NCBI GenBank assembly: GCA_026003015.1
Contig: BPGL01000002.1
Span: forward strand, 186,001-250,000
From: Actinomycetota bacterium
Lineage (GTDB): Bacteria > Actinomycetota > UBA4738 > HRBIN12
Reading direction: 5' to 3'
DNA: 64,000 bases
Notes under the pieces: model-generated
Seen by the model: only the letters and a program-made list of their open reading frames with translations
Databases searched by the model: none
What the model was told of the DNA's origin: nothing
Shown: positions 1 to 64,000 of the stretch, piece by piece
How positions within the stretch are numbered: the stretch's first letter is position 1
Layout of the letters: each line of letters begins with the position of its first letter
Translations under genes and position numbers: made by a program

Positions 1-909
1 ACGCCGGAGGTCGTGATCGAGCACCCCGAGGCGCTGCGCCAGCTCCACCGGGAGTTCCTGCGCGCCGGCGCCGAGGTCCTGCAGACGATGACGTTCTACG
101 CGAGCGAGGACAAGCTCGCCACGGTCGGCCTCCAGGGCAAGGTCGACGAGATCAACCGCAACGCCGTGCGGATCGCGCGCGAGGTGGCCGCCGAGGGGGA
201 CGCGCTCGTCGCCGGGAACCTCTCGCTCACGTGGGCCTACGATCCGGCCGACCCCGCCACCGCCGACCACGTGCGGGCGCTGTTCGACCGGCAGCTGGAG
301 GACCAGCTCGACGCCGGCCCACCGGACTTCTGGATCGGCGAGACCTTCTCCTACCTCGGCGAGGCCCTGCTGTTCGTCGAGCGGGCTCGGGCGACGGGAC
401 TGCCGGTGATGGTCACGATGTCGTTCGAGCGGATCCCCTTCGCCTCCTACGAGGGGGACGATCCGGCTGCCTGCGCGAGGCGGCTCGCGGAGGCCGGGGC
501 CGACGTCGTCGGGGTGAACTGCTTGAACGGGCCCGAGCAGCAGCTCGGGATCGCGGCGGCGATGGTGCAGGCCGTGGGGGGGACCGTCCCCGTGGCCGCT
601 CAGCCCGTGGCCTACCGGACGAGTGACGAGCAGCCCGACTTCACGGCATCGGAGCACTTCCCCTACGGCCTGACGGCGATCACGCTGCCGCGCGGGGACC
701 TCGCGGCGTTCGCGGTGCGCGCCCGCGAGGCCGGGGTGCGCTACATCGGCTCGTGCTGCGGCTCCGTGGCCGAACACGTGCGGGCGATGGCGAAGGCGCT
801 CGGGAAGCTCCCGGACCAGGAGCGGGCGTGGCGCTCGAGCGGGCGTCCGATGTCGGCGTACGAGTACCACGCCCACACCGAGCGGGAGGTCGAGGTCGAG
901 CGCCCCTGA
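1..909 (+). CDS. Homocysteine S-methyltransferase family protein (5' truncated)
   Basis: The reading frame is open from the first base, so the true start lies upstream of the window; 302 codons are visible. The family moves a methyl group from a donor such as betaine or S-methylmethionine to homocysteine or a related thiol, using a zinc ion held by three cysteines. All three are visible: one in VNCLNGP (visible residue 174) and the pair in GSCCGS (252-253) near the C-terminus. The start of the TIM barrel is missing. Downstream is a promoter for a GntR regulator, so this gene probably ends an earlier transcription unit. The exact methyl donor cannot be told. Confidence 0.88.
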   Translation, partial: TPEVVIEHPEALRQLHREFLRAGAEVLQTMTFYASEDKLATVGLQGKVDEINRNAVRIAREVAAEGDALVAGNLSLTWAYDPADPATADHVRALFDRQLEDQLDAGPPDFWIGETFSYLGEALLFVERARATGLPVMVTMSFERIPFASYEGDDPAACARRLAEAGADVVGVNCLNGPEQQLGIAAAMVQAVGGTVPVAAQPVAYRTSDEQPDFTASEHFPYGLTAITLPRGDLAAFAVRAREAGVRYIGSCCGSVAEHVRAMAKALGKLPDQERAWRSSGRPMSAYEYHAHTEREVEVERP

Positions 910-934
910 GCCGGGGGCGATCTCTGGCAAAGGG

Positions 935-963
935 TTGACGGCAGACGTCAGACTAACTACCGT
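935..963 (+). promoter_or_regulatory. Candidate promoter with CAGAC repeats ahead of the GntR gene
   Basis: TTGACG (935-940) and TACCGT (958-963) are separated by 17 bases, a good sigma-70-type fit in very GC-rich DNA. The spacer holds two CAGAC copies seven bases apart (942-946 and 949-953), the second as GTCAGAC. Related CAGAC motifs lie at two other candidate promoters (near 5638 and 16127), so this may be an autoregulatory operator. The operator role is inference. Confidence 0.55.
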
Positions 964-998
964 CCACGTCGTCGTGGGGGTGTCTCGGGGGCGCGTGC

Positions 999-1742
999 GT
1001 GCGTGAGATCGATCAGCTGAAGCCCCTGGAGACCGGCCCCCTTACGGAGCGCGTCAAGGAGCGGATCGCCGAGGCGATCGCCGACGGGGTCTTCACCGAC
1101 TCCCTGCCCAGCGAGACGGAGCTGGCTCGTCAGCTGGGTGTCAGCCGACCGACGGTCCGCGGGGCACTGCGTTCCCTCGAGCAGGAGGGGCTGCTCACGC
1201 GGCAACGGGGTATCGGCACACGGGTCAATCCCCACGTCGCCCGCATCCGCATCACGCTCAACCGGGTCCTGGGCTTCTACGACCTGATCCGCGAGTCGGG
1301 ACACCGACCCTCGATCGCGTACACGCGCACACGAACCGCACCGGCCGACATCAACCTGGCTTCGCGCTTGGGCTGCGAGCCGGGCACGAGCGTCCTGTAC
1401 ATCGACCGGCTGTTCCTCGCCGACGGTGAGCCGGCGATCGCGGTCACCGAGATGATCCCGACCGCGGAGCTGCGCAGACCTGTCGAGGACGAAGACGTCC
1501 CCGAGTCGATCTTCGAGTTCGCCGCCAGGTTCGCCTCCGAGCCCATCGACCACACCGTCGTGGAGATCGTTCCGTCGATCGCGAGCGGCAACCTGGTGGA
1601 GCTTCTCGCTCTGAAGCGCGGGACACCGTGCCTGGAGCTGTGGGAGACCCACTACTCAGCCTCGAACCACCTGATCATGGTCTCGCAGATCTACGTGGTC
1701 GACCGCTTCGTTCGCTTCAACGTGATCAGACGAAGGATGTGA
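999..1742 (+). CDS. GntR family transcriptional regulator with UTRA domain
   Basis: A 247-residue repressor of the HutC/FadR-like GntR class. The winged helix-turn-helix spans about residues 14-76 (PSETELARQLGVSRPTVRGA is the recognition region). The rest matches the UTRA ligand-binding domain, including the usual LYIDRLFLADGEPAIAV-type strand. The GTG start at 999 follows the candidate promoter by about 35 bases. It ends one base before the M20 peptidase start, so it probably controls the hydrolase/peptide-transport operon downstream and itself. The ligand is unknown; an amino-acid or peptide derivative is plausible from context. Confidence 0.9.
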   Translation: MREIDQLKPLETGPLTERVKERIAEAIADGVFTDSLPSETELARQLGVSRPTVRGALRSLEQEGLLTRQRGIGTRVNPHVARIRITLNRVLGFYDLIRESGHRPSIAYTRTRTAPADINLASRLGCEPGTSVLYIDRLFLADGEPAIAVTEMIPTAELRRPVEDEDVPESIFEFAARFASEPIDHTVVEIVPSIASGNLVELLALKRGTPCLELWETHYSASNHLIMVSQIYVVDRFVRFNVIRRRM

Positions 1743-1743
1743 C

Positions 1744-2922
1744 GTGGCGGCGGCCTCCGCGATCGGGCGCTGGATGCCGAGCGCCGAACGGCTGCTGTGC
1801 GACCTGGTCCGTGAGCCGACCGAGGGCCCCGGCCCCGCGCTCGACCGTGCGATCGGCCACCTGGTCGAGGCGCTCGAGCAGGTGGGGGTGGGCGCGGCGG
1901 TCGAGCAAACGTCGGCTGGGCTGCCGATGGTCCGTGCCGTGGTTGGGGACGACCGTCGAGGGCCGTCGGTGCTGTTCCAGGGACATCTCGACGTCGTCCC
2001 GCCCGGGCAGGGGTGGACGGTGGATCCGTATGCCGCGCGGGTCGTCGACGGCGTCGTGTGGGGGCGAGGCACCTGCGACATGAAGGGAGGGCTCGTGGCG
2101 AGCGTGCTCGCGATCGCCGTCTCGCTCGAGCTCGGAGGCCCGCCCTTGCGAACGGAGCTCCTCGTCAGCCCCGACGAGGAGTCCGGTAGCGATCGCGGGC
2201 TGCTCCCCTACCTGGAGGAGGTCGGCGTGGCGCCGCACGACATCGCCGTGTGCGCCGAGCCGACCGGCGGCAAGCCCTTCCTGGGCAACCGGGGTCTCGT
2301 GTGGATGACCGTCCGGCTGCGCGGTGCGGCGGCCCACGCCGGGATCCCGAGCGCCGGGCGCAACCCGGTGCCCGCGCTCGCGGACCTGATCCGTTCCCTG
2401 CCTCGCCCGGTGGCGGACGTCCCCGAGGGGATCGCCCCGCCGTCGCTCACCCCGACGCTGACCTCGGGATCGGACGCGATCAACGTGATCCCGGCCGTGG
2501 CCACGCTCGGACTCGACCGCCGGCTCGTCCCCGGTGAGGACCCGCAGGCGGCGATCGCGGAGGTCGACCGCGCGGTGCGGGAGGTGACCGCGCGCCACGA
2601 CGGGATCGAGGGCGAGCTCGAGGTCCTCAAGATCTGGCCGCCCTGCTCGGTCGAGGCCGACGACCCCTACGCCATGGCCGCCCTGGAGGCCGCGCGATCG
2701 GTCCGATCGGACGCCGCGTTCGGCTTCGATGACGCGGCGAACGACGCGTCGTTCCTGAGCGCTGCCGGCACCCCGACGCTCGTGTGGGGCCCGGGCGCCC
2801 CCGAGTTCGCGCACGCCGCCGACGAGCGGATCGCCCTGGACGAGATCGCTGCCGTCGCGACGATGTACCTCGCAGCGATCGAGCGATGGTCCGAACTCGA
2901 ACCGAGAGGAGGACGACCATGA
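1744..2922 (+). CDS. M20 family metallopeptidase / deacylase (ArgE/DapE-like)
   Basis: A 392-residue binuclear zinc amidase of the ArgE/DapE/carboxypeptidase G2 group. The sequence shows GHLDVVPPG (first metal His and catalytic Asp), GRGTCDMKGG (bridging Asp), PDEESGS (catalytic Glu and metal Glu), AEPT, and the lid-domain His in AAHAGIP. Members cleave N-acyl amino acids, N-carbamoyl amino acids or small peptides. It starts with GTG one base after the GntR stop and overlaps the next gene by 4 bp. With the peptide ABC importer and a D-aminoacylase-like enzyme nearby, it probably works on an imported acylated or peptidic compound. Confidence 0.9.
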   Translation: MAAASAIGRWMPSAERLLCDLVREPTEGPGPALDRAIGHLVEALEQVGVGAAVEQTSAGLPMVRAVVGDDRRGPSVLFQGHLDVVPPGQGWTVDPYAARVVDGVVWGRGTCDMKGGLVASVLAIAVSLELGGPPLRTELLVSPDEESGSDRGLLPYLEEVGVAPHDIAVCAEPTGGKPFLGNRGLVWMTVRLRGAAAHAGIPSAGRNPVPALADLIRSLPRPVADVPEGIAPPSLTPTLTSGSDAINVIPAVATLGLDRRLVPGEDPQAAIAEVDRAVREVTARHDGIEGELEVLKIWPPCSVEADDPYAMAALEAARSVRSDAAFGFDDAANDASFLSAAGTPTLVWGPGAPEFAHAADERIALDEIAAVATMYLAAIERWSELEPRGGRP

Positions 2923-3665
2923 GGGGGAGCCTTCGCGAGGGCGTCCCGGCGATCGTCACGGGCGGCGCGCGTGGGATCGGCGCCGCGGTCGCGCGCCGGC
3001 TCGCCGCCGAGGGCGCGGCGGTCACGGTCGCCGACATCGACGGCGATGCGGCGGCCCGGATGGCGAGCACGATCGCCGGCGCGCGAGCCCTGCAGCTCGA
3101 CGTCACGGACGCGGCCGCGGTCGACCGCGCCTTCGACGAGGCGCCCCAGCCGTACGAGATCGTCGTGGCCAACGCGGGGGTGGGCACGGCCGGCGCTCCG
3201 GTGGTCGCCACCTCCGATGAGGAGTGGCACCGGGTGCTCGGGGTGAACCTGCACGGGGTCTTCTACACGCTGCGCGCCGCCGGGCGACGCCTCCTGGGCG
3301 CGGGGTTGCCCGGGCGCATCATCGTCACCGCCTCGATCGCGGGGCTCGCGCCGGAGGCCGACGCCGCCCCGTACTGCGCCTCGAAGTTCGCCGTGATCGG
3401 GCTGCTGCGTTCGATGGCGGTGGAGCTCGCGCCACACGGGATCCTGGTGAACGGCGTGTGTCCCGGCGACGTGCGGACCGAGTTGCACGCGGAGTTCGGG
3501 GTGCGTGAGCGGGCGGCGCAGAGCAGCATCCCCATCGGGCGGCTCGCAGAGCCCGAAGACGTGGCGGGCGTGTACGCCATGCTGGCAGGTCCCGACGGGG
3601 CCTACATCACGGGCGAGACGGTCGTCATCGACGGCGGGATCTTGGCGAACGCTCTCGGCGCATGA
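2919..3665 (+). CDS. SDR family NAD(P)-dependent oxidoreductase
   Basis: A 248-residue classical short-chain dehydrogenase. Visible motifs are TGGARGIG (nucleotide loop), ADID after strand 2 (an acidic residue that favours NAD), NAGVG, the catalytic Ser in TASIAG, and YCASK (Tyr and Lys). It ends with the typical IDGG. The ATG start overlaps the M20 stop (ATGA), and its own stop overlaps the next ABC ATPase start, which means tight translational coupling. The substrate is unknown, probably a hydroxy or keto acid arising from the transported compound. Confidence 0.92.
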   Translation: MRGSLREGVPAIVTGGARGIGAAVARRLAAEGAAVTVADIDGDAAARMASTIAGARALQLDVTDAAAVDRAFDEAPQPYEIVVANAGVGTAGAPVVATSDEEWHRVLGVNLHGVFYTLRAAGRRLLGAGLPGRIIVTASIAGLAPEADAAPYCASKFAVIGLLRSMAVELAPHGILVNGVCPGDVRTELHAEFGVRERAAQSSIPIGRLAEPEDVAGVYAMLAGPDGAYITGETVVIDGGILANALGA

Positions 3666-4651
3666 ACCTCGCCCCGAACGAGGATCGAGCCGTCCTGCTG
3701 GACGTGCAGGACCTGCGGGTCGTGATCGACGGACCCGCCGGGCTTGTGAGCGCGAGCGACGGCGTGAGCTTCCAGGTCCGCCGCGGCGAGATCGTCGGAC
3801 TCGTCGGGGAGTCGGGCTGCGGCAAGACCGTGACCGCCCTCGCGACGATCGGCCTGCTTCCGCCCAGTGGACGGATCGCCGGCGGCCGTGTGCTCCTCGG
3901 CGGGCTCGACCTCACGCGCATGAGGGAGGACGAGCTGCGTGAGATCCGGGGGAGCCGGGTGGGCTACGTGCCCCAGGACGCCACGGCGGCCCTGAACCCG
4001 GTCGTACGGGTGGGGGAGCAGATCACGGAGGTGCTCAGAGCCCACACGTCGCTCGACCGGTCGGCTGCCCGGGCGCGGGCGATCGACCTGCTCCGGGCGG
4101 TCGGCGTGCCGGCGCCCGCCCGACGGCTGGACGGCTACCCGCATCAGCTGTCGGGTGGGCTCCGCCAGCGGGTGGCGATCGCGATCGCGCTGGCCTGCGA
4201 TCCCGAGCTCGTGATCGCCGACGAGCCCACGACCGCCCTCGACGTGACGACGCAGGCCCAGGTAACCGAATTGCTCGCACGCCTGGCGGCGGAGCGCTCG
4301 CTCGCCGTGCTGTTCATCAGCCACGACCTCAGCCTCGTCGCGTCCTTCACCGATCGCGTGATCGTGATGTACGCAGGTCAGGTGGTCGAGGAGGGGCCGA
4401 CGCCGCGCATGACGTCGGCGCCCCGGCACCCGTACGCCCGGGCTCTGCTCCACGCGACCCCGCGCCTGGAGCGGAAGCTGCCCCGTCTCGCGACGATCGA
4501 AGGACGGCCGCCGGACCTCGTGTCACCCCCGCCGGGGTGTCGCTTCGAGCCGCGGTGCGACCGCGCGACGCCGCGGTGCCGGACCGACGACCCGCAGGCC
4601 CTGCGGCCTGCCGTGGCGTGTTGGCATCCCTTCGACGGGGTCTCGGCATGA
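3662..4651 (+). CDS. Oligopeptide/dipeptide ABC transporter ATPase (DppD/OppD-like)
   Basis: A 329-residue ATPase of the peptide importer family. It has Walker A GESGCGKT, signature LSGGLRQR, Walker [13 protein letters not shown] and the H-loop SHDL. The C-terminal oligopeptide extension ends with a cysteine cluster ([14 protein letters not shown]) and a final CWHPF, as is usual for DppD/OppD, where cysteines there can bind a cluster. It pairs with the ATPase that follows at a 4-bp overlap, and with the binding protein and two permeases downstream. Confidence 0.95.
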
Positions 4652-5643
4652 GCGCAAGCCCGCTGCTCGAAGCACGGGGCATCGCCAAGCGCTACCGGGT
4701 TGGCCGCGCGGTGCTCACCGCGGTCGACGGGGTCGATCTGACGATCGGGAGAGGCGAGGCCGTGGCCGTGGTCGGGGAGTCGGGCTCGGGCAAGTCGACG
4801 CTCGCGCGGATCCTCGTGGGACTCGAGGCTCCGAGCCAGGGCGAGGTGCGGTTCGACGGTCGGATCGTCGACCCGACCTCCCGAGGCTCGCGACTTTCGC
4901 TCGGTGCCCGCGTGGGGGTCGTGTTCCAGGACCCCTACGGATCGCTGAACCCGCGCCTGTCGGTCGCCCGCGCGATCGAGGAGCCGCTGATCGTCCACCG
5001 ATGGGGCGATGCGAGCGCCCGGCGTCGCCGCGTCGCCGAGCTGCTGGAGGCCGTCGGCCTCGACCCGGATCTCGGTGCGCGTCGCCCGCGTGGGCTGTCC
5101 GGGGGCCAGCGCCAACGGGTGGCGATCGCTCGTGCGCTCGCGCTCGATCCCGAGCTGCTCGTGCTCGACGAGCCCGTGTCGGCGCTGGACGTCTCGGTCC
5201 AGGCGCAGATCCTCAACCTGTTGGCCGACCTCCGCCGCGCGCGGACGTTGGCGTACCTGTTCATCTCGCACGACCTCGCCGTCGTGCGCCAGGTGGCCGA
5301 GCGGATCGCCGTGATGTACCTGGGACGGATCGTCGAGATCGCGTCAGCCGACGAGCTCTACGGTGCCGCGGCCCACCCGTACACCCTCGCGCTGCTGTCG
5401 AGCGCGGCGGAGGTCGAGGGCGCGCGGGCGTCGCGGATCCCGCTGCAGGGCGACCCCCCGAGCCCGATCGAGCGGCCCGGCGGGTGCCCGTTCCACCCCC
5501 GATGTTTCCGCGCGAGGGAGCGCTGCGGGCGGGAGGACCCCGTCGTCGCGACCGACGGCAGCCATCGGGTCGCCTGTTGGTACCCGGGTCCTGTGGAGCC
5601 GGAGGAGGTCCGCCGCCTGGGTCCGGGAGGGAGAGATGTCTGA
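4648..5643 (+). CDS. Oligopeptide/dipeptide ABC transporter ATPase (DppF/OppF-like)
   Basis: A 331-residue second ATPase of the importer. Walker A is GESGSGKST, the signature is LSGGQRQR, Walker B is LLVLDEPVSALD, and the oligopeptide C-terminal domain carries CPFHPRCFRARERC. The ATG start at 4648 overlaps the DppD stop; longer in-frame starts would run deep into that gene and were not chosen. The gene ends inside a GTCTGAC motif that sits at the promoter of the binding-protein gene. Confidence 0.95.
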   Translation: MSASPLLEARGIAKRYRVGRAVLTAVDGVDLTIGRGEAVAVVGESGSGKSTLARILVGLEAPSQGEVRFDGRIVDPTSRGSRLSLGARVGVVFQDPYGSLNPRLSVARAIEEPLIVHRWGDASARRRRVAELLEAVGLDPDLGARRPRGLSGGQRQRVAIARALALDPELLVLDEPVSALDVSVQAQILNLLADLRRARTLAYLFISHDLAVVRQVAERIAVMYLGRIVEIASADELYGAAAHPYTLALLSSAAEVEGARASRIPLQGDPPSPIERPGGCPFHPRCFRARERCGREDPVVATDGSHRVACWYPGPVEPEEVRRLGPGGRDV

Positions 5644-5675
5644 CAATTGACAACCGACAAACACCCGACTACGGT
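5637..5675 (+). promoter_or_regulatory. Candidate promoter and operator ahead of the binding-protein gene
   Basis: TTGACA (5647-5652), a 17-base spacer and TACGGT (5670-5675) form a strong candidate promoter. It would start transcription about 40 bases before the ATG at 5722. TGTCTGACA (5637-5645), which reads GTCAGAC on the other strand, sits just upstream and overlaps the stop codon of the previous gene. It resembles the repeat at the GntR promoter. A separate promoter fits the usual need for more binding protein than ATPase. Confidence 0.6.
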
Positions 5676-5721
5676 CCTGCGGTACGAGCGTGGCGGTCAC
5701 GAAGGGACGAGGGGGTCCAGG

Positions 5722-7278
5722 ATGATCGGGCGGATCAGGTGGGTGGCGGCGATCGCCGCCGTGGTGCTGGTCGCAGGCGCCTGCGGCGGAGGGGGTGAGG
5801 GAGGCGGCGCGACGACCTCCCCGACCGCGACGGGGGCCGTAGGGCAGCGGGGCGGTGAGCTCGTCGTGGGGCTCGACTCGGATGCGACGACGCTCGATCC
5901 CGCGGTGGACTCCGGGTACGCCGGCACCCAGATCACCGCGCAGATCTTCGACACCCTGCTCACGGTCGGCGACGACGGCCAGATCCAGCCAGGGCTCGCC
6001 GAATCCTGGGAGCAGCCCGATGCCACGACCCTGGTCCTGCACCTGCGCGAGGGCGTGACCTTCCACGACGGGACGCCGTTCGATGCCGACGCGGTCGTCT
6101 ACAACCTCGATCGGATCCGCGATCCGAACAGCGGCTCGACCTGGCAGGGCGATCTCGCCCCCATCGACTCCGTGACCGCCACGGATCCACTCACCGTCGA
6201 GATCACGCTGCAGCGCCCCTACGCACCGTTGCTGGCGGTGTTGGCCGACCAGCCGGGGATGATGATCTCGCCCACCGCGCATCGGGCTGACCCCGAGGGC
6301 TTCGGGGACGCGCCGGTCGGGACCGGTCCTTTCGTCCTGGAGGAACGGATCCCCGACGAGCGGACGACCCTCGTGCGGAACGAGGACTACTGGCAGGAAG
6401 GCCTCCCCTACCTCGACCGGGTGGTGTTCCGGCCGATCCCCGACCCGACGACGAAGATCACCGATCTGCTGTCCGGAGCGGTCGACATCGTGGACTACGT
6501 GCCGCCGCAGCTCATCGAGCGGGTTCGGCAGGCTCCCGGCGTCGTCTACGACGTGGGTCCTGAGAACTACGCGGCGGCGGTCTACGTCCCCATGAACCCC
6601 GACGCCCCGCCGCTGGATGATCCCGACGTGCGCCGCGCGATCTCGATGGCCATCGACCGTCGAACCATCGTCGACCAGGTGGCGTTCGGTGCGGGGGTTC
6701 CGGCCAACCAGATGATCGCGCCGAGCTCGTGGGCCTACAACCCCGATCTCCCGCAGATCGCCTACGACCCCGAGGGGGCCCGTGAGCTCCTCGGCGGACG
6801 AACGATCCGGCTCGAGATGCAGGTGCCGCCCACCTACGTGCAGGTCGCGCAGGTGATCCAGCAGAACCTCGCGGCCGCCGGGATCGAGGCGACGATCGAG
6901 CGGATGGACTGGGGAACCCTCATCGACAACTACTACGCGAAGAACTACCAGATCCAGGTTCAGGACATCCTCGGCCTGACCCGCTCGGACCCCGATGGAG
7001 TGCTCTACGGGTTCTTCGCGAAGGACGGCTCGCTCAACGGCACCGGCTACACGACCCCCGAGATCCAGCGGCTGCTCGAGCAGGCGCGCACCGAGACGGA
7101 CCAGGCGACCCGCGCCGGCCTGTACCACCGCGTGCTCGAGCTGGCGGACGCCGAAGCGCTGTACGCGCCCGTCTACCACCCGGCGAACAACCGCGCCTGG
7201 ACCGAGGATCTTCAGGGTGTGGAGATCAAGCCCGACAGCGTCATGGACCTGGCCACGGTCTGGCTGCAGGGCGGGTAG
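5722..7278 (+). CDS. ABC transporter substrate-binding lipoprotein, family 5 (peptide type)
   Basis: A 518-residue extracellular solute-binding protein. The N-terminus IRWVAAIAAVVLVAGACGGG is a lipoprotein signal peptide with a lipobox (VAGAC). A glycine/threonine-rich linker and the typical core follow: TLDPAVD near the start, GLAESWE, FHDGTPFDADAVVYNL, and GTGPFVL. The ATG at 5722 is preferred over an in-frame TTG at 5647, because it begins exactly at the signal peptide and follows the candidate promoter. It is the receptor for the two permeases and two ATPases in this operon. The substrate may be a peptide or another small nitrogenous compound. Confidence 0.93.
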   Translation: MIGRIRWVAAIAAVVLVAGACGGGGEGGGATTSPTATGAVGQRGGELVVGLDSDATTLDPAVDSGYAGTQITAQIFDTLLTVGDDGQIQPGLAESWEQPDATTLVLHLREGVTFHDGTPFDADAVVYNLDRIRDPNSGSTWQGDLAPIDSVTATDPLTVEITLQRPYAPLLAVLADQPGMMISPTAHRADPEGFGDAPVGTGPFVLEERIPDERTTLVRNEDYWQEGLPYLDRVVFRPIPDPTTKITDLLSGAVDIVDYVPPQLIERVRQAPGVVYDVGPENYAAAVYVPMNPDAPPLDDPDVRRAISMAIDRRTIVDQVAFGAGVPANQMIAPSSWAYNPDLPQIAYDPEGARELLGGRTIRLEMQVPPTYVQVAQVIQQNLAAAGIEATIERMDWGTLIDNYYAKNYQIQVQDILGLTRSDPDGVLYGFFAKDGSLNGTGYTTPEIQRLLEQARTETDQATRAGLYHRVLELADAEALYAPVYHPANNRAWTEDLQGVEIKPDSVMDLATVWLQGG

Positions 7279-7302
7279 ATCGACGGCGGATACTGGGGGG
7301 AC

Positions 7303-8265
7303 ATGACCCGCTACGTCCTCCGGAGGCTCGCGCAGATGCTTCCGGTGTTCCTGCTCGCTTCCCTGGCGCTGTTCCTCGCGCTGAACCTCCTGCCGGGTGA
7401 CCCGGCGCGGCGTCTCCTGGGGAACCGGGCGAGCCCCGAGCAGGTAGCCGTGGTCCGGGACCGGTTGGGGTTGGACGAGCCGGTGATGACCCGCTACGCA
7501 TCCTGGTTGGCCGGGGTCGTCCGGGGTGACCTCGGGGCGTCGTTCGGGTCGGCCACGCCGGTGCGCGAGATGGTCGCCCGTGCGCTGCCGGTGACCCTGC
7601 TGCTGGCCTCCGCCGCCCTCGTCGTGGCGCTGGTGCTGGCGATCCCGGCGGCGCTGGTGAGCGTGACGCGCCCCGGCGGCTTGGTCGACGGGCTGCTCAC
7701 CGTCGTGAGCGTGGTGTCGACCTCCGTCCCGACCTTCGTGTGGGGGCTCTCGTTCATCCTGGTGTTCGCGCTGGCGCTGCGCGTACTGCCGTCCTCCGGG
7801 TACGTCTCCCCTGTCGCTGACCCCCTCGGCGCCGCGCGATCGCTCGCCCTTCCGGTGCTCGCGATGGCTCTGCCGAGCGTTGGGGTGATGGCCCGCGTGG
7901 CGCGGGCGGCCATGCTCGAGACGATGCAGGAGCCCGCGATGCAGTTCGCGCGGGCCAAGGGGCTGTCGCCGTCGAGGTTGCTGCTCGTCCACGCCCTGAA
8001 GCCGGCCTCGGTGGCGGTCGTCTCGGTCGCCGGTGTCGAGTTCGCCTACCTGCTCGGGGACACGGTCGTGGTCGAGTGGGTCTTCTCGTTGCCCGGCCTG
8101 GGCAAGCTGCTGATCGACTCGTTCCTGCAACGCGAGTACTTCGTGATCCAAGGCGTTGCGGTGGTGTTCACCATCGCCGTGCTGTTCTCCAGCCTCGCCA
8201 CGGACCTCGTGAACGCCTCGATCGATCCACGCCTCCAGGAGCGCCTCGTTGGCGGGGCTGGCTGA
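7303..8265 (+). CDS. ABC transporter permease (DppB-like)
   Basis: A 320-residue inner-membrane permease. It has the DppB N-terminal signature (RYVLRRLAQMLPVFL, then LNLLPGDPA), about six membrane helices, and the coupling-helix loop EPAMQFARAKGLSPSRLL that contacts the ATPases. It lies 24 bases after the binding-protein stop and overlaps the next permease by 17 bases. Confidence 0.94.
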   Translation: MTRYVLRRLAQMLPVFLLASLALFLALNLLPGDPARRLLGNRASPEQVAVVRDRLGLDEPVMTRYASWLAGVVRGDLGASFGSATPVREMVARALPVTLLLASAALVVALVLAIPAALVSVTRPGGLVDGLLTVVSVVSTSVPTFVWGLSFILVFALALRVLPSSGYVSPVADPLGAARSLALPVLAMALPSVGVMARVARAAMLETMQEPAMQFARAKGLSPSRLLLVHALKPASVAVVSVAGVEFAYLLGDTVVVEWVFSLPGLGKLLIDSFLQREYFVIQGVAVVFTIAVLFSSLATDLVNASIDPRLQERLVGGAG

Positions 8266-9103
8266 GGTCCCGGTCGGCGCCGCCGTGCGGTCCTCGGGCG
8301 GCGCGCTTCGCACGGTGGAGTGGCTCGCCGCGGGCGCGTTCGGCCTGATCGTCCTGCTGGCCATCCTGGGTCCGTTGCTCGCCCCCTACCCGCCCGAGGA
8401 GCAACGCTTCGCCGACGGCGTCCTGCTCGGCCCGGGCTCCCCGGGGCACCTGCTGGGCACCGATCAGCTCGCCCGCGACCTGCTGAGCCGGCTGCTCGTC
8501 GGGACCCGGGTCTCGCTCGGCGTCGCGCTCGCCGCCGTCGTGCTGGGGCTCGGTCTGGGCCTGCTGATCGGTGGGATCGCCGGCATGCGGGGGGGATGGG
8601 TGGACGCGGTGTTGATGCGTGCGATGGACGCGCTCCTGGCGTTCCCCGCCCTCGTGCTCGCGCTCGTCATCGCGGCGGCGCTCGGACCGAGCCTTAGGAC
8701 CACGGTGCTCGCGATCTCGATCGTCATGGCGCCGGGTTTCGCACGGCTCGTGCGGAGCCTCACGCTGCGCGAGCGTGCTCGTGACTACGTCGCGGCGGCG
8801 CGGGCGAGCGGGGCGAGCGCCGGACGGATCGCGCGGGTGCACATCCTGCCGAACATCTGGGCTCCGCTCGGAGCGCAGGCGGCGCTCGCCTTCGGACACG
8901 CGATCCCGGCGGAGGCGGCGCTGAGCTTCCTCGGCCTCGGGGTGCAGCTCCCCGACCCCAGCTGGGGGAACATGATCTCCGAGGGCTACGCGTACCTCTC
9001 GCTGTCGCCCTGGGGGGTCGTCCTCCCCTCGATCATGATCGTGTGCACCGTCGCGAGCATCAGCATCCTCGCCGACGGCGTCCGCCGCGCGCTGGAGGTG
9101 TGA
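8249..9103 (+). CDS. ABC transporter permease (DppC-like)
   Basis: A 284-residue permease with the DppC pattern: GPLLAPYPPEEQ near the N-terminus, LLGTDQLARDLLSRLLVGTR, and the EAA-type loop RDYVAAARASGASAGRI. The upstream-most start is TTG at 8249, inside dppB; GTG at 8285 is a reasonable alternative, and the sequence does not decide. It ends one base before the D-aminoacylase-like gene, which suggests one transcript. Confidence 0.93.
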   Translation: MAGLAEVPVGAAVRSSGGALRTVEWLAAGAFGLIVLLAILGPLLAPYPPEEQRFADGVLLGPGSPGHLLGTDQLARDLLSRLLVGTRVSLGVALAAVVLGLGLGLLIGGIAGMRGGWVDAVLMRAMDALLAFPALVLALVIAAALGPSLRTTVLAISIVMAPGFARLVRSLTLRERARDYVAAARASGASAGRIARVHILPNIWAPLGAQAALAFGHAIPAEAALSFLGLGVQLPDPSWGNMISEGYAYLSLSPWGVVLPSIMIVCTVASISILADGVRRALEV

Positions 9104-9104
9104 G

Positions 9105-10754
9105 GTGGAGCTCGACCTCCTGCTGCGCGGCGGAACCCTGGTCGACGGGACCGGAGCACCTCGCCGACGGGCAGACGTGGGCATCCGGGGTTCCACGGTC
9201 GTCGCGATCGGGCCCGACGTACCTGCCGACGGGGCGCGTCGCGTGATCGACTGCCGCGGCAGGATCGTGGCACCCGGGTTCGTCGAGATCCACTCCCACG
9301 CGGACTTCGTGCTCACGCATCCGGACCACGGCCGCATCCTTCGAGGTTTCCACCATCAGGGTGTGACGACGCTCGTCGTCGGCAACTGCGGCTACGGGGC
9401 GGCGCCATGCGTGTCGCAGCACGAGGAGGAGCTGAGGCGCGTGACCGGGTTCATGCGCCCCGACGGGGCCGGTTGGGGCTGGCGCGATCACGCGGACTAC
9501 TTGGAGGCCCTTGAACGGGACGGCGTCGCGTTCAACGTCGGGGTGCTCGCGGCTCACGGGCCCATCCGACTAGCCGTCGCCGGGCTCGCGAAGCGCACGA
9601 CCACGGTCGAGGAGCGGCGGGCGATGCGCAGGGAGCTCGAGCGAGCCCTGGACGCCGGCGCGCTCGGGATGTCGGCGGGCCTGATGTATCTCCCCGGGGC
9701 CTTCGCCGATACGGACGAGCTGGTGGAGCTGGCGACGCCGCTGGCCCGCCGTGGACGGGTGTTCGTGGCCCACACGCGCAACCTGTCCCACCTCGTCGTG
9801 CGGGCGGTCGACGAGCTGATCGAGATCGGTAGGAGGGCGCAGGTGGCGGTCCACCACTCCCACCTCGTCACCTCCGGCCGGCACAACTTCCACCTGATGG
9901 ACGAGTGCCTCGAGCACCTGCACGCCGCGTGTCGGTCCGGGGTCGACGCCGCCTTCGACGTCCTCATGCACACGGGCGGCAACTCGACGATCGACATCCT
10001 GTTCCCGCCGTGGATCACCGCGGGCGGGTGGGACGAGGTCGCGCGCCGACTGGAGGACGAGCTGGAGCGAGCGCGGCTGCGACGGGTCATGGAGGGGAGT
10101 CAGCCGGTGTGGCCGCCGTGGGAGCACGGTGGTTGGTGCGAGAACCTGCCCCTGGATCTCGGGTGGGACGCTCTGCGACTGCTCACCTCTCCGACGGGGC
10201 GCAACGCCGACGTCGTCGGCCTCACGTTCGCCGAGATCGGCGAGCGGTGGGGCACGGACGGGTTCGAGGCCGCGTGCCGTATCGCCCGCGAGGAGGCGGG
10301 CGGCGCTTCCGTCGCGATGCTCGGGCAGTCCGGGTTCGACGACGACGAGCGACCGCTACGCGCCGCCCTCACCGATGGGCTGTCCAGCGTGATCAGCGAC
10401 GCGAACGTGCAGCCCGACGTGCACGGGTCGCCCAGCGCCTGGGGCACGGCGCCCCGTCTGCTCGGTCGTTACGTTCGCGAGCTGGGTCTGCTCGACCTCG
10501 AGACCGCGATCCACAAGCTGAGCGGCAAGCCGGCTCGGCGGCTGGGGATCGAACGAGGGGAGCTGGCGGAGGGGGCGGTCGCCGATCTCGTCGTCTTCGA
10601 CCCGGCGACGGTGATCGACCATGCGACCTTCACGGACCCCACCGCGCCCCCAGAGGGGATCGAGCACGTGCTGGTCGGCGGTACGTTCGTCGTCGAGGCT
10701 GGCGAGCACCGGGACGACGCACGACCCGGTGCGGTGCTGCGAGCGCGGAGCTGA
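9105..10754 (+). CDS. N-acyl-D-amino-acid deacylase family amidohydrolase
   Basis: A 549-residue metal-dependent hydrolase of the D-aminoacylase/dihydroorotase superfamily. Visible features are VDGTG near the start, the metal site EIHSHAD, the family cysteine motif GNCGYGAAP (a zinc ligand in D-aminoacylases), HTRN, HHSHLV, and SDANVQPDVHG with the catalytic Asp. Such enzymes release D-amino acids from N-acyl forms. It sits directly behind the peptide-type ABC importer and shares its transcript. The substrate could also be an N-acyl or cyclic derivative rather than a D-amino acid. Confidence 0.88.
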   Translation: MELDLLLRGGTLVDGTGAPRRRADVGIRGSTVVAIGPDVPADGARRVIDCRGRIVAPGFVEIHSHADFVLTHPDHGRILRGFHHQGVTTLVVGNCGYGAAPCVSQHEEELRRVTGFMRPDGAGWGWRDHADYLEALERDGVAFNVGVLAAHGPIRLAVAGLAKRTTTVEERRAMRRELERALDAGALGMSAGLMYLPGAFADTDELVELATPLARRGRVFVAHTRNLSHLVVRAVDELIEIGRRAQVAVHHSHLVTSGRHNFHLMDECLEHLHAACRSGVDAAFDVLMHTGGNSTIDILFPPWITAGGWDEVARRLEDELERARLRRVMEGSQPVWPPWEHGGWCENLPLDLGWDALRLLTSPTGRNADVVGLTFAEIGERWGTDGFEAACRIAREEAGGASVAMLGQSGFDDDERPLRAALTDGLSSVISDANVQPDVHGSPSAWGTAPRLLGRYVRELGLLDLETAIHKLSGKPARRLGIERGELAEGAVADLVVFDPATVIDHATFTDPTAPPEGIEHVLVGGTFVVEAGEHRDDARPGAVLRARS

Positions 10755-10781
10755 CGACGGCCGGAGCCGGGGGGAGGTGAG

Positions 10782-11741
10782 ATGGACGGGTTCGACCCGG
10801 TGGATCGCTACGAGCGGATGGTCGAGATGCGGACCTTCGAGGAGCTGGTCGGCGAGGGCGTCGCCGACGGGTCGATCCACGGTGAGATGCACCTGGCGAT
10901 CGGCCAGGAGGCGACCGCGGCGGGGCTCGAGCCGCTGGTGCGCGAGGGCGACGCGGTCGTCTCCACCCACCGGCCGCACCTGCACGCCCTGATCGCCCGG
11001 GTGGACCCCGTCCGGATGCTGGGTGAGATCTTCGAGCGCTCGGACGGACTGTGTGGTGGCAAGGGCGGCCACATGCATCTGTTCGATCCCAGCGTGGACT
11101 TCATGTGCACGGGGATCGTCGGCGCCTCCGCCCCGATCGCGCTCGGCTACGCCCTGCAGCGCAAACGAGCCCGACCCGGGGCGGTCGCGTGGGCGTTCCT
11201 CGGAGACGGCGCCGTGAACCACGGCACCTTCGCGGAGGCGCTGAACCTCGCCGCGCTGTGGTCGCTGCCCGTGGTCTTCGTGGTCGAGGACAACGGCTAC
11301 GCGATCTCGGTGCCCACCACGCAGGCCACCGCCGGAGCGATCCACCGACGAGGGGAGCCGTTCGGCATCCCGGGGTGGGCGGTCGACGGCGTCGATGCCC
11401 GTGCGGTCTACGAGGCCGGGCGCGCGGCAACCGATCGGGTGCGTTCGGGCGATGGCCCCGCTCTCGTGGTTGCGACCGCCTATCGCTTCCGGGGGCACTA
11501 CGAGGGCGACATCGACCATTACCGACCGAGGCGGCAGCACGAGGAGACGATGCGGGAGCGGGACCCGATCGCGCGGGCTCGGGCGAGCCTGATCGCCGGA
11601 GGCGTGGGGGCGGACGAGCTCATGCGCCGCGAGGAGGAGGCGCGAACGCGGGTTCGGGGATGGGTCGATCGCGCGCGGGCGATGCCGTGGCCCGACCCCG
11701 CCGACGCCCTCACCGGCGTGTTCGCAGAGGCCGAAGCATGA
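10782..11741 (+). CDS. TPP-dependent dehydrogenase E1 component, alpha subunit
   Basis: A 319-residue alpha subunit of a pyruvate, branched-chain 2-oxoacid or acetoin dehydrogenase. The thiamine diphosphate motif is GDGAVNHGTFAEALNLAALW...VEDNGYAIS, and GGKGGHMHLFD is the family signature before it. Its stop overlaps the start of a VOC-fold gene, and the beta subunit follows. No E2 or E3 gene is in the window, so the lipoyl components must be shared from elsewhere, or the E1 acts alone. Confidence 0.92.
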   Translation: MDGFDPVDRYERMVEMRTFEELVGEGVADGSIHGEMHLAIGQEATAAGLEPLVREGDAVVSTHRPHLHALIARVDPVRMLGEIFERSDGLCGGKGGHMHLFDPSVDFMCTGIVGASAPIALGYALQRKRARPGAVAWAFLGDGAVNHGTFAEALNLAALWSLPVVFVVEDNGYAISVPTTQATAGAIHRRGEPFGIPGWAVDGVDARAVYEAGRAATDRVRSGDGPALVVATAYRFRGHYEGDIDHYRPRRQHEETMRERDPIARARASLIAGGVGADELMRREEEARTRVRGWVDRARAMPWPDPADALTGVFAEAEA

Positions 11742-12202
11742 GGCTACGGCGAGTGGACCATGCGGGGTTCGTGGTCTCCGACCTCGATCGTGCGATCGGG
11801 TTCTGGTGCCGGGCGCTCGGCCTCGAGGTGCTGTGGCGCCTGGAGGACGACGGCCCCGAGCTCCGCCGTCAGGTGGGGTTCCCCGACGCGCGGATCCGCA
11901 TCGCGCACCTCGGGGTGCCCGGCTGCGAGCAGAAGATCGAGCTACTCGAGTACGTAGCGCCGCCCGTTCACGGATCCGCCGTGCCGCGCAACCACGTGGG
12001 GGCCGCCCACGTCTGCTTCGTGGTAGACGACGTTCAGGCCGAGTACCGGCGGCTTCGAGCGGCCGGCGTGGACTCCTTCGTGTCCGAGCCCGTGCGGTTC
12101 CTCGACGGTCCGGACGCGGGCGCGCTCGCCGTGTACCTGCGCGATCCGGACGGCAACACGATCGAGCTCGCCCAGGAACCTCCCGGAAAGGGCGTGCGAT
12201 GA
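11738..12202 (+). CDS. VOC family protein (glyoxalase / methylmalonyl-CoA epimerase-like)
   Basis: A 154-residue vicinal-oxygen-chelate protein with two beta-alpha-beta modules. It begins RRVDHAGFVVSDLDRAIGFW (metal His 9), has a second metal His in NHVGAAHVCFVV, and ends YLRDPDGNTIEL with the metal Glu. These residues fit a glyoxalase or methylmalonyl-CoA epimerase fold. It overlaps both neighbours by 4 bp and is wedged between the E1 alpha and beta genes. It therefore probably acts on the same acyl or keto intermediate, perhaps as an epimerase or lyase. Confidence 0.85.
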   Translation: MRLRRVDHAGFVVSDLDRAIGFWCRALGLEVLWRLEDDGPELRRQVGFPDARIRIAHLGVPGCEQKIELLEYVAPPVHGSAVPRNHVGAAHVCFVVDDVQAEYRRLRAAGVDSFVSEPVRFLDGPDAGALAVYLRDPDGNTIELAQEPPGKGVR

Positions 12203-13203
12203 CGGCGCAGGCCCGTACGGCCGCCCCGAACATGTCGCAGGTGATCGCCGCGACGCTTGCTGAGGCGATGGCGCGCGACGAGCGGATCGTCGTGCTCGGC
12301 GAGGACGTCGGGGCGATGGGGGGCGTGTTCGGTGCGACCCGGGGCCTGCAGCGGACCTACGGCCGCGATCGGGTTCTCGACACGCCGATCTCGGAGCAGA
12401 CGTTCGTCGGGCTCGCGGTCGGTGCCGCGCAGGCGGGACTGCGTCCGGTCGTCGAGGTCATGTTCGTCGACTTCATCGGCGTGTGCCTCGATCAGATCTA
12501 CAACCAGATGGCCAAGAACCACTACATGTCGGGCGGTGCCGTGAGGGTGCCCCTCGTGCTCAAGACCGCGGTCGGGTGCATCGGCGACGCCGCGCAGCAC
12601 TCCCAGGTGCTCTCTGGGACGCTCGCGCACCTTCCGGGTCTCAAGATCGCCTTCCCCTCGAACCCGGCAGACGCGCGCGGGCTGTTGGTGTCGGCCATCG
12701 CCGACCCGGGGCCGGTCGTCTTCATGGAGCACAAGCGGCTGCTGCTGGCTCGCCCGGAGTCGCTTCCGCTGGCGGGCGTACCCACGGACGCTCCGATCCC
12801 CCTCGGCTCGGCCGCGGTCGTTCGGGAGGGGCGCGATGCAACGGTCGTCGCGAGCGGCTGGATGGTGCAGCTCGCGCTGCGCGCCGCCGAGGACCTGGCG
12901 CCCGAGGGGATCGAGGTCGAGGTCGTGGACCTTCGTTCGATCGTCCCCCTCGACGTCGAGACGGTGGCGGCCTCGGCGGACCGCACCGGGCGGGTCCTCG
13001 TCGTCGACGAGGACTACCTGTCGTTCGGGGTGTCGGGCGAGGTCATCGCTCGTCTGGCCGAGGCGATGCCCGAGCGAGGCCTACGCCTCGCCCGCCACGC
13101 CGTCCCCGACGTGCCGATCCCAGCGAGCAGGCCGCTCGAGGAAGCGGTCGTGCCCTCGCAGGCCTCGATCGCCGGGGCGGTGCGCATGCTCGTCGGCGGG
13201 TAG
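12199..13203 (+). CDS. TPP-dependent dehydrogenase E1 component, beta subunit
   Basis: A 334-residue beta subunit partnering the alpha subunit upstream. Family features are NMSQVIAATLAEAMARDERI, the GEDVGAMGGVF motif, DTPISEQTFVGLAVGAA, and the C-terminal transketolase domain with VDLRSIVPLDVETV. The ATG at 12199 overlaps the VOC stop. It is the last gene of the plus-strand operon that starts at the GntR regulator and converges on a minus-strand gene. Confidence 0.93.
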   Translation: MTAQARTAAPNMSQVIAATLAEAMARDERIVVLGEDVGAMGGVFGATRGLQRTYGRDRVLDTPISEQTFVGLAVGAAQAGLRPVVEVMFVDFIGVCLDQIYNQMAKNHYMSGGAVRVPLVLKTAVGCIGDAAQHSQVLSGTLAHLPGLKIAFPSNPADARGLLVSAIADPGPVVFMEHKRLLLARPESLPLAGVPTDAPIPLGSAAVVREGRDATVVASGWMVQLALRAAEDLAPEGIEVEVVDLRSIVPLDVETVAASADRTGRVLVVDEDYLSFGVSGEVIARLAEAMPERGLRLARHAVPDVPIPASRPLEEAVVPSQASIAGAVRMLVGG

Positions 13204-13236
13204 ACGGGCCTCACGGGGGCGTGCTGCCGGATGGTC

Positions 13237-13944
13237 TCAGCGCAGCGCCGCGATCAGGTCGGCGAGGGCGTTGGCGGCGGCGTTCAGTCGGCCGCGCGTG
13301 ATCCGGTCGACCGTGCCGTCGTAGCCGTGCTGGGCGTAGCGGCCCACGAGCGTCGAGTAGCGACGGTGGGAGTTCACGGCGAGCGCGATGGCGCGGGCCC
13401 GCGGCGTCGCCGGGTCGCGGCCGTCGAAGCGCATCCGGTACCGGCACGCCGACGGCCCGGTGCAGCGGCGGTCGACCGCGTCCTCGTAGGAAGCGTGGAC
13501 GCGTTCCTCGAGCCGCGTTTGGTCGGTGTGCATCGGCTGCGCGACGTCGGCGAGCATGTGCGACATGATCCCGAGCGCTCGGCTCGCGCTGCAGCGCTTG
13601 CCAGCGCGCAGGCGTCGCTGGGTCCGCTCGAACCACACGCGCACGGCCTCGGGCGCGTCGCCGTAGTGGGAGGACCCCCACCGGTCGTAGACGTGCCACC
13701 ACGTGGCGCTCGCGTGGTCGATCCCGTCGCGGGTGTCGGGGTCGTCGGTCGCGCGGAGGGCCGCCCGGCGGCAGACCCAGCGTGCGTCGCGACCGACCGC
13801 CCGCACCGCCTGATCCAGGACCCAGTCGTGAGCCCCGTAGGTGTCGGGGCCGAACCGCCCGTTCGCCCACGCGTGGGCCGGGCCGGGGGCGAGGAGCACG
13901 GCGAGCGCGATCACGAGCGAGGCGCAGCGAGCGATCCTGGACAC
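13237..13944 (-). CDS. Secreted zinc-dependent phospholipase C / S1-P1 nuclease-fold protein
   Basis: A 235-residue exported protein. The signal peptide runs to AHA, so the mature chain would start with Trp, as in Bacillus-type zinc phospholipase C, where the N-terminal Trp is a zinc ligand. The other ligands are visible: His in AHDW, Asp and His around GIDHASATWWH, the HMLADVAQPMH block (His, Asp, His), and HASYE (His, Glu). It could cleave phospholipids or nucleic acids outside the cell. The substrate is not decidable. It is 11 bases downstream of a GntR gene on the same strand. Confidence 0.8.
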   Translation of the reverse strand: MSRIARCASLVIALAVLLAPGPAHAWANGRFGPDTYGAHDWVLDQAVRAVGRDARWVCRRAALRATDDPDTRDGIDHASATWWHVYDRWGSSHYGDAPEAVRVWFERTQRRLRAGKRCSASRALGIMSHMLADVAQPMHTDQTRLEERVHASYEDAVDRRCTGPSACRYRMRFDGRDPATPRARAIALAVNSHRRYSTLVGRYAQHGYDGTVDRITRGRLNAAANALADLIAALR

Positions 13945-13955
13945 GCGGAACGAGC

Positions 13956-14891
13956 CTAGCCCGCCTCGACGGTCTCCGCCGCCGCCGGCGCCGGGTCGCG
14001 CAGCAGGAGCCGAGACAGGCCGAGCTCTCCTCGCTCGAGCGCGAACTCCACGGTGAGCGTCCGTCTGGCTGCCGCGAGGCGCTCCGGGGGCACGGCGGCG
14101 GAGTTCGCCGTGACGATGACGTCGGAGTCCCTGATGAGCCTATCGACCTCCTCGAGACGGTCGACGGTGACGCTTCGCACCTGGGCGAGCGAGTACTGGT
14201 GCACGAGCCCCTCGATCCGGCGACGGGAGCGCTCGTCTCGTGCGATGACGCCGATCCTCGTGTTCTGCGGGAGCTCCGCGAGCGCGCGCATGAACTCTTG
14301 CGCGGGCGCGAAGTTGAGCGGCACGAGGTCGACGTCGTCGGTGAGGAAGGCGCGTACATCGGCCAGATGGAAGAACGGAACGATCACCGTTCGTCCCGCC
14401 AGGACCCCCGGCCCAGCCCGAGCCTCCTCGATCAGCATCGGCACGACGCGGTGCTCCGGCGCCTCGCGCTGGACCTCGGCGGTCATCCGTGCGAGGTCAA
14501 CCGGGTTGCACTCGAGGAAGTAGACCGTGGGCTCGGGTCGGAAGACCTCCTCGATCACGTCGGTGACGATGCGCTCGAGCTCGTCGCGCGATCGACCGCT
14601 CAATCGCCACCGCATCGCCAAGCGCTGCATCTGCGCTTCGACGGTCGTGTGAGCACCCTCGGTTCGGGGCAGGGTGCGAGCCACGACGGCGCCTCGCCGG
14701 CTCGCCACCTGGACCCATCCCTCGCGTTCGAGCTCCTGGAGGGCCCGGCTCACCGTGCTCGGGCTGGCGCCGAGCTCGGCGCCGAGCTGGCGCACGGAGG
14801 GCAAGGGTCCTCCCGGTGCGTAGTGCCCCCGGAGGATGCGTTCCTCGATCGCCTCCTTGATGTCCCTCGCCGTCAGCGCAGGGCGGCCCAT
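13956..14891 (-). CDS. GntR family regulator with unusual C-terminal ligand domain
   Basis: A 311-residue regulator. Residues 5-72 form a GntR winged helix (PLPSVRQLGAELGASPSTVSR). The remaining 230 residues are not a FadR, UTRA or aminotransferase domain. They look like an alpha/beta ligand-binding fold (EPTVYFLECNPVDLARM, RTVIVPFFHLADV, TRIGVIARDERS, DSDVIVTANSA), perhaps LacI-like. A GGAGG ribosome site precedes the ATG. It lies between a DUF5591 protein and a secreted phospholipase-like protein on the same strand, and may also act on the divergent hydantoinase operon. Confidence 0.85.
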   Translation of the reverse strand: MGRPALTARDIKEAIEERILRGHYAPGGPLPSVRQLGAELGASPSTVSRALQELEREGWVQVASRRGAVVARTLPRTEGAHTTVEAQMQRLAMRWRLSGRSRDELERIVTDVIEEVFRPEPTVYFLECNPVDLARMTAEVQREAPEHRVVPMLIEEARAGPGVLAGRTVIVPFFHLADVRAFLTDDVDLVPLNFAPAQEFMRALAELPQNTRIGVIARDERSRRRIEGLVHQYSLAQVRSVTVDRLEEVDRLIRDSDVIVTANSAAVPPERLAAARRTLTVEFALERGELGLSRLLLRDPAPAAAETVEAG

Positions 14892-14971
14892 CCAGCGAGC
14901 CTCCTTCTCTCCGCCCGACCGTTCGAGCGGGCCTCGCGCGTCGATGATAGGCCTCCCGTCCGTCGCGTCCG

Positions 14972-16027
14972 TCAGGCGGCCACCAGGTCGACGAGGACCT
15001 CGAGCAGCTCTGGGAGGGCGAGCGGCGTCGCGCCGCCGCCGCCGCGGGCGTAGGCGGCGTGAACGGCGGCAGCCGAGATCGCCGGATCGTCCCGGGCGAG
15101 CCGCGATCGGAGCCGACGGATCGCGTCCTGGGTTTCGGCGCGGGTCGGATGGATCTCGACGAGCCCGGGGACGAGATCGTTGACGCCGACCAGCGGAAGG
15201 CGTCGTCCGCGGGCAACGCGAAAGGCTGCGATCCCGTCACGGCGGCGGTCCGCCGAGGCGGCCAGGAAGCTTCGATGCGTGAGGCCCGGTGCGACCCACG
15301 CGATCCGACGCTCGTAGCGGTCTTGGAGCCGACCGAGCGCTCGCCGGAGCTGTCGGCTCAAGGCGTTGTGCATCTCCACGTAGGCCGCCCGCTCGTTGTC
15401 GCCCCACCGCCAACGACCGGGCCGTGGGCCGGGCACCGCGGTGCAGTCGGATCGCCAGGGGGCGACGGAGGTGCCGCGGTGCTCGAACAGACCGGGGTCG
15501 TCGTAGCTCGCCGCGACGGAGGGCTCGCCTCGCCAGGTGTAGACGAACTCGTAGGGAACGAGCCCCAGCGGCTCGGAGACGACGAAGCGGTGCACGACGC
15601 GCTCGCGTCCGACGAGCGGGGACGCGTCGAGCACCGCCGGGTCTTCGTCCTCGTCGAGCACGTCGAGCAGCCGCTCGGGGATCGGCACGCCGCCGGTCGG
15701 CCGGAAGCCGGCGGCGAGCAACGCTGCGTTGATCCGCCGGTGCTCCAGGCTCGTGGGGTACGGCTTGTGCTTCGTGCACGGCACCAGGAGCGCGATCGCG
15801 CGCCCGGGCGGCAGGTCGGGTTCGTAGTCGTCGGCGATGAATCGCCAGAACGCCCGGACCCGTGGGTGATCCAACGCGTCGACGTTGTCTTGCGGGGAAT
15901 AGAGGCACAGCGTCGGGTCGAGCGAGAACGGGGGCCGGATCTTCGCCCGAGATCCGGCGAGCCGGTCGTCGGGCCTCAGCGCCACGGGGCCCGGCGGCGC
16001 TGTGTCTTCTGTCTCCCACAAGGTCAC
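14972..16027 (-). CDS. DUF5591 protein resembling the archaeosine synthase (ArcS) core
   Basis: A 351-residue protein. Residues 78-96 read AIALLVPCTKHKPYPTSLEH, which matches the ArcS core pattern PC-x3-KPY-x2-S-x2-H (C84, K88, Y90, S93, H96). A later segment VSEPLGLVPYEFV also matches that family. In archaea ArcS adds lysine to preQ0 in tRNA during archaeosine formation; what bacterial copies do is not established. Here the core stands alone, without a tRNA-guanine transglycosylase or PUA domain and with no 7-deazaguanine genes nearby. The start is a GTG. It is divergent from the hydantoinase gene. Confidence 0.65.
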   Translation of the reverse strand: MTLWETEDTAPPGPVALRPDDRLAGSRAKIRPPFSLDPTLCLYSPQDNVDALDHPRVRAFWRFIADDYEPDLPPGRAIALLVPCTKHKPYPTSLEHRRINAALLAAGFRPTGGVPIPERLLDVLDEDEDPAVLDASPLVGRERVVHRFVVSEPLGLVPYEFVYTWRGEPSVAASYDDPGLFEHRGTSVAPWRSDCTAVPGPRPGRWRWGDNERAAYVEMHNALSRQLRRALGRLQDRYERRIAWVAPGLTHRSFLAASADRRRDGIAAFRVARGRRLPLVGVNDLVPGLVEIHPTRAETQDAIRRLRSRLARDDPAISAAAVHAAYARGGGGATPLALPELLEVLVDLVAA

Positions 16028-16087
16028 ACCACCCTACTCGCGCATCTCGGCGCCGGTCAAGCGGGGCGCGGGCCGGTCGGGCGTGGG

Positions 16088-16135
16088 TGGACACGCCGCC
16101 CTCGTCCGGGTAGTGTCTCGCTGACTCAGACAGAC
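16088..16135 (+). promoter_or_regulatory. Candidate promoter with CAGAC repeats ahead of the hydantoinase operon
   Basis: TGGACA (16088-16093), a 17-base spacer and TAGTGT (16111-16116) resemble a sigma-70-type promoter. CTGACTCAGACAGACGAC follows, with two CAGAC copies sharing a base (16127-16131 and 16131-16135), in the early transcribed region. The CAGAC theme recurs at the promoters near 935 and 5637. The 159-base gap between the divergent genes holds nothing else recognisable. Confidence 0.5.
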
Positions 16136-16186
16136 GACAGGCGCCCGCGGGCCGTTGCGGCGCGCAGGAAGGGAGACGGGAGCGGG

Positions 16187-17797
16187 ATGGGCGGTGAGCC
16201 GCTGGACCTCGCGGTGGTGAACGGAACCGTCGTGCTCGGCGGTGGGTCCTACGACGTCGGTGTTGGGGTGAAGGACGGAAAGATCGCGATCCTGGCCCCC
16301 GACGAGCTTCTCCCCCCCGCGAAGCGGAGGATCGACGCCCGGGGGAACTACATCTTGCCGGGCATCGTGGACTCCGAGGCGCATCCGGGGTGCTACGTGC
16401 CCTTCGAGTACGACATCCGAACGGAGTCCCGCACGGCCGCCTGCGCGGGCGTGACCACGTGGGGGATCCAGGCGCCGGTCACCCGACTCGGCATGGAGCC
16501 GTTCAAGGAGGTCGTGTCGCGCTCGGACGTGGTCTCGTTCAACGAGGCGTTCCCCGCCGCTCGGCGCATCCTCGAGGAGGTCAGCCACGTCGACGCGTAC
16601 CTGACGTACATGCTCGAGACGGACCAGCACGCCGACGAGATCCCCCAGTACGCGGAAGAGCACGGGGTCACCTCGTACAAGCTCTACTTGCAGACGCGCG
16701 GCATGAAAGGCATGGCCGACGACGAGGACAGCAACTGGCCCAGTCGACGCGCTGGCCTCGGGGTCGGGATCGACGACGGGACCGTGTACCGCGTGATGGA
16801 GGAGGTAGCCGGGCTCGGTTACCCGGGGATCGTGCACATCCACCCGGAGAACTGGGAGATCGCCAGGATCTTCGAGGCACGGCTGCGGGCGGCGGGCCGC
16901 ACGGACTTCGGAGCGTGGACCGATCGTTCCCCGGACTTCCTCGAGGCCCATCACATCCGCAGCTACGCGTACCTCGCGATGCAGACGCCCGGCCACGTGC
17001 CGTTGTACCTGCAGCACTGCACCACGAAGCTGTCCTTCGAGGAGGTCCGAAAGGCTCGAGCCGAGGGACTGGAGCTCTACGCTCAGACCGGCCCCGCCTG
17101 GTTGTGGGCCGAGCCCGAGTACGGTTGGCGGATCAACGTTCCGCTGCGTCGACGGGACAACATCGAAGCCCTGTGGCGAGCCCTCGCCGAGGGCATCGTC
17201 GATGTCGTGGGGTCCGACCACGTGGTGGGGTGGGAACCGGCGTCCTACGAGGAGATGTACAACCCGGTGATCTGGGACTGCCGGACCGGCTTCAGCCGGG
17301 TCGAGCTCTTCCTTCCGGTGATGCTGTCCGAGGGCGTCGCCAAGGGTCGCATCACGATGGAGCGGCTCGTGCAGGTGAGCTGCGAGAACCCTGCGAAGAC
17401 CGCGGGGATCTGGGGCACGAAGGGGTCGCTGCTCCCCGGCTTCGATGCCGACATCGTCATCGTCGACGCAAGCCGGGAGGTCACCGTCGGCAAGGAGCAC
17501 ATCAACACGCGTAGCGGGTGGTCGATCATGGAGGGCCACACGTTCACCGGCTGGCCGGTGATGACGATCCTGCGCGGGGACGTCACGGCCGAATGGGCCG
17601 ACGACTCGCCGGGGATGCGACCCGTGGGCGAGCCTCGTGGTCGGTACCTGCCGCGGTCGCTCCAGGCCCGCAGACCGGAGATCGAACTGACGAGCCCGGT
17701 GCGCACGGCGCCGATCGACCGGGCGTCGGCCGATTCGTTCGAGCGTCCGGGGTTCACCGACTCGACCCTCCGGTACACGGCCGTACGAGGAGGGTAG
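16187..17797 (+). CDS. Hydantoinase/dihydropyrimidinase-like amidohydrolase
   Basis: A 536-residue cyclic-amidase-type protein. VTSYKLYLQ holds the lysine that is carboxylated in hydantoinases. Metal histidines are present in VHIHPEN and YLQHCTT, and the catalytic Asp in GSDHVVG. The usual first metal pair HxH after the PGxxD turn reads SEAH, so the first His is replaced by Glu. The ATG at 16187 has a purine-rich ribosome site (GGAAGGGAG); the frame is open further upstream, but nothing there looks coding. It heads an operon with a carbamoyl-amidase-like hydrolase three bases later. It is probably a ring-opening amidase; the substrate is unknown. Confidence 0.85.
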   Translation: MGGEPLDLAVVNGTVVLGGGSYDVGVGVKDGKIAILAPDELLPPAKRRIDARGNYILPGIVDSEAHPGCYVPFEYDIRTESRTAACAGVTTWGIQAPVTRLGMEPFKEVVSRSDVVSFNEAFPAARRILEEVSHVDAYLTYMLETDQHADEIPQYAEEHGVTSYKLYLQTRGMKGMADDEDSNWPSRRAGLGVGIDDGTVYRVMEEVAGLGYPGIVHIHPENWEIARIFEARLRAAGRTDFGAWTDRSPDFLEAHHIRSYAYLAMQTPGHVPLYLQHCTTKLSFEEVRKARAEGLELYAQTGPAWLWAEPEYGWRINVPLRRRDNIEALWRALAEGIVDVVGSDHVVGWEPASYEEMYNPVIWDCRTGFSRVELFLPVMLSEGVAKGRITMERLVQVSCENPAKTAGIWGTKGSLLPGFDADIVIVDASREVTVGKEHINTRSGWSIMEGHTFTGWPVMTILRGDVTAEWADDSPGMRPVGEPRGRYLPRSLQARRPEIELTSPVRTAPIDRASADSFERPGFTDSTLRYTAVRGG

Positions 17798-17799
17798 GG

Positions 17800-18549
17800 A
17801 TGGCGATCTGGGACGACGTGCTCACCGAACGCGATCGCCAGGTGTTCGCCGCCGCCGGTTGGGGAGCTCGAGCTGGGTTCGGGGAACGACCGGCGGTGAT
17901 GGTGATCGACGTCAACTACAACTTCTGCGGTGACCGCGCGGAGCCGATCCTCGAATCGATCAAGCGGTGGCGCTTCTCGTGTGGAGAGGTGGCTTGGACG
18001 ACCGGCATCCCCGCGATCCGACGGATCCTCGACGTGGCGCGGCGCAAGCGGCTGCCGGTGATCTACACGACCAACCCGAGGCGTCCCGACGGGTTCGACC
18101 TCGGCGTCTGGTATGCGAAGAGCTCCCGGTCGCGGGAGGAGGTCGACGTGCGGGGACATCGGGGGAACGAGATCGTGGCCGAGATCGCCCCCGAGCCGGG
18201 CGACATCTTCATCGAGAAGCGCAAGCCGTCGGCGTTCTTCGGCACACCGTTGATGAGCCATCTGACGATGCTTCGCGCCGATTCCCTGATCCTCACCGGC
18301 ACGACCACGTCCGGATGCGTACGTGCGACCGCTGTCGACGCCCTGTCCTACGACCTCAAGGTCACGATCCCTCAGGAGGCCGTCTTCGATCGGGGCGAGG
18401 TCTCGCACAAGATCGCGCTGTTCGATCTGCACATGAAGTACGTGGATGTGACGGACACCGAGGAGGTTCTGACCTACCTGGATGGGCTCGAGGCGGGGTT
18501 GTTCGACGATCGCTTCCCGCCGGCTCGCGCAAGAGCGGGTGCCCGATGA
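17800..18549 (+). CDS. Cysteine hydrolase, isochorismatase / N-carbamoylsarcosine amidase-like
   Basis: A 249-residue member of the isochorismatase-like fold. The catalytic triad is visible: Asp in VMVIDVNYNF, Lys in IEKRKPSAFFG and Cys in TTTSGCVRATAVDA. N-carbamoylsarcosine amidases and related amide hydrolases share this layout. It starts three bases after the hydantoinase stop, so the two probably act in sequence: ring opening to a carbamoyl or amide acid, then release of ammonia and carbon dioxide. That order is inferred from context. Confidence 0.88.
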   Translation: MAIWDDVLTERDRQVFAAAGWGARAGFGERPAVMVIDVNYNFCGDRAEPILESIKRWRFSCGEVAWTTGIPAIRRILDVARRKRLPVIYTTNPRRPDGFDLGVWYAKSSRSREEVDVRGHRGNEIVAEIAPEPGDIFIEKRKPSAFFGTPLMSHLTMLRADSLILTGTTTSGCVRATAVDALSYDLKVTIPQEAVFDRGEVSHKIALFDLHMKYVDVTDTEEVLTYLDGLEAGLFDDRFPPARARAGAR

Positions 18550-19124
18550 GCGGATTCGAGATCCGACGCTTCATGACGCAGGTCTGGGAGGACCGGATCT
18601 GCGAGGGACGGCCGGTCGATCCGCCCCTGCGGAAGGTCGTCGTCGCATCGGTGATCACCAATCCCTACGCGGGCCGTTACGTCGAGGACCTCGAGGAGGC
18701 CGTCCGCTGGTCTCCGGAGCTCGGCGCGGAGCTCGGTCGGCGCGCCGTCGAGGCGCTCGGCGATCCCGTGCTCAGCTACGGCAAGGGCGGGATCGCGGGC
18801 GTGGCCGGGGCGCAGGAGCACGCCGTGATGTTCATCACGACCCCCTTCGGTGACGCGCTGCGGAAGGCCGTGGGCGGAGGTAAGGCCTGGATCTCCTCGG
18901 CCACGGTCGTCGGAGCGCCGGGCACGCCGCTGACGCTTCCACTCGCGCACAAAGACGCCCTGTACGTGCGCGACCACTACGACGCCGTCACCCTGTACCC
19001 CGGAGATGCACCGGCCCCCGACGAGGTTGTCGTCGCGGTCGCGGTTGCGAATCGAGGTCGTCCGAACGCGCGGCTCGGAGGGCTGCGTGCCGACGAGATC
19101 AGCGTGGGCGACGGCCTACGGTAG
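18546..19124 (+). CDS. Amino acid synthesis family protein (DUF1185)
   Basis: A 192-residue protein matching the PF06684 'amino acid synthesis' family: IRRFMTQVWEDRI near the start, VVASVITNPYAGRYVEDL, YGKGGIAGVAGAQEHA, LPLAHKDALYVRDHYD. The family has structures, but its biochemical role is not settled. It is often found with amidase and cyclic-amide genes, as here, where it overlaps the cysteine hydrolase by 4 bp. Confidence 0.82.
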   Translation: MSGFEIRRFMTQVWEDRICEGRPVDPPLRKVVVASVITNPYAGRYVEDLEEAVRWSPELGAELGRRAVEALGDPVLSYGKGGIAGVAGAQEHAVMFITTPFGDALRKAVGGGKAWISSATVVGAPGTPLTLPLAHKDALYVRDHYDAVTLYPGDAPAPDEVVVAVAVANRGRPNARLGGLRADEISVGDGLR

Positions 19125-19127
19125 CCG

Positions 19128-20327
19128 GTGATGCCGGAGCCACGCACGACCGCTCTCGTCAACATCGGGCGTCTCTTCACGGGCGCTCTGGAGCAGCCGA
19201 CCGCCGATCACGACGCGCTGCTGATCCGCGACGGGGTCATCGCGGGCCTCGGGGAGCAGGTCGATCCGCGCGATGCCGAACGCGTGATCGACGTCGGGGG
19301 CGCGACCGTGGGACCGGGTCTGATCGACTCCCACTGCCACGTCGTCTTGGGCGACTACACACCGCGTCAGCAGACGGTGGGGTTCCTCGCCTCGTACGTC
19401 CATGGAGGGATCTGCCAGGTGATCTCCCCCGGGGAGATCCACGCGCCGGGTCGCCCCCGCGATGCGACGGGCGTGAAGGCGCTCGCGGTCCTCGCCCAGC
19501 GCTCGTGGTCGACCTACCGGCCCAACGGGATGAAGGTGCACGGGGGCGCGGTCGTGATCGAACCGACCCTGGGCGAAGGGGACTTCCGGGAGCTCGCCGC
19601 CGAGGGCGTGTTCCTCGCGAAGTTCGGCTTCGGCGCGTTCGAGGACCCCGTGGATGGGGAGCCCCAGGTCCGGTGGGCTCAGCAGGCCGGCATCAAGGTG
19701 ATGTGCCACTCGGGCGGCGCCTCGATCCCAGGATCGCTCGCGATCACGCCCGAGGTGCTCCTGGCCCTGCATCCGGACGTGTGTGGGCACGTCAACGGGG
19801 GACCGACCTCGCTGGACGAGCGCGGCGTGGCCCGCATCGTGGCCGAGACGGACATGATGCTGCAGCTCGTCCAGGCCGGGAATCTTGCGAGTGCCCTGCG
19901 GATCGTCGAGCTCGTCCGTGAGCATGCGCAACAGCACCGGGTGATCCTCGGATCCGACACGCCGACGGGGACCGGCGTCATGCCGCTCGGGGTGCTCAAG
20001 ACGATGGCGGAGCTGTGTTCGCTCGGCGGCGTCGAGCCCGCAACCGCCTGGGCGTGGGCGTCCGGGGTGACGGCCCGCTTCTACGGGCTGCGCTCGGGGC
20101 TGATCGAAGTCGGCCGCCCGGCGGATCTCGTGGTGTGCGACGCCCCTTGGGGATCGGTGGCGTCGGACGCTGAGGGGGCGCTGCGTCGCGGCGACATCCC
20201 CGGCATCTCGGCGGTGTTGATCGACGGCGTGGTTCGCGCATTGCGCTCGCGCAACACGCCCGCTGCGGCGCGGCCCGTCGTCGTGAGGCCCGAGATCGAC
20301 GAACCGCCGGGCTCGGGACACGTGTGA
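19128..20327 (+). CDS. Enamidase-like metal-dependent amidohydrolase
   Basis: A 399-residue amidohydrolase. It has DSHCHVVLGDY (HxH metal pair), VMCHSGG, GHVNGGPT, and LGSDTPTGTGVMPLGVL (catalytic Asp), a combination characteristic of enamidase, the nicotinate-fermentation enzyme that hydrolyses tetrahydro-6-oxonicotinate to 2-formylglutarate and ammonia. A carboxylated Lys is plausible in VFLAKFGFGAF. The start is GTG 19128 or ATG 19131. An aldehyde dehydrogenase two genes later could oxidise an aldehyde product. The nicotinate link is by family resemblance only; no other nicotinate gene is here. Confidence 0.72.
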   Translation: MMPEPRTTALVNIGRLFTGALEQPTADHDALLIRDGVIAGLGEQVDPRDAERVIDVGGATVGPGLIDSHCHVVLGDYTPRQQTVGFLASYVHGGICQVISPGEIHAPGRPRDATGVKALAVLAQRSWSTYRPNGMKVHGGAVVIEPTLGEGDFRELAAEGVFLAKFGFGAFEDPVDGEPQVRWAQQAGIKVMCHSGGASIPGSLAITPEVLLALHPDVCGHVNGGPTSLDERGVARIVAETDMMLQLVQAGNLASALRIVELVREHAQQHRVILGSDTPTGTGVMPLGVLKTMAELCSLGGVEPATAWAWASGVTARFYGLRSGLIEVGRPADLVVCDAPWGSVASDAEGALRRGDIPGISAVLIDGVVRALRSRNTPAAARPVVVRPEIDEPPGSGHV

Positions 20328-20344
20328 CCGACGGAGGGAAGAGC

Positions 20345-20965
20345 GTGAGCCGCGAGGGGATCATCGATGAGGTGCTGATCCCCGCACGCGAGGGCCGCGG
20401 GGTGCGGATGCGTGTGGGGCAGCTCCTGGACGTCGTGGATGTCGAGGGGCACCAGGTTGGGGATCTGATCGCGTGGTGCCTGGACGACCCGTCCGAGTAC
20501 CTATCGCCGACGCACACGGTCTCCTGCAACGCGTCGATCCGACTGAAGGCGGGATCCCAGGTGTTCTCGAACCGCCGCAACCCGCTGTTCACGATCGTCC
20601 GGGACGACGTCGAGCGTCACGACATCATCGTCCCGTGCTGCGATCGCGAGCGCTACGAGCGGGACTTCGGGCTGCCGAACCACCCGCACTGCCTGGGCAA
20701 CCTCCACGACGCTCGCGACCGGCTCGGAGAGACGCGAGAGCTGCACGGGGAGATGGCGTGGAACGTATTCATGCACAACCGCGTGACCGAGGACGGGGCC
20801 GTCGTGACGGACCGGGCGGCGCACGGCGCGGGGTCGACGATCACGCTCGAGGCGCATCGGGACCTCGTGGTGCTCGTCTCTGCCTGCCCGCAGGACCTGA
20901 CGCCGTGCAACGACTTCGATCCGACCTCGATGCTCTTGCGGGTGCGCGAGCGGGGTGACCGGTGA
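20345..20965 (+). CDS. DUF1989 (urea carboxylase-associated) family protein
   Basis: A 206-residue protein of the DUF1989 family, whose members often sit beside urea carboxylase or allophanate genes. Visible features are LLDVVDVEGHQVGDLIAWCLDD, the SPTHT segment, SNRRNPLFTIV, CCDRERYERDFG with its cysteines, and CPQDLTPCNDFDPT near the end. GTG 20345 is preferred because GGAGG lies seven bases before it; an in-frame GTG at 20324 overlapping the previous stop is the alternative. It probably handles a nitrogen-containing intermediate. Its catalytic role is uncertain. Confidence 0.82.
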   Translation: MSREGIIDEVLIPAREGRGVRMRVGQLLDVVDVEGHQVGDLIAWCLDDPSEYLSPTHTVSCNASIRLKAGSQVFSNRRNPLFTIVRDDVERHDIIVPCCDRERYERDFGLPNHPHCLGNLHDARDRLGETRELHGEMAWNVFMHNRVTEDGAVVTDRAAHGAGSTITLEAHRDLVVLVSACPQDLTPCNDFDPTSMLLRVRERGDR

Positions 20966-22416
20966 GCGGCGGGGCCGAGTGGCTGCGCGCCTCTGGCGAG
21001 CGAGCGACGATCCGCGCACCGGCGGACGGTTCGTCGGTCGGCGACGTGCGGTCGGCCACGGAAGGGGACGTGCGCGAGGCGGTCGCCGCCGCCCGCTCGG
21101 CGCTGTTGACGTGGGCCCGGACGCCGCCGCACGCGCGGGCTCGGATCCTCGGGGACGCCGCGGCGGCCATCGAGGCGAACGCCGAGGAGCTCGCCCGCCT
21201 GCACGCGAGGGAGAGCGGCAAGGTCATCGCCCAGGCCCGACGAGAGGTGGTGGGGGCGGCGGACCTGCTCCGTGCCGACGCGACGACCGGTCGGTTCGCC
21301 GATGGCCGCGTTCTGCCGACCGGCGCGGTGCCGGGGACGGAGCACGACCTTGCGTGGGTGGAGCGCGTTCCTCTCGGCGTGGTCGCCTGCGTGATCCCGT
21401 TCAACTTCCCGGTCGAGCTCACCGTGGTCAAGGCGGGGGCGGCGATCGCTGCCGGCAACGTCGCGATCGTGAAGCCGCCGCCCCAGAACCCCCTCGCGAC
21501 GCTGCGAGCCGTCGAGCTCTTGGTCGAGGCAGGGCTGCCCAGCGGGGTCCTGCAGGCCGTCCCCGGCGGCGCCCAGGTGGGTGCCGCGCTCTGCGCTTCC
21601 CCGGGGGTCGACGCGGTCTCGCTCACGGGCAGCGTGGGGGCCGGGGTGGCCGTCGCCCGTTCCACCGCCCACCTCCTGCGGCCGTTGCACCTGGAGCTCG
21701 GGGGGAACGGGGCGGCTGTGGTGCTGGACGACGCGGATGCCGACCTCGTGGTCGCGGAGGTCGTTCGGGGGCGACTCCTGATGAACGGGCAGGCCTGCGC
21801 GGCGACGAAGCGGCTGGTCGTGGTTCGAAGCGTCGCCGACGCCCTCGTGGGACGGATCGACGAGGCGCTCGCGCGCGTCCGCGTCGGGGACCCGCTCGAC
21901 GAAGCGTCGGAGGTCGGCCCGCTGATCGATGAGGGGGCGGCGACGCGGGTCGAGGCGCAGGTCCGTCGAGCCGAGGAGCAGGGGGCCAAGCGGATCCGCG
22001 GATCGGGACGGGCGCGCGACGCCTGGTTCGAACCGACGCTTTTGACCGGGGTTCCACCCTCGTCGGACGTGGCGGTCGACGACGAGATCTTCGGACCGGT
22101 CCTGGCCGTCATCCCGGTGGAGGACGACGAGGAGGCCGTCGAGGTCGTCAACCGATCCCGCCTCGGACTGACGGCGGCCGTCTTCTCGGGCAACACGCGG
22201 CGAGCGCTCGCGATCGCCGACCGCCTGGCGGTGGGCGGCGTCGTGATCAACGGCTCCAACAACTACCGACCGCCGGTGGTGCCGTTCGGCGGGGTGGGGA
22301 TGGCCGGCACCGGGCGCGAGGGGATCGGGTACACGTACGAGGAACTGACCCGGACGCGGTTCACCGTGCTCCGCGGTGTCCGGCGACCTACCGGGGACGC
22401 GGAGGTCGATCGGTGA
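20962..22416 (+). CDS. Aldehyde dehydrogenase family protein
   Basis: A 484-residue NAD(P)-dependent aldehyde dehydrogenase. The catalytic Cys is in NGQACAATKR and the general-base Glu in LELGGNGA. PFNFPVELTVVKAG and LTGSVGAG belong to the cofactor-binding fold, and EIFGPVLAV is near the C-terminus. The GTG start overlaps the DUF1989 stop and its own stop overlaps the aldolase-like gene. It could oxidise a semialdehyde released by the enamidase-like enzyme. Confidence 0.93.
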   Translation: MSGGAEWLRASGERATIRAPADGSSVGDVRSATEGDVREAVAAARSALLTWARTPPHARARILGDAAAAIEANAEELARLHARESGKVIAQARREVVGAADLLRADATTGRFADGRVLPTGAVPGTEHDLAWVERVPLGVVACVIPFNFPVELTVVKAGAAIAAGNVAIVKPPPQNPLATLRAVELLVEAGLPSGVLQAVPGGAQVGAALCASPGVDAVSLTGSVGAGVAVARSTAHLLRPLHLELGGNGAAVVLDDADADLVVAEVVRGRLLMNGQACAATKRLVVVRSVADALVGRIDEALARVRVGDPLDEASEVGPLIDEGAATRVEAQVRRAEEQGAKRIRGSGRARDAWFEPTLLTGVPPSSDVAVDDEIFGPVLAVIPVEDDEEAVEVVNRSRLGLTAAVFSGNTRRALAIADRLAVGGVVINGSNNYRPPVVPFGGVGMAGTGREGIGYTYEELTRTRFTVLRGVRRPTGDAEVDR

Positions 22417-23096
22417 GCGATCCCCGCGCCCAGGTCGCCTCCGCGGCCCGCATGTTGGCTCGTGCGGGGCTCGTGCACGCGTTCGGCCACGTATCGATGC
22501 GCGTGGACGACGGGATCGCGATCACGTCGACCCGACCGCTCGCCTCCGCATCGCCCGACGACGTGCTCCTCGTGGGATCCGACGGCGAGGTGCGCTCGGG
22601 GCCGGCGGACGCGGTGCCGATCGAGCTCGCGCTGCACCGAGGGATCTTCGCCGCGCGATCCGACCTCGGCGCGATCGCCCGAGGCCATCCTCCCGCCGCC
22701 GTCGTGTGGGGGGTGGGCCTGGAGGACCTGCCCCTCATCCACGGTCTGGGCGCGCTCGCCGGCGAGCGCGTCGCGGTGCACCCGGATCTCGACCTGATCG
22801 CGACCGACGAGCAGGCGCTCGGGGTCGCGAGGTCGCTCGGGGGCGGCTACGGGCTGATCCTGCGGGGCAACGGGGCGCTCGCGTGCGGGGCCACACCGCT
22901 GGAGGCGGCGACGCGACTGTTCTTCCTCGAGGACCGAGCTCGCGTGGCGCTGGGTCGTTGGTCGGGCCCGACCGGTCGCCCGCCGGAAGCGGAGGGGTGG
23001 TCGCGCCGGCTCCGTCATGTGGACGCGGAGCTCGAGCGGGCGACGGCGTGGTTCGAGGAGGTGTTCGGTGACGGGAGGTCCGATGGAAAGGGGTGA
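22413..23096 (+). CDS. Class II aldolase/adducin-fold protein
   Basis: A 227-residue protein of the AraD/FucA fold. GHVSMRVDD matches the phosphate/metal loop, PIELALHRGIF supplies the catalytic-position Glu, and ARGHPPAAVVW has a zinc His. The second HxH zinc motif of true aldolases is weak here, with VAVHPDLDLI and RGNGALACG in the corresponding region. It could be an aldolase or a decarboxylase. It is coupled by a 4-bp overlap to the aldehyde dehydrogenase. Confidence 0.8.
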   Translation: MSDPRAQVASAARMLARAGLVHAFGHVSMRVDDGIAITSTRPLASASPDDVLLVGSDGEVRSGPADAVPIELALHRGIFAARSDLGAIARGHPPAAVVWGVGLEDLPLIHGLGALAGERVAVHPDLDLIATDEQALGVARSLGGGYGLILRGNGALACGATPLEAATRLFFLEDRARVALGRWSGPTGRPPEAEGWSRRLRHVDAELERATAWFEEVFGDGRSDGKG

Positions 23097-23102
23097 TGGT
23101 GC

Positions 23103-24107
23103 ATGAGGAGCACGCGACGCAGGTGGCGGGTGATCGCGCTGGCCGTCGCGAGCCTGCTGGCTCTCGGGTCTTGCGGCGGTGGTGCGGCAGATGATGGGGG
23201 CGGCGAGGCCCCGACCCAGCCGACCGAGGTGCAGCTCATCCTGGACTTCGTTCCGGGCGGGATCCACGCGGGGATCTTCGCGGCGAAGGAAGAGGGCTTC
23301 TTCGAGGAAGAGAACCTCAACGTCGACATCCAGTCGCCGACCTCGTCGGCGGATACCCTCCGGCTGGTCCTCGCGGGCCAATCGACGATCGGCATCGCTC
23401 CGATCGCCGACGTGGCCAACCTCCGAGCTCAGGGCGAGGAGATCCAGGCCTTCTTGGCGCTGACGCAGGTCCCGCTCGCCGCGCTCATGAGTACCGAGGC
23501 GATCGGGATCACCGACCCGAGTCAGCTCGCCGGCGGGACGATCGGGGTCACGGGCGTGCCGTCCGACGAAGCCATCGCTCGGGTGATCCTCGAGGACTCG
23601 GGGGTCGATCCGAGCTCGGTCGAGTTCATCACGATCGGCTTCGACGCGGTCGCGAACCTGATCAGCCAGTCCGTCGACGCCGCGATCGGATTCTGGAGCG
23701 CCGAGGCCGTCGCGCTCGAGCTCGAGGGCGAGAAGCCGATCGTCTTCCGCCCGGACCAGTACGGTGCCCCGCCGTACCCCGAGCTCGTCTTCTTCGCGAG
23801 CACGACGACGATCGAAGAGCGCCCCGAAGTGCTCGAGGCGTTCGCCCGGGCCCTGGCGAAGGGGTACGACTTCGCGCTCGCCAACACCGGGCAGGCGATC
23901 GCGGACCTCGTGGCCAACGCGGACGGTGCCGACGCCGAGTTCGCCACGGCCGAGTTCGAGAACGTCCGCGACTACTTCGTCGGTCCGAACGGCTCGTTCG
24001 GAGAGATCTCGGAGGACTCGATCGCCGACTACCTCCAATGGGCGGCCGAGGTCGGCGTGATCGAGTCCGTCCCGCAGGGGCTGGTCACGACGCGGTTCGT
24101 ACCGTAG
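23103..24107 (+). CDS. NMT1/THI5-type ABC substrate-binding lipoprotein
   Basis: A 334-residue binding protein with a lipoprotein signal (LLALGSCGGG). The NMT1/THI5 fold shows in VQLILDFVPGGIHAGIFAAKEEGFFEEENL, SADTLRLVLAGQSTIGIAPIADV and VTGVPSDEAI. Relatives bind pyrimidines (thiamine precursors), riboflavin, nitrate, sulfonates or hydroxymethyl compounds. It is followed by an ATPase and a permease of the same importer class. An enzyme operon for cyclic nitrogen compounds surrounds it, so the ligand may be a pyrimidine-like molecule. Confidence 0.9.
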   Translation: MRSTRRRWRVIALAVASLLALGSCGGGAADDGGGEAPTQPTEVQLILDFVPGGIHAGIFAAKEEGFFEEENLNVDIQSPTSSADTLRLVLAGQSTIGIAPIADVANLRAQGEEIQAFLALTQVPLAALMSTEAIGITDPSQLAGGTIGVTGVPSDEAIARVILEDSGVDPSSVEFITIGFDAVANLISQSVDAAIGFWSAEAVALELEGEKPIVFRPDQYGAPPYPELVFFASTTTIEERPEVLEAFARALAKGYDFALANTGQAIADLVANADGADAEFATAEFENVRDYFVGPNGSFGEISEDSIADYLQWAAEVGVIESVPQGLVTTRFVP

Positions 24108-24118
24108 AGGCACGCGGG

Positions 24119-24148
24119 CTGCGGGGGGCCGGGGAGCGCCCCCCGCAG
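24119..24148 (+). other. Strong hairpin between binding-protein and ATPase genes
   Basis: CTGCGGGGGGC (24119-24129) and GCCCCCCGCAG (24138-24148) form an 11-bp perfect stem with an 8-base loop. It sits in the 55-base gap after the binding-protein stop. There is no T-run, so it is not a classic intrinsic terminator. Such intercistronic hairpins commonly protect the upstream message, which would give more binding protein than ATPase. Confidence 0.6.
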
Positions 24149-24162
24149 ACGCAGGAGGGGCG

Positions 24163-24957
24163 GTGGACACGCACGCGAGGATCGTGGTCGAAGGCGTTCG
24201 CAAGAGCTACCCGGGGTCAGCGGGCCCGGTCCCGGTGCTCGACGGGGGTCGACGTTCGCGTGGGCGCGCACGAGTTCGTGAGCGTGCTGGGCCCGAGCGG
24301 CTGCGGCAAGTCGACCCTGTTCAACATCATCGCGGGGCTCGAGGAGCCGAGTTCGGGCACGGTGAGCGTCGACGGTCACACCGAGCGACGGATCGGGCGG
24401 TGCGGGTACATGCCGCAGAAGGACCTGCTGATGCCGTGGAAGACGATCGCGGACAACGTTGCGATCGGACGCGTGATCAAGGGCGAGCCGAAACGAGCAG
24501 CGCGGCTCGCCGCGATCGAGATCCTGGAGCGCTTCGGCCTCGGGAACTTCGTCGACCACTACCCAAGCCAGCTGTCCGGGGGGGATGCGGCAGCGAGCGG
24601 CCCCTGGCCAGGACGTTCTTGGCCGGGAACGACGCCCTGCTGCTCGATGAGCCGTTCGGGGCGCTCGACAGCCTCACGAGGCTCCGCATGCAATCGTGGC
24701 TGCTGCAGATCTGGCAGGAGAGCGCGGCGTCGGTGCTGTTCATCACCCACGATGTCGATGAGGCGATCCGGCTGAGCGACCGCGTCTACGTCTTCACGGA
24801 ACGCCCGGCGACGGTGGCGGTGACGATCGACGTCGATCTACCGCGTCCGCGTCCCTATGAGACGGTGCTCACCGAGGCGTTCGCCGCCCTGAAGGAGATC
24901 GCGATCCGCCACCTGCACACCGAAGAGGTGGTTCCGGATCCGGAGCGTGCGGGATGA
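24163..24957 (+). pseudogene. ABC transporter ATPase (SsuB/TauB/ThiZ-like), broken by three +1 indels
   Basis: The GTG start and the first 26 or so codons are in one frame (VVEGVRKSYPG). The middle, with Walker A GPSGCGKST and Q-loop YMPQKDLLMPW, is in another. The signature reads LSGG and then breaks. The end, with LLLDEPFGALDSL and FITHDVDEA, is back in the first frame. Removing one G from 24244-24248, one G from 24578-24584 and one C from 24601-24604 restores a continuous 263-residue ATPase including LSGGMRQRAALARTF. All three changes are in G or C runs, so sequence error is likelier than decay. It is called a pseudogene as written, and overlaps the permease start. Confidence 0.85.
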
Positions 24958-25724
24958 GCGGACGGTGGCAGCGCACGCTCGCGCCGGTCGCCTTCGGGAT
25001 CGGGGTGGTCTCCGCCTGGCAGGTTGGAACGGCGGTCTTCGACGCGGATCCCCGGATCCTGCCGTCCCCCCTCGATGTCCTCGCCGCGATCGCCAAGGAC
25101 CCCGGGGTGTTGGCCCGCAACGCGTGGACGACGATCGTCGAGATGGTGCTCGGCTTCGTGGTCGGCGCCTCCATCGGTCTCGTCTTGGGAGTCGCGCTGG
25201 CGTACTCGAGGATCGTGCGCACCTCCGTGTACCCCTGGCTCGTCGTCAGCCAAACGATCCCGATCCCCGCGATCGCCGCGGTTCTCGTGATCTGGTTCGG
25301 GTTCTCCATCCTCCCCAAGGTCCTCGTCGTCGCCCTGATCACCTTCTTCCCGGTCGCCGTGTCCACCACCGACGGGCTGAACGCCGTCGACCCCGATCTC
25401 GTCCGCCTGATGCGGGCGCTCGGAGCGAGCAAGCTGCAGGTGTTCCGCGAGGTGAGGATCCCTGCGGCCCTGCCGCACGTGTTCACGGGCATGAAGGTCG
25501 CTGCGGCGTTCGCGGTCCTGGGCGCGGTGTTCGGCGAGTGGGTCGGCGCCCGCGGCGGGCTCGGGTATCTCCTGCTCCTGCAGAACCGTGCGGTGAACAC
25601 CGACGTGGTGTTCGCGGTGATCTTCATCCTCTCCCTGTTGGGGGTCGGTTTCTTCGGCCTCGTCGCGCTGGTCGAACGTCTCACGATCCCCTGGTACCAC
25701 CGCCAGCGGAAGGATCAGCGATGA
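24954..25724 (+). CDS. ABC transporter permease (nitrate/sulfonate/pyrimidine type)
   Basis: A 256-residue permease with about six membrane segments of the SsuC/TauC/ThiX class. Signatures are LPSPLDVLAAIAKD, the amphipathic coupling loop VRLMRALGASKLQVFREVRIPAALPHVFTG shared by that class, and GARGGLGYLLL. The ATG overlaps the ATPase stop and the gene overlaps the aminotransferase start. It completes the importer with the NMT1-type binding protein. Confidence 0.94.
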   Translation: MSGRWQRTLAPVAFGIGVVSAWQVGTAVFDADPRILPSPLDVLAAIAKDPGVLARNAWTTIVEMVLGFVVGASIGLVLGVALAYSRIVRTSVYPWLVVSQTIPIPAIAAVLVIWFGFSILPKVLVVALITFFPVAVSTTDGLNAVDPDLVRLMRALGASKLQVFREVRIPAALPHVFTGMKVAAAFAVLGAVFGEWVGARGGLGYLLLLQNRAVNTDVVFAVIFILSLLGVGFFGLVALVERLTIPWYHRQRKDQR

Positions 25725-26974
25725 CCGAAGGCGGCCCGCTGGTGATGGATGCCGAGACCCTCGAGGCCTACCGCGACGATTTCCTGCGCCACCTCGCGCA
25801 GACCGTACCCGGCCGCAAGGAGCTCGTGATCGAGCGAGCGCGGGGGTCGGTTCTGTTCGCGGCCGACGGGAAACGGTACCTCGACATGATCTCCGGCATC
25901 GGCGTGTCGAACGTCGGCCACTGCCATCCGGACGTCGTCCGCGCGATCAAAGAGCAGGCGGAACGGTTCGCCCATGTGAACGTCTACGGTCGCTTCGTCC
26001 TCCCGCCGCAGGTGGACCTGGTCAGGCGCCTGACGAGCGTGACCCCCCGGGGGCTGGACGTGGCGTTCCTCACGAGCACCGGCACCGAAGCGATCGAGGG
26101 TGCGCTGAAGCTCGCCCGCAAGTACACGGGGCGACCGAAGTTCGTCGCCTTCGAGCGGGCGTTCCACGGCCGGACGCTCGGCTCGCTGTCGGTCAGCTGG
26201 AAGCAGGCGTATCGCGCGCCGTTCGAGCCCCTGCTCCCGGAGGTCGAGTTCGTCCCGTTCGACGACGTCGATCGCGCCGCCGAGGCGATCGACGAGCGAA
26301 CCGCAGCGGTGATCGTCGAGCCGATCCAGGGAGAAGGCGGCGTGCGGATCCCGAGCGACGGCTTCCTGCAGGCGCTTCGCCGGCTCTGTACCGAGCGGGG
26401 AGCGCTGCTCATCTGCGACGAGGTCCAAGGCGGGATGGGGCGTTCCGGGCGGTGGTTCTCCTTCGAGCACTGGGGGATCGTCCCCGACGTCGTCGTCGCC
26501 GCCAAGGCGCTCGGGGGAGGTCTCCCGCTGGGCGCGTTCGTCTCGACGCAGGAGATCTTCCAGACGTTCCTTGATCCGCCGCTGTCGCACCTCACCACGT
26601 TCGGCGGGAACCCCATCTCCTGCGCGGCCGCGATCGCGGCCTTCGACGTGATCCGCCGCGAGGGTCTGGTGGAGCGCGCAGCGAGCCTCGGGGCCCGGCT
26701 CGAGGAGCGCCTGCGCAACGTGCAGCTCGAGCACGCTGGGACGATCACCGAGGTCCGCGGGCGTGGGCTGTGGTACGCGGTCGACGTCTCGCCGCCGGAG
26801 CTCGCGATGCCCCTGGTCGCCGAGATGCAGCGACGGGGTGTGATCGTGGGGTCCATGCTCCACGCCGACGGCACGATCCGGATCGCTCCTCCGCTGACCG
26901 TCCTCGAGGCCGAGCTCGATGTGCTGATCGGCGTGCTGCGCGCGTCGCTCCGCGAGCTGGGTCGTGCCCGATGA
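25721..26974 (+). CDS. Class III (PLP-dependent) aminotransferase
   Basis: A 417-residue fold-type I PLP enzyme of the acetylornithine/4-aminobutyrate group. Features are ISGIGVSNVGHCHP, STGTEAIEGALKLAR, AFHGRTLGSLS, EPIQGEGG, DEVQGGMGRSG (the PLP-ring Asp), and the Schiff-base Lys in AAKALGGGLPLGA. It overlaps the permease and amidohydrolase genes by 4 bp each. It probably removes the amino group from an omega-amino acid (for example beta-alanine or 4-aminobutyrate) released from the imported compound. Confidence 0.92.
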   Translation: MTEGGPLVMDAETLEAYRDDFLRHLAQTVPGRKELVIERARGSVLFAADGKRYLDMISGIGVSNVGHCHPDVVRAIKEQAERFAHVNVYGRFVLPPQVDLVRRLTSVTPRGLDVAFLTSTGTEAIEGALKLARKYTGRPKFVAFERAFHGRTLGSLSVSWKQAYRAPFEPLLPEVEFVPFDDVDRAAEAIDERTAAVIVEPIQGEGGVRIPSDGFLQALRRLCTERGALLICDEVQGGMGRSGRWFSFEHWGIVPDVVVAAKALGGGLPLGAFVSTQEIFQTFLDPPLSHLTTFGGNPISCAAAIAAFDVIRREGLVERAASLGARLEERLRNVQLEHAGTITEVRGRGLWYAVDVSPPELAMPLVAEMQRRGVIVGSMLHADGTIRIAPPLTVLEAELDVLIGVLRASLRELGRAR

Positions 26975-28338
26975 CGGCCACGATCGTTCGCGGGGAGTGG
27001 GTCCTGACGATGGGTCCGCTCGGTGACCTCCGTGACGGGGGTGTCCTCATCCGGGGCGGTGCGATCGAGGCCGTCGATGCCTACCGTGCGCTACGGGACG
27101 CGTTCCCCGACGCGGAGGTCGTCGGGGACGGCGCGGGGGTCGTGCTTCCCGGGCTGATCAACGCCCACACGCACCTGTCGGAGGCCTTGGTCCCGGGCAT
27201 GGGCTCTGAGCTGACCCTGTTCGAGTGGGGCAGGCGGATCGTGACGCCCGTCGGCGATCATCTGACCCGGGAGATGGCGCGCGTCGGCACGCAGCTTCGC
27301 GCGATCGAGATGCTGCGCAGCGGGGTGACGACGGTCAACGACATGTTCGTTCACGGCAACCGCGGCTCGTTCGCCTCGCTCGGCGTGGTGGATGGGCTGC
27401 GTTCGGTCGGGCTGCGCGGCGTCGTGAGCTTCGGCGCCGAGGACGCGATCGAAGGCGCGACGCCCCTGACGGTGGGTGACGTCGTGGACGAGCACGAGGC
27501 GCTCGCCGGTCACGTCGGAGCGGATCGGCGCATCGGGTTCCGCTATGGCATCGGCACGCTTCTCGGGCAGTCCGACGGCCTGCTGGCGCGCGGGGTCGAG
27601 CTGTGCGTCGCCAACGGGTGGGCGGTTCACACCCACCTGGCCGAGGTTCGCGAGGAGAACGTGATGGCGTCCCTTCGATGGGGGCGACGTACGATCGAGC
27701 ACGCCGAGGCGATCGGGCTGTTAGACGTCCCCGTCCTCGCAGGTCACGGGATCTGGCTGACGGAGGACGACGTGGACCGTCTCGTGCGCCACGGGGTCGC
27801 GGTCTCCTACAACCCCGTGGCGAACATGATCCTGGGCTCGGGGGTCTGCCCCGTCCAGCGCCTGCGAAGGGCCGGGATCGCGGTCGGGGTGGGCACCGAC
27901 GGGGCGGCCTCGAACGATTCGCAGAACATGCTGGAGGCGGTCAAGGTGGGCGTGCTCCTGCAGAAGGTCGCGGCCACCGATCCCGCGGTGATGTCCGCGC
28001 GCGACGCCCTGGCCATGGCGACGATCGAGGGGGCTCGCGCCCTGGGGCTCGACGATCGGATCGGGTCGCTCGAGCCGGGCAAGCGGGCAGACGTCGTGCG
28101 GCTCGCCGGAACGGTGGAGCTCGCCACGGTGCACGACCCCTACCAGCAGGTCGTGTTCTGCGCCGGACCGCGTTCGGTCCGAGATGCCTGGGTGGAGGGG
28201 CACCGGTTGCTCGCCGACGGCGCGCTGGTGGACCTGGACGAGGACGGTGTGATCGAGGCGAGCCGCCCGCTCGCGCGAGAGCTGGCCGAGCGGGCTGGGT
28301 TGGTCGAGGCCGGCCTTTCGTGGCTACCGACGACGTGA
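26971..28338 (+). CDS. TrzN/ATZ-type amidohydrolase (first copy)
   Basis: A 455-residue amidohydrolase of the cytosine deaminase/TrzN/AtzB group. The mononuclear metal site is NAHTHLSE (HxH), VHTHLAEVREE (His and Glu), AGHGIW (His), and GTDGAASND (Asp). It probably deaminates or dechlorinates an aromatic nitrogen ring or hydrolyses a related C-N bond. It is strongly similar to the protein at 43913-45301 (shared NPVxNMILxSGxCPV and HDPYQxVVxCAGPR). It is coupled to the class III aminotransferase by an ATGA overlap. Confidence 0.88.
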   Translation: MTATIVRGEWVLTMGPLGDLRDGGVLIRGGAIEAVDAYRALRDAFPDAEVVGDGAGVVLPGLINAHTHLSEALVPGMGSELTLFEWGRRIVTPVGDHLTREMARVGTQLRAIEMLRSGVTTVNDMFVHGNRGSFASLGVVDGLRSVGLRGVVSFGAEDAIEGATPLTVGDVVDEHEALAGHVGADRRIGFRYGIGTLLGQSDGLLARGVELCVANGWAVHTHLAEVREENVMASLRWGRRTIEHAEAIGLLDVPVLAGHGIWLTEDDVDRLVRHGVAVSYNPVANMILGSGVCPVQRLRRAGIAVGVGTDGAASNDSQNMLEAVKVGVLLQKVAATDPAVMSARDALAMATIEGARALGLDDRIGSLEPGKRADVVRLAGTVELATVHDPYQQVVFCAGPRSVRDAWVEGHRLLADGALVDLDEDGVIEASRPLARELAERAGLVEAGLSWLPTT

Positions 28339-29909
28339 TCGTGATCGGCGGCGGCCACAACGGCCTCGCCTGCGCAGCCTGGCTCGTACGCCACGGGGTC
28401 GGCGTGACGGTTCTGGAGGCCAACGCCGAGCTCGGCGGGTGTGTCTGGACCGAGGAGCTCGACTCGGGGCACCGGCTCGAGCGGGGCGCGATCGATCACA
28501 GCGGGGTGGTCGGGCTCGCCGAGGAACTCGAGCTCCATCGCTTCGGCTTGCGGTTCCACCACTCGGAGGAGCTGCTCGCAGCGGGGTTCGCCGACGGCAC
28601 GCGGATCGGGATCGCCCAGGACCTGGAGCGCACGGTCGCACGCGTCGAGGCCGTCTTCCCCGGCGACGGCGACGCGTATCGGCGACTGGCCGTCCTGGCT
28701 CAGGCGGTCTTCGGATTCGTCGAGCAACCGTCGCCGCCGAGCTTCGCGGACGTCGTGGCGCTCGCGACCGCCGCTCGGGGGTCGGGCGATCTCGTTCGTC
28801 TCCTCGTGGCATCGAGCGAGTCCGTCCTGGCGGAGCGGATCGAGGCGCCGCTGTTGCGCTCGGCCCTGGCGATGGCCGGCTCGCACAACCAGCTTCCGCC
28901 CTGGCTGCCGGGGACCGGGATCTTCGCGCTGCTCGGTCCGTCGGTGCACGGACGGCCGGCGGCGCGCCCCGTGGGGGGGTCGGCGGGGTTGATCCGTGCG
29001 CTCGGCCGAGCGATCGAGGCCGGCGGCGGCCGGATCGTCACCGATGCGAGGGTCGATCGGATATCCGAGGCAGGCCACGGGGTCGTCGTGTGGACCTCCC
29101 GGGATCGCTTCCACGCACGAACGGTGGTCTCCAGCCTCGACGTCGTTCGAACGACGCGCCTGCTCGAGCGGCCGAGCGACGAGTTCCGCTCAGCCTGCCG
29201 CCGCGCGCGGACCGGGGCGCTCAACGTCGCAGAGCTCAAGGTCGACCTCGCGCTCGACCGCCCGGCGACGATCGGGTTCGACGGTGGGGATCCGCGGGCG
29301 CTGTGGCTCCTGCAGGAGCACGAACGGTCGCTCGGCGACGCGTTCCGATCGATCCTGGCGGGTCGGCTTCCCGACACCGCCGCGATGATGTGGGCGTCGC
29401 CCTCCGCGATGGACCCGGAGGCAGCGCCGCCCGGCGGAGGCGTCGTCTGGCTCTCGTCCTTCGTCCCGGGTCGACTCGCCGACGGCTCGTGGGACGAGTC
29501 CCAAGAGGAGCGCGCCGCCGACCGGCTGCTCGAGGGGTTCCGACGGATCACCGGGGTGGACCTCGCCCCGTCGATCCTGGTGCGACGGGTGACCTCCCCA
29601 CGCCTGTGGCGCCATCGGATCGGTACCGACAACCCGAACCACCTCGACCTCACCCTCGACCAGCTGTTCTCCTGGCGGCCCCCGATCGCGGCGCGCCCCT
29701 ACCGGACGCCGCTGCCCTGGCTGTACCTCAGCGGCGCGGGGACCTACCCCGGTGGCGGCCTGAGCGGGATCCCGGGCCGGAACGCGGCGCGTGCGGTGCT
29801 CGAGGATCTCCGCGGGCACCGCAGGAGCCCGTGGTCGACCGCGCGGAGCGAACTGCGGGGCCTCCGTCGGGCGATGGCCGCCTACCTCGCGATGCGGAGG
29901 TCGACGTGA
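28320..29909 (+). CDS. FAD-dependent phytoene-desaturase-family oxidoreductase
   Basis: A 529-residue flavoprotein of the phytoene desaturase/NAD(P)-FAD family. The N-terminal VIVIGGGHNGLACAAWL is the dinucleotide-binding motif, ending in an Glu (VLEANAELGG). The C-terminal LYLSGAGTYPGGGLSGIPGRNAA is the family FAD motif. A GTG at 28320 overlaps the amidohydrolase by 19 bases; GTG 28335 is an alternative. No carotenoid genes are adjacent, so it may act on another hydrophobic or cyclic substrate. It overlaps the methyltransferase start. Confidence 0.85.
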   Translation: MATDDVIVIGGGHNGLACAAWLVRHGVGVTVLEANAELGGCVWTEELDSGHRLERGAIDHSGVVGLAEELELHRFGLRFHHSEELLAAGFADGTRIGIAQDLERTVARVEAVFPGDGDAYRRLAVLAQAVFGFVEQPSPPSFADVVALATAARGSGDLVRLLVASSESVLAERIEAPLLRSALAMAGSHNQLPPWLPGTGIFALLGPSVHGRPAARPVGGSAGLIRALGRAIEAGGGRIVTDARVDRISEAGHGVVVWTSRDRFHARTVVSSLDVVRTTRLLERPSDEFRSACRRARTGALNVAELKVDLALDRPATIGFDGGDPRALWLLQEHERSLGDAFRSILAGRLPDTAAMMWASPSAMDPEAAPPGGGVVWLSSFVPGRLADGSWDESQEERAADRLLEGFRRITGVDLAPSILVRRVTSPRLWRHRIGTDNPNHLDLTLDQLFSWRPPIAARPYRTPLPWLYLSGAGTYPGGGLSGIPGRNAARAVLEDLRGHRRSPWSTARSELRGLRRAMAAYLAMRRST

Positions 29910-30880
29910 GGGGCTTGTACGGGTTCCTCGATCTGTTGACCGGGTACCAGGGCGCCGCGGTCCTCACGGCCGCGTGGCGACTAGGCGTGTTCGGGCTGCT
30001 GGCCGACGAGGCGCTGACGAGCGAGGAGGTGGCGTCGCGCCTGCGAGCTGATCCGAGGAGCGTCGATGCGCTCCTCGGTGCCCTCGCATCCTTGGGAGCG
30101 ATCGAACGCGACGGCGGTCGTTACCGCAGCTCGGCGTTCGCGCGTGAGCACCTGCGCGAGGGCGCGGAGCTCGGGCTCGTGATCGAGAAGGAAGCGGTGT
30201 TCGCCCGCGCGTGGCTCGAGCTCGAGTCGGTGGTCCGCACGGGTCGTCCGGTCCTCGCGCCGTGGCCGGAGCGGCTCCGGACCGAGCCCGAGCGCGCGCG
30301 CTCGTTCCTGGAGGCGCTTGCCGTTCTCGCTCGCCTGACGGGCCCCGACGTCGCCTCGCTCGCGGAGCTGCGCACGGACGGAAGGATCCTCGACGTCGGC
30401 GGGGGGATCGGGCCCTACACGCGTGCCCTCGTCGAGGCGGGCCGCACGGTCGTGCTGGTCGAGCTGCCTGTGGTGGCGGTCTGGGCGCGGGAGTCGTTGG
30501 CGGATCTGCCCGGTGATCGCTGCGAGGTCGTCGCCGCCGATGTGGTGGCCGAGGGCTTGCCCCCGGTCCTGGAGGGCTCGGCGCGAGCCCTCGTGTCCCA
30601 CGTGCTCCACGACCTGGAGCCCGCGTCGTGCGTCCGGCTGTTGGACGCCGTCCGGCGGGCGCTCGCGCCGGGCGGGGTCGTCGTGGTGAACGAGTTCGCG
30701 AGGGACGCCGCGCCGGGGACCTTCGGTCCCTTCTTCGACGTCATGATGCGGGTGGAGACGGGCGGGTCGGCCTACTCCGTAAAGGAGCTGCTGGGGTTCC
30801 TCGCCGAGGCGGGCTTCGTCGGTCCCCGCCGGCTCGAGGCCGACCCGCCGATCACATTGCTCGCGGCCACGCGACCCTGA
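29906..30880 (+). CDS. SAM-dependent O-methyltransferase (acetylserotonin OMT-like)
   Basis: A 324-residue methyltransferase. The N-terminal third is a winged-helix dimerisation domain (AAWRLGVFGLLADEALTSEEVASRL). The Rossmann core has ILDVGGGIGPY for SAM, and VSHVLHDLEP followed by LAPGGVVVVNEF is typical of O-methyltransferase family 2. A GTG start overlaps the FAD enzyme stop. It closes the long plus-strand operon and converges on the deacetylase-like gene 12 bases away. The methyl acceptor is unknown. Confidence 0.87.
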   Translation: MRGLYGFLDLLTGYQGAAVLTAAWRLGVFGLLADEALTSEEVASRLRADPRSVDALLGALASLGAIERDGGRYRSSAFAREHLREGAELGLVIEKEAVFARAWLELESVVRTGRPVLAPWPERLRTEPERARSFLEALAVLARLTGPDVASLAELRTDGRILDVGGGIGPYTRALVEAGRTVVLVELPVVAVWARESLADLPGDRCEVVAADVVAEGLPPVLEGSARALVSHVLHDLEPASCVRLLDAVRRALAPGGVVVVNEFARDAAPGTFGPFFDVMMRVETGGSAYSVKELLGFLAEAGFVGPRRLEADPPITLLAATRP

Positions 30881-30892
30881 TCGCCCGCGGCC

Positions 30893-31921
30893 TCAAGCGC
30901 TCGCGATCTCGGTCAGGACGGCGGCGACGTCGCGCTCGAGGACCTCCGGGCCGTAGCCACCTTCCTGCACGACCACGAGGGGCCGTCCGAGCCGGGCGAT
31001 CGCAGCGCCGATCCGGCGGAAGTCATCGAGGCCGAGGGAGAACACGCCGTCCGCGGCGTCGGTGTCGACGCCGAGGGACACCACGACGGCGTCGGGCTCG
31101 GCGGCAGCGATCGTGGCGAGCGCGTCGTCGAGCGCTCCGAGGTAGGTGTCCCCGTCGGTGCCGGTCGGGAGGGGAAAGTTGTGGTGCGCCCCGTCGCCGG
31201 CCCCGCTGCCTCGTTCGTCGGCGTAGCCGCCGAAGAACGGGTAGTGCACGTCGGGGTCTCCGTGGATCGAGATGGTGACGACGTCACCGCGCTCCCAGAA
31301 GATCGCCTGCGTGCCGTTGCCGTGGTGCGCGTCGAGGTCGAGGACCGCGACGCGATGGGAGCGGGCAGCTAGCCGGGCGGCTGCGATCGCGGCGTTATTC
31401 AGGTAGCAATAGCCCCCGAAACACTCGGCCCCTGCATGGTGACCGGGTGGCCGGCAGAGCGCGTAGGCTGCGCGGGCCCCGGCTTCCACGGCGTCGGCGG
31501 CCGCCACCGCGCACGCGACCGAGGCGGCCGCGGCCTCCCAGGTTCCGGCGAGGATCGGGTCGTCGTCGAACGAGTACCACCCCAGCTGGGCGAGCACGCT
31601 GGTCGGTTCCCGCCGGGCGGCCCCTGGGAGCGGACGGACGTAGGGGCGCGCCTCGGCGTCAGCCGCTGCCCCCGTGGCGACCCGCCAGCGTTCGTGGGCA
31701 TCCCGAAGGAAGCGGAGGTAGCGAGGCGTGTGGACGAGCTCGAGCGTCGCCTCGTCGATGGGTGCGGGCGGCTCCGGGGGCTCGAAGCCCGCGGCCGCGA
31801 GGCCCTCGAGGATCCGCCTCGCTCGCGCAGCGGTTTCGGCTGGTGGCAGGGCACGACCCTGGAAGACGTGCGGCTCCACCGGATTGTGCTGCGCCTGGAC
31901 CTCGCTGTAGAAGCTCCGCAT
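30893..31921 (-). CDS. Histone deacetylase family protein (acetylpolyamine amidohydrolase/AcuC-like)
   Basis: A 342-residue zinc deacetylase fold protein. The catalytic His pair is in [20 protein letters not shown], the zinc ligands in [14 protein letters not shown] (Asp, His), the third Asp in [18 protein letters not shown], and EGGYGPE near the C-terminus. The ATG at 31921 is chosen because the upstream strand reads GGAGGAGG a few bases before; the frame is open further but that part is unlikely. It may deacetylate polyamines or proteins. It is divergent from hsdM and convergent with the methyltransferase. Confidence 0.9.
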
Positions 31922-31980
31922 GCTCGCCTCCTCCGCTCGGGTTGGCCTATCTTGTCGGAGATCCGGGTCGAGGAGGGCTC

Positions 31981-33565
31981 GTGGGGCGGGTTTCGGGCAA
32001 GCGTCGTACGGGCACGAACGGCACGGCGCTGGGGTTCGAGTCAACGCTCTGGGCGGCGGCCGACAAGCTGCGCGGTCACATGGATGCGGCCGAGTACAAG
32101 CACGTCGTGCTCGGCCTCGTCTTCCTGAAGTACATCTCCGACGCCTTCGAGCGGGTCCACGCGGAGCTCGAGCAGGATCCCGAAGCCGATCCCGAGGACC
32201 CGGACGAGTACCGGGCCAAGGACGTCTTCTGGGTCCCGCCCGAGGCGCGGTGGCAGCGGCTCCAGGACGCGGCCAGGCAGCCCGAGATCGGGGAGCTCGT
32301 GGACGCGGCCATGGAGGCCATCGAGCGCGAGAACCCCTCGCTCAGGGGGGTGCTTCCCAGGGAGTACGCGCGCCCCACCCTCGACAAGCGGCGCCTAGGG
32401 GAGCTCATCGACCTGATCGGCACGATCGCCCTCGGGGACGGGGAGAACCACGCGAAGGACGTGCTCGGGCGCGTGTACGAGTACTTCCTCGGGCAGTTCG
32501 CGAGCAAGGAGGGCAAGAAGGCCGGGCGAGTTCTACACCCCCCGGTGCATCGTCCGGCTGCTCGTGGAGATGATCGAGCCCTTCGAGGGCCGGGTCTACG
32601 ACCCCTGCTGCGGGTCCTCCGGGATGTTCGTGCAGTCCGAGGAGTTCATCCGGGCGCACGGCGGGCGCGTGGACCGGATCTCGATCTACGGCCAGGAGTC
32701 CAACCCCACGACCTGGCGCCTGGCGAAGATGAACCTGGCGATCCGCGGTATCGAGGCCAACCTCGGCCCCCACGCCGCCGACAGCTTCCACCAGGACCTC
32801 CACCCCGACCTGAAGGCCGACTTCATCCTCGCCAACCCGCCCTTCAACATGAGCGACTGGGGCGGGGACCAGCTCCGGGAGGACGTCCGGTGGCGCTTCG
32901 GTGTGCCCCCGGCCGGGAACGCCAACTTCGCGTGGGTCCAGCACATGATCCACCATCTCTCGCCCACGGGGATCGCCGGGTTCGTGCTCGCCAACGGCAG
33001 CCTGTCCTCGAACCAGTCGGGCGAGGGCGAGATCCGGCGGAACATCGTCGAGGCGGACCTCGTGGACTGCATCGTCGCCCTGCCGCCGCAGCTCTTCTAC
33101 GGGACCGCGATCCCGGCGTGCCTGTGGTTCATCGCCCGGGACAAGTCGGGGAAGCCCACGCGGGGTGGGAAGCCCCTCCGCGACCGCCGCGGCGAGACGC
33201 TCTTCATCGACGCCCGACGGATGGGCGTCATGGTGACCCGGGTCCACCGGGAGCTGACCGACGAGGAGATCCGACGGATCGCCGACACCTACCACGCCTG
33301 GCGCGGCCAGGTCGGCTCCCCCGAGTACGAGGACGTGCCGGGCTTCTGCAGGAGCGCGACGCTCGAGGAGATCCGCGAGCACGACTACATCCTCACGCCC
33401 GGCCGCTACGTCGGAGCCCCGGAGGCGGAGGAAGACGACGAACCCTTCGGGCAGAAGCTCAAGCGGCTGGTTGCTGAACTGGATGGCCAGCTTGCCGAAT
33501 CAGCGCGGCTTCAGCGGAAGGTTCGCGCCGTCATCGCCCCTTTCGTCACCGATGACCCCGAGTGA
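31981..33565 (+). CDS. hsdM: Type I restriction-modification methyltransferase HsdM (one frameshift)
   Basis: An adenine-N6 methyltransferase subunit. The GTG at 31981 follows AGGAGG. The N-terminal helical domain begins [37 protein letters not shown]. The catalytic domain shows AGEFYTP (split by the indel), motif [11 protein letters not shown] and the catalytic NPPF in [10 protein letters not shown]. One extra G at 32524-32526 separates the N-terminal part (to about residue 182) from the rest, which is open from 32564; removing it gives 527 residues. It overlaps hsdS by 14 bases. HsdM and HsdS together recognise and methylate DNA. Confidence 0.9.
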
Positions 33566-34877
33566 CTGGAGGATTCAGCGTCTTGGCGACGTGGCTGAAA
33601 TCGCCGGCGGTGGCACGCCCCCGACCGGAGACGCACGGAACTTTGGTGGCGACGTTCCATGGATCACTCCGCGGGATCTTTCGAGCTTTCGTGGCCGATA
33701 CATCCTCGCAGGAGAGCGGACCCTTTCCGCGACAGGACTCCGGAACTCGTCTGCCCGACTCTTGCCGCAGGGGGCAGTCGTCTTGTCGTCTCGTGCTCCG
33801 ATCGGGCTCGTGGCGATCGCTGGTCGACCGCTGGCAACGAACCAGGGATGCCGGAGTCTCATCCTCAAGGACGGTCATGTTCCAGAATTCTTCTTCTACC
33901 TCCTGCGCTCGATCCGAGAGCGGCTGGAGGCTCGGGCAGGGGGGACGACGTTCAAGGAGATCTCTGGGTCTGCGCTAGCGGAAATGGAAGTTGCTCTGCC
34001 GGCGCCGCCTGAGCAGCGAGCCATCGCTGCGGTGCTCGGGAGCCTGGACGACAAGATCGAGGCGAACCGACGGATGGCGCGGACGCTGCAAGAGCTCGCG
34101 CGAGCCATCTTCAAGTCCTGGTTCGTCGACTTCGACCCGGTCCGCGCCAAGGTCGAAGGGCGACGCCCGCTCGTGCCCCCTGAGCTGGAGGACCTGTTCC
34201 CGTCGAAGCTCGTCGACTCTCCCATCGGCCCCATCCCCGAGGGCTGGGAGGTAGCGCGGCTCGGGGAACATGTGGAGGTCGTGCGCGGCCTGAGCTACCG
34301 GGGTGCCGACCTGGTCGAGGAGGGCGAGGGCCTGCCCCTCCACAACCTCAACTCCGTCCGCGAGGGCGGTGGCTACAAGTACGAGGGGATCAAGTGGTAC
34401 GCGGGCGACTACAAGGACCGTCACCTCGTTGAGCCGGGCGACGTGATCGTCGCGAACACGGAGCAGGGCCACGACTACCTGCTCATCGGCTACCCGGCCA
34501 TCGTGCCTCGCACCTTTGGAGAGGAAAGCCTGTTCAGCGCCGACCTGTTCCGTGTGCGACCAAGCGAGGGCTCATCCGTAAGCTGCACGTTCCTGTACCA
34601 TGCCCTCCGCGCTCCCCGCCTCCGCGGCGCAGTCGTCGGGTACACGGGCGGGACGACGGTGAACCACTTGTCGGTGGAGGGGCTCCGGCGGCCGACGTGT
34701 GTCGTTCCCCCCTCAGATTTAACATCCGCTTTCGATCGACTGGTCCGCCCCATGTTGGACCTCGAGGAACAGCTGGTGGACGAGTCGCGGACCCTCGCTC
34801 GCCTACGCGATTGGCTCCTCCCCAAGCTCATCTCGGGACAGGTCCGGGTCGCCGCTGAATCTAGTGTCCGCGGTTGA
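33552..34877 (+). CDS. hsdS: Type I restriction-modification specificity subunit HsdS
   Basis: A 441-residue specificity subunit. The first target-recognition domain begins [20 protein letters not shown] and the second begins [19 protein letters not shown]. Conserved spacer helices follow each ([38 protein letters not shown] and [26 protein letters not shown]). ATG 33552, within the end of hsdM, is the start that fits the domain. The first recognition domain has a lower GC and mixed codon use, as is common for exchanged HsdS domains. It converges on an unrelated-looking pair on the minus strand. Confidence 0.9.
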
Positions 34878-34888
34878 GTCACGCACGA

Positions 34889-34921
34889 ACCGGTTTCGAT
34901 GATAGGTCCCACTGGAAACCG
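34889..34921. terminator. Inverted repeat between convergent hsdS and the HEPN-like gene
   Basis: CCGGTTTC (34889-34896) and GAAACCGG (34914-34921) form an 8-bp stem with a 17-base loop, in the 61-base gap between two converging genes. The position suits a bidirectional terminator. There is no T-run, so confidence is limited. Confidence 0.4.
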
Positions 34922-34938
34922 GATTGCCGAAGCCTAGC

Positions 34939-35691
34939 CTATTCGTTGAGTTCGCGCAACAGGATTGCGTCGGCCTTAGCATACCCACGCGTAGTGAGCC
35001 GGTAACCTCCCTGGTCGTCTTGATCGATGAGTCTCTCCTTCCAGAGGGCCTTGAGGGCTTTGCCGACAGTGGTGGTATGACGCCGATTCATCGCGTATTC
35101 CAGCTCTCTCCGGCTCATCGGCGAAGGGTGATTGTGATGAAGGAGAACAAGCACCTCATCAGTTGCGCTCAAGTCTGAAGTAACCAACTTTCGGCCCGAG
35201 AAGTCATCCACCAGCCCGCCGACAGGCCTGTTGATTTGGGAAATCAGCTTCCCTGCCGCATCCACCGGCAATCCCCCGATGACCCGGAGGAGCTCAGTCA
35301 GGACCCATTGCGCCGCGTGCAGCAGGAAGTTTAGATCGATTCGGTTGGGATCGATATCACCCAGATGCGCGATGGAGCGTCTGTTGCGAAGCGCATACAT
35401 CGAACGGACGATACGGCTGGCACAAATCCTCAACCCATCGTCGAGCGTGTTCCGGGACTCGATGTCACGAAGGTATTGTTCAACCCGCGGCTTGCTATCG
35501 GGCGTATGACCTTCCATCGCCTGGAGTGCTTGGACCACGGCCTCGACGAACTTGCCCGCAGACGAACCGCCCGTCCTGCCCGTTGCCGCATCAACGCGTA
35601 GAGCAAGGAACTGATCAACGAGAGCTGTCGCAACCTTCTCTGGCATCTGGCCGCTAAGTGCTGCTATCAGGTCCTCGCGGTCAAGCTTCAT
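34939..35691 (-). CDS. Unknown protein with HEPN-like RN-x5-H motif and C-terminal winged helix
   Basis: A 250-residue protein that I do not recognise as a named family. The middle is all-helical, with MYALRNRRSIAHLGDIDPNR: an RN followed five residues later by AH, the active-site pattern of HEPN RNases, and then a Leu/Trp-rich helix. The last 70 residues look like a winged helix (SRRELEYAMNRRHTTTVGKALKALWKERLI and a wing). ATG 35691 is chosen over an upstream TTG; it overlaps the partner gene by 11 bases. The DNA is AT-richer than its surroundings. It might be an abortive-infection toxin, a regulator, or both. Confidence 0.6.
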   Translation of the reverse strand: MKLDREDLIAALSGQMPEKVATALVDQFLALRVDAATGRTGGSSAGKFVEAVVQALQAMEGHTPDSKPRVEQYLRDIESRNTLDDGLRICASRIVRSMYALRNRRSIAHLGDIDPNRIDLNFLLHAAQWVLTELLRVIGGLPVDAAGKLISQINRPVGGLVDDFSGRKLVTSDLSATDEVLVLLHHNHPSPMSRRELEYAMNRRHTTTVGKALKALWKERLIDQDDQGGYRLTTRGYAKADAILLRELNE

Positions 35692-36214
35692 CAACAGCCG
35701 TCACCCTCTTGATCAGGCTCCGCACTTCTCGGATCCCCGCCTCGGTGAGCTTGTAGGTCTTCCTGGCCTGCCTCGACTTGCCGCTCTTGTGGACCTGTCG
35801 TACCCGGGCAGGCTTCGCCCTCTGCAGACGATCTAGTGCTCTTGTGATGTTAGACACCTTGTGGCCGGTGTTCTTCAATTCGTCATTGACCCTCTGGGCG
35901 GTGAAGGTCTCCTGAGCGTTTAGGACCTGGACCCAATAGGCGCCGACCAAGGTGCGTTGTGCCTCGGTCTCGGGATCCGCCGCATCGAGCAGATCGGCAA
36001 AGGTGGCGAACTCTGGCTGACCTTCCGCGGAAGGAGCCCCTTGAGCCGGAGCCGCCAAGCTTGGGACTGAAACGTTGCACGCCAGCCCGTACTTCGATGC
36101 GGCCCACTCGAGCACGCGCCGCCGTGCCTCCTCGTCCAGCCCCCCCAACTCCTTGTCAATCACCCCGATTGCGCGGACTTCAGGGCTGAGATTCGCTTCA
36201 GGAGTGGATTCCAT
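35681..36214 (-). CDS. Unknown winged-helix protein, partner of the HEPN-like gene
   Basis: A 177-residue protein of no recognised family. The N-terminal 35 residues are a helical segment (IGVIDKELGGLDEEARRRVLEWAASKYG), a linker follows, and residues 85-177 look like a winged helix (TAQRVNDELKNTGHKVSNITRALDRL, a basic turn KSGKSRQARKTYKLT, then TEAGIREVRSLIKRV). GGGAGG lies seven bases before the ATG. It is upstream of and overlaps the HEPN-like gene. It could be an antitoxin or a DNA-binding regulator. It is divergent from hsdR across a 195-base gap. Confidence 0.6.
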   Translation of the reverse strand: MESTPEANLSPEVRAIGVIDKELGGLDEEARRRVLEWAASKYGLACNVSVPSLAAPAQGAPSAEGQPEFATFADLLDAADPETEAQRTLVGAYWVQVLNAQETFTAQRVNDELKNTGHKVSNITRALDRLQRAKPARVRQVHKSGKSRQARKTYKLTEAGIREVRSLIKRVTAVDEA

Positions 36215-36409
36215 GGTTCGAACCTCCCGTCGAGTGCGTAGTCATGTTAGCAGCGGGATATGACAATGCCACGCCTGCGGGATCTGGGTTCCCCTCGAAC
36301 CTCGGGTGCGGGGGTCTACGCGTGCTCCTTAGGCGGCCGCAGTGGCACTTGAGGAGACTGGAACGGCGGCAGTGGAGGCGCCGTAGGCTTGTAGAGTTGG
36401 AGCGGGTCC
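36215..36409. promoter_or_regulatory. Divergent intergenic region between the winged-helix gene and hsdR
   Basis: A 195-base gap with AT-richer stretches. On the minus strand TAACAT lies about 30 bases before the winged-helix start. On the plus strand TAGAGT (36392-36397) and GGAG precede the hsdR ATG. No convincing -35 boxes or long inverted repeat are seen. It should hold both promoters, and the winged-helix protein may bind here. Confidence 0.35.
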
Positions 36410-39400
36410 ATGACGAATCGGTTGGCTCTGAGCGAGTCGGCGGTGGAGGAGGCTCTCCTCGACTGGTTCCGCGACCTCGGCTACGAGGTGCGCCACGGGG
36501 GGTGCGATCGCCCCGGGGGAGCCCGAGGCCGAGCGGTCCGACTACCGGGAGGCGGTGCTCGTGGGCCGGCTCCGAGCCGCCCTCGAACGCCTGAACCCGG
36601 ACGCGCCCGCGCCGGCGCTCGACGAGGCGGTCCGCGCCCTCACCCACCAGCGCTCGGCGGACGTCGTGGGCGAGAACCGCCGGATCCACCGACTCCTCAC
36701 GGACGGGGTCTCGGTCGAGGTCCCGCGGCCCGGTGGGGGTGTTCGGGGGATCCGGCTCGACGTCCTGGACTTCACGGAGCCCGAGGCCAACGACTTCCTC
36801 GTCGTCAACCAGTTCTCGGTGCAGGGGAGGCAGGTCCGGCGACCGGACGTCGTCGTGTTCGTGAACGGCCTTCCGCTCGCGGTGATCGAGCTCAAGGACC
36901 CCGCCGACGAGCAGGCCACCATCTGGCGGGCGTACGACCAGCTGCAGACCTATCTGCGGGACATCCCCGCCCTGTTCCTTCCCAACGAGCTCCTCGTGAT
37001 CTCCGACGGGGTGGAGGCCCGCCTCGGCTCGCTCACCGCCCCGAAGGAGTGGTTCCTGCCCTGGCGGACGGTCGAGGGCGACGAGCTCGCCCGCGCCGGG
37101 GCGAACCGCTTGGAGGTCCTCACCCGCGGCGTGTTCGACAAGGAGCGCTTCCTCGACCTCGTGCGGCACTTCGTCGCCTTCGAGGACGACGGCGCCCGCG
37201 TGCGCAAGCTGATCGCCGCCTACCACCAGTTCCACGCGACCCGGAAGGCCGTGGAGCGGACCGTGATCGCCTCCCGTCCGGAGGGGGACCGGCGGGCGGG
37301 CGTCGTCTGGCACACCCAGGGGTCCGGCAAGAGCCTGACGATGGCCTTCTTCGCGGGCAAGCTCGTCCTCCACCCGGCCCTGGCCAACCCGACCATCGTC
37401 GTGATCACGGACCGGAACGACCTCGACGACCAGCTCTTCACGACCTTCTCGCGTTGCCGCGACCTGCTGCGGCAGGACCCGGTGCAGGCCCGAGACCGCG
37501 CTCACCTCCGCGAGCTGCTCAAGGTCGCCTCGGGTGGCGTGATCTTCACGACGATCCAGAAGTTCTTCCCCGAGGAGCGGGGCGATCGTTACCCGCTGCT
37601 CTCCGAGCGGTCGAACGTCGTGGTGATCGCCGACGAGGCGCACCGCAGCCAATACGGGTTCATCGAGGGCTTCGCCCGCCACATGCGGGATGCCCTCCCG
37701 AACGCCACGTTCGTGGCCTTCACCGGCACCCCGGTTGAGCTCGAGGACCGGGACACCCGCGCGGTCTTCGGCGACTACATCGACATCTACGACATCGAAC
37801 GGGCGGTGGAGGACGGCGCCACCGTCCCCATCTACTACGAGAGCCGGCTCGCGAAGCTCGACCTCCCCGAGGAGGAGAAGCCCCGGGTCGACGAGGAGTT
37901 CGAGGAGGTCACCGAGGGCGAGGAGGCGGAGCGGAAGGAGCGGCTCAAGACGAAGTGGGCGCAGCTCGAGGCCGTGGTGGGCACCGAGCGACGCCTGGCC
38001 ATGGTCGCCCGCGACCTCGTCGAGCACTTCGAGGGGCGGCTCGAGGCGATGGACGGCAAGGCCATGGTGGTCTGCATGAGTCGCCGGATCTGCGTCGAGC
38101 TCTACGACCAGATCGTCCGGCTGAGGCCGGACTGGCACGCGCACGACGACGCGGCCGGGGTCGTCAAGGTCGTGATGACGGGCTCGGCGTCCGACCCGCC
38201 GGGCTGGCAGCCCCACATCCGGAACAAGGCCCGTCGGGAGATGCTGGCGCGACGGTTCCGCGATCCCGATGATCCCCTCAGGATCGTCATCGTCCGCGAC
38301 ATGTGGCTCACGGGCTTCGACGCCCCGCCGCTCCACACCATGTACCTGGACAAGCCCATGCGGGGCCACGCGCTCATGCAGGCCATCGCCCGGGTCAACC
38401 GAGTGTTCCGCGACAAGCCGGGCGGGCTCGTCGTCGACTACATCGGGATCGCGGACGAGCTCCGCAAGGCCCTCCGCGCCTACACGGAAAGCGGCGGCCG
38501 GGGACAGGTCGCCGTGGACCAGGACGAGGCCGTTCGGGTGATGCAGGAACGCCACGAGGTGGCCCGTGCCATCCTGCACGGCTTCGACCTCGCCCCCCTC
38601 CTCGCCGCGCCGCCGAAGGACCGTCTGCGTCTCCTCCCCGGCGCGGTCGAGCACGTGCTCGCCCAGGAGGACGGCCGCGAGCGCTTCGTCAAGGCCGTCA
38701 CCGAGCTGTCGAAGGCGTTCGCCCTGGCGGTCCCACGGCCCGAGGCGATGGAGATCCGGGACGAGGTGGGCCTCCTGCAGGAGATCAAGGCCTGGCTCGT
38801 GAAGACCGATGGGCCGGGCGGGGGCCGCGAGGAGGACCTGGACCACGCCGTCCGCCAGATCGTGTCCGAGGCCATCGCCCCGCAGGGCGTCATCGACATC
38901 TTCCAGGCGGCGGGCCTTCCCAAGCCGGACCTCTCGCTGCTCTCCGAGGAGTTCCTGGCGGAGGTTCGGGAGCTGCCGCACAAGAACCTGGCGGTGGAGC
39001 TGCTGCGCAAGCTCCTGGCTGACGAGATCAGGGTCCGTGCTCGGCGGAACCTGGTCCGATCGCGGCGGTTCTCCGAGCTGCTAGAGGCCGCGATCCGTCG
39101 CTACCACAACCGGCAGATCGAGACGGCCGAGGTGATCGAGGAGCTCATCCGCTTGGCGCGGGAGATGCGCGAGGCGCAGCGCCGGGGGGACGAGCTGGGC
39201 CTGTCCGAGGAGGAGCTCGCCTTCTACGACGCGCTCGAGACGAACGACAGCGCCGTGGCCGTGCTGGGCGACGAGACGCTCCGGAAGATCGCCCGGGAGC
39301 TGACGGAGGCCGTCCGGCGGAACGCCACGATCGACTGGACGCAGAAGGAGAACGCTCGGGCCCGGCTGCGGGTCATGGTGAAGCGGGTCCTGCGGCGCTA

Positions 39401-40025
39401 CGGGTACCCACCCGACAAGGAGCGGCGAGCCACCGAGACCGTGCTCCAGCAGGCGGTACAGCTCGGCTTCGAGTTCGCGGAGGCGACCGTGCCGGAGCCG
39501 ACCTACGAGCCAGTGAGCCTCGCGGCGGAGGTACCCTTCCGGCGGCTCCGCCCCGAGGAGGCACGCCCCTACGAGAACTGCGTGCCCCTCTTCACCCTCG
39601 AGGCCGCTGCCGGCGGATTCAGCGCGACCCAGCAGCCCGAGCCCGAGGCCTGGGTCGTCCCGAACGGGCGCACCAAGCCGGCTCCCGGCCTGTTCATCGC
39701 TCGGGTGGTCGGCGAGTCCATGAACCGCCGCATCCCGAGCGGCGCGTACTGCCTCTTCCGCCACCCCGTGGAGGGCTCCCGCGACGGCCGCGTCGTCCTG
39801 GTCCAGCACCGCGACCTCTGGGACCCCGAGACCGGGGGAACCTACACGGTGAAGATCTACCGCAGCACGAAGGGCATCGATGCGGAACAGCGCGTCCAGC
39901 GCGTGCGCATCAGGTTGGAGCCGGACAGCTTCGACCCCGTGGTTCAGCCGATCGAGTTCGTCGACGCATCCGCGGACGACCTCCGGGTCGTGGCTGAGGT
40001 CGTCGAGGTGCTGCCCGGCTTGTAG
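36410..40025 (+). CDS. hsdR: Type I restriction HsdR with C-terminal S24 (LexA-like) peptidase domain (one frameshift)
   Basis: After removing one extra G in the run 36497-36502, the protein is about 1204 residues. Then come the nuclease domain ([18 protein letters not shown]), the helicase (Walker [15 protein letters not shown] in [28 protein letters not shown]), and the standard HsdR end ([22 protein letters not shown]). A further 160 residues follow: [14 protein letters not shown] with an Ala-Gly site, [13 protein letters not shown] with the Ser nucleophile (about residue 1103), and [10 protein letters not shown] with the Lys. This is an S24 autoprotease domain. The extension is unusual for HsdR. 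The frame from 36555 on is intact. Confidence 0.88.
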
Positions 40026-40077
40026 GCCCTGGTCCGCGCCCACGCTCCTTCCCTAGAGAACCCTGTCTCCGGCTGCC

Positions 40078-40107
40078 TTGCGCCGCCGTGAAGCACATCG
40101 GTATAGT
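40078..40107 (+). promoter_or_regulatory. Candidate promoter for the second ABC/amidohydrolase operon
   Basis: TTGCGC (40078-40083), 18 bases and TATAGT (40102-40107) resemble a sigma-70-type promoter. It is in the 183-base gap between hsdR and the ATPase, whose ATG is at 40209 after GGGGAAGG. The rest of the gap holds nothing recognisable. Confidence 0.5.
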
Positions 40108-40208
40108 CCACTGACCGGTACAAGAGACAGCCTGCGGACAGGCTCGGCGGGCTGGAGGAGCGGGTCCTCGCGGGCACCGCGGGAGCCTTGAGGGGAAGGT
40201 CGCGGGCG

Positions 40209-40946
40209 ATGGTCGACGACGACGCAGTGATCAGCTTCCGCGACGTCACGAAGGGCTTCGGCGCGATCCGGGCGCTCACGTCGGTGAGCCTCGAGATTCG
40301 AGCCGGGGAGTTCGTCGCGATCATCGGCCCGTCCGGGTGCGGGAAGTCGACGCTCCTTCGTCTCGCATCCCGTCTCGAGCACCCGAGCTCCGGCTCGATC
40401 GTCCGGCGGACAGAGCGGATCGGCTACGTCTTCCAGGAGCCGACGCTCATGCCCTGGCGCACCGTGCGGCGCAACGTCGAGCTGCTAGCGGAGCTGGAGG
40501 GGGTGGACAGGCGACTGCGTCGAGAGCGGGCGGACGCGGTCCTGCGGCTCGTGGGGCTGGATGAGTTCGCCGACGTCTTGCCTGCGGCGCTGTCGGGGGG
40601 CATGAAGATGCGCGCGAGCCTGGCGCGCTCGCTGCTTCTCGACCCCGAGCTGTTCTTGTTCGACGAGCCGTTCGGGGCCCTGGATCAGATCACCAGGCAC
40701 CGGCTCAACGCTGAGCTCATGGCGCTGTTCACCCAACGGCCATTCGCCGCGTTGTTCGTGACGCACTCCGTGGAGGAGGCCGTGTACCTCTCCTCGCGTG
40801 TCCTGGTGATGTCGGCGCGACCTGGACGTCTGGTTGACGCGTTCGAGGTCCCCTTCCCGTATCCGCGACCGAACGCGCTGCGCTACGAGCCCGCGTTCGC
40901 CACGCTGGCCGGCCGCGTGGCCTCGTCCCTCGCGGAGGTTGCGTGA
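40209..40946 (+). CDS. ABC transporter ATPase (nitrate/sulfonate/pyrimidine type)
   Basis: A 245-residue ATPase of the SsuB/TauB class. Walker A is GPSGCGKST, the Q-loop YVFQEPTLMPWR, the signature LSGGMKMR, Walker B LFLFDEPFGALD, and the H-loop VTHSVEEAVYLSSRV. ATG 40209 is preferred over TTG 40188, which precedes the ribosome site. The stop overlaps the permease start by 4 bp. It is the first gene of the second importer module. Confidence 0.94.
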   Translation: MVDDDAVISFRDVTKGFGAIRALTSVSLEIRAGEFVAIIGPSGCGKSTLLRLASRLEHPSSGSIVRRTERIGYVFQEPTLMPWRTVRRNVELLAELEGVDRRLRRERADAVLRLVGLDEFADVLPAALSGGMKMRASLARSLLLDPELFLFDEPFGALDQITRHRLNAELMALFTQRPFAALFVTHSVEEAVYLSSRVLVMSARPGRLVDAFEVPFPYPRPNALRYEPAFATLAGRVASSLAEVA

Positions 40947-41899
40947 GCACCGTCCGTGAAGCGGCGAGGATGTCCGGAGCGCTCCGGGACGCGGCCCGGT
41001 CCCGGTCCCAGGTCGCTCGGCTCATCAGGCTGGCTGCCCCACCGCTCTTGGTGTTCCTCGTGGTGATCGGGATCTGGTACGCGGTGACCTATCTCGTGCT
41101 CCAACCCTCGCGACGATTCCTGCTGCCTCCCCCGCACGACGTCGTCCGCTACGGCTTCATGGAGCCGACGACGCGCGCGGAGTTGTGGCGCGGGCTCCTG
41201 CGCTCGGCACACGTCGCCTTCCTCGGCCTCGGGGTCGCGTTCGTGATCGGCTTCGCGACGGCTGTGCTGATGAGTCAAGCCAAGTGGATCGAGCGATCGC
41301 TGTACCCGTGGGCAGTGGTCCTGCAAACCGTGCCGATCCTCGCCATCGTCCCGCTGTTGGGGTTCTGGTTCGGGTTCGGGCTCATGTCGCGCGTGATCGT
41401 GTGCGTGATCATCGCGCTGTTCCCGATCATCATCAACACGCTCACCGGACTGCTGAGTGCCGATCGCCGCCTGCACGATCTGCTCACGCTGCATGGAGCC
41501 GGGCGGTGGACGCGACTGACGAAACTGCAGATCCCCGCGGCCCTGCCCGACATCTTCACGGGGCTGAGGACCTCCGCGGGTCTCGCCGTGATCGGCGCGA
41601 TCGTCGGGGACTTCTTCTTCGGGCGAGGGCGACCGGGGCTCGGGCTGCTGCTGGCCCAGTACAGCTCTCGGCTGAAATCCGAGGAGCTGCTAGCTGCGGT
41701 ACTCGTCGCGTGCGGATTCGGCGTCGCCGTGTTCTCCGCGTTCGGCTGGCTCGGGCGCCGCGTCGTGGGTGCCTGGGACGAGTCGTGGGGGGCGACGTCC
41801 AGGATCGAAGTGCAAGACGAGGAAGCGACGCAAGGGGTCCAGACGGACACGTCAAGAGAGGGGGTCGGCGAACCGACCGGAAGGGGGGAGGCACCGTGA
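40943..41899 (+). CDS. ABC transporter permease (nitrate/sulfonate/pyrimidine type)
   Basis: A 318-residue permease with about six membrane segments. Class signatures are RRFLLPPPHDV, IIINTLTGLLSADRRLHDLLTLHGAGRWTRLTKLQIPAALPDIFTGL (the coupling loop) and GRGRPGLGLLLAQY. It has a hydrophilic tail of about 30 residues after the last helix. GTG start overlaps the ATPase stop; its stop overlaps the binding protein start. Confidence 0.93.
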   Translation: MSTVREAARMSGALRDAARSRSQVARLIRLAAPPLLVFLVVIGIWYAVTYLVLQPSRRFLLPPPHDVVRYGFMEPTTRAELWRGLLRSAHVAFLGLGVAFVIGFATAVLMSQAKWIERSLYPWAVVLQTVPILAIVPLLGFWFGFGLMSRVIVCVIIALFPIIINTLTGLLSADRRLHDLLTLHGAGRWTRLTKLQIPAALPDIFTGLRTSAGLAVIGAIVGDFFFGRGRPGLGLLLAQYSSRLKSEELLAAVLVACGFGVAVFSAFGWLGRRVVGAWDESWGATSRIEVQDEEATQGVQTDTSREGVGEPTGRGEAP

Positions 41900-43044
41900 C
41901 GTGGGGTAGTTCACGCATCCGCTTGGCGGCGGGTGCGCTGGTCGTTGCGCTCATCGGCGTCGCCTGTGGCGGCGGTGAGGAACAGACCGACGGAGGCGGA
42001 CAAGGAGCGACGGGCGTGCTGGCGGGCGTGTGCCCGGAGACCGTCGTGTTCCAACTCGACTGGGAGCCCGAGGCCGAGCACGGGATGATCTACGGGATGG
42101 TCGGCGACGGCTACGAGATCGACGCCGATGCGAAGCTCGTCCGCGGACCGCTTGTGGCCGGCGGCGAGGACACCGGTGTCGACATCGAGATCCGAGCCGG
42201 CGGGGCGCCCGTCGGGTTCCAGCCGGTGCAGGCGCTGATGTACCAGGACACCGACATCTTCCTCGGCTTCGCTCGTCTGTCCGAGGCGATGGCGTCCTAC
42301 AAGGACCTGCCGGTCCGTGCCGTTGAGGCCACGTTCGAGAAGAGCCCGTTCGCGATCTACTGGGACCCGGAGACCTACCCGAACGTGGAGACCATCGCGG
42401 ATCTCAAGGAAGAGGGCGTGACGGTGCTGCTCGGTCGGCCCGACGTGTTCCAGGACTACTTCGTGGCCGAGGGGATCATGGACCGTTCGCAGATGGATCT
42501 GAGCGACGCGCCGAAGCCCGCGGCCTTCGTCGGCGCCGGCGGAGAGGTCGCGGAGGCCGGCTTCGCCACCGCCGAGCCCTACCTGTATCAGTTCGAGGTT
42601 CCCGAGTGGGGGCGCCCGGTCAAGCTGCAGCTGATCCACGACGCTGGGTTTCCGGAGTACTTCCAGGCGCTCGTGGCGCGGGTCGACGACATCACGAACC
42701 AGGCCGACTGTCTCGAGCGGCTCGTGCCCATCATCCAGCAGACGACCGTCGACTACCTGGCCAACCCAGGCGAGACGAACGAGTTGATCCTGGAGCTCGT
42801 GGAGGCATACAACACCGGCTGGGTCTACACCGAGGGCGCGGCGGACTTCGCAGTCAAGGAGATGGTCAGGCTCGGGATCGTCGGGAACGGCGACGACGAC
42901 ACGATCGGTGAGTTCGACGAGGCGCGCGTCGCCGAGCTCCTGCAAATCATCGACGAGGTCTCGGACGCCGACGTCGCCGGACTCAATCCCACCGACTTCT
43001 TTACGAACGAGTTCATCGACGAGTCGATCGGGGTTCGGTCATGA
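41896..43044 (+). CDS. NMT1-like ABC substrate-binding lipoprotein
   Basis: A 382-residue binding protein. The N-terminus is a lipoprotein signal ending VALIGVACGGG. The NMT1 fold shows in VVFQLDWEPEAEHGMIYGMVGDGYEID, AIYWDPETYPNVETIADLKEEGVTVLLGR and FATAEPYLYQFE. It lacks close similarity to the binding protein at 23103, so the ligand may differ. It is third in the importer operon, and overlaps the nitrilase start by 4 bp. Confidence 0.88.
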   Translation: MTWGSSRIRLAAGALVVALIGVACGGGEEQTDGGGQGATGVLAGVCPETVVFQLDWEPEAEHGMIYGMVGDGYEIDADAKLVRGPLVAGGEDTGVDIEIRAGGAPVGFQPVQALMYQDTDIFLGFARLSEAMASYKDLPVRAVEATFEKSPFAIYWDPETYPNVETIADLKEEGVTVLLGRPDVFQDYFVAEGIMDRSQMDLSDAPKPAAFVGAGGEVAEAGFATAEPYLYQFEVPEWGRPVKLQLIHDAGFPEYFQALVARVDDITNQADCLERLVPIIQQTTVDYLANPGETNELILELVEAYNTGWVYTEGAADFAVKEMVRLGIVGNGDDDTIGEFDEARVAELLQIIDEVSDADVAGLNPTDFFTNEFIDESIGVRS

Positions 43045-43916
43045 GCGACGAGCTGCGGCTCGCGGTCGCGCAGCCGCGCATGGTGCCGGAACCGGAGGCC
43101 GAGCGCAACGTGGACCGGGCGGTCGAGCTGATCGCCCGGTCCGCGACGCGCGGAGCCCAGCTGATCCTGTTCCCCGAGGGCTCGCCCGGACCGTACCGGC
43201 CGACCTCGAGCTACGACGCGGCCCCCCGGATCGAGGCGGCTGCGGCCGAGCACGGGGTGGCGGTGTGCTGGAGCCGGGTCGAGCGATGTTCCGACGGCCA
43301 CCTGCGTCTCGTGGTCTACGTGGTCGACGATCGGGGTCGAGAGATCCTCCGCTACGAGCGCGCCCATCCCGCTACCCTTCCGCCGGAGCAGACCGACGGG
43401 TGGATTGCTCCCGGACCCTCCCTCGCCAGCTTCGATCTGTTCGGCGTCCGGTTCGGGGTGGTCGTGTGCTCGGAGCTGTGGATCCCCGAGCCGGCCCGCG
43501 TGCTCGCGATCCGGGGCGCGGAGGTGTTGCTGTCGCCGGCGGGTGGGCGCTTCACGACGCTCACGGCCAACTGGCAGGTGATCGCGCGCGCGCGGGCGAT
43601 CGAGAACCTCGCCTACGTCGCCCTCACGAACAACCTGTTCGGCGACGAGATCGGGGCCGCGATGATCACCGGGCCCGAAGATGTCGCCGCCGCCTCGGGG
43701 GTGGACGAGCTTCTCGTGGCCGACCTCGATCTCGAGCGCGCGCGGTGGCTGCGCGACCACGACGACTCGATCGAGGAGCCCAAACCGTTCGCATCGATCC
43801 CGGGGCTGCTGCGGGCCCGCCGCCCGGAGCTGTACGCGGAGCTCGTCTCCGCGGACGTCCCTGTGTTCGACTACCACACGCCCAGAGGGTCGGCCGAGCC
43901 CGCTCGGAGCGCATGA
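43041..43916 (+). CDS. Carbon-nitrogen hydrolase (nitrilase) family protein
   Basis: A 291-residue nitrilase-fold protein. The catalytic Glu is in LILFPEGSPG and the Cys in GVVVCSELWIPEP. The catalytic Lys position (usually YRKxHL) reads RYERAHP, so Lys is replaced by Arg. Either the enzyme works with Arg or it has a changed function. It overlaps both the binding protein and the amidohydrolase, so it probably acts on the imported compound, as an amidase, nitrilase or N-carbamoyl hydrolase. Confidence 0.85.
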   Translation: MSDELRLAVAQPRMVPEPEAERNVDRAVELIARSATRGAQLILFPEGSPGPYRPTSSYDAAPRIEAAAAEHGVAVCWSRVERCSDGHLRLVVYVVDDRGREILRYERAHPATLPPEQTDGWIAPGPSLASFDLFGVRFGVVVCSELWIPEPARVLAIRGAEVLLSPAGGRFTTLTANWQVIARARAIENLAYVALTNNLFGDEIGAAMITGPEDVAAASGVDELLVADLDLERARWLRDHDDSIEEPKPFASIPGLLRARRPELYAELVSADVPVFDYHTPRGSAEPARSA

Positions 43917-45301
43917 CCTCGAGCCGTGAGGACCGCGGCACGCTGATCCGCGGCGGCCACGTGCTCACGTCCGGACCGGCGGGAGCGATCGCCGACGCAG
44001 CCGTTCGGGTCGTGGGCGATCGGATCCATGCGGTGGGCCCGTGGTCCGAGCTTCGCTCCCGCTTCCCCCGGGACGCGATTAGGGGCGGCGAGCGAGACAT
44101 CGTGACCCCCGGGTTCGTCAACACCCACGGGCACTTCTCCGAGGGCCTGATCACCGGCATCGCCGAGCGCTACACGCTATGGGAGTGGGTCGACGCGCTG
44201 ATCGCCCCGGTCGCCCCGCATCTGGACCAGGAGATGGCCTACGTCGGGACGCTCCTGGCCGGGGCGCAGATGCTGCGAACGGGGATCACGCTCGCCAACG
44301 ACATGTTCGTGTGCGACCCGCCCGGCGATCGTCCCGTGACGACGGGCGTGGTCCGTGCGCTCGACGAGTTGGGACTTCGCGGCGTGGTGTCCCTCGGCGC
44401 CGGCGATCGGCGGCCGACGGCGAACCTCGTGACGCTCGTTCGAGAACACGAGGCACTTGCGGAGGCGGCGAGTGCGAGTCAGCGCTGTCGCTTCCGCGTC
44501 GGCGTCGTCTCGGTCGGCGCTCAGTCGCCAGAGCTGTTCGCGGAGAGCATGCGATTGGCCGAACGCGCCACAGCTGGGATCCACATCCACCTGCAGGAGA
44601 TCCGAGAAGAGGTGACCCAGGCGCGGATCGAGCTCGGCGTGAGCCCGATCGAGCACTGCGCGCGGACGGGCATGTTCGAACATCCCACGATCGCTGCGCA
44701 CTGTGTGTGGGTGGACGATCAGGATCAGGAGCTGCTCGCCGCCCACGACGTCGGGGTAGCCCACAACCCCGTGTCGAACATGATCCTTGCCTCCGGCATC
44801 TGCCCTGTGCCCGCGCTTCGTCGGCGAGGGATCGCGGTCGGCATCGGCGTCGACGGGCCGGCGAGCAACGATCGCCAGGACATGCTCGAGGCCATCAAGA
44901 CGAGCGTGTTGCTCCAGCGCGTGCGCGCGCTCCAGGCCACGGCGCTGTCGGCCGCCGAGGCGCTCACGATGGCGACCGTGGAGGGAGCCCGCGCACTGGG
45001 ACTGGATGCCGAACTCGGATCCCTCGAGGTGGGCAAGGCGGCCGATCTGGTCGTGTTCGACGGAGACTCGGCGGCGCTGGCGAACATCCACGACCCCTAC
45101 CAGGCCGTCGTCTACTGCGCGGGGCCTCGGGAGGTCAAGGAGGTGATGGTCGCGGGCCAGGTGGTCATGGACCGGGGCGCGGTCCTTGGGATCGACGAAG
45201 CCGAGACGGTGGCCCGGAGCCGCCCGCTCGCCCGACGGCTCGTGGATCGAGCCGGCCTCCACCGCTTGAGCGGTCTCGTACGGACCCCAACAGCGGACTG
45301 A
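43913..45301 (+). CDS. TrzN/ATZ-type amidohydrolase (second copy)
   Basis: A 462-residue amidohydrolase. Metal ligands are in NTHGHFSEGL (HxH), IHIHLQEIREE (His, Glu), AHCVW (His) and GVDGPASND (Asp). It shares long matching stretches with the protein at 26971-28338, so the two are paralogues, each at the end of an NMT1-type importer module. The preceding nitrilase-like gene overlaps it. Substrate is probably a nitrogen ring compound; not determined. Confidence 0.88.
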   Translation: MTSSREDRGTLIRGGHVLTSGPAGAIADAAVRVVGDRIHAVGPWSELRSRFPRDAIRGGERDIVTPGFVNTHGHFSEGLITGIAERYTLWEWVDALIAPVAPHLDQEMAYVGTLLAGAQMLRTGITLANDMFVCDPPGDRPVTTGVVRALDELGLRGVVSLGAGDRRPTANLVTLVREHEALAEAASASQRCRFRVGVVSVGAQSPELFAESMRLAERATAGIHIHLQEIREEVTQARIELGVSPIEHCARTGMFEHPTIAAHCVWVDDQDQELLAAHDVGVAHNPVSNMILASGICPVPALRRRGIAVGIGVDGPASNDRQDMLEAIKTSVLLQRVRALQATALSAAEALTMATVEGARALGLDAELGSLEVGKAADLVVFDGDSAALANIHDPYQAVVYCAGPREVKEVMVAGQVVMDRGAVLGIDEAETVARSRPLARRLVDRAGLHRLSGLVRTPTAD

Positions 45302-45352
45302 GTGGCCCGCTCGACCCGCGCCGACCGACCAGCTCGCCGGCTGGGCGTTGCC

Positions 45353-45368
45353 TACCCGATCTCGGGTA
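45353..45368. promoter_or_regulatory. 16-bp perfect palindrome upstream of the GGDEF-EAL gene
   Basis: TACCCGATCTCGGGTA is self-complementary over all 16 bases. With only two central bases between arms it would make a poor RNA hairpin, so an operator for a dimeric regulator is more likely. It lies 52-64 bases before the candidate starts of the next gene, next to TTGCCT (45348-45353). The function is inferred. Confidence 0.45.
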
Positions 45369-45419
45369 CTTCCCTGTCGCGCATCCCGATCGGCCTCAGG
45401 TCCCCCGCCCGCCCGCCCG

Positions 45420-47474
45420 ATGCCTGGGGTGATGCTTCGCCACGACCCCACCCAGGCCGCGGACCTCGACCCCGGCCGCCTGCTTCACGCCGCGCCCGAG
45501 GCCCTCATCGTCGTGCTCGACGGGCGGATCCTCGACGCGAACCGGCGGATGGCGGAGCTCGCGTGCTGCGAGCCGGACGGCCGCCCGGTTCGTGACCTGA
45601 TCCCCGACTGGCGCGACGCGCCGGAGGACGCCGTGCCGTTCCAGGCGACCCTCGTCGTCGAGCAGGGCGGTGAGCTACCGGTCGAGGTGCGTGTGTGCCA
45701 CCTGGACGAGCACCTGCTGGTCGCCTCGATCCGCGACGCCCGCGCGCTGATCGCCGGTCGCGAGGCCGAGGCGGCGCTCGCTGAAGCCGAGGCGCGCTAC
45801 CGGAGCCTCGTGGAGCAGATCCCCGCGATCGTCTACGCCGACGACGGCCGTACGACGACCTACGTGAGCCCGCAGATCGAGGAGATCCTCGGCGTCACGC
45901 CGGAGGCCTACGTCGCCGACCCGGACCTGTGGATGCGGATGATCCACCCCGACGACCGTGACCGGGTCCAGGCCGAGACCGAGGCGTTCCTCCGTGGCGA
46001 GGGCGGCGACCTCGCGGACTACCGGATGGTGCGCCCCGACGGACGCGTGGTGTGGGTGCGCGACCGGGCCTACGCCGTGCGCGACGACCAGGGGCAGGTC
46101 GTGTGGGAGCACGGCGTGCTGTTCGACGTGACCGAGCTCAAGGAGGCCGAGGCCCGGATCGCGCACCTCGCCTACCACGACGGCCTGACCGGCCTCATGA
46201 ACCGCCAGCACTTCGAGGAGCGCCTCGCCGAGGCGGTGGCTCAGGCCGAGGCGGACGGCACGGCCCTCGCGGTGCTCTTCCTCGACCTGGACAACTTCAA
46301 GCTCGTGAACGACTCCCTCGGGCACCACGCCGGCGACGAGCTCCTCGTGGAGCTCGCGGGTCGGCTCCAGCGGTGCGTCCGTGAGACCGACCTCGTCGCC
46401 CGTCAGGGCGGCGACGAGTTCCTCGTGCTCCTCGGCGAGCTCCCCCCGGACGACCCGGATGAGCCGATCCGGCGCGTGGCGCGCCGGGTGCAGGCGGCTC
46501 TCCGCGAGCCCTTCCAGTTGCACGGCGTCGAGTTCCACGCGCACGGTTCGATGGGGATCAGCGTCTTCCCCCGCGACGCGACCGACGCCGAGACCCTGCT
46601 TCGCAACGCCGACATCGCGATGTACCGCGCGAAGCGCACCGAGCCGGGCGGCCACCTGTTCTTCGCCGCGCCCGACGAAGACGCGTCGGCCCGCCTGTCG
46701 TTCGCGACGCGGCTGCGCCAGGCGGTCCGCGAGGAGCAGTGGGTGCTGCACTACCAGCCGGTCGTGGACCTCGAGACCCGGCGCGTCGTCGGGGCCGAGG
46801 CCCTGATCCGATGGCAGGATCGCGTCGCCGGGATCGTGCCGCCGGGGGAGTTCATCCCCGTGGCCGAGGAGCTCGGCCTGATCGAGGCGATCGGGGACTG
46901 GGTCGTCGAGGAGGTGGCGCACCAGCAGCGCCGGTGGCGCCAGCAGGGGTACGAGCTCGAGCTCTCGTTCAACCTCTCCCCCCGCCAGCTGTGGACCCCT
47001 CGGTTCGCCGAGCGCCTCCTCCAGCGACTGCTCGACGCCGGGGTCGACCCGTCGACGCTGCAGGCGGAGATCACGGAGTCCACCGCGATGGCCGACCCCG
47101 ACCGCACCCAACGCGTGCTGCGCGATCTGAGCGCGTTCGGCCTGCGCCTGGCCCTCGATGACTTCGGCACCGGCTACTCGTCGCTGTCGCGGCTCAAGCA
47201 TATGCCGGTGAACGTCTTGAAGATCGACCGGGAGTTCATCCGCAACGTGGACCGGGACGTGCGGCTGGCCGGGATGGTCCGCGCGATGATCCAGGTCGCT
47301 CAGAGCCTCGACATGGTTCCCCTCGCCGAGGGGATCGAGACCGAGGGCGAGTACGTCTTCCTGCGGGCGAACGGCTGCCGTCTCGCGCAGGGCTTCTGGT
47401 TCGCGCACCCCGTGCCGGCCGATGCCTTCATGGAGCTCGCGGACCGCAGGCTCGGCGCGCCGTCGTACGGCTGA
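45420..47474 (+). CDS. PAS-GGDEF-EAL diguanylate cyclase/phosphodiesterase
   Basis: A 684-residue cyclic-di-GMP protein. Residues about 15-115 are a degenerate sensory domain and 130-255 a PAS domain (DLWMRMIHPDDRDRV). The GGDEF domain has QGGDEF at about 329-334, with DLDNFKLVND. The EAL domain has GAEALIRW (460-462) plus DDFGTGYSSL and IDREFI. Both catalytic signatures look complete, so it may make or destroy cyclic-di-GMP. No transmembrane helix is seen. ATG 45420 is chosen; ATG 45432 is an alternative. The N-terminal sensor ligand is unknown. Confidence 0.9.
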   Translation: MPGVMLRHDPTQAADLDPGRLLHAAPEALIVVLDGRILDANRRMAELACCEPDGRPVRDLIPDWRDAPEDAVPFQATLVVEQGGELPVEVRVCHLDEHLLVASIRDARALIAGREAEAALAEAEARYRSLVEQIPAIVYADDGRTTTYVSPQIEEILGVTPEAYVADPDLWMRMIHPDDRDRVQAETEAFLRGEGGDLADYRMVRPDGRVVWVRDRAYAVRDDQGQVVWEHGVLFDVTELKEAEARIAHLAYHDGLTGLMNRQHFEERLAEAVAQAEADGTALAVLFLDLDNFKLVNDSLGHHAGDELLVELAGRLQRCVRETDLVARQGGDEFLVLLGELPPDDPDEPIRRVARRVQAALREPFQLHGVEFHAHGSMGISVFPRDATDAETLLRNADIAMYRAKRTEPGGHLFFAAPDEDASARLSFATRLRQAVREEQWVLHYQPVVDLETRRVVGAEALIRWQDRVAGIVPPGEFIPVAEELGLIEAIGDWVVEEVAHQQRRWRQQGYELELSFNLSPRQLWTPRFAERLLQRLLDAGVDPSTLQAEITESTAMADPDRTQRVLRDLSAFGLRLALDDFGTGYSSLSRLKHMPVNVLKIDREFIRNVDRDVRLAGMVRAMIQVAQSLDMVPLAEGIETEGEYVFLRANGCRLAQGFWFAHPVPADAFMELADRRLGAPSYG

Positions 47475-47516
47475 GCACGGTCCCGGGCACGCGCGGCCTC
47501 GCCGTCGGTCCGTCCG

Positions 47517-47522
47517 TAGACT
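47517..47522 (+). promoter_or_regulatory. -10 box placing larB start at +1 (leaderless)
   Basis: TAGACT ends seven bases before the larB ATG, so transcription would begin at or next to the start codon. No Shine-Dalgarno sequence is present. Similar -10-only arrangements precede several genes further along. Confidence 0.45.
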
Positions 47523-47528
47523 GCACCC

Positions 47529-48290
47529 ATGACCTCGAAGGGCGAGCTCGAGGCCCTCCTCGCCTCCGTGGCCGACCGCGAGCTCGCGCCGGACGAGGCC
47601 GCCCGGCGCCTGGCCGCCCTGCCGTTCAGCGACCTCGGGTTCGCCCGCGTCGACACGCACCGGGAGCTCCGTCAGGGCGCGCCGGAGGTCGTCCTCGGCG
47701 AGGGCAAGACCCCCGAGCAGGCGGCCGCCATCGCCGCGGCCCTCGACGAGGCCGGCGCCTCCAGCGTGCTCGTGACGCGCGCCGACCCCCCGATGCGCGC
47801 CGCCGTCCGCGAGCGGATCCCCGACGCGACCGAGGACGAGGTCGCGCGCGCGGTCTGGGTGGAGCGTCGCCCGCTCGAGCGCCGCGGCCGCGTCCTGATC
47901 GTCTCGGCGGGAACCTCGGACGGGCCCGTCCTCCACGAGGCCCGGATCCGCGCCGAGCTCCTCGGGACCCACGTCACGGTGCACGAGGACGTCGGGGTCG
48001 CCGGGATCCACCGCCTGGCTCCGGTGCTGCCCGACCTCGAGCGGGCCGACGTCGCGGTCGTGGTCGCCGGGATGGACGGCGCGCTCGCGAGCGTGATCGG
48101 CGGCCTGGCCCCCTGCCCCGTGATCGGGGTGCCGACGAGCGTGGGCTACGGGTCGGCTCACGGCGGGCAGACGGCGCTGAACGCGATGCTGTGTTCGTGT
48201 GCCGACGGGCTCGCCGTCGTCGGGATCGACGACGGCCTAGGCGCCGGTTCGATCGCCGCGCGGATCGCCCGAAGGGCTGCCCCGTCGTGA
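47529..48290 (+). CDS. larB: LarB, pyridinium-3,5-biscarboxylic acid mononucleotide synthase
   Basis: A 253-residue AIR-carboxylase-like protein that carboxylates and hydrolyses nicotinate adenine dinucleotide in the first step of nickel-pincer cofactor synthesis. Typical segments are GFARVDTHRELRQGAPEVVLGEGKTPEQ, SAGTSDGPVLHEA, and PTSVGYGSAHGGQTALNAMLCSCADGL. The stop overlaps the larC start (GTGA). The operon larB-larC-larE carries all three cofactor synthesis steps. Confidence 0.93.
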   Translation: MTSKGELEALLASVADRELAPDEAARRLAALPFSDLGFARVDTHRELRQGAPEVVLGEGKTPEQAAAIAAALDEAGASSVLVTRADPPMRAAVRERIPDATEDEVARAVWVERRPLERRGRVLIVSAGTSDGPVLHEARIRAELLGTHVTVHEDVGVAGIHRLAPVLPDLERADVAVVVAGMDGALASVIGGLAPCPVIGVPTSVGYGSAHGGQTALNAMLCSCADGLAVVGIDDGLGAGSIAARIARRAAPS

Positions 48291-49555
48291 GCGTGCCCGC
48301 GACGTCGGCCCACGAGACGCGCGCGGCGTCGGCCAACGAGACGCGCGCGCCCCTCGCGTACCTCGACGCGATCGGCGGGATCGCCGGCGACATGGTGCTC
48401 GGCGCGCTGCTCGACGCCGGGGCGCCCCCGGAGCCCCTGGAGGCGATCGTCGAGGAGCTCGGGCTGCCGCCGGTCACCGTCGAACGCGTGCGCCGGGGGG
48501 CCGTGGTCGCAACGTGGGTGCGCGTGCGCGGCCCGAGCGGGCCGGTCCTGGGGGCCGACGAGCTGCGCGCGCGCCTCGAGGGCCTCGCGGGGCTGCTCGG
48601 TCCCGCGCTCGCGCCCGCGCTCGACGCGTTCGACCGCCTCGTCGCGGCGGAGGCGGCGGCCCACGGGGTGTCGGCCGACCGGGTCGTGTTCCACGAGCTC
48701 GGGGGCCTCGACACCGTCGTCGACCTCGCCGGCGCGTTCTCGCTGCTGGGCGCGCTCGGCGTGCGCACGATCGTCTGCTCGCCGCTCCCGTACGGGCGGG
48801 CGCTCGTCGCAACCGACCACGGGGCGCTGCCCGCGCCGACGCCGGCCGTCTTCGCCCTGTTGCCCGACGTGCGGATCGTCGGCGTGCCGGTCGCGGCCGA
48901 GCTCGTCACCCCGACGGGCGCCGCGATCCTCGCGGCGAGCGGGGCGAGGTTCGGCGATCCGCCGGCGATGCGGGTGGCGAGGGTCGGTCACGGCGCCGGA
49001 TCGACCGACCTGGCGGAGCGGCCGAACGTGCTGCGGATCGTGGTGGGCGAGGCCGTCGGCGAGGTGGAGGAGGAGGTCGGCGCGGAGGATCCCGCGCTGC
49101 GCGAGGTCGTCGTGCTCGAGGCGAACCTCGACGACCTCGCGCCCGAGCTCGTCCCCGACGCGGTCGAGGCCTGCGTCGGCGCCGGGGCGCTGGACGTGTG
49201 GACGGTGCCGGTGCAGATGAAGAAGGGACGCCCGGGGATCGTCGTCTCGGCGGTGGCGCGGCCCGGCTCGGAGCGCGCGGTCGCGCTCGCGCTCCTCGAG
49301 CACACCTCGACCCTCGGCGTGCGCGCCACCACCTGGCGGCGCTGGGAGCTCGATCGGCGCGAGGTCGAGGTCCGGGTCGAGGGTCGCCCGATCCGGGTGA
49401 AGCTCGGCGTGCTCGGCGGGCGCGTCGTGAACGTCGCGCCCGAGCACGACGACTGCGCCGCCGTCGCCCGGGGCCTCGGGTGGCCGACGAAACGCGTGTG
49501 GGCGGCGGCGCTCGCGGCGGCGGCGACCCTTCCGGAGGCGGCGGGCGAGCGATGA
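48287..49555 (+). CDS. larC: LarC, nickel insertion protein (single-frame)
   Basis: A 422-residue cyclometallase that inserts nickel into the pincer cofactor. It begins LAYLDAIGGIAGDMVLGALLDAG and carries VFHELGGLDTVVDLAG. EANLDDLAPELVPDAVEACVGAGALDVW and VQMKKGRPG mark the C-terminal half. In Lactobacillus plantarum the gene is read with a programmed frameshift; here it is one continuous frame. GTG start overlaps larB and the stop overlaps larE. Confidence 0.93.
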   Translation: MSVPATSAHETRAASANETRAPLAYLDAIGGIAGDMVLGALLDAGAPPEPLEAIVEELGLPPVTVERVRRGAVVATWVRVRGPSGPVLGADELRARLEGLAGLLGPALAPALDAFDRLVAAEAAAHGVSADRVVFHELGGLDTVVDLAGAFSLLGALGVRTIVCSPLPYGRALVATDHGALPAPTPAVFALLPDVRIVGVPVAAELVTPTGAAILAASGARFGDPPAMRVARVGHGAGSTDLAERPNVLRIVVGEAVGEVEEEVGAEDPALREVVVLEANLDDLAPELVPDAVEACVGAGALDVWTVPVQMKKGRPGIVVSAVARPGSERAVALALLEHTSTLGVRATTWRRWELDRREVEVRVEGRPIRVKLGVLGGRVVNVAPEHDDCAAVARGLGWPTKRVWAAALAAAATLPEAAGER

Positions 49556-50481
49556 CGGGCACCCGCGAGGCGCCGATCGAGCCCCGCCGGGCTCCGACGA
49601 GCGCGCCGGGCTCGGTCGCGGATCGCGCCCTGCGCGCGCTCGTGCGGATCGCCGGCTCGGTCGACGGCGCGATCGTGGCGTTCTCCGGCGGGGTCGACTC
49701 CTCCGTCGTCGCGGCCGCCGCGCACCTCGCGCTCGGGCCGCGCGCCCTCGCCGTCACGGCCCGTTCGCCGGCGCTGGCGACCGGCGAGCTCGAGGCGGCC
49801 CGAGAGGTGGCCCGCGCGATCGGGATCGCCCACGAGGTGGTGACGACCGAGGAGCTGGCGCGCGAGGCGTACCGACGCAACGGTCCCGACCGCTGCTACC
49901 ACTGCAAGACGGAGCTGTACGAGCGGCTGGGGGCCCTCGCGCGCGCCCGCGGGGTCGCCGCGGTCTTCTCCGGCGCGAACGCCGACGACCTTGGGGACTG
50001 GCGGCCGGGGCTGCGCGCCGCCGCCGAGCACGGGGTGCGCCACCCGCTGGTGGAGGCCGGGCTCGGGAAGGAGGCCGTCCGCGCGGTCGCGCGCCGTCTC
50101 GGTCTGCCGAGCGCCGACAAGCCGGCGACGCCGTGTCTGGCCTCGCGCGTGCCGTTCGGAACCCCGGTCGAGCCGGACGTCTTGGCGCGCATCGACCGGG
50201 CCGAAGGGGCGCTGCGAGCGCTGGGGTTCCGCGAGCTGCGGGTCCGCCACCTCGGGAGCCTGGGTCGTGTGGAGCTCGCGGCCGAGGAGATCCCGGTGGC
50301 CCTCGCGAGCCGGGGGGCGGTGGAGCGCGCGGTGCGCGCGGCGGGGTACGAGCGGGTGGAGATCGATCCGGAGCCGCTGCGCTCCGGACGGTTCGCGCGC
50401 GCCCTCCGGCTCCGCGAGGAGCCGGAGGGCGCGGCGGGTGCAGGGGGAGATCAGGCCGCCGAGGGCGGCAGCAGCACCTGA
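49552..50481 (+). CDS. larE: LarE, sulfur transferase for the nickel-pincer cofactor
   Basis: A 309-residue PP-loop enzyme that adds sulfur to the cofactor precursor. The ATP-binding motif SGGVDSS is at 45-51. C115 and C118 (RCYHCK) and C195 (TPCLASR) form a three-cysteine set. LarE variants with three cysteines have been described (Thermotoga, Methanococcus) to hold a [4Fe-4S] cluster and supply sulfur catalytically, unlike the sacrificial Cys enzyme; this one probably belongs there. Its tail overlaps a fasciclin gene on the other strand by 31 bases. Confidence 0.92.
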   Translation: MTGTREAPIEPRRAPTSAPGSVADRALRALVRIAGSVDGAIVAFSGGVDSSVVAAAAHLALGPRALAVTARSPALATGELEAAREVARAIGIAHEVVTTEELAREAYRRNGPDRCYHCKTELYERLGALARARGVAAVFSGANADDLGDWRPGLRAAAEHGVRHPLVEAGLGKEAVRAVARRLGLPSADKPATPCLASRVPFGTPVEPDVLARIDRAEGALRALGFRELRVRHLGSLGRVELAAEEIPVALASRGAVERAVRAAGYERVEIDPEPLRSGRFARALRLREEPEGAAGAGGDQAAEGGSST

Positions 50482-51089
50482 TCGATGATGTAGACGGTGG
50501 CGTTGGCGGTCTGCACGTTGCCGCAGACGACCGTGGCGCCGCCGTTCACGGTGAAGCTCTCGCCGGAGCCCTCGACCGTGAGGGTCTCGCCCTGGAGCGT
50601 CTCGTGCTCCCCGGCGAGGTCCTCGGGCGCGAGGCGCTCGCCGACGACGTGGTAGGTGAGGACCTGCGTGAGCAGGCCGCTCGGGTCGTTCATGGCGGCC
50701 TTGAGCGTCTTCTTCGGCAGGGCCTCGAAGGCGTCGTTCGTCGGCGCGAACACCGTGATGTTCTCCGCGCCGTTCAGCGTGTCGACGAGGTTGGCCTCGC
50801 CGACGGCCGTGACGAGGGTGGACAGCACCGGGTTGTTCGACGCGGCCGTCGCGACCGGGTCCTGGGCCATCCCTTCGAAGCTGCCAGCCCCCTCCTCGGG
50901 GACGGCGGCGCAGGCTTCGCCGAAGGGCTGGCTCATGCCCTGCATCGGGCTTTCCGTGGCCATGGGCGGCTCGGGCGAGCTCGCGGTCTCGCCGCCGCCG
51001 CTTCGCGAACAGGCGGTGAGCGCGAGGGCGCCCGCCGCGAGCACCGCGATGAGCAGTCGCGTACGGCTGCCGAGCGCGTTCGCGGGCAT
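50451..51089 (-). CDS. Fasciclin-domain lipoprotein
   Basis: A 212-residue exported protein with a lipobox (LALTACS). The fasciclin domain covers about residues 80-210: LSTLVTAVGEANLVDTLNG, the FAPTNDAFEALP motif, LTYHVVGERL, and NATVYIIDQVLLP. Such domains mediate adhesion or binding outside the cell. A GGAG ribosome site precedes the ATG. It converges on larE. Confidence 0.93.
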   Translation of the reverse strand: MPANALGSRTRLLIAVLAAGALALTACSRSGGGETASSPEPPMATESPMQGMSQPFGEACAAVPEEGAGSFEGMAQDPVATAASNNPVLSTLVTAVGEANLVDTLNGAENITVFAPTNDAFEALPKKTLKAAMNDPSGLLTQVLTYHVVGERLAPEDLAGEHETLQGETLTVEGSGESFTVNGGATVVCGNVQTANATVYIIDQVLLPPSAA

Positions 51090-51119
51090 CGGCTACTCCT
51101 TTCCGTGCTTGACAGGGAT

Positions 51120-51142
51120 CCCGCTCGTCCTTCCCGAGCGGG
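51120..51142. terminator. Hairpin downstream of the sulfite-oxidase-fold gene
   Basis: CCCGCTCG (51120-51127) and CGAGCGGG (51135-51142) form an 8-bp stem with a 7-base loop, in the 121-base gap between the stop of the oxidoreductase gene and the fasciclin start, both read leftward. It could stop readthrough. No T-run is present. Confidence 0.35.
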
Positions 51143-51210
51143 CCGACCCGCGCGGGTCGAAGGCGGTCGCCTCCTATTCGGGACCGCGCCGCGCGCGGAT
51201 CACCGTCGGG

Positions 51211-52794
51211 TCACTCGACGGTCACGACGACCGAGTGCCACCCGGTCGCGCCGTCGGGGAAGGGGGGCGTGCGCTGCTCCGGTTGGGTGATCCCCTCGCC
51301 GTCGGTCGCGCGGACCACGAGGGTGTGCGAGCCCGGCGTCGCGTCCCAGCGCCAGCGCCACTGGCGCCACGTGTCGACGCTCGGAACGGCGCCGAGCTCG
51401 GCCTCCTGCCAGTCCCCCTCGTCCACCCGGACCTCCACGCGGCGGATCCCGCGGTGCTGGGCCCACGCGACGCCGGCCACGACGACCGGTCCGGCGGGCA
51501 TCCGTGCGAGCGGCCGCGGCGTGTCGATCCGCGACATCGTCTCGACGGGGCCGGGGTCTTCGGCCCAGCCGCGCCGCGTCCAGTAGGCGTCGAAGGCGGC
51601 GAACGTGGTGGCCTCGATCTCGACGATCCACTTCGTGGCCCCCACGTAGCCGTACAGACCGGGGACGATCATGCGAACGGGGAACCCGTGCTCGATCGGC
51701 AAGGGCTCGCCGTTCATCGCGACCGCGAGCATCGCGTCGCGCCCGTCCATCACGACGGCGGCGGGCGTTCCGATCGTCATCCCGTCGATCGAGCGCGAAA
51801 CGAGCTGGTCGGAGCCCGCCTGCAGGCCGGCTTCCTCGAGCAGCGGCGCGAGCAGCACGCCGGTCCAGCGGGCGTTGCCCACGTAGCGCCCGCCGACCTC
51901 GTTCGACACGCACGACAGCGTGAGGTCCCGCTCGACGAGGTCCATCCCCAGGAGCTCGTCGTAGGTGATCGTGCGAGGGCGATCGACCATGCCAAAGAGC
52001 TCAAGGGTCCAGGTCTCGGCGCGCACCTGCGGTGGGACGAGCGCGGTGTCGACCCGGTAGAACTCGTGGTTCGGCGTGACGAAGGGGCTGAGGCCCGGGA
52101 CGCGGAGGTCGGCTCCGGCCGGCAGGGGCGGCGCGGGGTCGCTCGCAGCGGGGATGCGCACGCGCGCGCGGGAGGTGGCCGCGCCCGTGCGCCGCTCGGC
52201 GAGCATCGCACCGCCCAGACCACCGGCGGTCGCCGCAGCCCCGAGCACGATCGCACCGCGCACGAACGCGCGCCGGTCGAACGCGTGCGGACGACCGCCG
52301 GCGTCCTCGGAGCGCGGTGCCCGCAGCGCGGCCCGACGAAGGACGGCGAGTGCCCACAGGCCCACGGCCATCGCGCCCGCCGAGGGCAGCGCCCACGTCG
52401 GTCCTGCACCCGGCCGGGTCAGCGCGGCCGCGGCGCCGACCAAGCCGAGTCCGATCAGCGCGGCAACCCCCACGCGCGGTCGTCGCAGCGACAGGACCCC
52501 CACGATCGCGGATAGGACCGCGAGCACGCCGAGCATCCCGACGACCAGCGCGAGCTTGTCGCGTTCCCCGAACGTCGCGATCGCGAACGACTTGAGCCAC
52601 TCGGGGGTCCGATCGATCGCGGCTTGCCCGACGGCGACGATCGGGGAGCTGGCCGCGGCTGCGAAGGCGGACAGGACCTGCCCCGCCGCGAGGGCGACCG
52701 CCGCGACGACCACGCCGAGCACGATGCCCACCCACCGTGGCGTCGACGTCGTGCTCCGCTGGGGGCGCGCGCCGTCGGTACGGGCGGGATCCAT
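51211..52794 (-). CDS. Membrane-anchored sulfite-oxidase-fold molybdopterin oxidoreductase
   Basis: A 527-residue protein. The N-terminal 170 residues have four hydrophobic segments (for example VGIVLGVVVAAVALAAGQ), and a fifth hydrophobic segment follows an RRAF twin-arginine-like motif (DRRAFVRG). The catalytic domain is a YedY/sulfite oxidase fold with the molybdenum Cys in LTLSCVSNEVGG and GYVGATKWI, and a C-terminal dimer domain. It acts on the outer face. ATG 52794 is taken as the start; ATG 52821 is possible. It probably reduces or oxidises a sulfur compound or repairs oxidised methionine. Confidence 0.88.
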   Translation of the reverse strand: MDPARTDGARPQRSTTSTPRWVGIVLGVVVAAVALAAGQVLSAFAAAASSPIVAVGQAAIDRTPEWLKSFAIATFGERDKLALVVGMLGVLAVLSAIVGVLSLRRPRVGVAALIGLGLVGAAAALTRPGAGPTWALPSAGAMAVGLWALAVLRRAALRAPRSEDAGGRPHAFDRRAFVRGAIVLGAAATAGGLGGAMLAERRTGAATSRARVRIPAASDPAPPLPAGADLRVPGLSPFVTPNHEFYRVDTALVPPQVRAETWTLELFGMVDRPRTITYDELLGMDLVERDLTLSCVSNEVGGRYVGNARWTGVLLAPLLEEAGLQAGSDQLVSRSIDGMTIGTPAAVVMDGRDAMLAVAMNGEPLPIEHGFPVRMIVPGLYGYVGATKWIVEIEATTFAAFDAYWTRRGWAEDPGPVETMSRIDTPRPLARMPAGPVVVAGVAWAQHRGIRRVEVRVDEGDWQEAELGAVPSVDTWRQWRWRWDATPGSHTLVVRATDGEGITQPEQRTPPFPDGATGWHSVVVTVE

Positions 52795-52918
52795 ACCCCG
52801 CGTTCGTCGGCGGCGCCTCATCGGATCAGGTCCGCGCCCCCGCGCGGGCCGGTGGGGTCGGGACGGGCGCGGGAATGCAGCGCCGTCCAGAGGCGTTGCC
52901 GAACCCAGGAGGTGCCCG

Positions 52919-53917
52919 ATGCCGGCGATCAGCGTCGACGACCCGACCGTCCTGCCGCGGATCCCCCCGGTGGCCGAGGGTCGCCAGCGGCGCGTGCGTT
53001 CGATCTCGACGGCGCCGGGCGCGCTCGAGGGGGAGGGGTTCCCGGTCCGCCGCGCTTTCGCCGGGGTCGAGCTGAGCGAGCTGGACCCGTTCATCCACCT
53101 CGATCAGATGGGGGAGGTGGAGTACGCGCCGGGAGAGCCGAAGGGCACGCCCTGGCACCCCCACCGGGGGTTCGAGACCGTCACCTACATGATCGACGGA
53201 ACCTTCGAGCACCAGGACTCCAACGGTGGGGGCGGCGTGATCACGAACGGCGATACGCAGTGGATGACCGCCGGCGCCGGGATCCTGCATATCGAGCGAC
53301 CCCCGGAGCGCCTGGTCGCGAGCGGTGGCCTGTTCCACGGAACGCAGCTGTGGGTGAACCTGCCGCGGTCGCTCAAGTGGGCACCGCCCCGGTACCAGGA
53401 CCTGCGGGCCGGTGAGGTGCGGCTGCTCGCCTCGGCCGACGCCGGTGCGCTCGTGCGGCTCATCGCGGGCGAGCTTGCCGGCCACCGAGGACCGGGCGTC
53501 ACGTACACCCCGATCACGTACGCGCACGCGACCATCTCGCCCGGGGCCCGCCTTGACGTGCCCTGGAGCCCCTCGTACAACGCGCTCGCCTACGTCCTGG
53601 CCGGGCGAGGCACGGTGGGGCTGGAACGTCTGCCGATCGGAACCGGTCAGCTCGTGGTGTTCGGGCCCGGCGGCGGCCTGCGCCTCGAGGCTGCGCCGCG
53701 CCAGGAAGGCCGCTCGCCCGCGCTCGAGGTGCTCCTGCTCGGCGGTGAGCCGATCCGCGAGCCGGTCGCCTGGTACGGGCCGTTCGTGATGAACACCCGC
53801 GAGGAGCTCCTCCAGGCGTTCGAGGACTACAAGGCCGGCCGGCTCGGAACGGTCCCGGCCGCCCACCACACGCCCGACGAGATCGTCGAGTCCAACGGCC
53901 GGGCCGAGGGAAGCTGA
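52919..53917 (+). CDS. Pirin family protein
   Basis: A 332-residue two-cupin protein. The N-terminal cupin metal set reads HPHRGFETVTY (two His), WMTAGAGILHIE (third His and Glu). AGGAGG lies six bases before ATG 52919, deciding the start. Some pirins are quercetinase-like dioxygenases, others bind regulators. It is divergent from the oxidoreductase; no operon partner. Confidence 0.93.
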   Translation: MPAISVDDPTVLPRIPPVAEGRQRRVRSISTAPGALEGEGFPVRRAFAGVELSELDPFIHLDQMGEVEYAPGEPKGTPWHPHRGFETVTYMIDGTFEHQDSNGGGGVITNGDTQWMTAGAGILHIERPPERLVASGGLFHGTQLWVNLPRSLKWAPPRYQDLRAGEVRLLASADAGALVRLIAGELAGHRGPGVTYTPITYAHATISPGARLDVPWSPSYNALAYVLAGRGTVGLERLPIGTGQLVVFGPGGGLRLEAAPRQEGRSPALEVLLLGGEPIREPVAWYGPFVMNTREELLQAFEDYKAGRLGTVPAAHHTPDEIVESNGRAEGS

Positions 53918-53966
53918 CCACCGGCCCGGTACACTCCCTCGGTCGTGAGCTCGAGGTGAGGTCCGT

Positions 53967-55559
53967 ATGGGACGAGTCATCCTGATCGCGTGGGACGGCG
54001 CCGACTGGCGCATCTTGGACCCGTTGCTGGAGCAGGGCGCTTTGCCGAACCTGCAGGCCCTGATCGATCGTGGGCAACGGGAGGTGCTCCGCTCGACCGT
54101 CCCGACCCACTCGTGGTCGGCCTGGCCGTCGTTCCTGACCGGGGTCGACCCCGTCGACCACGGGGTCTTCGACATCCTCGAGACCGTGCCGGGGACCCAC
54201 AAGCAGTACCCCGTCACGTACAAGTCGATCAAGGCCCGACCCTTCCTGGACGACCTCACCGCCGCCGGGAAGAAGCAGTTGCTGCTCGACGTCCCGCTGA
54301 CCTTCCCGCCGCCCCCGATCGCCGGGCACCTGATCGCCGGCGGCGTGCTGCCGAAGGGGCGGACGTTCACGACCCCGTCCGACCTTCCCGACACGCTGGC
54401 CAAGGCGGGTCTGGAGTGGCCGATCAACGGCATGAGCTGGACGACCTACCGCAACCGACCCGACGCTTACCTCGACGAGGCGTTCGAGATCACCGGCAAG
54501 CGGATCAAGGTCGCCGAGTGGCTGATGGACAACGTCGAGTGGGACCTGATGGCCTCGGTCTGGGTGTCGATCGACCGCACCCAGCACTGCCTGTCGAGCC
54601 ACATCGCGCCGGATCACCCCGGCTACGCGGAGAACCGCGCCACGCGGATCGGGGCGAAGGTCGCCGACATCTTCCGGCAGACCGACGAGGCGATCGGCGC
54701 GTTCGTGTCTCGCGCCCGCGACGACGACCTGATCCTGTTCATCAGCGACCACGGGTTCCAGTCGTGCACCCGGACGCTCCACATGGACCACCTGTTGAAG
54801 GAGCTCGGGTTCCTCGAGTTCTCGGCATCCAACGTCGTGTTCGGGCCGATGCAGTGGGGACCCGTCCGCCAGGTCGCCCGCAAGGTCTACGACCTGCTCG
54901 GCCTGCACGGGAAGGTGTCGCTCCCGCAGGCGGTGAACTGGTCGAAGACGAAGGCGTACACGACGATCCGCTCGACGGGGGAGGGCGTCTCGATCAACCT
55001 CGCCGGCCGCGAGGTCGGGGGCATCGTCGACCCCGGTGACTACGAGCGCGTCCGCGCTGAGGTGATGGACCGCCTCGCGTCGTTCGTCGACCCGGCGACC
55101 GGACGACGGCCGATCAAGGAGGTCCGAGCCCGTGAGGAGGTCTTCAAGGGGCGGTATGCGGAGCAGGCCCCGGACATCCTGCTCGTGCCCGCCGAGGGGT
55201 ACTCCCTGACGCACGCGAAGCGGGCGATCGAGGACGCCGACTGGGTGAGCGGGGATCACCGGATCGAGGGCACGATCGTGGCCGTGGGCCCCAACGTCCG
55301 CCCCTTCGAGCAGCAGCCCGCCCTCATCGACCTGGCGCCGACGATCGTCGCAGCGCTCGGGGTTCCGTCGGCCGTCACACCGAGCGGCCGGGTCCTGCAC
55401 GAGATCGTGGGGTACGACCGAGACTTCGTCGCGCGCGCCGCCCGGGAGGCCTCCAGCGCCGGCGTCGGGATCCCGGGGATGGGCAACGAGGGCGCCGTCT
55501 CCGACACCGAGGCCGACGAGATGGAGGAGCACCTGCGGGGCCTCGGCTACATCGAGTAG
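53967..55559 (+). CDS. Alkaline phosphatase superfamily phosphodiesterase
   Basis: A 530-residue protein of the type I phosphodiesterase/nucleotide pyrophosphatase group. Metal-site motifs are AWDGADW at the N-terminus, the nucleophile segment STVPTHSWSAWPSFLTG, DRTQHCLSSH, and FISDHGFQS (Asp, His). A short leader with TACACT at 53930 precedes it. It lacks an obvious signal peptide. It may hydrolyse a nucleotide, phosphate ester or lipid head group. Confidence 0.85.
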   Translation: MGRVILIAWDGADWRILDPLLEQGALPNLQALIDRGQREVLRSTVPTHSWSAWPSFLTGVDPVDHGVFDILETVPGTHKQYPVTYKSIKARPFLDDLTAAGKKQLLLDVPLTFPPPPIAGHLIAGGVLPKGRTFTTPSDLPDTLAKAGLEWPINGMSWTTYRNRPDAYLDEAFEITGKRIKVAEWLMDNVEWDLMASVWVSIDRTQHCLSSHIAPDHPGYAENRATRIGAKVADIFRQTDEAIGAFVSRARDDDLILFISDHGFQSCTRTLHMDHLLKELGFLEFSASNVVFGPMQWGPVRQVARKVYDLLGLHGKVSLPQAVNWSKTKAYTTIRSTGEGVSINLAGREVGGIVDPGDYERVRAEVMDRLASFVDPATGRRPIKEVRAREEVFKGRYAEQAPDILLVPAEGYSLTHAKRAIEDADWVSGDHRIEGTIVAVGPNVRPFEQQPALIDLAPTIVAALGVPSAVTPSGRVLHEIVGYDRDFVARAAREASSAGVGIPGMGNEGAVSDTEADEMEEHLRGLGYIE

Positions 55560-55617
55560 GGTTCCCAGCTGCGTCAGCGGGCGCCGCTTTCCGAGGGTCC
55601 CTGCGAGACTATGCCCC

Positions 55618-56571
55618 GTGGGCGACTCCGCGATCGTGGTCCGCGGCCTTCGGAAGCGTTTCGGTGACCTGACCGCTCTGGACGGCATCGGCTTCGAGGT
55701 CTCGTCCGGGACGGTGTTCGGACTGCTCGGGCCGAACGGCGCCGGGAAGACGACGGTGGTGCGGATCCTCGCGACCGTGCTTCGGCCCGACGAGGGGCAT
55801 GCCGAGGTCCTGGGGCGCGACGTCGTCCGCGACGCCGACGCCGTGCGGCGGCGGATCGGCATGGCCGGGCAGTACGCCGCGATCGACCCCAACCTCACGG
55901 GGCGGGAGAACCTGGAGCTGATCGGCACGCTCACGCAGCTCCCGAGGTCGGCGGTGCGGACCCGGGCTCGTGAGCTGCTCGAGCGCTTCGAGCTCACCGA
56001 GGCCGCCGACCGCCCGACGCGGACCTACTCGGGAGGGATGCGACGCCGACTCGACATCGCGGCCTCGCTCGTCGGCACGCCGCCGGTCCTGTTCCTCGAC
56101 GAACCGACGACGGGGCTCGACCTGCCGAGCCGAAACGCGCTGTGGCAGATGATCCGCGAGCTCGTCGCGGGGGGGACGACGGTGCTCCTCACGACCCAGT
56201 ACCTGGAGGAGGCCGATGTGCTCGCCGACCGCATCGCGGTCGTCGACCACGGACGCGTGGTCGCGAACGACACCCCGGCGAACCTGAAGGCGTCCCTCGG
56301 GTCGACCGTGATCGAGCTGGGGTTCGCCGACGGCGTCGCCGATCGGGCCGTCGCGCTGATCGGCGCCCGGGCCGAGCGTGACGGATCGGTCGTGCGGATC
56401 ACCACCGATCGCAGCACGGCCGTCCTGATCGAGACCCTGCGGACCCTCGACGCGGCCGGGATCGCCCCCGAGCGCCTGACCGTGCGCGAGCCGAGCATCG
56501 ACGACGTGTTCCTGGCGCTCACCGGCCATCGGGCTCAGGCCGACGCGGCGGCCTCCGGAGGGAGCTCGTGA
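55618..56571 (+). CDS. ABC exporter ATPase, DrrA/daunorubicin-resistance type
   Basis: A 317-residue ATPase. Walker A is GPNGAGKTT, the signature YSGGMRRR, Walker B LFLDEPTTGLD. The C-terminal half matches DrrA (TQYLEEADVLADRIAVVDHGRV, then the drug-exporter domain). GACTAT at 55607-55612 gives a -10 box so near the GTG that the transcript may be leaderless. The stop overlaps the permease start. Confidence 0.94.
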   Translation: MGDSAIVVRGLRKRFGDLTALDGIGFEVSSGTVFGLLGPNGAGKTTVVRILATVLRPDEGHAEVLGRDVVRDADAVRRRIGMAGQYAAIDPNLTGRENLELIGTLTQLPRSAVRTRARELLERFELTEAADRPTRTYSGGMRRRLDIAASLVGTPPVLFLDEPTTGLDLPSRNALWQMIRELVAGGTTVLLTTQYLEEADVLADRIAVVDHGRVVANDTPANLKASLGSTVIELGFADGVADRAVALIGARAERDGSVVRITTDRSTAVLIETLRTLDAAGIAPERLTVREPSIDDVFLALTGHRAQADAAASGGSS

Positions 56572-57374
56572 GCGCGTCGGTCCCGAGCACCGAGGCACGT
56601 GACGCCCGGATCCCGCTGGGCGCGCTCCGCGACACCCTCGCGCTCGTCAGGCGGAACCTCTACGCGTACCTGCGCGTCCCCCAGCTGCTCGTGTTCTCGA
56701 CGATCCAGCCGGTGATCTTCGTGCTGATGTTCCGCTACGTGTTCGGAGGAGCGATCCGGCTCGAGGGGCCGGTCGACTACGTCGACTTCCTCATGCCCGG
56801 CATCTTCGTCCAGACCGTGACCTTCGGATCGACGGCGGCGGCGGTCGGACTCGCGACGGACCTCAAGTCGGGTCTGATGGAGCGGTTCCACGCCCTGCCG
56901 ATGTCCCGAGCCGCCGTCCTGGCCGGCCGCACGGGCGCCGACCTCGTGCGCAACCTCTTCGTCGTCGCGCTGATGATGGTCGTGGGCTACCTCGTCGGCT
57001 GGCGGGTCCACACCGACGCGCTCGGGCTGATCGGGGCCGCCGGGCTCGTGCTCGCGTTCGGCTACGCGCTGTCGTGGGTGTTCGCGACGCTCGGGCTGGC
57101 GGTCGGGGATCCCGAGGCGGCCCAGGCCGCCGCGTTCCCCGTGCTCGCTCCCCTCGTGTTCGCCTCGGCGGCCTTCGTGCCGCTGGAAACGATGCCGGGC
57201 TGGCTGCAGGCGTTCGCGCGCAACCAACCCGTCTCCCTCACCGCGGAGGCGGCGCGCGCCCTCACCGTCGGGGGCGAGGCCGCGAGCCTCGTGCTGCGCG
57301 CACTCGCCTGGGACGCCGGGATCCTGCTCGTGTTCGGAGCGATCGCGGTCCGGCTGTACCGCCGGACCACCTGA
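56568..57374 (+). CDS. ABC-2 type exporter permease, DrrB-like
   Basis: A 268-residue membrane protein with six helices. RRNLYAYLRVPQLLVFSTIQPVIFVLMF and FLMPGIFVQTVTFGS are family features, with EAAQAAAFPVLAPLVFASAAFVPLETMPGW near the C-terminus. The substrate is unknown: a lipid, drug or polysaccharide. A hairpin follows immediately. Confidence 0.93.
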   Translation: MSASVPSTEARDARIPLGALRDTLALVRRNLYAYLRVPQLLVFSTIQPVIFVLMFRYVFGGAIRLEGPVDYVDFLMPGIFVQTVTFGSTAAAVGLATDLKSGLMERFHALPMSRAAVLAGRTGADLVRNLFVVALMMVVGYLVGWRVHTDALGLIGAAGLVLAFGYALSWVFATLGLAVGDPEAAQAAAFPVLAPLVFASAAFVPLETMPGWLQAFARNQPVSLTAEAARALTVGGEAASLVLRALAWDAGILLVFGAIAVRLYRRTT

Positions 57375-57389
57375 GCGCTCGGCGAGCGC
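57375..57389. terminator. Hairpin between convergent exporter and MgtC genes
   Basis: GCGCTC and GAGCGC pair around a 3-base loop. It fills nearly all of the 18-base gap between two converging stop codons, which is where a bidirectional terminator should be. There is no T-run. Confidence 0.4.
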
Positions 57390-57392
57390 GCG

Positions 57393-58058
57393 TCACTCCG
57401 ACTCGTCGCCCACGCGCACCTCGACAACCCCATCGAGGTGCTCGAGCGCCGCGGCGAGCTCCTGGCGGTCGCCCCGGCCCTCGGCGTCCAAAACGACCCG
57501 AACGACGTCGGTCCCCTCGGCCCGCCCGACCGCGACGTTCGTGACGGCGAACCCCTGCCCGGTCGTGGTTGCGAGGACCTCGCGCAACACCCCCCGGTGG
57601 TCCCGGTAGGCGACCTCGACGCTCGCGACCTCATGTTGCGAGAGCCAGCGCACGAGCGGCGTGTAGACGAACGCGACGACGAGGTGGATCGCGGTCGCGG
57701 TGGCCGCGAGGACCGGCGCGCCGGCCCCCGACGCGAGCCCCACCGCCGCGACGAGCCAGATCGTCGCCGCGGTCGTGAGGCCGCGCACGCCGCTGCGCGC
57801 GTCGCGTCGCCAGAAGATCACCCCCGCCCCGATGAAGCCGATCCCGGTCACGACCTGGGCGGCGATCCGCGAGGGATCGGCCGGGACGCCTGCGTCGGCG
57901 AAGCCGTAGCGACCGGCCAGGGTGAACAGGGCCGCCCCGACCCCCACGAGCGTGTGGGTGCGCAGGCCGGCCGCCTTCTGCCGGAGCTGTCGCTCCAGGC
58001 CGATCACCGAGGACAGCGCGAAGGCGAGCAGGAGCGCGTCCAGGCCCGACGTGTCCAT
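57393..58058 (-). CDS. MgtC/SapB family membrane protein
   Basis: A 221-residue protein. The N-terminal two-thirds have four or five helices with MgtC signatures: SSVIGLERQLRQKAAGLRTHTLVGVGAALF, VVTGIGFIGAGVIF and VRGLTTAATIWLVAAVG. The C-terminal 80 residues form an ACT-like soluble domain. MgtC proteins bind or regulate transport ATPases in low magnesium or low pH. TAGCAT on the minus strand lies close enough for a leaderless start. Confidence 0.92.
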   Translation of the reverse strand: MDTSGLDALLLAFALSSVIGLERQLRQKAAGLRTHTLVGVGAALFTLAGRYGFADAGVPADPSRIAAQVVTGIGFIGAGVIFWRRDARSGVRGLTTAATIWLVAAVGLASGAGAPVLAATATAIHLVVAFVYTPLVRWLSQHEVASVEVAYRDHRGVLREVLATTTGQGFAVTNVAVGRAEGTDVVRVVLDAEGRGDRQELAAALEHLDGVVEVRVGDESE

Positions 58059-58090
58059 CCGACCCGATGCTACGGTGGCCGAGGAGCGAC

Positions 58091-59029
58091 GTGGGGAGGG
58101 CAGACGCGATCCAAGGGCCCTGCGAGGGCGCCGAGCCCGGTGCTCCGTGGCGGCGCCCCGGCCTTCGCGCGGCGCTCGCCGGGCTTCCGCGGTCGGTGCC
58201 GCCGGGCCGTCCGCACGACCCGGGGCGGTTCGCTCCGGGCTCGGTGGCGCGACGGGTGAACGCCGAGACGCGGCTCCTCCTGGCCGGGCCGCGCGCCCTG
58301 CTGCTGCAGCTCGCCCATCCCCTCGTGGCGGCCGCGGTCGCCGACCACAGCGACGTGCTCCGCGATCCGTTCGGACGGCTGTGGCGGACGCTCGACCTGA
58401 CGCTCACGGTGGGGTTCGCCGACGCGCCCCGGGCGGCCCAGGCCGCCGTCCGCGTCGCCCGCACGCACGCGACCGTCAGCGGGTCGCGCGGCACGACCCC
58501 CTACCGCGCGACGGATCCGGAGCTCCTGACGTGGGTGCACATCACCCTCGTCGACAGCGCCCTGGTCGGCTACGAGCGCTTCGTCGGCAGGATCGGGCCG
58601 CGGGCGCGGGACGCCTACGTCCGCGAGATGAACGCGCAGGCGGCGGCGTTCGGCGTGCCCCCCGACCGGCTGTGGGACGACCACGCGTCCTTCCGTCTCG
58701 AGCGCGATCGGGTCTGCTCGCGGCTGCGGGTGACCGGCGAGGCACGGGCGCTCGCGGGAGCGGTGCTGCGCCCGCCGGGCTCGCTGGCGATCGCGCCCGT
58801 CTCGGGGCTCCTGGCGTTCGTGACCGCCGGGCTCCTGCCGCCCTCGATCCGCGACGCTTACGGCCTGGGGTGGTCGCCGCGACGGGCGCGGGCGCTCGAC
58901 GCGTTGGCCGCTGCGATCCGCGCGGTGGGCCCGGTGGTGCCCGACCCCTGGCGCCGCTGGCCCCACGCGCGGGAGGCCGACGCCCGGTGGCGTGGGGGCG
59001 GGTCGCACGAGCGCCGACCCCCGTCGTAG
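58091..59029 (+). CDS. DUF2236 / MpaB-type oxygenase family protein
   Basis: A 312-residue protein of the MpaB/latex-clearing family (DUF2236). Features are RRVNAETRLLLAGPRALLLQLAHPLVAAAVADHS with the heme-ligand candidate His, TWVHITLVDSALVGYERF with further His, and LWDDHASF. GTG 58091 is preferred because GAGGAG lies four bases before it; ATG 58067 in frame has no ribosome site. Family members use heme b for hydrocarbon oxidation. Function here is unknown. Confidence 0.85.
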   Translation: MGRADAIQGPCEGAEPGAPWRRPGLRAALAGLPRSVPPGRPHDPGRFAPGSVARRVNAETRLLLAGPRALLLQLAHPLVAAAVADHSDVLRDPFGRLWRTLDLTLTVGFADAPRAAQAAVRVARTHATVSGSRGTTPYRATDPELLTWVHITLVDSALVGYERFVGRIGPRARDAYVREMNAQAAAFGVPPDRLWDDHASFRLERDRVCSRLRVTGEARALAGAVLRPPGSLAIAPVSGLLAFVTAGLLPPSIRDAYGLGWSPRRARALDALAAAIRAVGPVVPDPWRRWPHAREADARWRGGGSHERRPPS

Positions 59030-59289
59030 CCGGAGGGGGCGCCGCGATCCGGCCCTCGACACGACGAAGGCCCCGATCGGAGAGTTCCGAACGAACGAAC
59101 CTTGCGGCCCGTCCGGGACCCCGGGGTATCGGCTAGCGTCCCTTGCCTTCCCCCGTCCCCGGTTCCCTCCGATCAGGGCACACGCACCGTACGCCCCTCG
59201 GTTCCCCGTCGTCAACGGGGTCGCCGCGTTCTTGTCACACTTCTTCGTCGTCCTCGTCGTCGACGCCTGGACGCCGCCGCAGGAGCCCG
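59030..59289. other. 260-base intergenic region, no gene; minus-strand promoter-like and paired sequences
   Basis: It separates two convergent genes. On the minus strand TTGACG (59215-59210), 18 bases and TACGGT (59191-59186) look like a promoter, but no gene follows it. A short hairpin CCCCGT/ACGGGG is at 59204-59220. GATCGGAG and CTCCGATC, about 85 bases apart, could pair, suggesting a structured RNA. No open frame here is convincing. Confidence 0.3.
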
Positions 59290-59841
59290 TCAGCCGCCGT
59301 CGCCGTAGCGCCCGCCGTAGCCGCCCGCCGCCTGGGTCGCCTCGCGGACCGGCGCTCCGTCGGCGCCGACGACGAACCACACGCCCCCGATCCCCTGACC
59401 GTTGGCCTGCCCCGGCTGCTCGTCGCCGGCGTAGCGGTACAGCGGATGGCCCGCGTAGGTCACCTGGAGCGTGCCGTCGGCGCGGGTCGTCGTCGCCAGC
59501 AGCGCGGGGTCGACGCCGGGACCGGCCACGGGTCCGTCGTCGACCGTGAGCGGAGGCCAGGTCGTCGCGCAGTCGCCCTCGCACGTGCTCTGCGTCCCGG
59601 TGTCGGCGAGGAACCGGTACAGCGTGCGCCCGTCCTCGTCGACGAGGACCTCGCCGAAGGGGTCGACCGTCGCGACCCGCAGGGTTGCCGGCGCCGTGGG
59701 CGAGGCCGTGGGCGAGGCGGTCGTCGTCGGGGAGGGGGTCGCGGGAGCGACCGAGAGCGTGGCCTCGCCGCTCGTCCCGCCGCAGGCGGCGAGGCCCAGG
59801 GCGCAGGCCAAGATGGCGGTCCAGACGTGGCGCGTGGGCAT
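59290..59841 (-). CDS. Small secreted lipoprotein with COG4315-type repeats
   Basis: A 183-residue protein. The signal peptide ends in a lipobox (LGLAACGG), a Thr/Pro/Ser-rich linker of about 40 residues follows, and the rest has two repeats of the Lipoprotein_15 type: DEDGRTLYRFLADT and YAGHPLYRYAGDE. A GGAGG ribosome site lies four bases before ATG 59841, which decides that start. The repeats are found in uncharacterised proteins linked with electron transfer or binding. It ends the amrS operon. Confidence 0.85.
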   Translation of the reverse strand: MPTRHVWTAILACALGLAACGGTSGEATLSVAPATPSPTTTASPTASPTAPATLRVATVDPFGEVLVDEDGRTLYRFLADTGTQSTCEGDCATTWPPLTVDDGPVAGPGVDPALLATTTRADGTLQVTYAGHPLYRYAGDEQPGQANGQGIGGVWFVVGADGAPVREATQAAGGYGGRYGDGG

Positions 59842-59890
59842 CGAACCTCCTGGCTCGCGCCGGGGGATACGGGGCGCAGGCGCTCCGGGT

Positions 59891-60874
59891 TCATCCGACC
59901 TGGAGGACAAGCGCGCCCTCGACGCTGCCCGCGGCCAGCTCGCGGAGCGCCTCCTCGGCGTGCTCGAGCGGCACGGCGCGGACGCGGGCGCGCACCGGCA
60001 CGCGCGGCGCGAGCGCGAGGAACGCCTGGGCGTCGGCCCAGGTGAGGTTGGCCACGCTGCGCAGGACCCGCTCCTGCCACAAGAGCTCGTAGGGGAACGA
60101 GGGGATGTCGCTCATGTGGATCTCCGCGCACACGACCGTGCCGCCCGGGGCCACGGCCGCCAACGCCCTCGGCACGAGCTCCCCGGCCGGGGCGAACAGG
60201 ATCGCGGCGTCGAGCTCTACGGGTGGACGTTCGTCGGAGCCGCCGACCCAGGCGCAGCCGAGCTCGCGGGCGAACGCCTGCGTCCGCCGGTCTGCGGGTC
60301 GGGTGAACGCGAAGACCTCGCGTCCCTGCCAGCGCGCGACCTGGGTGAGCAGGTGCGCGGCCTGACCGAACCCGTAGATCCCGAGGCGCTCGGACTCGCC
60401 GGCGAGCGTCAACGCGCGCCAGCCGATCACCCCGGCGCACAGCAGCGGGGCCAGCTCGATCGGATCACCCTCGGGCAGCGGCAGGCAGGCCGCGGCGTCG
60501 GCCACCGTCGCCTCCGCGTAGCCGCCGGGGAGCTGGTAGCCGGTGAACCGCGCGTCCGGACAGAGGTTCTCTCGACCCCGGAGGCACGCGCGGCAGCGGC
60601 CGCAGGCCCGGCCGAGCCAGGGGACGCCGACGCGGTCGCCCACGGCGAGGCCCTCGACGCCGGGCCCGAGCGCGTCGACCTCCCCGACGATCTGGTGGCC
60701 GAGCACGAGCGGGAGGGCGGGGTCGGGCAGGTCCCCGTCGCGAACGTGCAGGTCGGTCCGACACACCCCGCAGGCGCGCACCGCGATGCGCACCTGTCCG
60801 GGGCCCGGCTCCGGCAGCGGGAGCTCACGGGCCCGGAGCGGCTCGCCGATCGCCTCCAGGATCAGCGCGCGCAC
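59891..60874 (-). CDS. Zinc-dependent alcohol dehydrogenase
   Basis: A 327-residue medium-chain dehydrogenase. Catalytic zinc ligands are in ACGVCRTDLHV and VLGHQIVGEV; the structural zinc Cys set is CGRCRACLRGRENLC. The nucleotide loop reads GIYGFGQAAHLL. The GTG start at 60874 lies four bases after the amrB stop. A link with the radical enzyme upstream is only positional. Confidence 0.92.
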   Translation of the reverse strand: MRALILEAIGEPLRARELPLPEPGPGQVRIAVRACGVCRTDLHVRDGDLPDPALPLVLGHQIVGEVDALGPGVEGLAVGDRVGVPWLGRACGRCRACLRGRENLCPDARFTGYQLPGGYAEATVADAAACLPLPEGDPIELAPLLCAGVIGWRALTLAGESERLGIYGFGQAAHLLTQVARWQGREVFAFTRPADRRTQAFARELGCAWVGGSDERPPVELDAAILFAPAGELVPRALAAVAPGGTVVCAEIHMSDIPSFPYELLWQERVLRSVANLTWADAQAFLALAPRVPVRARVRAVPLEHAEEALRELAAGSVEGALVLQVG

Positions 60875-60878
60875 GGCC

Positions 60879-61682
60879 TCAGCCCTCCACCTGGTCCATC
60901 GCGAAGGCACCGTAGCCGACGACCCGCGACGCATCGCCCGTGGCGTCGGCCGAGGTGCGAAGCGCGAGCAGCTCGACCCGAAACCGCGCGCGGCGGGCGA
61001 GCTCGACGAGCCCCCGAAGCGCGTACAGGCCGCAGGCCGCGTCGTCGGCGATCCGATCGGGCGCGCGGTCGGTGACGGCCCTGGCGGTCGCGCGGTCGAC
61101 CCGGCGCGCGGTGGCGTCGTCGAGCCCGTGGGACAGGTCGGTGCTGACGACGAGGAGGTCGGCCGTGGCCCGCAGGATCGCCAGCAGCTCGGCCGTCGCC
61201 TGCGCGGGCGTCGGGCCGATCGCGACCGGCAGGACGGTGAGCTGTGGTCCGACGGAGCGCTGCAGGAAGGGGAGCTGCACCTCGAGGGCGTGCTCCGGCG
61301 CGTGCGGGCGATCGTCGGGCGCGCAGCCGGCCTCAAGCGCCGCCGCGCGCAGCTCCACGTCGATCGGAACCTCCCCCAGCGGGGTTGCCCACGCCTGCGC
61401 GGTCGGCACCGCGGCCCCGGCCAACGGCACGAAGTGCGCGGGACCGGCGAGGACGATCCGCTCGGGGCGCGGCTCGGCGCGGGCCACCGTGGCGTACGCG
61501 ACCCCCGCGACGCCTCCCGAGTACCGGTAGCCGGCGTGCGGTGCGACGAGCGCCGCCGGCGCAGGTCTCGAGGTCCTGCCGTGGGTCCGGGCGCCGTCGG
61601 CCAGCAGGCGATCGACGAGGCGCTCGAGCTCGCCGGGATCGGCAGGGTAGAACCGACCCGCGACGGCTGCGAGCCGGATCAT
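60879..61682 (-). CDS. amrB: AmrB, MEMO-like AmmeMemoRadiSam system protein
   Basis: A 267-residue MEMO-fold protein, related to extradiol dioxygenases. Family segments are AGRFYPADPGEL at the start, ALVAPHAGYRYSGGVAG, LAGPAHFVPLAGAAVP, and STDLSHGLDD; the His in each could hold iron. The start overlaps the amrS stop by 4 bp. The third usual partner, AMMECR1 (AmrA), is not in the window. Confidence 0.93.
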   Translation of the reverse strand: MIRLAAVAGRFYPADPGELERLVDRLLADGARTHGRTSRPAPAALVAPHAGYRYSGGVAGVAYATVARAEPRPERIVLAGPAHFVPLAGAAVPTAQAWATPLGEVPIDVELRAAALEAGCAPDDRPHAPEHALEVQLPFLQRSVGPQLTVLPVAIGPTPAQATAELLAILRATADLLVVSTDLSHGLDDATARRVDRATARAVTDRAPDRIADDAACGLYALRGLVELARRARFRVELLALRTSADATGDASRVVGYGAFAMDQVEG

Positions 61683-62762
61683 CCTGCGAGCCGGATCGGC
61701 AGGCGCCTGGCGCCCCACGACCCCGGCGCCGTCTCGAAGACCCCGGGCAGCGGTTCGCCGCAGGCGCGGCAGCGTCCATCGTCGAGGTTCCAGTCCCCGA
61801 GCTCGTAGCCGTCGCGGCCGATCAGCACGGCGCCGCAGCCGTGGCAGCGCGTCGTCTGCCCCTCGGGGTCGTGCACGTTGCCGGTGTAGGCGTAGCGGAC
61901 CCCGTTCGCCATCGCGATCGTCCGGGCCCGCGACAGGGTCGTCGGGGGAGTGGGGGGGGCGATCGCGGAGCTTCCAGTCCGGGTGGAACGCCGTGAAGTG
62001 CATCGGGACGTCGGGCCCGAGGTGCTCGACGACCCAGCGGGTCATCGCGTCGATCTCCTCGTCGCGATCGTTCAGCCCGGGGATCAGGAGCGTCGTCAGC
62101 TCCAGCCACACGTCGGTCTCGTTCGCGACGTAGGCGATCGTGTCGAGCACCGGATCCAGGTGCCCCGCGCAGATCCGACGGTAGAAGTCGTCGGTGAAGG
62201 CCTTGAGGTCGATGTTGGTCGCATCGATGTGCGCGTAGAGCTCCTCCCGCGGCCCGGGCCGGACGTATCCGGCGGTGACGGCGACCGCGAAGATCCCCCG
62301 CGATCGACACGCCCGGGCCACGTCGATCGCGTACTCGAGGAAGATCACCGGATCGTTGTAGGTGAAGGCCACGCTGCGGCACCCGAGCCGTTCCGCGGTC
62401 GCGGCGATCGCCTCCGGCGAGGCCTGATCGCAGAGCGTGTCGATCTCTCGGGACTTCGAGATGTCCCAGTTCTGGCAGAAGCGGCACGCGAGGTTGCACC
62501 CGGCCGTGCCGAACGACAGCACGGCCGTGCCGGGCAGGAAGTGGTTCAGTGGCTTCTTCTCGATCGGGTCCACGCAGAAGCCGCTCGATCGCCCGTAGGT
62601 GGTGAGCACGATGCGATCACCCTCGCGCGCCCGGACGAAACACAGGCCGCGCTGCCCTTCGTGCAGGGCGCAGCCGCGCGGGCACACGTCGCAACGGATC
62701 CGCCCGTCCTCGAGGCGGGTCCACCAGCGCGTCGGGGTCGCGCCGCCCGTGGTCGCCTCCAC
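61679..62762 (-). CDS. amrS: AmrS, AmmeMemoRadiSam radical SAM enzyme (one frameshift)
   Basis: A radical SAM protein with the cluster motif CNLACRFC in AGCNLACRFCQNWD. The N-terminus has CDVCPRGCALHEGQRGLC, and the C-terminus has a zinc ribbon (CHGCG and CRACG). One extra base in the G8 run 61952-61959 shifts the frame after HPDWKLRDR; without it the protein is about 360 residues, ending in the frame that holds VRYAYTGNVHDPEGQ. The GTG at 62762 is chosen because TATCCT lies seven bases upstream, giving a leaderless start. Reported partners are AmrA and AmrB. Confidence 0.88.
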
Positions 62763-62769
62763 ACCGACC

Positions 62770-62828
62770 AGGATAGGTCGGTGCGCGACGGCCCGCGTGC
62801 GGGCAACGCGCCGAGGCCGGGGCATACT
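62770..62828. promoter_or_regulatory. Divergent -10 boxes for amrS and the flippase-like gene
   Basis: On the minus strand TATCCT (62775-62770) ends seven bases before the amrS GTG. On the plus strand CATACT (62823-62828) ends eight bases before the flippase-like GTG at 62837. No Shine-Dalgarno sequence is seen for either, so both transcripts may be leaderless. Confidence 0.4.
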
Positions 62829-62836
62829 GGGCCCCC

Positions 62837-64000
62837 GTGGATCCCGACCTCACCCAGGAGGCCGCCGAGCTCGCGGAGGCCGCGCCCGCGCCGCGCCGGG
62901 GCCCCTCCGACCGGCGGCTGATCGCCGGGCAGGCCGGCCAGAACGTCCTGGGCCTCGCGATCGGGGCGGGGGCGACGTTCGCGGCCCAGGTCCTGATGGC
63001 CAACCGGCTCGGCGAGCGGGCGTTCGGGGTCGTCACGGTCGCCACTCAGTTCGCGTTCGTGGCCGCCGCGGCCACCCGGTTCGGGATGGACGTCGCCGGC
63101 GTGCGCCTCGTGGCGATCCTCGTGGGGCGCGGTGAGACCGGTCGGGTCGGGACGCTCGTGCGCCGAAGCGTCGGCATCGCCCTTGCGGTGTCGATCCCCT
63201 TCGCGCTCGTCGCGTTCGGCCTGGCGCCGTGGCTGGCGGAGGCGTTCAGCTCGCTGCCCGAGGAGGCTGAGCCGGCGTTCCGCTGGGCGGCGGTCGCCGT
63301 GCCGCTCGCCGCGGTCGCCTTCACCTACCTGGGCGCCACCCGCGGCCTGAAGGTGATGCGCACGACGCTCGTCGCCCAGTGGATCGTGCAGCCCATCGGG
63401 TGGATCGCGATCACCCTGGCGCTCTGGTTGGTCGCCGACACGACGGCCGGCTGGGCCACGGCGGGGTACGCGGCCTCGTGGGGGGCGGCCCTCCTCGTCG
63501 CGTACCGCGGCTGGCGCGTGCGCGAGCGACGCCTGCCCCCCCGCTCCGGCGGGGACCCGCTGCCCGAGGAGCGCTCGTCGGCGCTGTGGCGCTTCGGGGC
63601 GCTGCGGGCTCCCGGCACCCTGTTCTCCCAGCTGATCTTCTGGACCGACCTGTTCGTCGTGTCGGCGCTCCTCGCCCGGCTCGGCCCCGCCGGCGCGGCC
63701 CAGGTCGGCGTCTACAGCGGCGTGCTGCGAGCCGGCCAGTCGCTGTTCCTGTTCCTCACGAGCGTCTCGCTCACGTTCAGCCCCTTCGTCGCCGATCTGC
63801 ACCACCGGGGACGGCGCGAGGAGCTCGACGCTCTGTACAAGCAGGTCACGAGGTGGACGCTCGCGGCGACGATCCCGGTGCTGCTCGTCTTGGCCCTGCT
63901 GCCGGCGCAGGCCCTGCGCGTGTTCGGCGCGGAGTTCGTGGCCGGCAGCGACGCCCTGCGGATCTTGATCGTCGGGATGATCGTGCCGGTGATGGTGGGC
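62837..64000 (+). CDS. Polysaccharide-flippase-like membrane protein (3' truncated)
   Basis: 388 codons are visible and the frame is open at the window end. It is an oligosaccharide flippase (MATE/Wzx-like) with many helices, including NVLGLAIGAGATFAAQVLMANRLG, AFTYLGATRGLKVMRTTLVAQWIVQPIGW and FWTDLFVVSALLARLGPAGAAQVGVYSGVLRAG. A GTG start follows a -10 box closely. It probably moves lipid-linked sugars across the membrane; the substrate and full length are unknown. Confidence 0.85.
   Translation, partial: MDPDLTQEAAELAEAAPAPRRGPSDRRLIAGQAGQNVLGLAIGAGATFAAQVLMANRLGERAFGVVTVATQFAFVAAAATRFGMDVAGVRLVAILVGRGETGRVGTLVRRSVGIALAVSIPFALVAFGLAPWLAEAFSSLPEEAEPAFRWAAVAVPLAAVAFTYLGATRGLKVMRTTLVAQWIVQPIGWIAITLALWLVADTTAGWATAGYAASWGAALLVAYRGWRVRERRLPPRSGGDPLPEERSSALWRFGALRAPGTLFSQLIFWTDLFVVSALLARLGPAGAAQVGVYSGVLRAGQSLFLFLTSVSLTFSPFVADLHHRGRREELDALYKQVTRWTLAATIPVLLVLALLPAQALRVFGAEFVAGSDALRILIVGMIVPVMVG

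Follow-up and report, generated by a model that had tools for sequence, protein, structure and literature searches.

What is known of the DUF5591 domain comes from archaea, where its part in tRNA modification has been characterised, and from phages, where it has been implicated in modifying DNA. In archaea, ArcS carries this domain and acts on preQ0-containing tRNA; it also adds lysine to the preQ0 nucleoside and, better, to the 5′-monophosphate, so that the fold may accept small nucleosides as substrates (PMC11298593). For the free base the precedent is negative: free preQ0 is no substrate of the ArcS of T. kodakarensis, which converts the nucleoside only slowly (PMC11298593). Among viruses, Vibrio phage nt-1 is described as having an ArcS homologue together with dG+, dPreQ0 and dADG in its DNA, and the authors consider that some phage ArcS proteins may also act as amidohydrolases (PMC6884629). 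Stand-alone DUF5591 proteins, as known from phage nt-1 and the archaeal viruses STSV1 and STSV2, are also the form in which the domain occurs at the locus studied here, a 64,000-nucleotide stretch of an Actinomycetota genome (the window). Here, however, the neighbourhood is catabolic: unlike the nt-1 homologue, which sits in a DNA-modification gene set rather than in a catabolic operon (PMC6884629), the window gene adjoins an operon that uses relatives of the enzymes of enamidase-, hydantoinase- and isochorismatase-based N-heterocycle degradation. Searches of open-access papers brought up no pathway that combines these genes with a DUF5591 protein, and none of the titles they gave concerned deazaguanine catabolism or a bacterial catabolic ArcS.

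The DUF5591 protein is encoded on the minus strand by an uninterrupted ORF (14972..16027; GTG at 16027, stop at 14972) of 351 aa; its true start is uncertain, as the homologues start about 16 to 19 residues further on. The protein contains LLVPCTKHKPYPTSLEHRRIN, an exact match to PC-x3-KPY-x2-S-x2-H, the core motif shared with archaeal ArcS; the ArcS core pattern spans residues 83 to 96 (PCTKHKPYPTSLEH), and C84, K88-P89-Y90, S93 and H96 are placed as an earlier note on this DNA had read them. The motif match is not a chance one. Membership in DUF5591, suspected before from the motif, is borne out by the profile search: Pfam PF17884 matches residues 59 to 103 with 27.5 bits (E 3.2e-6), the gathering score being 26. 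Also as anticipated, a second ArcS-like segment (SEP...VPYE...YDDPG, residues 151 to 179) aligns in order with its counterpart (SxP...VPxE...YD) in the viral DUF5591 proteins, and neither a PUA nor a TGT-like domain is among the Pfam matches at E<=10. The NCBIfam ArcS models NF040592 and NF053620 match the same stretch locally, through their core part, and reach 27.5 and 30.1 bits where the cut-offs are 440 and 600. The protein is therefore a member of the domain family and no ArcS by curated criteria; with scores of around 30 bits and no TGT-like or PUA domain, identity with full-length ArcS is excluded. It further differs from archaeal ArcS in being bacterial, in its catabolic context and in coming from a genome without a TGT gene.

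Relatives of this bacterial type are rare. When 84,980 species genomes were scanned with short exact peptides, a single one, 50% identical, came up in the metagenome-assembled genome “Actinomycetes bacterium BroJett022” (L002), and tblastn against 72,556 plasmid records gave another in Rhizobium sp. ACO-34A (45.6% identity over 83%). Within the phylum, the domain is present in 2 of 396 genomes, that of the window (G000) and G177, and a search with the Pfam model recovers this pair; we take G177 to be the same genome as the BroJett022 assembly, so that the bacterial set comprises three proteins, the only bacterial members of this type found. Both homologues score above the DUF5591 cut-off (34.5 and 30.7 bits). 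At identities of 44 to 50% the motif core is invariant in all three: P83, C84, K88, P89, Y90, S93 and H96 are kept, so that the cysteine, lysine, serine and histidine whose loss in close homologues would have spoken against the earlier assignment are all retained. Also common to the three are S151, E152, P153, V157, P158, Y159, E160 and Y175-E182, and a stretch conserved in the bacterial proteins only (GLFE..RG...WR.D.T...WGD.E...YV.MHN, residues ~177 to 221) holds a W-R-x-D-x-T and a W-G-D-x-E...M-H-N run. A tblastn search of 50,697 phage records found no relatives, nor were members of the bacterial subfamily found in viral contigs, and a phage origin of this subfamily was rejected on these grounds.

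More distant relatives do occur in viruses. Motif scans of viral contigs revealed DUF5591-like ORFs in 4 of 14 stretches in the first scan (L018, L020, L021 and L024) and in none of 10 in the second; the remaining stretches were chance matches or short frames. Three of the viral proteins were scanned with Pfam, and two pass the cut-off of 26, with L020 falling below it at 22.9 bits. The bacterial trio aligns with the four viral proteins, which had been found by the core motif itself, through both segments at an hhalign probability of 97.7, and hmmsearch agrees in both directions. Invariant in the joint alignment are C84, K88-P89-Y90, S93, H96, S151, P158, Y175 and D176. The viral proteins share the motif and the second segment but are shorter (~185 to 206 aa) and are without the bacterial insert (~177 to 210), which forms the first part of the stretch conserved in the bacterial proteins. 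Two of them, annotated as hypothetical, are the stand-alone proteins of the Sulfolobus spindle-shaped viruses STSV1 (L018 7092-7649) and STSV2 (L024 9549-10112), possibly virus-encoded archaeosine-type enzymes. The DUF5591 stretch of phage nt-1 is among the tblastn matches of L021 and is related to it, and two Synechococcus phages gave weak matches as well.

The predicted structure points to the same family. An AlphaFold2 model from six sequences reached a mean pLDDT of 60, with ~74 to 94 for the core residues 51 to 170; a first model from two sequences (mean pLDDT 38) was set aside. Among the folds in the VIA list, to which that comparison is limited, the best match by far was the archaeal protein AF0587 (PDB 2q07), with Z 10.2 over 131 residues at 26% identity (VIA-align) against Z 3.9 for the next row. 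Plain Foldseek with the six-sequence model gave no match at E<=0.001. The structural alignment covers part of each chain and the sequence match to AF0587 is weak (E 0.38), although the KPY motif aligns; the model matches the DUF5591 fold of this solved member.

As the earlier note had it, the gene lies beside a GntR-type regulator and diverges from an amidohydrolase operon; the regulator gene (13956..14891, minus strand) follows on the same strand after a gap of 80 bp, and the operon runs on the plus strand from ~16187. Its first gene encodes a hydantoinase/dihydropyrimidinase-like amidohydrolase (16187..17797), followed by an isochorismatase-family cysteine hydrolase with weak resemblance to biuret hydrolase and RutB (17794..18549), an AA_synth protein (PF06684; 18540..19124), an enamidase-like amidohydrolase (19128..20327; closest solved relative 2vun, ENAMIDASE, E 2.3e-108), a DUF1989 protein of the urea-amidolyase-associated type (20324..20965), an aldehyde dehydrogenase (20962..22416) and a class II aldolase/decarboxylase-like protein (22413..23096). 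An ABC importer of the NitT/TauT type comes next (23103..25724), with an NMT1-like binding protein (23103-24107), an ATPase (~24060-24954) and a permease (24954-25724). Further downstream, on the same strand, lie a COG0402-type aminohydrolase related to MTA/SAH, 8-oxoguanine and guanine deaminases and to triazine hydrolases (26968..28338) and a CrtI/CrtO-like FAD-dependent oxidoreductase (28326..29906) that is kept in the operon of other lineages. The ATPase gene is split between reading frames (24060-24954), which suggests small insertion or deletion errors of the assembly or a decayed gene; other ORF boundaries in this genome have to be read with care. A second COG0402-type aminohydrolase (43913..45301, plus strand) directly follows a carbon-nitrogen hydrolase gene (43041..43916, plus strand).

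GntR counterparts that are 48 to 50% identical accompany the operon in two further genomes (G038 and G052), and therefore the window regulator is probably that of the operon. The divergent intergenic region contains an inverted repeat, TGTCTC-N-GACA (16114..16132), as a candidate operator, and a similar site is found at the same junction in G052 (L057 4049); since a hand estimate gives about one chance match of this pattern per window, its location alone is suggestive.

The operon recurs, whole or in part, in three other actinobacterial lineages. According to tblastn it is nearly collinear in the window genome, G177 and G225, with a partial and rearranged set in G038 and G052. In G177, whose proteins are 37 to 56% identical to those of the window, the aldehyde dehydrogenase gene stands at the front instead; in G225 it has changed places with DUF1989. 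A relative of the hydantoinase at E<=1e-60 was found in 7 of the 396 genomes (G000, G010, G038, G052, G177, G225 and G242); that of G010 is a fragment with one internal stop, and that of G242 is 40% identical and accompanied, of the queries, by the isochorismatase alone. DUF5591 is present in two of the six genomes with a hydantoinase relative of at least 50% identity, the G010 fragment included, and in none of the other 390. The chance of finding both DUF5591 genomes among those six, worked out by hand, is 15/78210, a figure that does not allow for kinship of the genomes within the phylum. G225 and G038 have the operon without DUF5591, which is therefore not essential to the core pathway and is an optional part of operon-bearing genomes.

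The carbon-nitrogen hydrolase is a stronger partner of DUF5591 than the hydantoinase operon. Close relatives of it (E<=1e-80) are restricted, among the 396 genomes, to the same two, a coincidence with a chance, by hand calculation, of 1/78210 if genomes were independent samples, which they are not; four further genomes match at 33 to 35%. In the window 27 kb separate the two genes. The G177 copy of the hydrolase, 57% identical, lies in the same run as DUF5591, in the order transporter genes, carbon-nitrogen hydrolase, HDAC-like gene and DUF5591, of which the last three overlap at their ends. The Rhizobium locus combines DUF5591 with two aminohydrolases, an HDAC-like gene, an aldehyde dehydrogenase, a 4-hydroxyphenylacetate 3-monooxygenase-type gene with a flavin reductase, an amidase and an Amdase-family protein; neither the hydantoinase operon nor the carbon-nitrogen hydrolase was found in the three Rhizobium stretches read (L003, L052 and L053). 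An HDAC-like gene stands just before DUF5591 in G177, and Rhizobium has a stretch 55% identical to it at a distance of 4.7 kb from DUF5591. The G177 copy matches several solved relatives strongly, and therefore similarity at that level is nothing special; with this unspecific similarity and a window copy (30893-32044) that is only 37 to 39% alike, the HDAC-like gene was rejected as a conserved partner. On the Rhizobium plasmid this gene (L003 20091-21358) carries no annotation and is divided between two frames by an apparent frameshift.

The window protein is real and rare and is best read as putting a known domain to catabolic use, its function being deduced from context only. Since the gene tracks the operon and the carbon-nitrogen hydrolase in both genomes, we propose, with a probability of roughly 0.55, that it encodes an accessory catabolic enzyme: a stand-alone DUF5591 protein that serves as an accessory module in the catabolism of small N-heterocycles and takes no part in tRNA or DNA modification. 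Gene context is the strongest evidence for this role. The same co-occurrence makes a free small N-heterocycle the better reading of the substrate, which narrows the choice left by the earlier note between nucleic acids (tRNA, DNA) and free purines or pyrimidines; the domain and the active site named there stand. The inactivity of T. kodakarensis ArcS on the free preQ0 base counts against the proposal, as do the operons of G225 and G038 that have no DUF5591, the small number of three bacterial members, the Rhizobium stretches in which neither the hydantoinase operon nor the carbon-nitrogen hydrolase was found, and the 27 kb between that hydrolase and DUF5591 in the window.

To the observed fold, conserved residues, operon linkage and absence of TGT and a credible QueC, we add an inferred chemistry. 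Cys84, assisted by Lys88, Ser93, His96, Ser151 and Tyr175-Asp176, might attack the electrophilic carbon of a C-N group (of the nitrile, amidine or imine type) in an imported heterocycle or an early intermediate. The resulting covalent thioimidate would be released by water, ammonia or an amine, and the product could be passed on to the carbon-nitrogen hydrolase and to the enzymes that open the ring in the core pathway (the aminohydrolase, the hydantoinase-like, isochorismatase-like and enamidase-like enzymes and the aldehyde dehydrogenase), so that the DUF5591 module would equip this pathway for a substituted substrate. The thioimidate step proposed for a DUF5591 protein is carried over by analogy from the thioimide chemistry of QueF and QueF-L (PMC5485725). 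A bacterial stand-alone and operon-linked DUF5591 protein suggests that its cysteine chemistry was recruited to small-molecule metabolism.

The archaeal and phage precedents make modification of a nucleic acid a competitor: the enzyme would convert preQ0 or a related base within DNA or tRNA to an amidine or amide, and this base would come from outside or be provided by other enzymes. The domain acts on preQ0-tRNA in archaea, and the DUF5591 stretch of nt-1, a phage with deazaguanines in its DNA, is related to a viral protein of our set, but the genome of the window is poorly equipped for such a route. It had been proposed to look for queD, queE and queC and for tgt or dpdA; the TGT and QueC families were searched, with the result that in the assembly, which is 90.5% complete, no TGT-family match was detected by a search that was positive in all 14 control genomes, and QueC matches are fragmentary (24.4 and 19.5 bits). 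Across this genome and G177 the QueC matches are short fragments of 19.5 to 24.4 bits, one per genome passing a low cut-off of 22, and the one in the window (~49.7 kb) is not a credible QueC, lying within a LarE-like ORF beside a LarC-like ORF (labels by eye). Without TGT and a credible QueC, modification of preQ0 in tRNA or DNA is unlikely, and the preQ0/tRNA route was rejected. The DUF5591 protein has no PADLOC match and no PUA domain, and its gene is linked to a catabolic operon, all of which leaves the modification of nucleic acids decidedly improbable. A riboswitch link was rejected too, since no Rfam family reaches gathering scores in the window or in four other stretches (L043, L002, L054 and L056) and window positions 13000-25000 give nothing even at E<=1. 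BroJett022 does have a TGT (C2:112035-113162, L012) beside its fragmentary QueC matches, which suggests that a 7-deazaguanine is salvaged from outside.

Somewhat less improbable, yet still a poor candidate, is detoxification, in which lysine or another amine would be added to a nitrile-bearing nucleoside antibiotic of the toyocamycin type and the operon would be a coincidental neighbour. The lysine transfer of ArcS to the preQ0 nucleoside and its monophosphate speaks for it, but the gene tracks the catabolic operon and the carbon-nitrogen hydrolase in two lineages, the GntR regulator of the operon adjoins it, and several hydrolases are present in each of the three gene contexts. Least probable of all is a ligand-sensing partner of GntR that has kept the fold and lost the chemistry. 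In its favour, gntR immediately follows the window gene in the same orientation. Against it, three distant members have each retained the cysteine, lysine, serine and histidine; moreover, the neighbours of DUF5591 in G177 and Rhizobium are enzyme genes, and no relative of the window GntR turned up by tblastn at E<=1e-10 in what was read of these two.

Within the proposed catabolic role, the degradation of 7-deazaguanines (preQ0, archaeosine base and queuine-type bases) fits the predicted enzyme set chemically, but we consider this specific assignment of the operon rather unlikely. A COG0402-type enzyme would take off the 2-amino group, the hydantoinase-like enzyme would open the pyrimidinedione, and the isochorismatase-like enzyme would remove the ureido group. 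The remaining pyrrolinone, a cyclic enamide, would be opened by the enamidase-like enzyme to an aldehyde for oxidation by the aldehyde dehydrogenase, and a nitrile or amidine at C7 would be handled by the ArcS-like protein together with the carbon-nitrogen hydrolase. The absence of TGT from the genome neither helps nor harms this idea. If it were true, archaeosine synthase chemistry, which elsewhere helps to build a deazaguanine, would here have been put to work in breaking one down. The operon gives a list of possible inducers and could show how bacteria recycle nitrogen from unusual nucleobases.

Two further features of the window may be mentioned. The LarC-like and LarE-like ORFs adjoin each other (48191-50481, by eye) and are possibly a pair of nickel-pincer cofactor genes. 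Positions 1-13203 form a second dense catabolic run with a GntR-UTRA regulator, an M20 peptidase, a short-chain dehydrogenase, an oligopeptide-type ABC transporter, an Amidohydro_3 protein (D-aminoacylase-like by eye), a two-gene transketolase-type dehydrogenase E1 and a glyoxalase.
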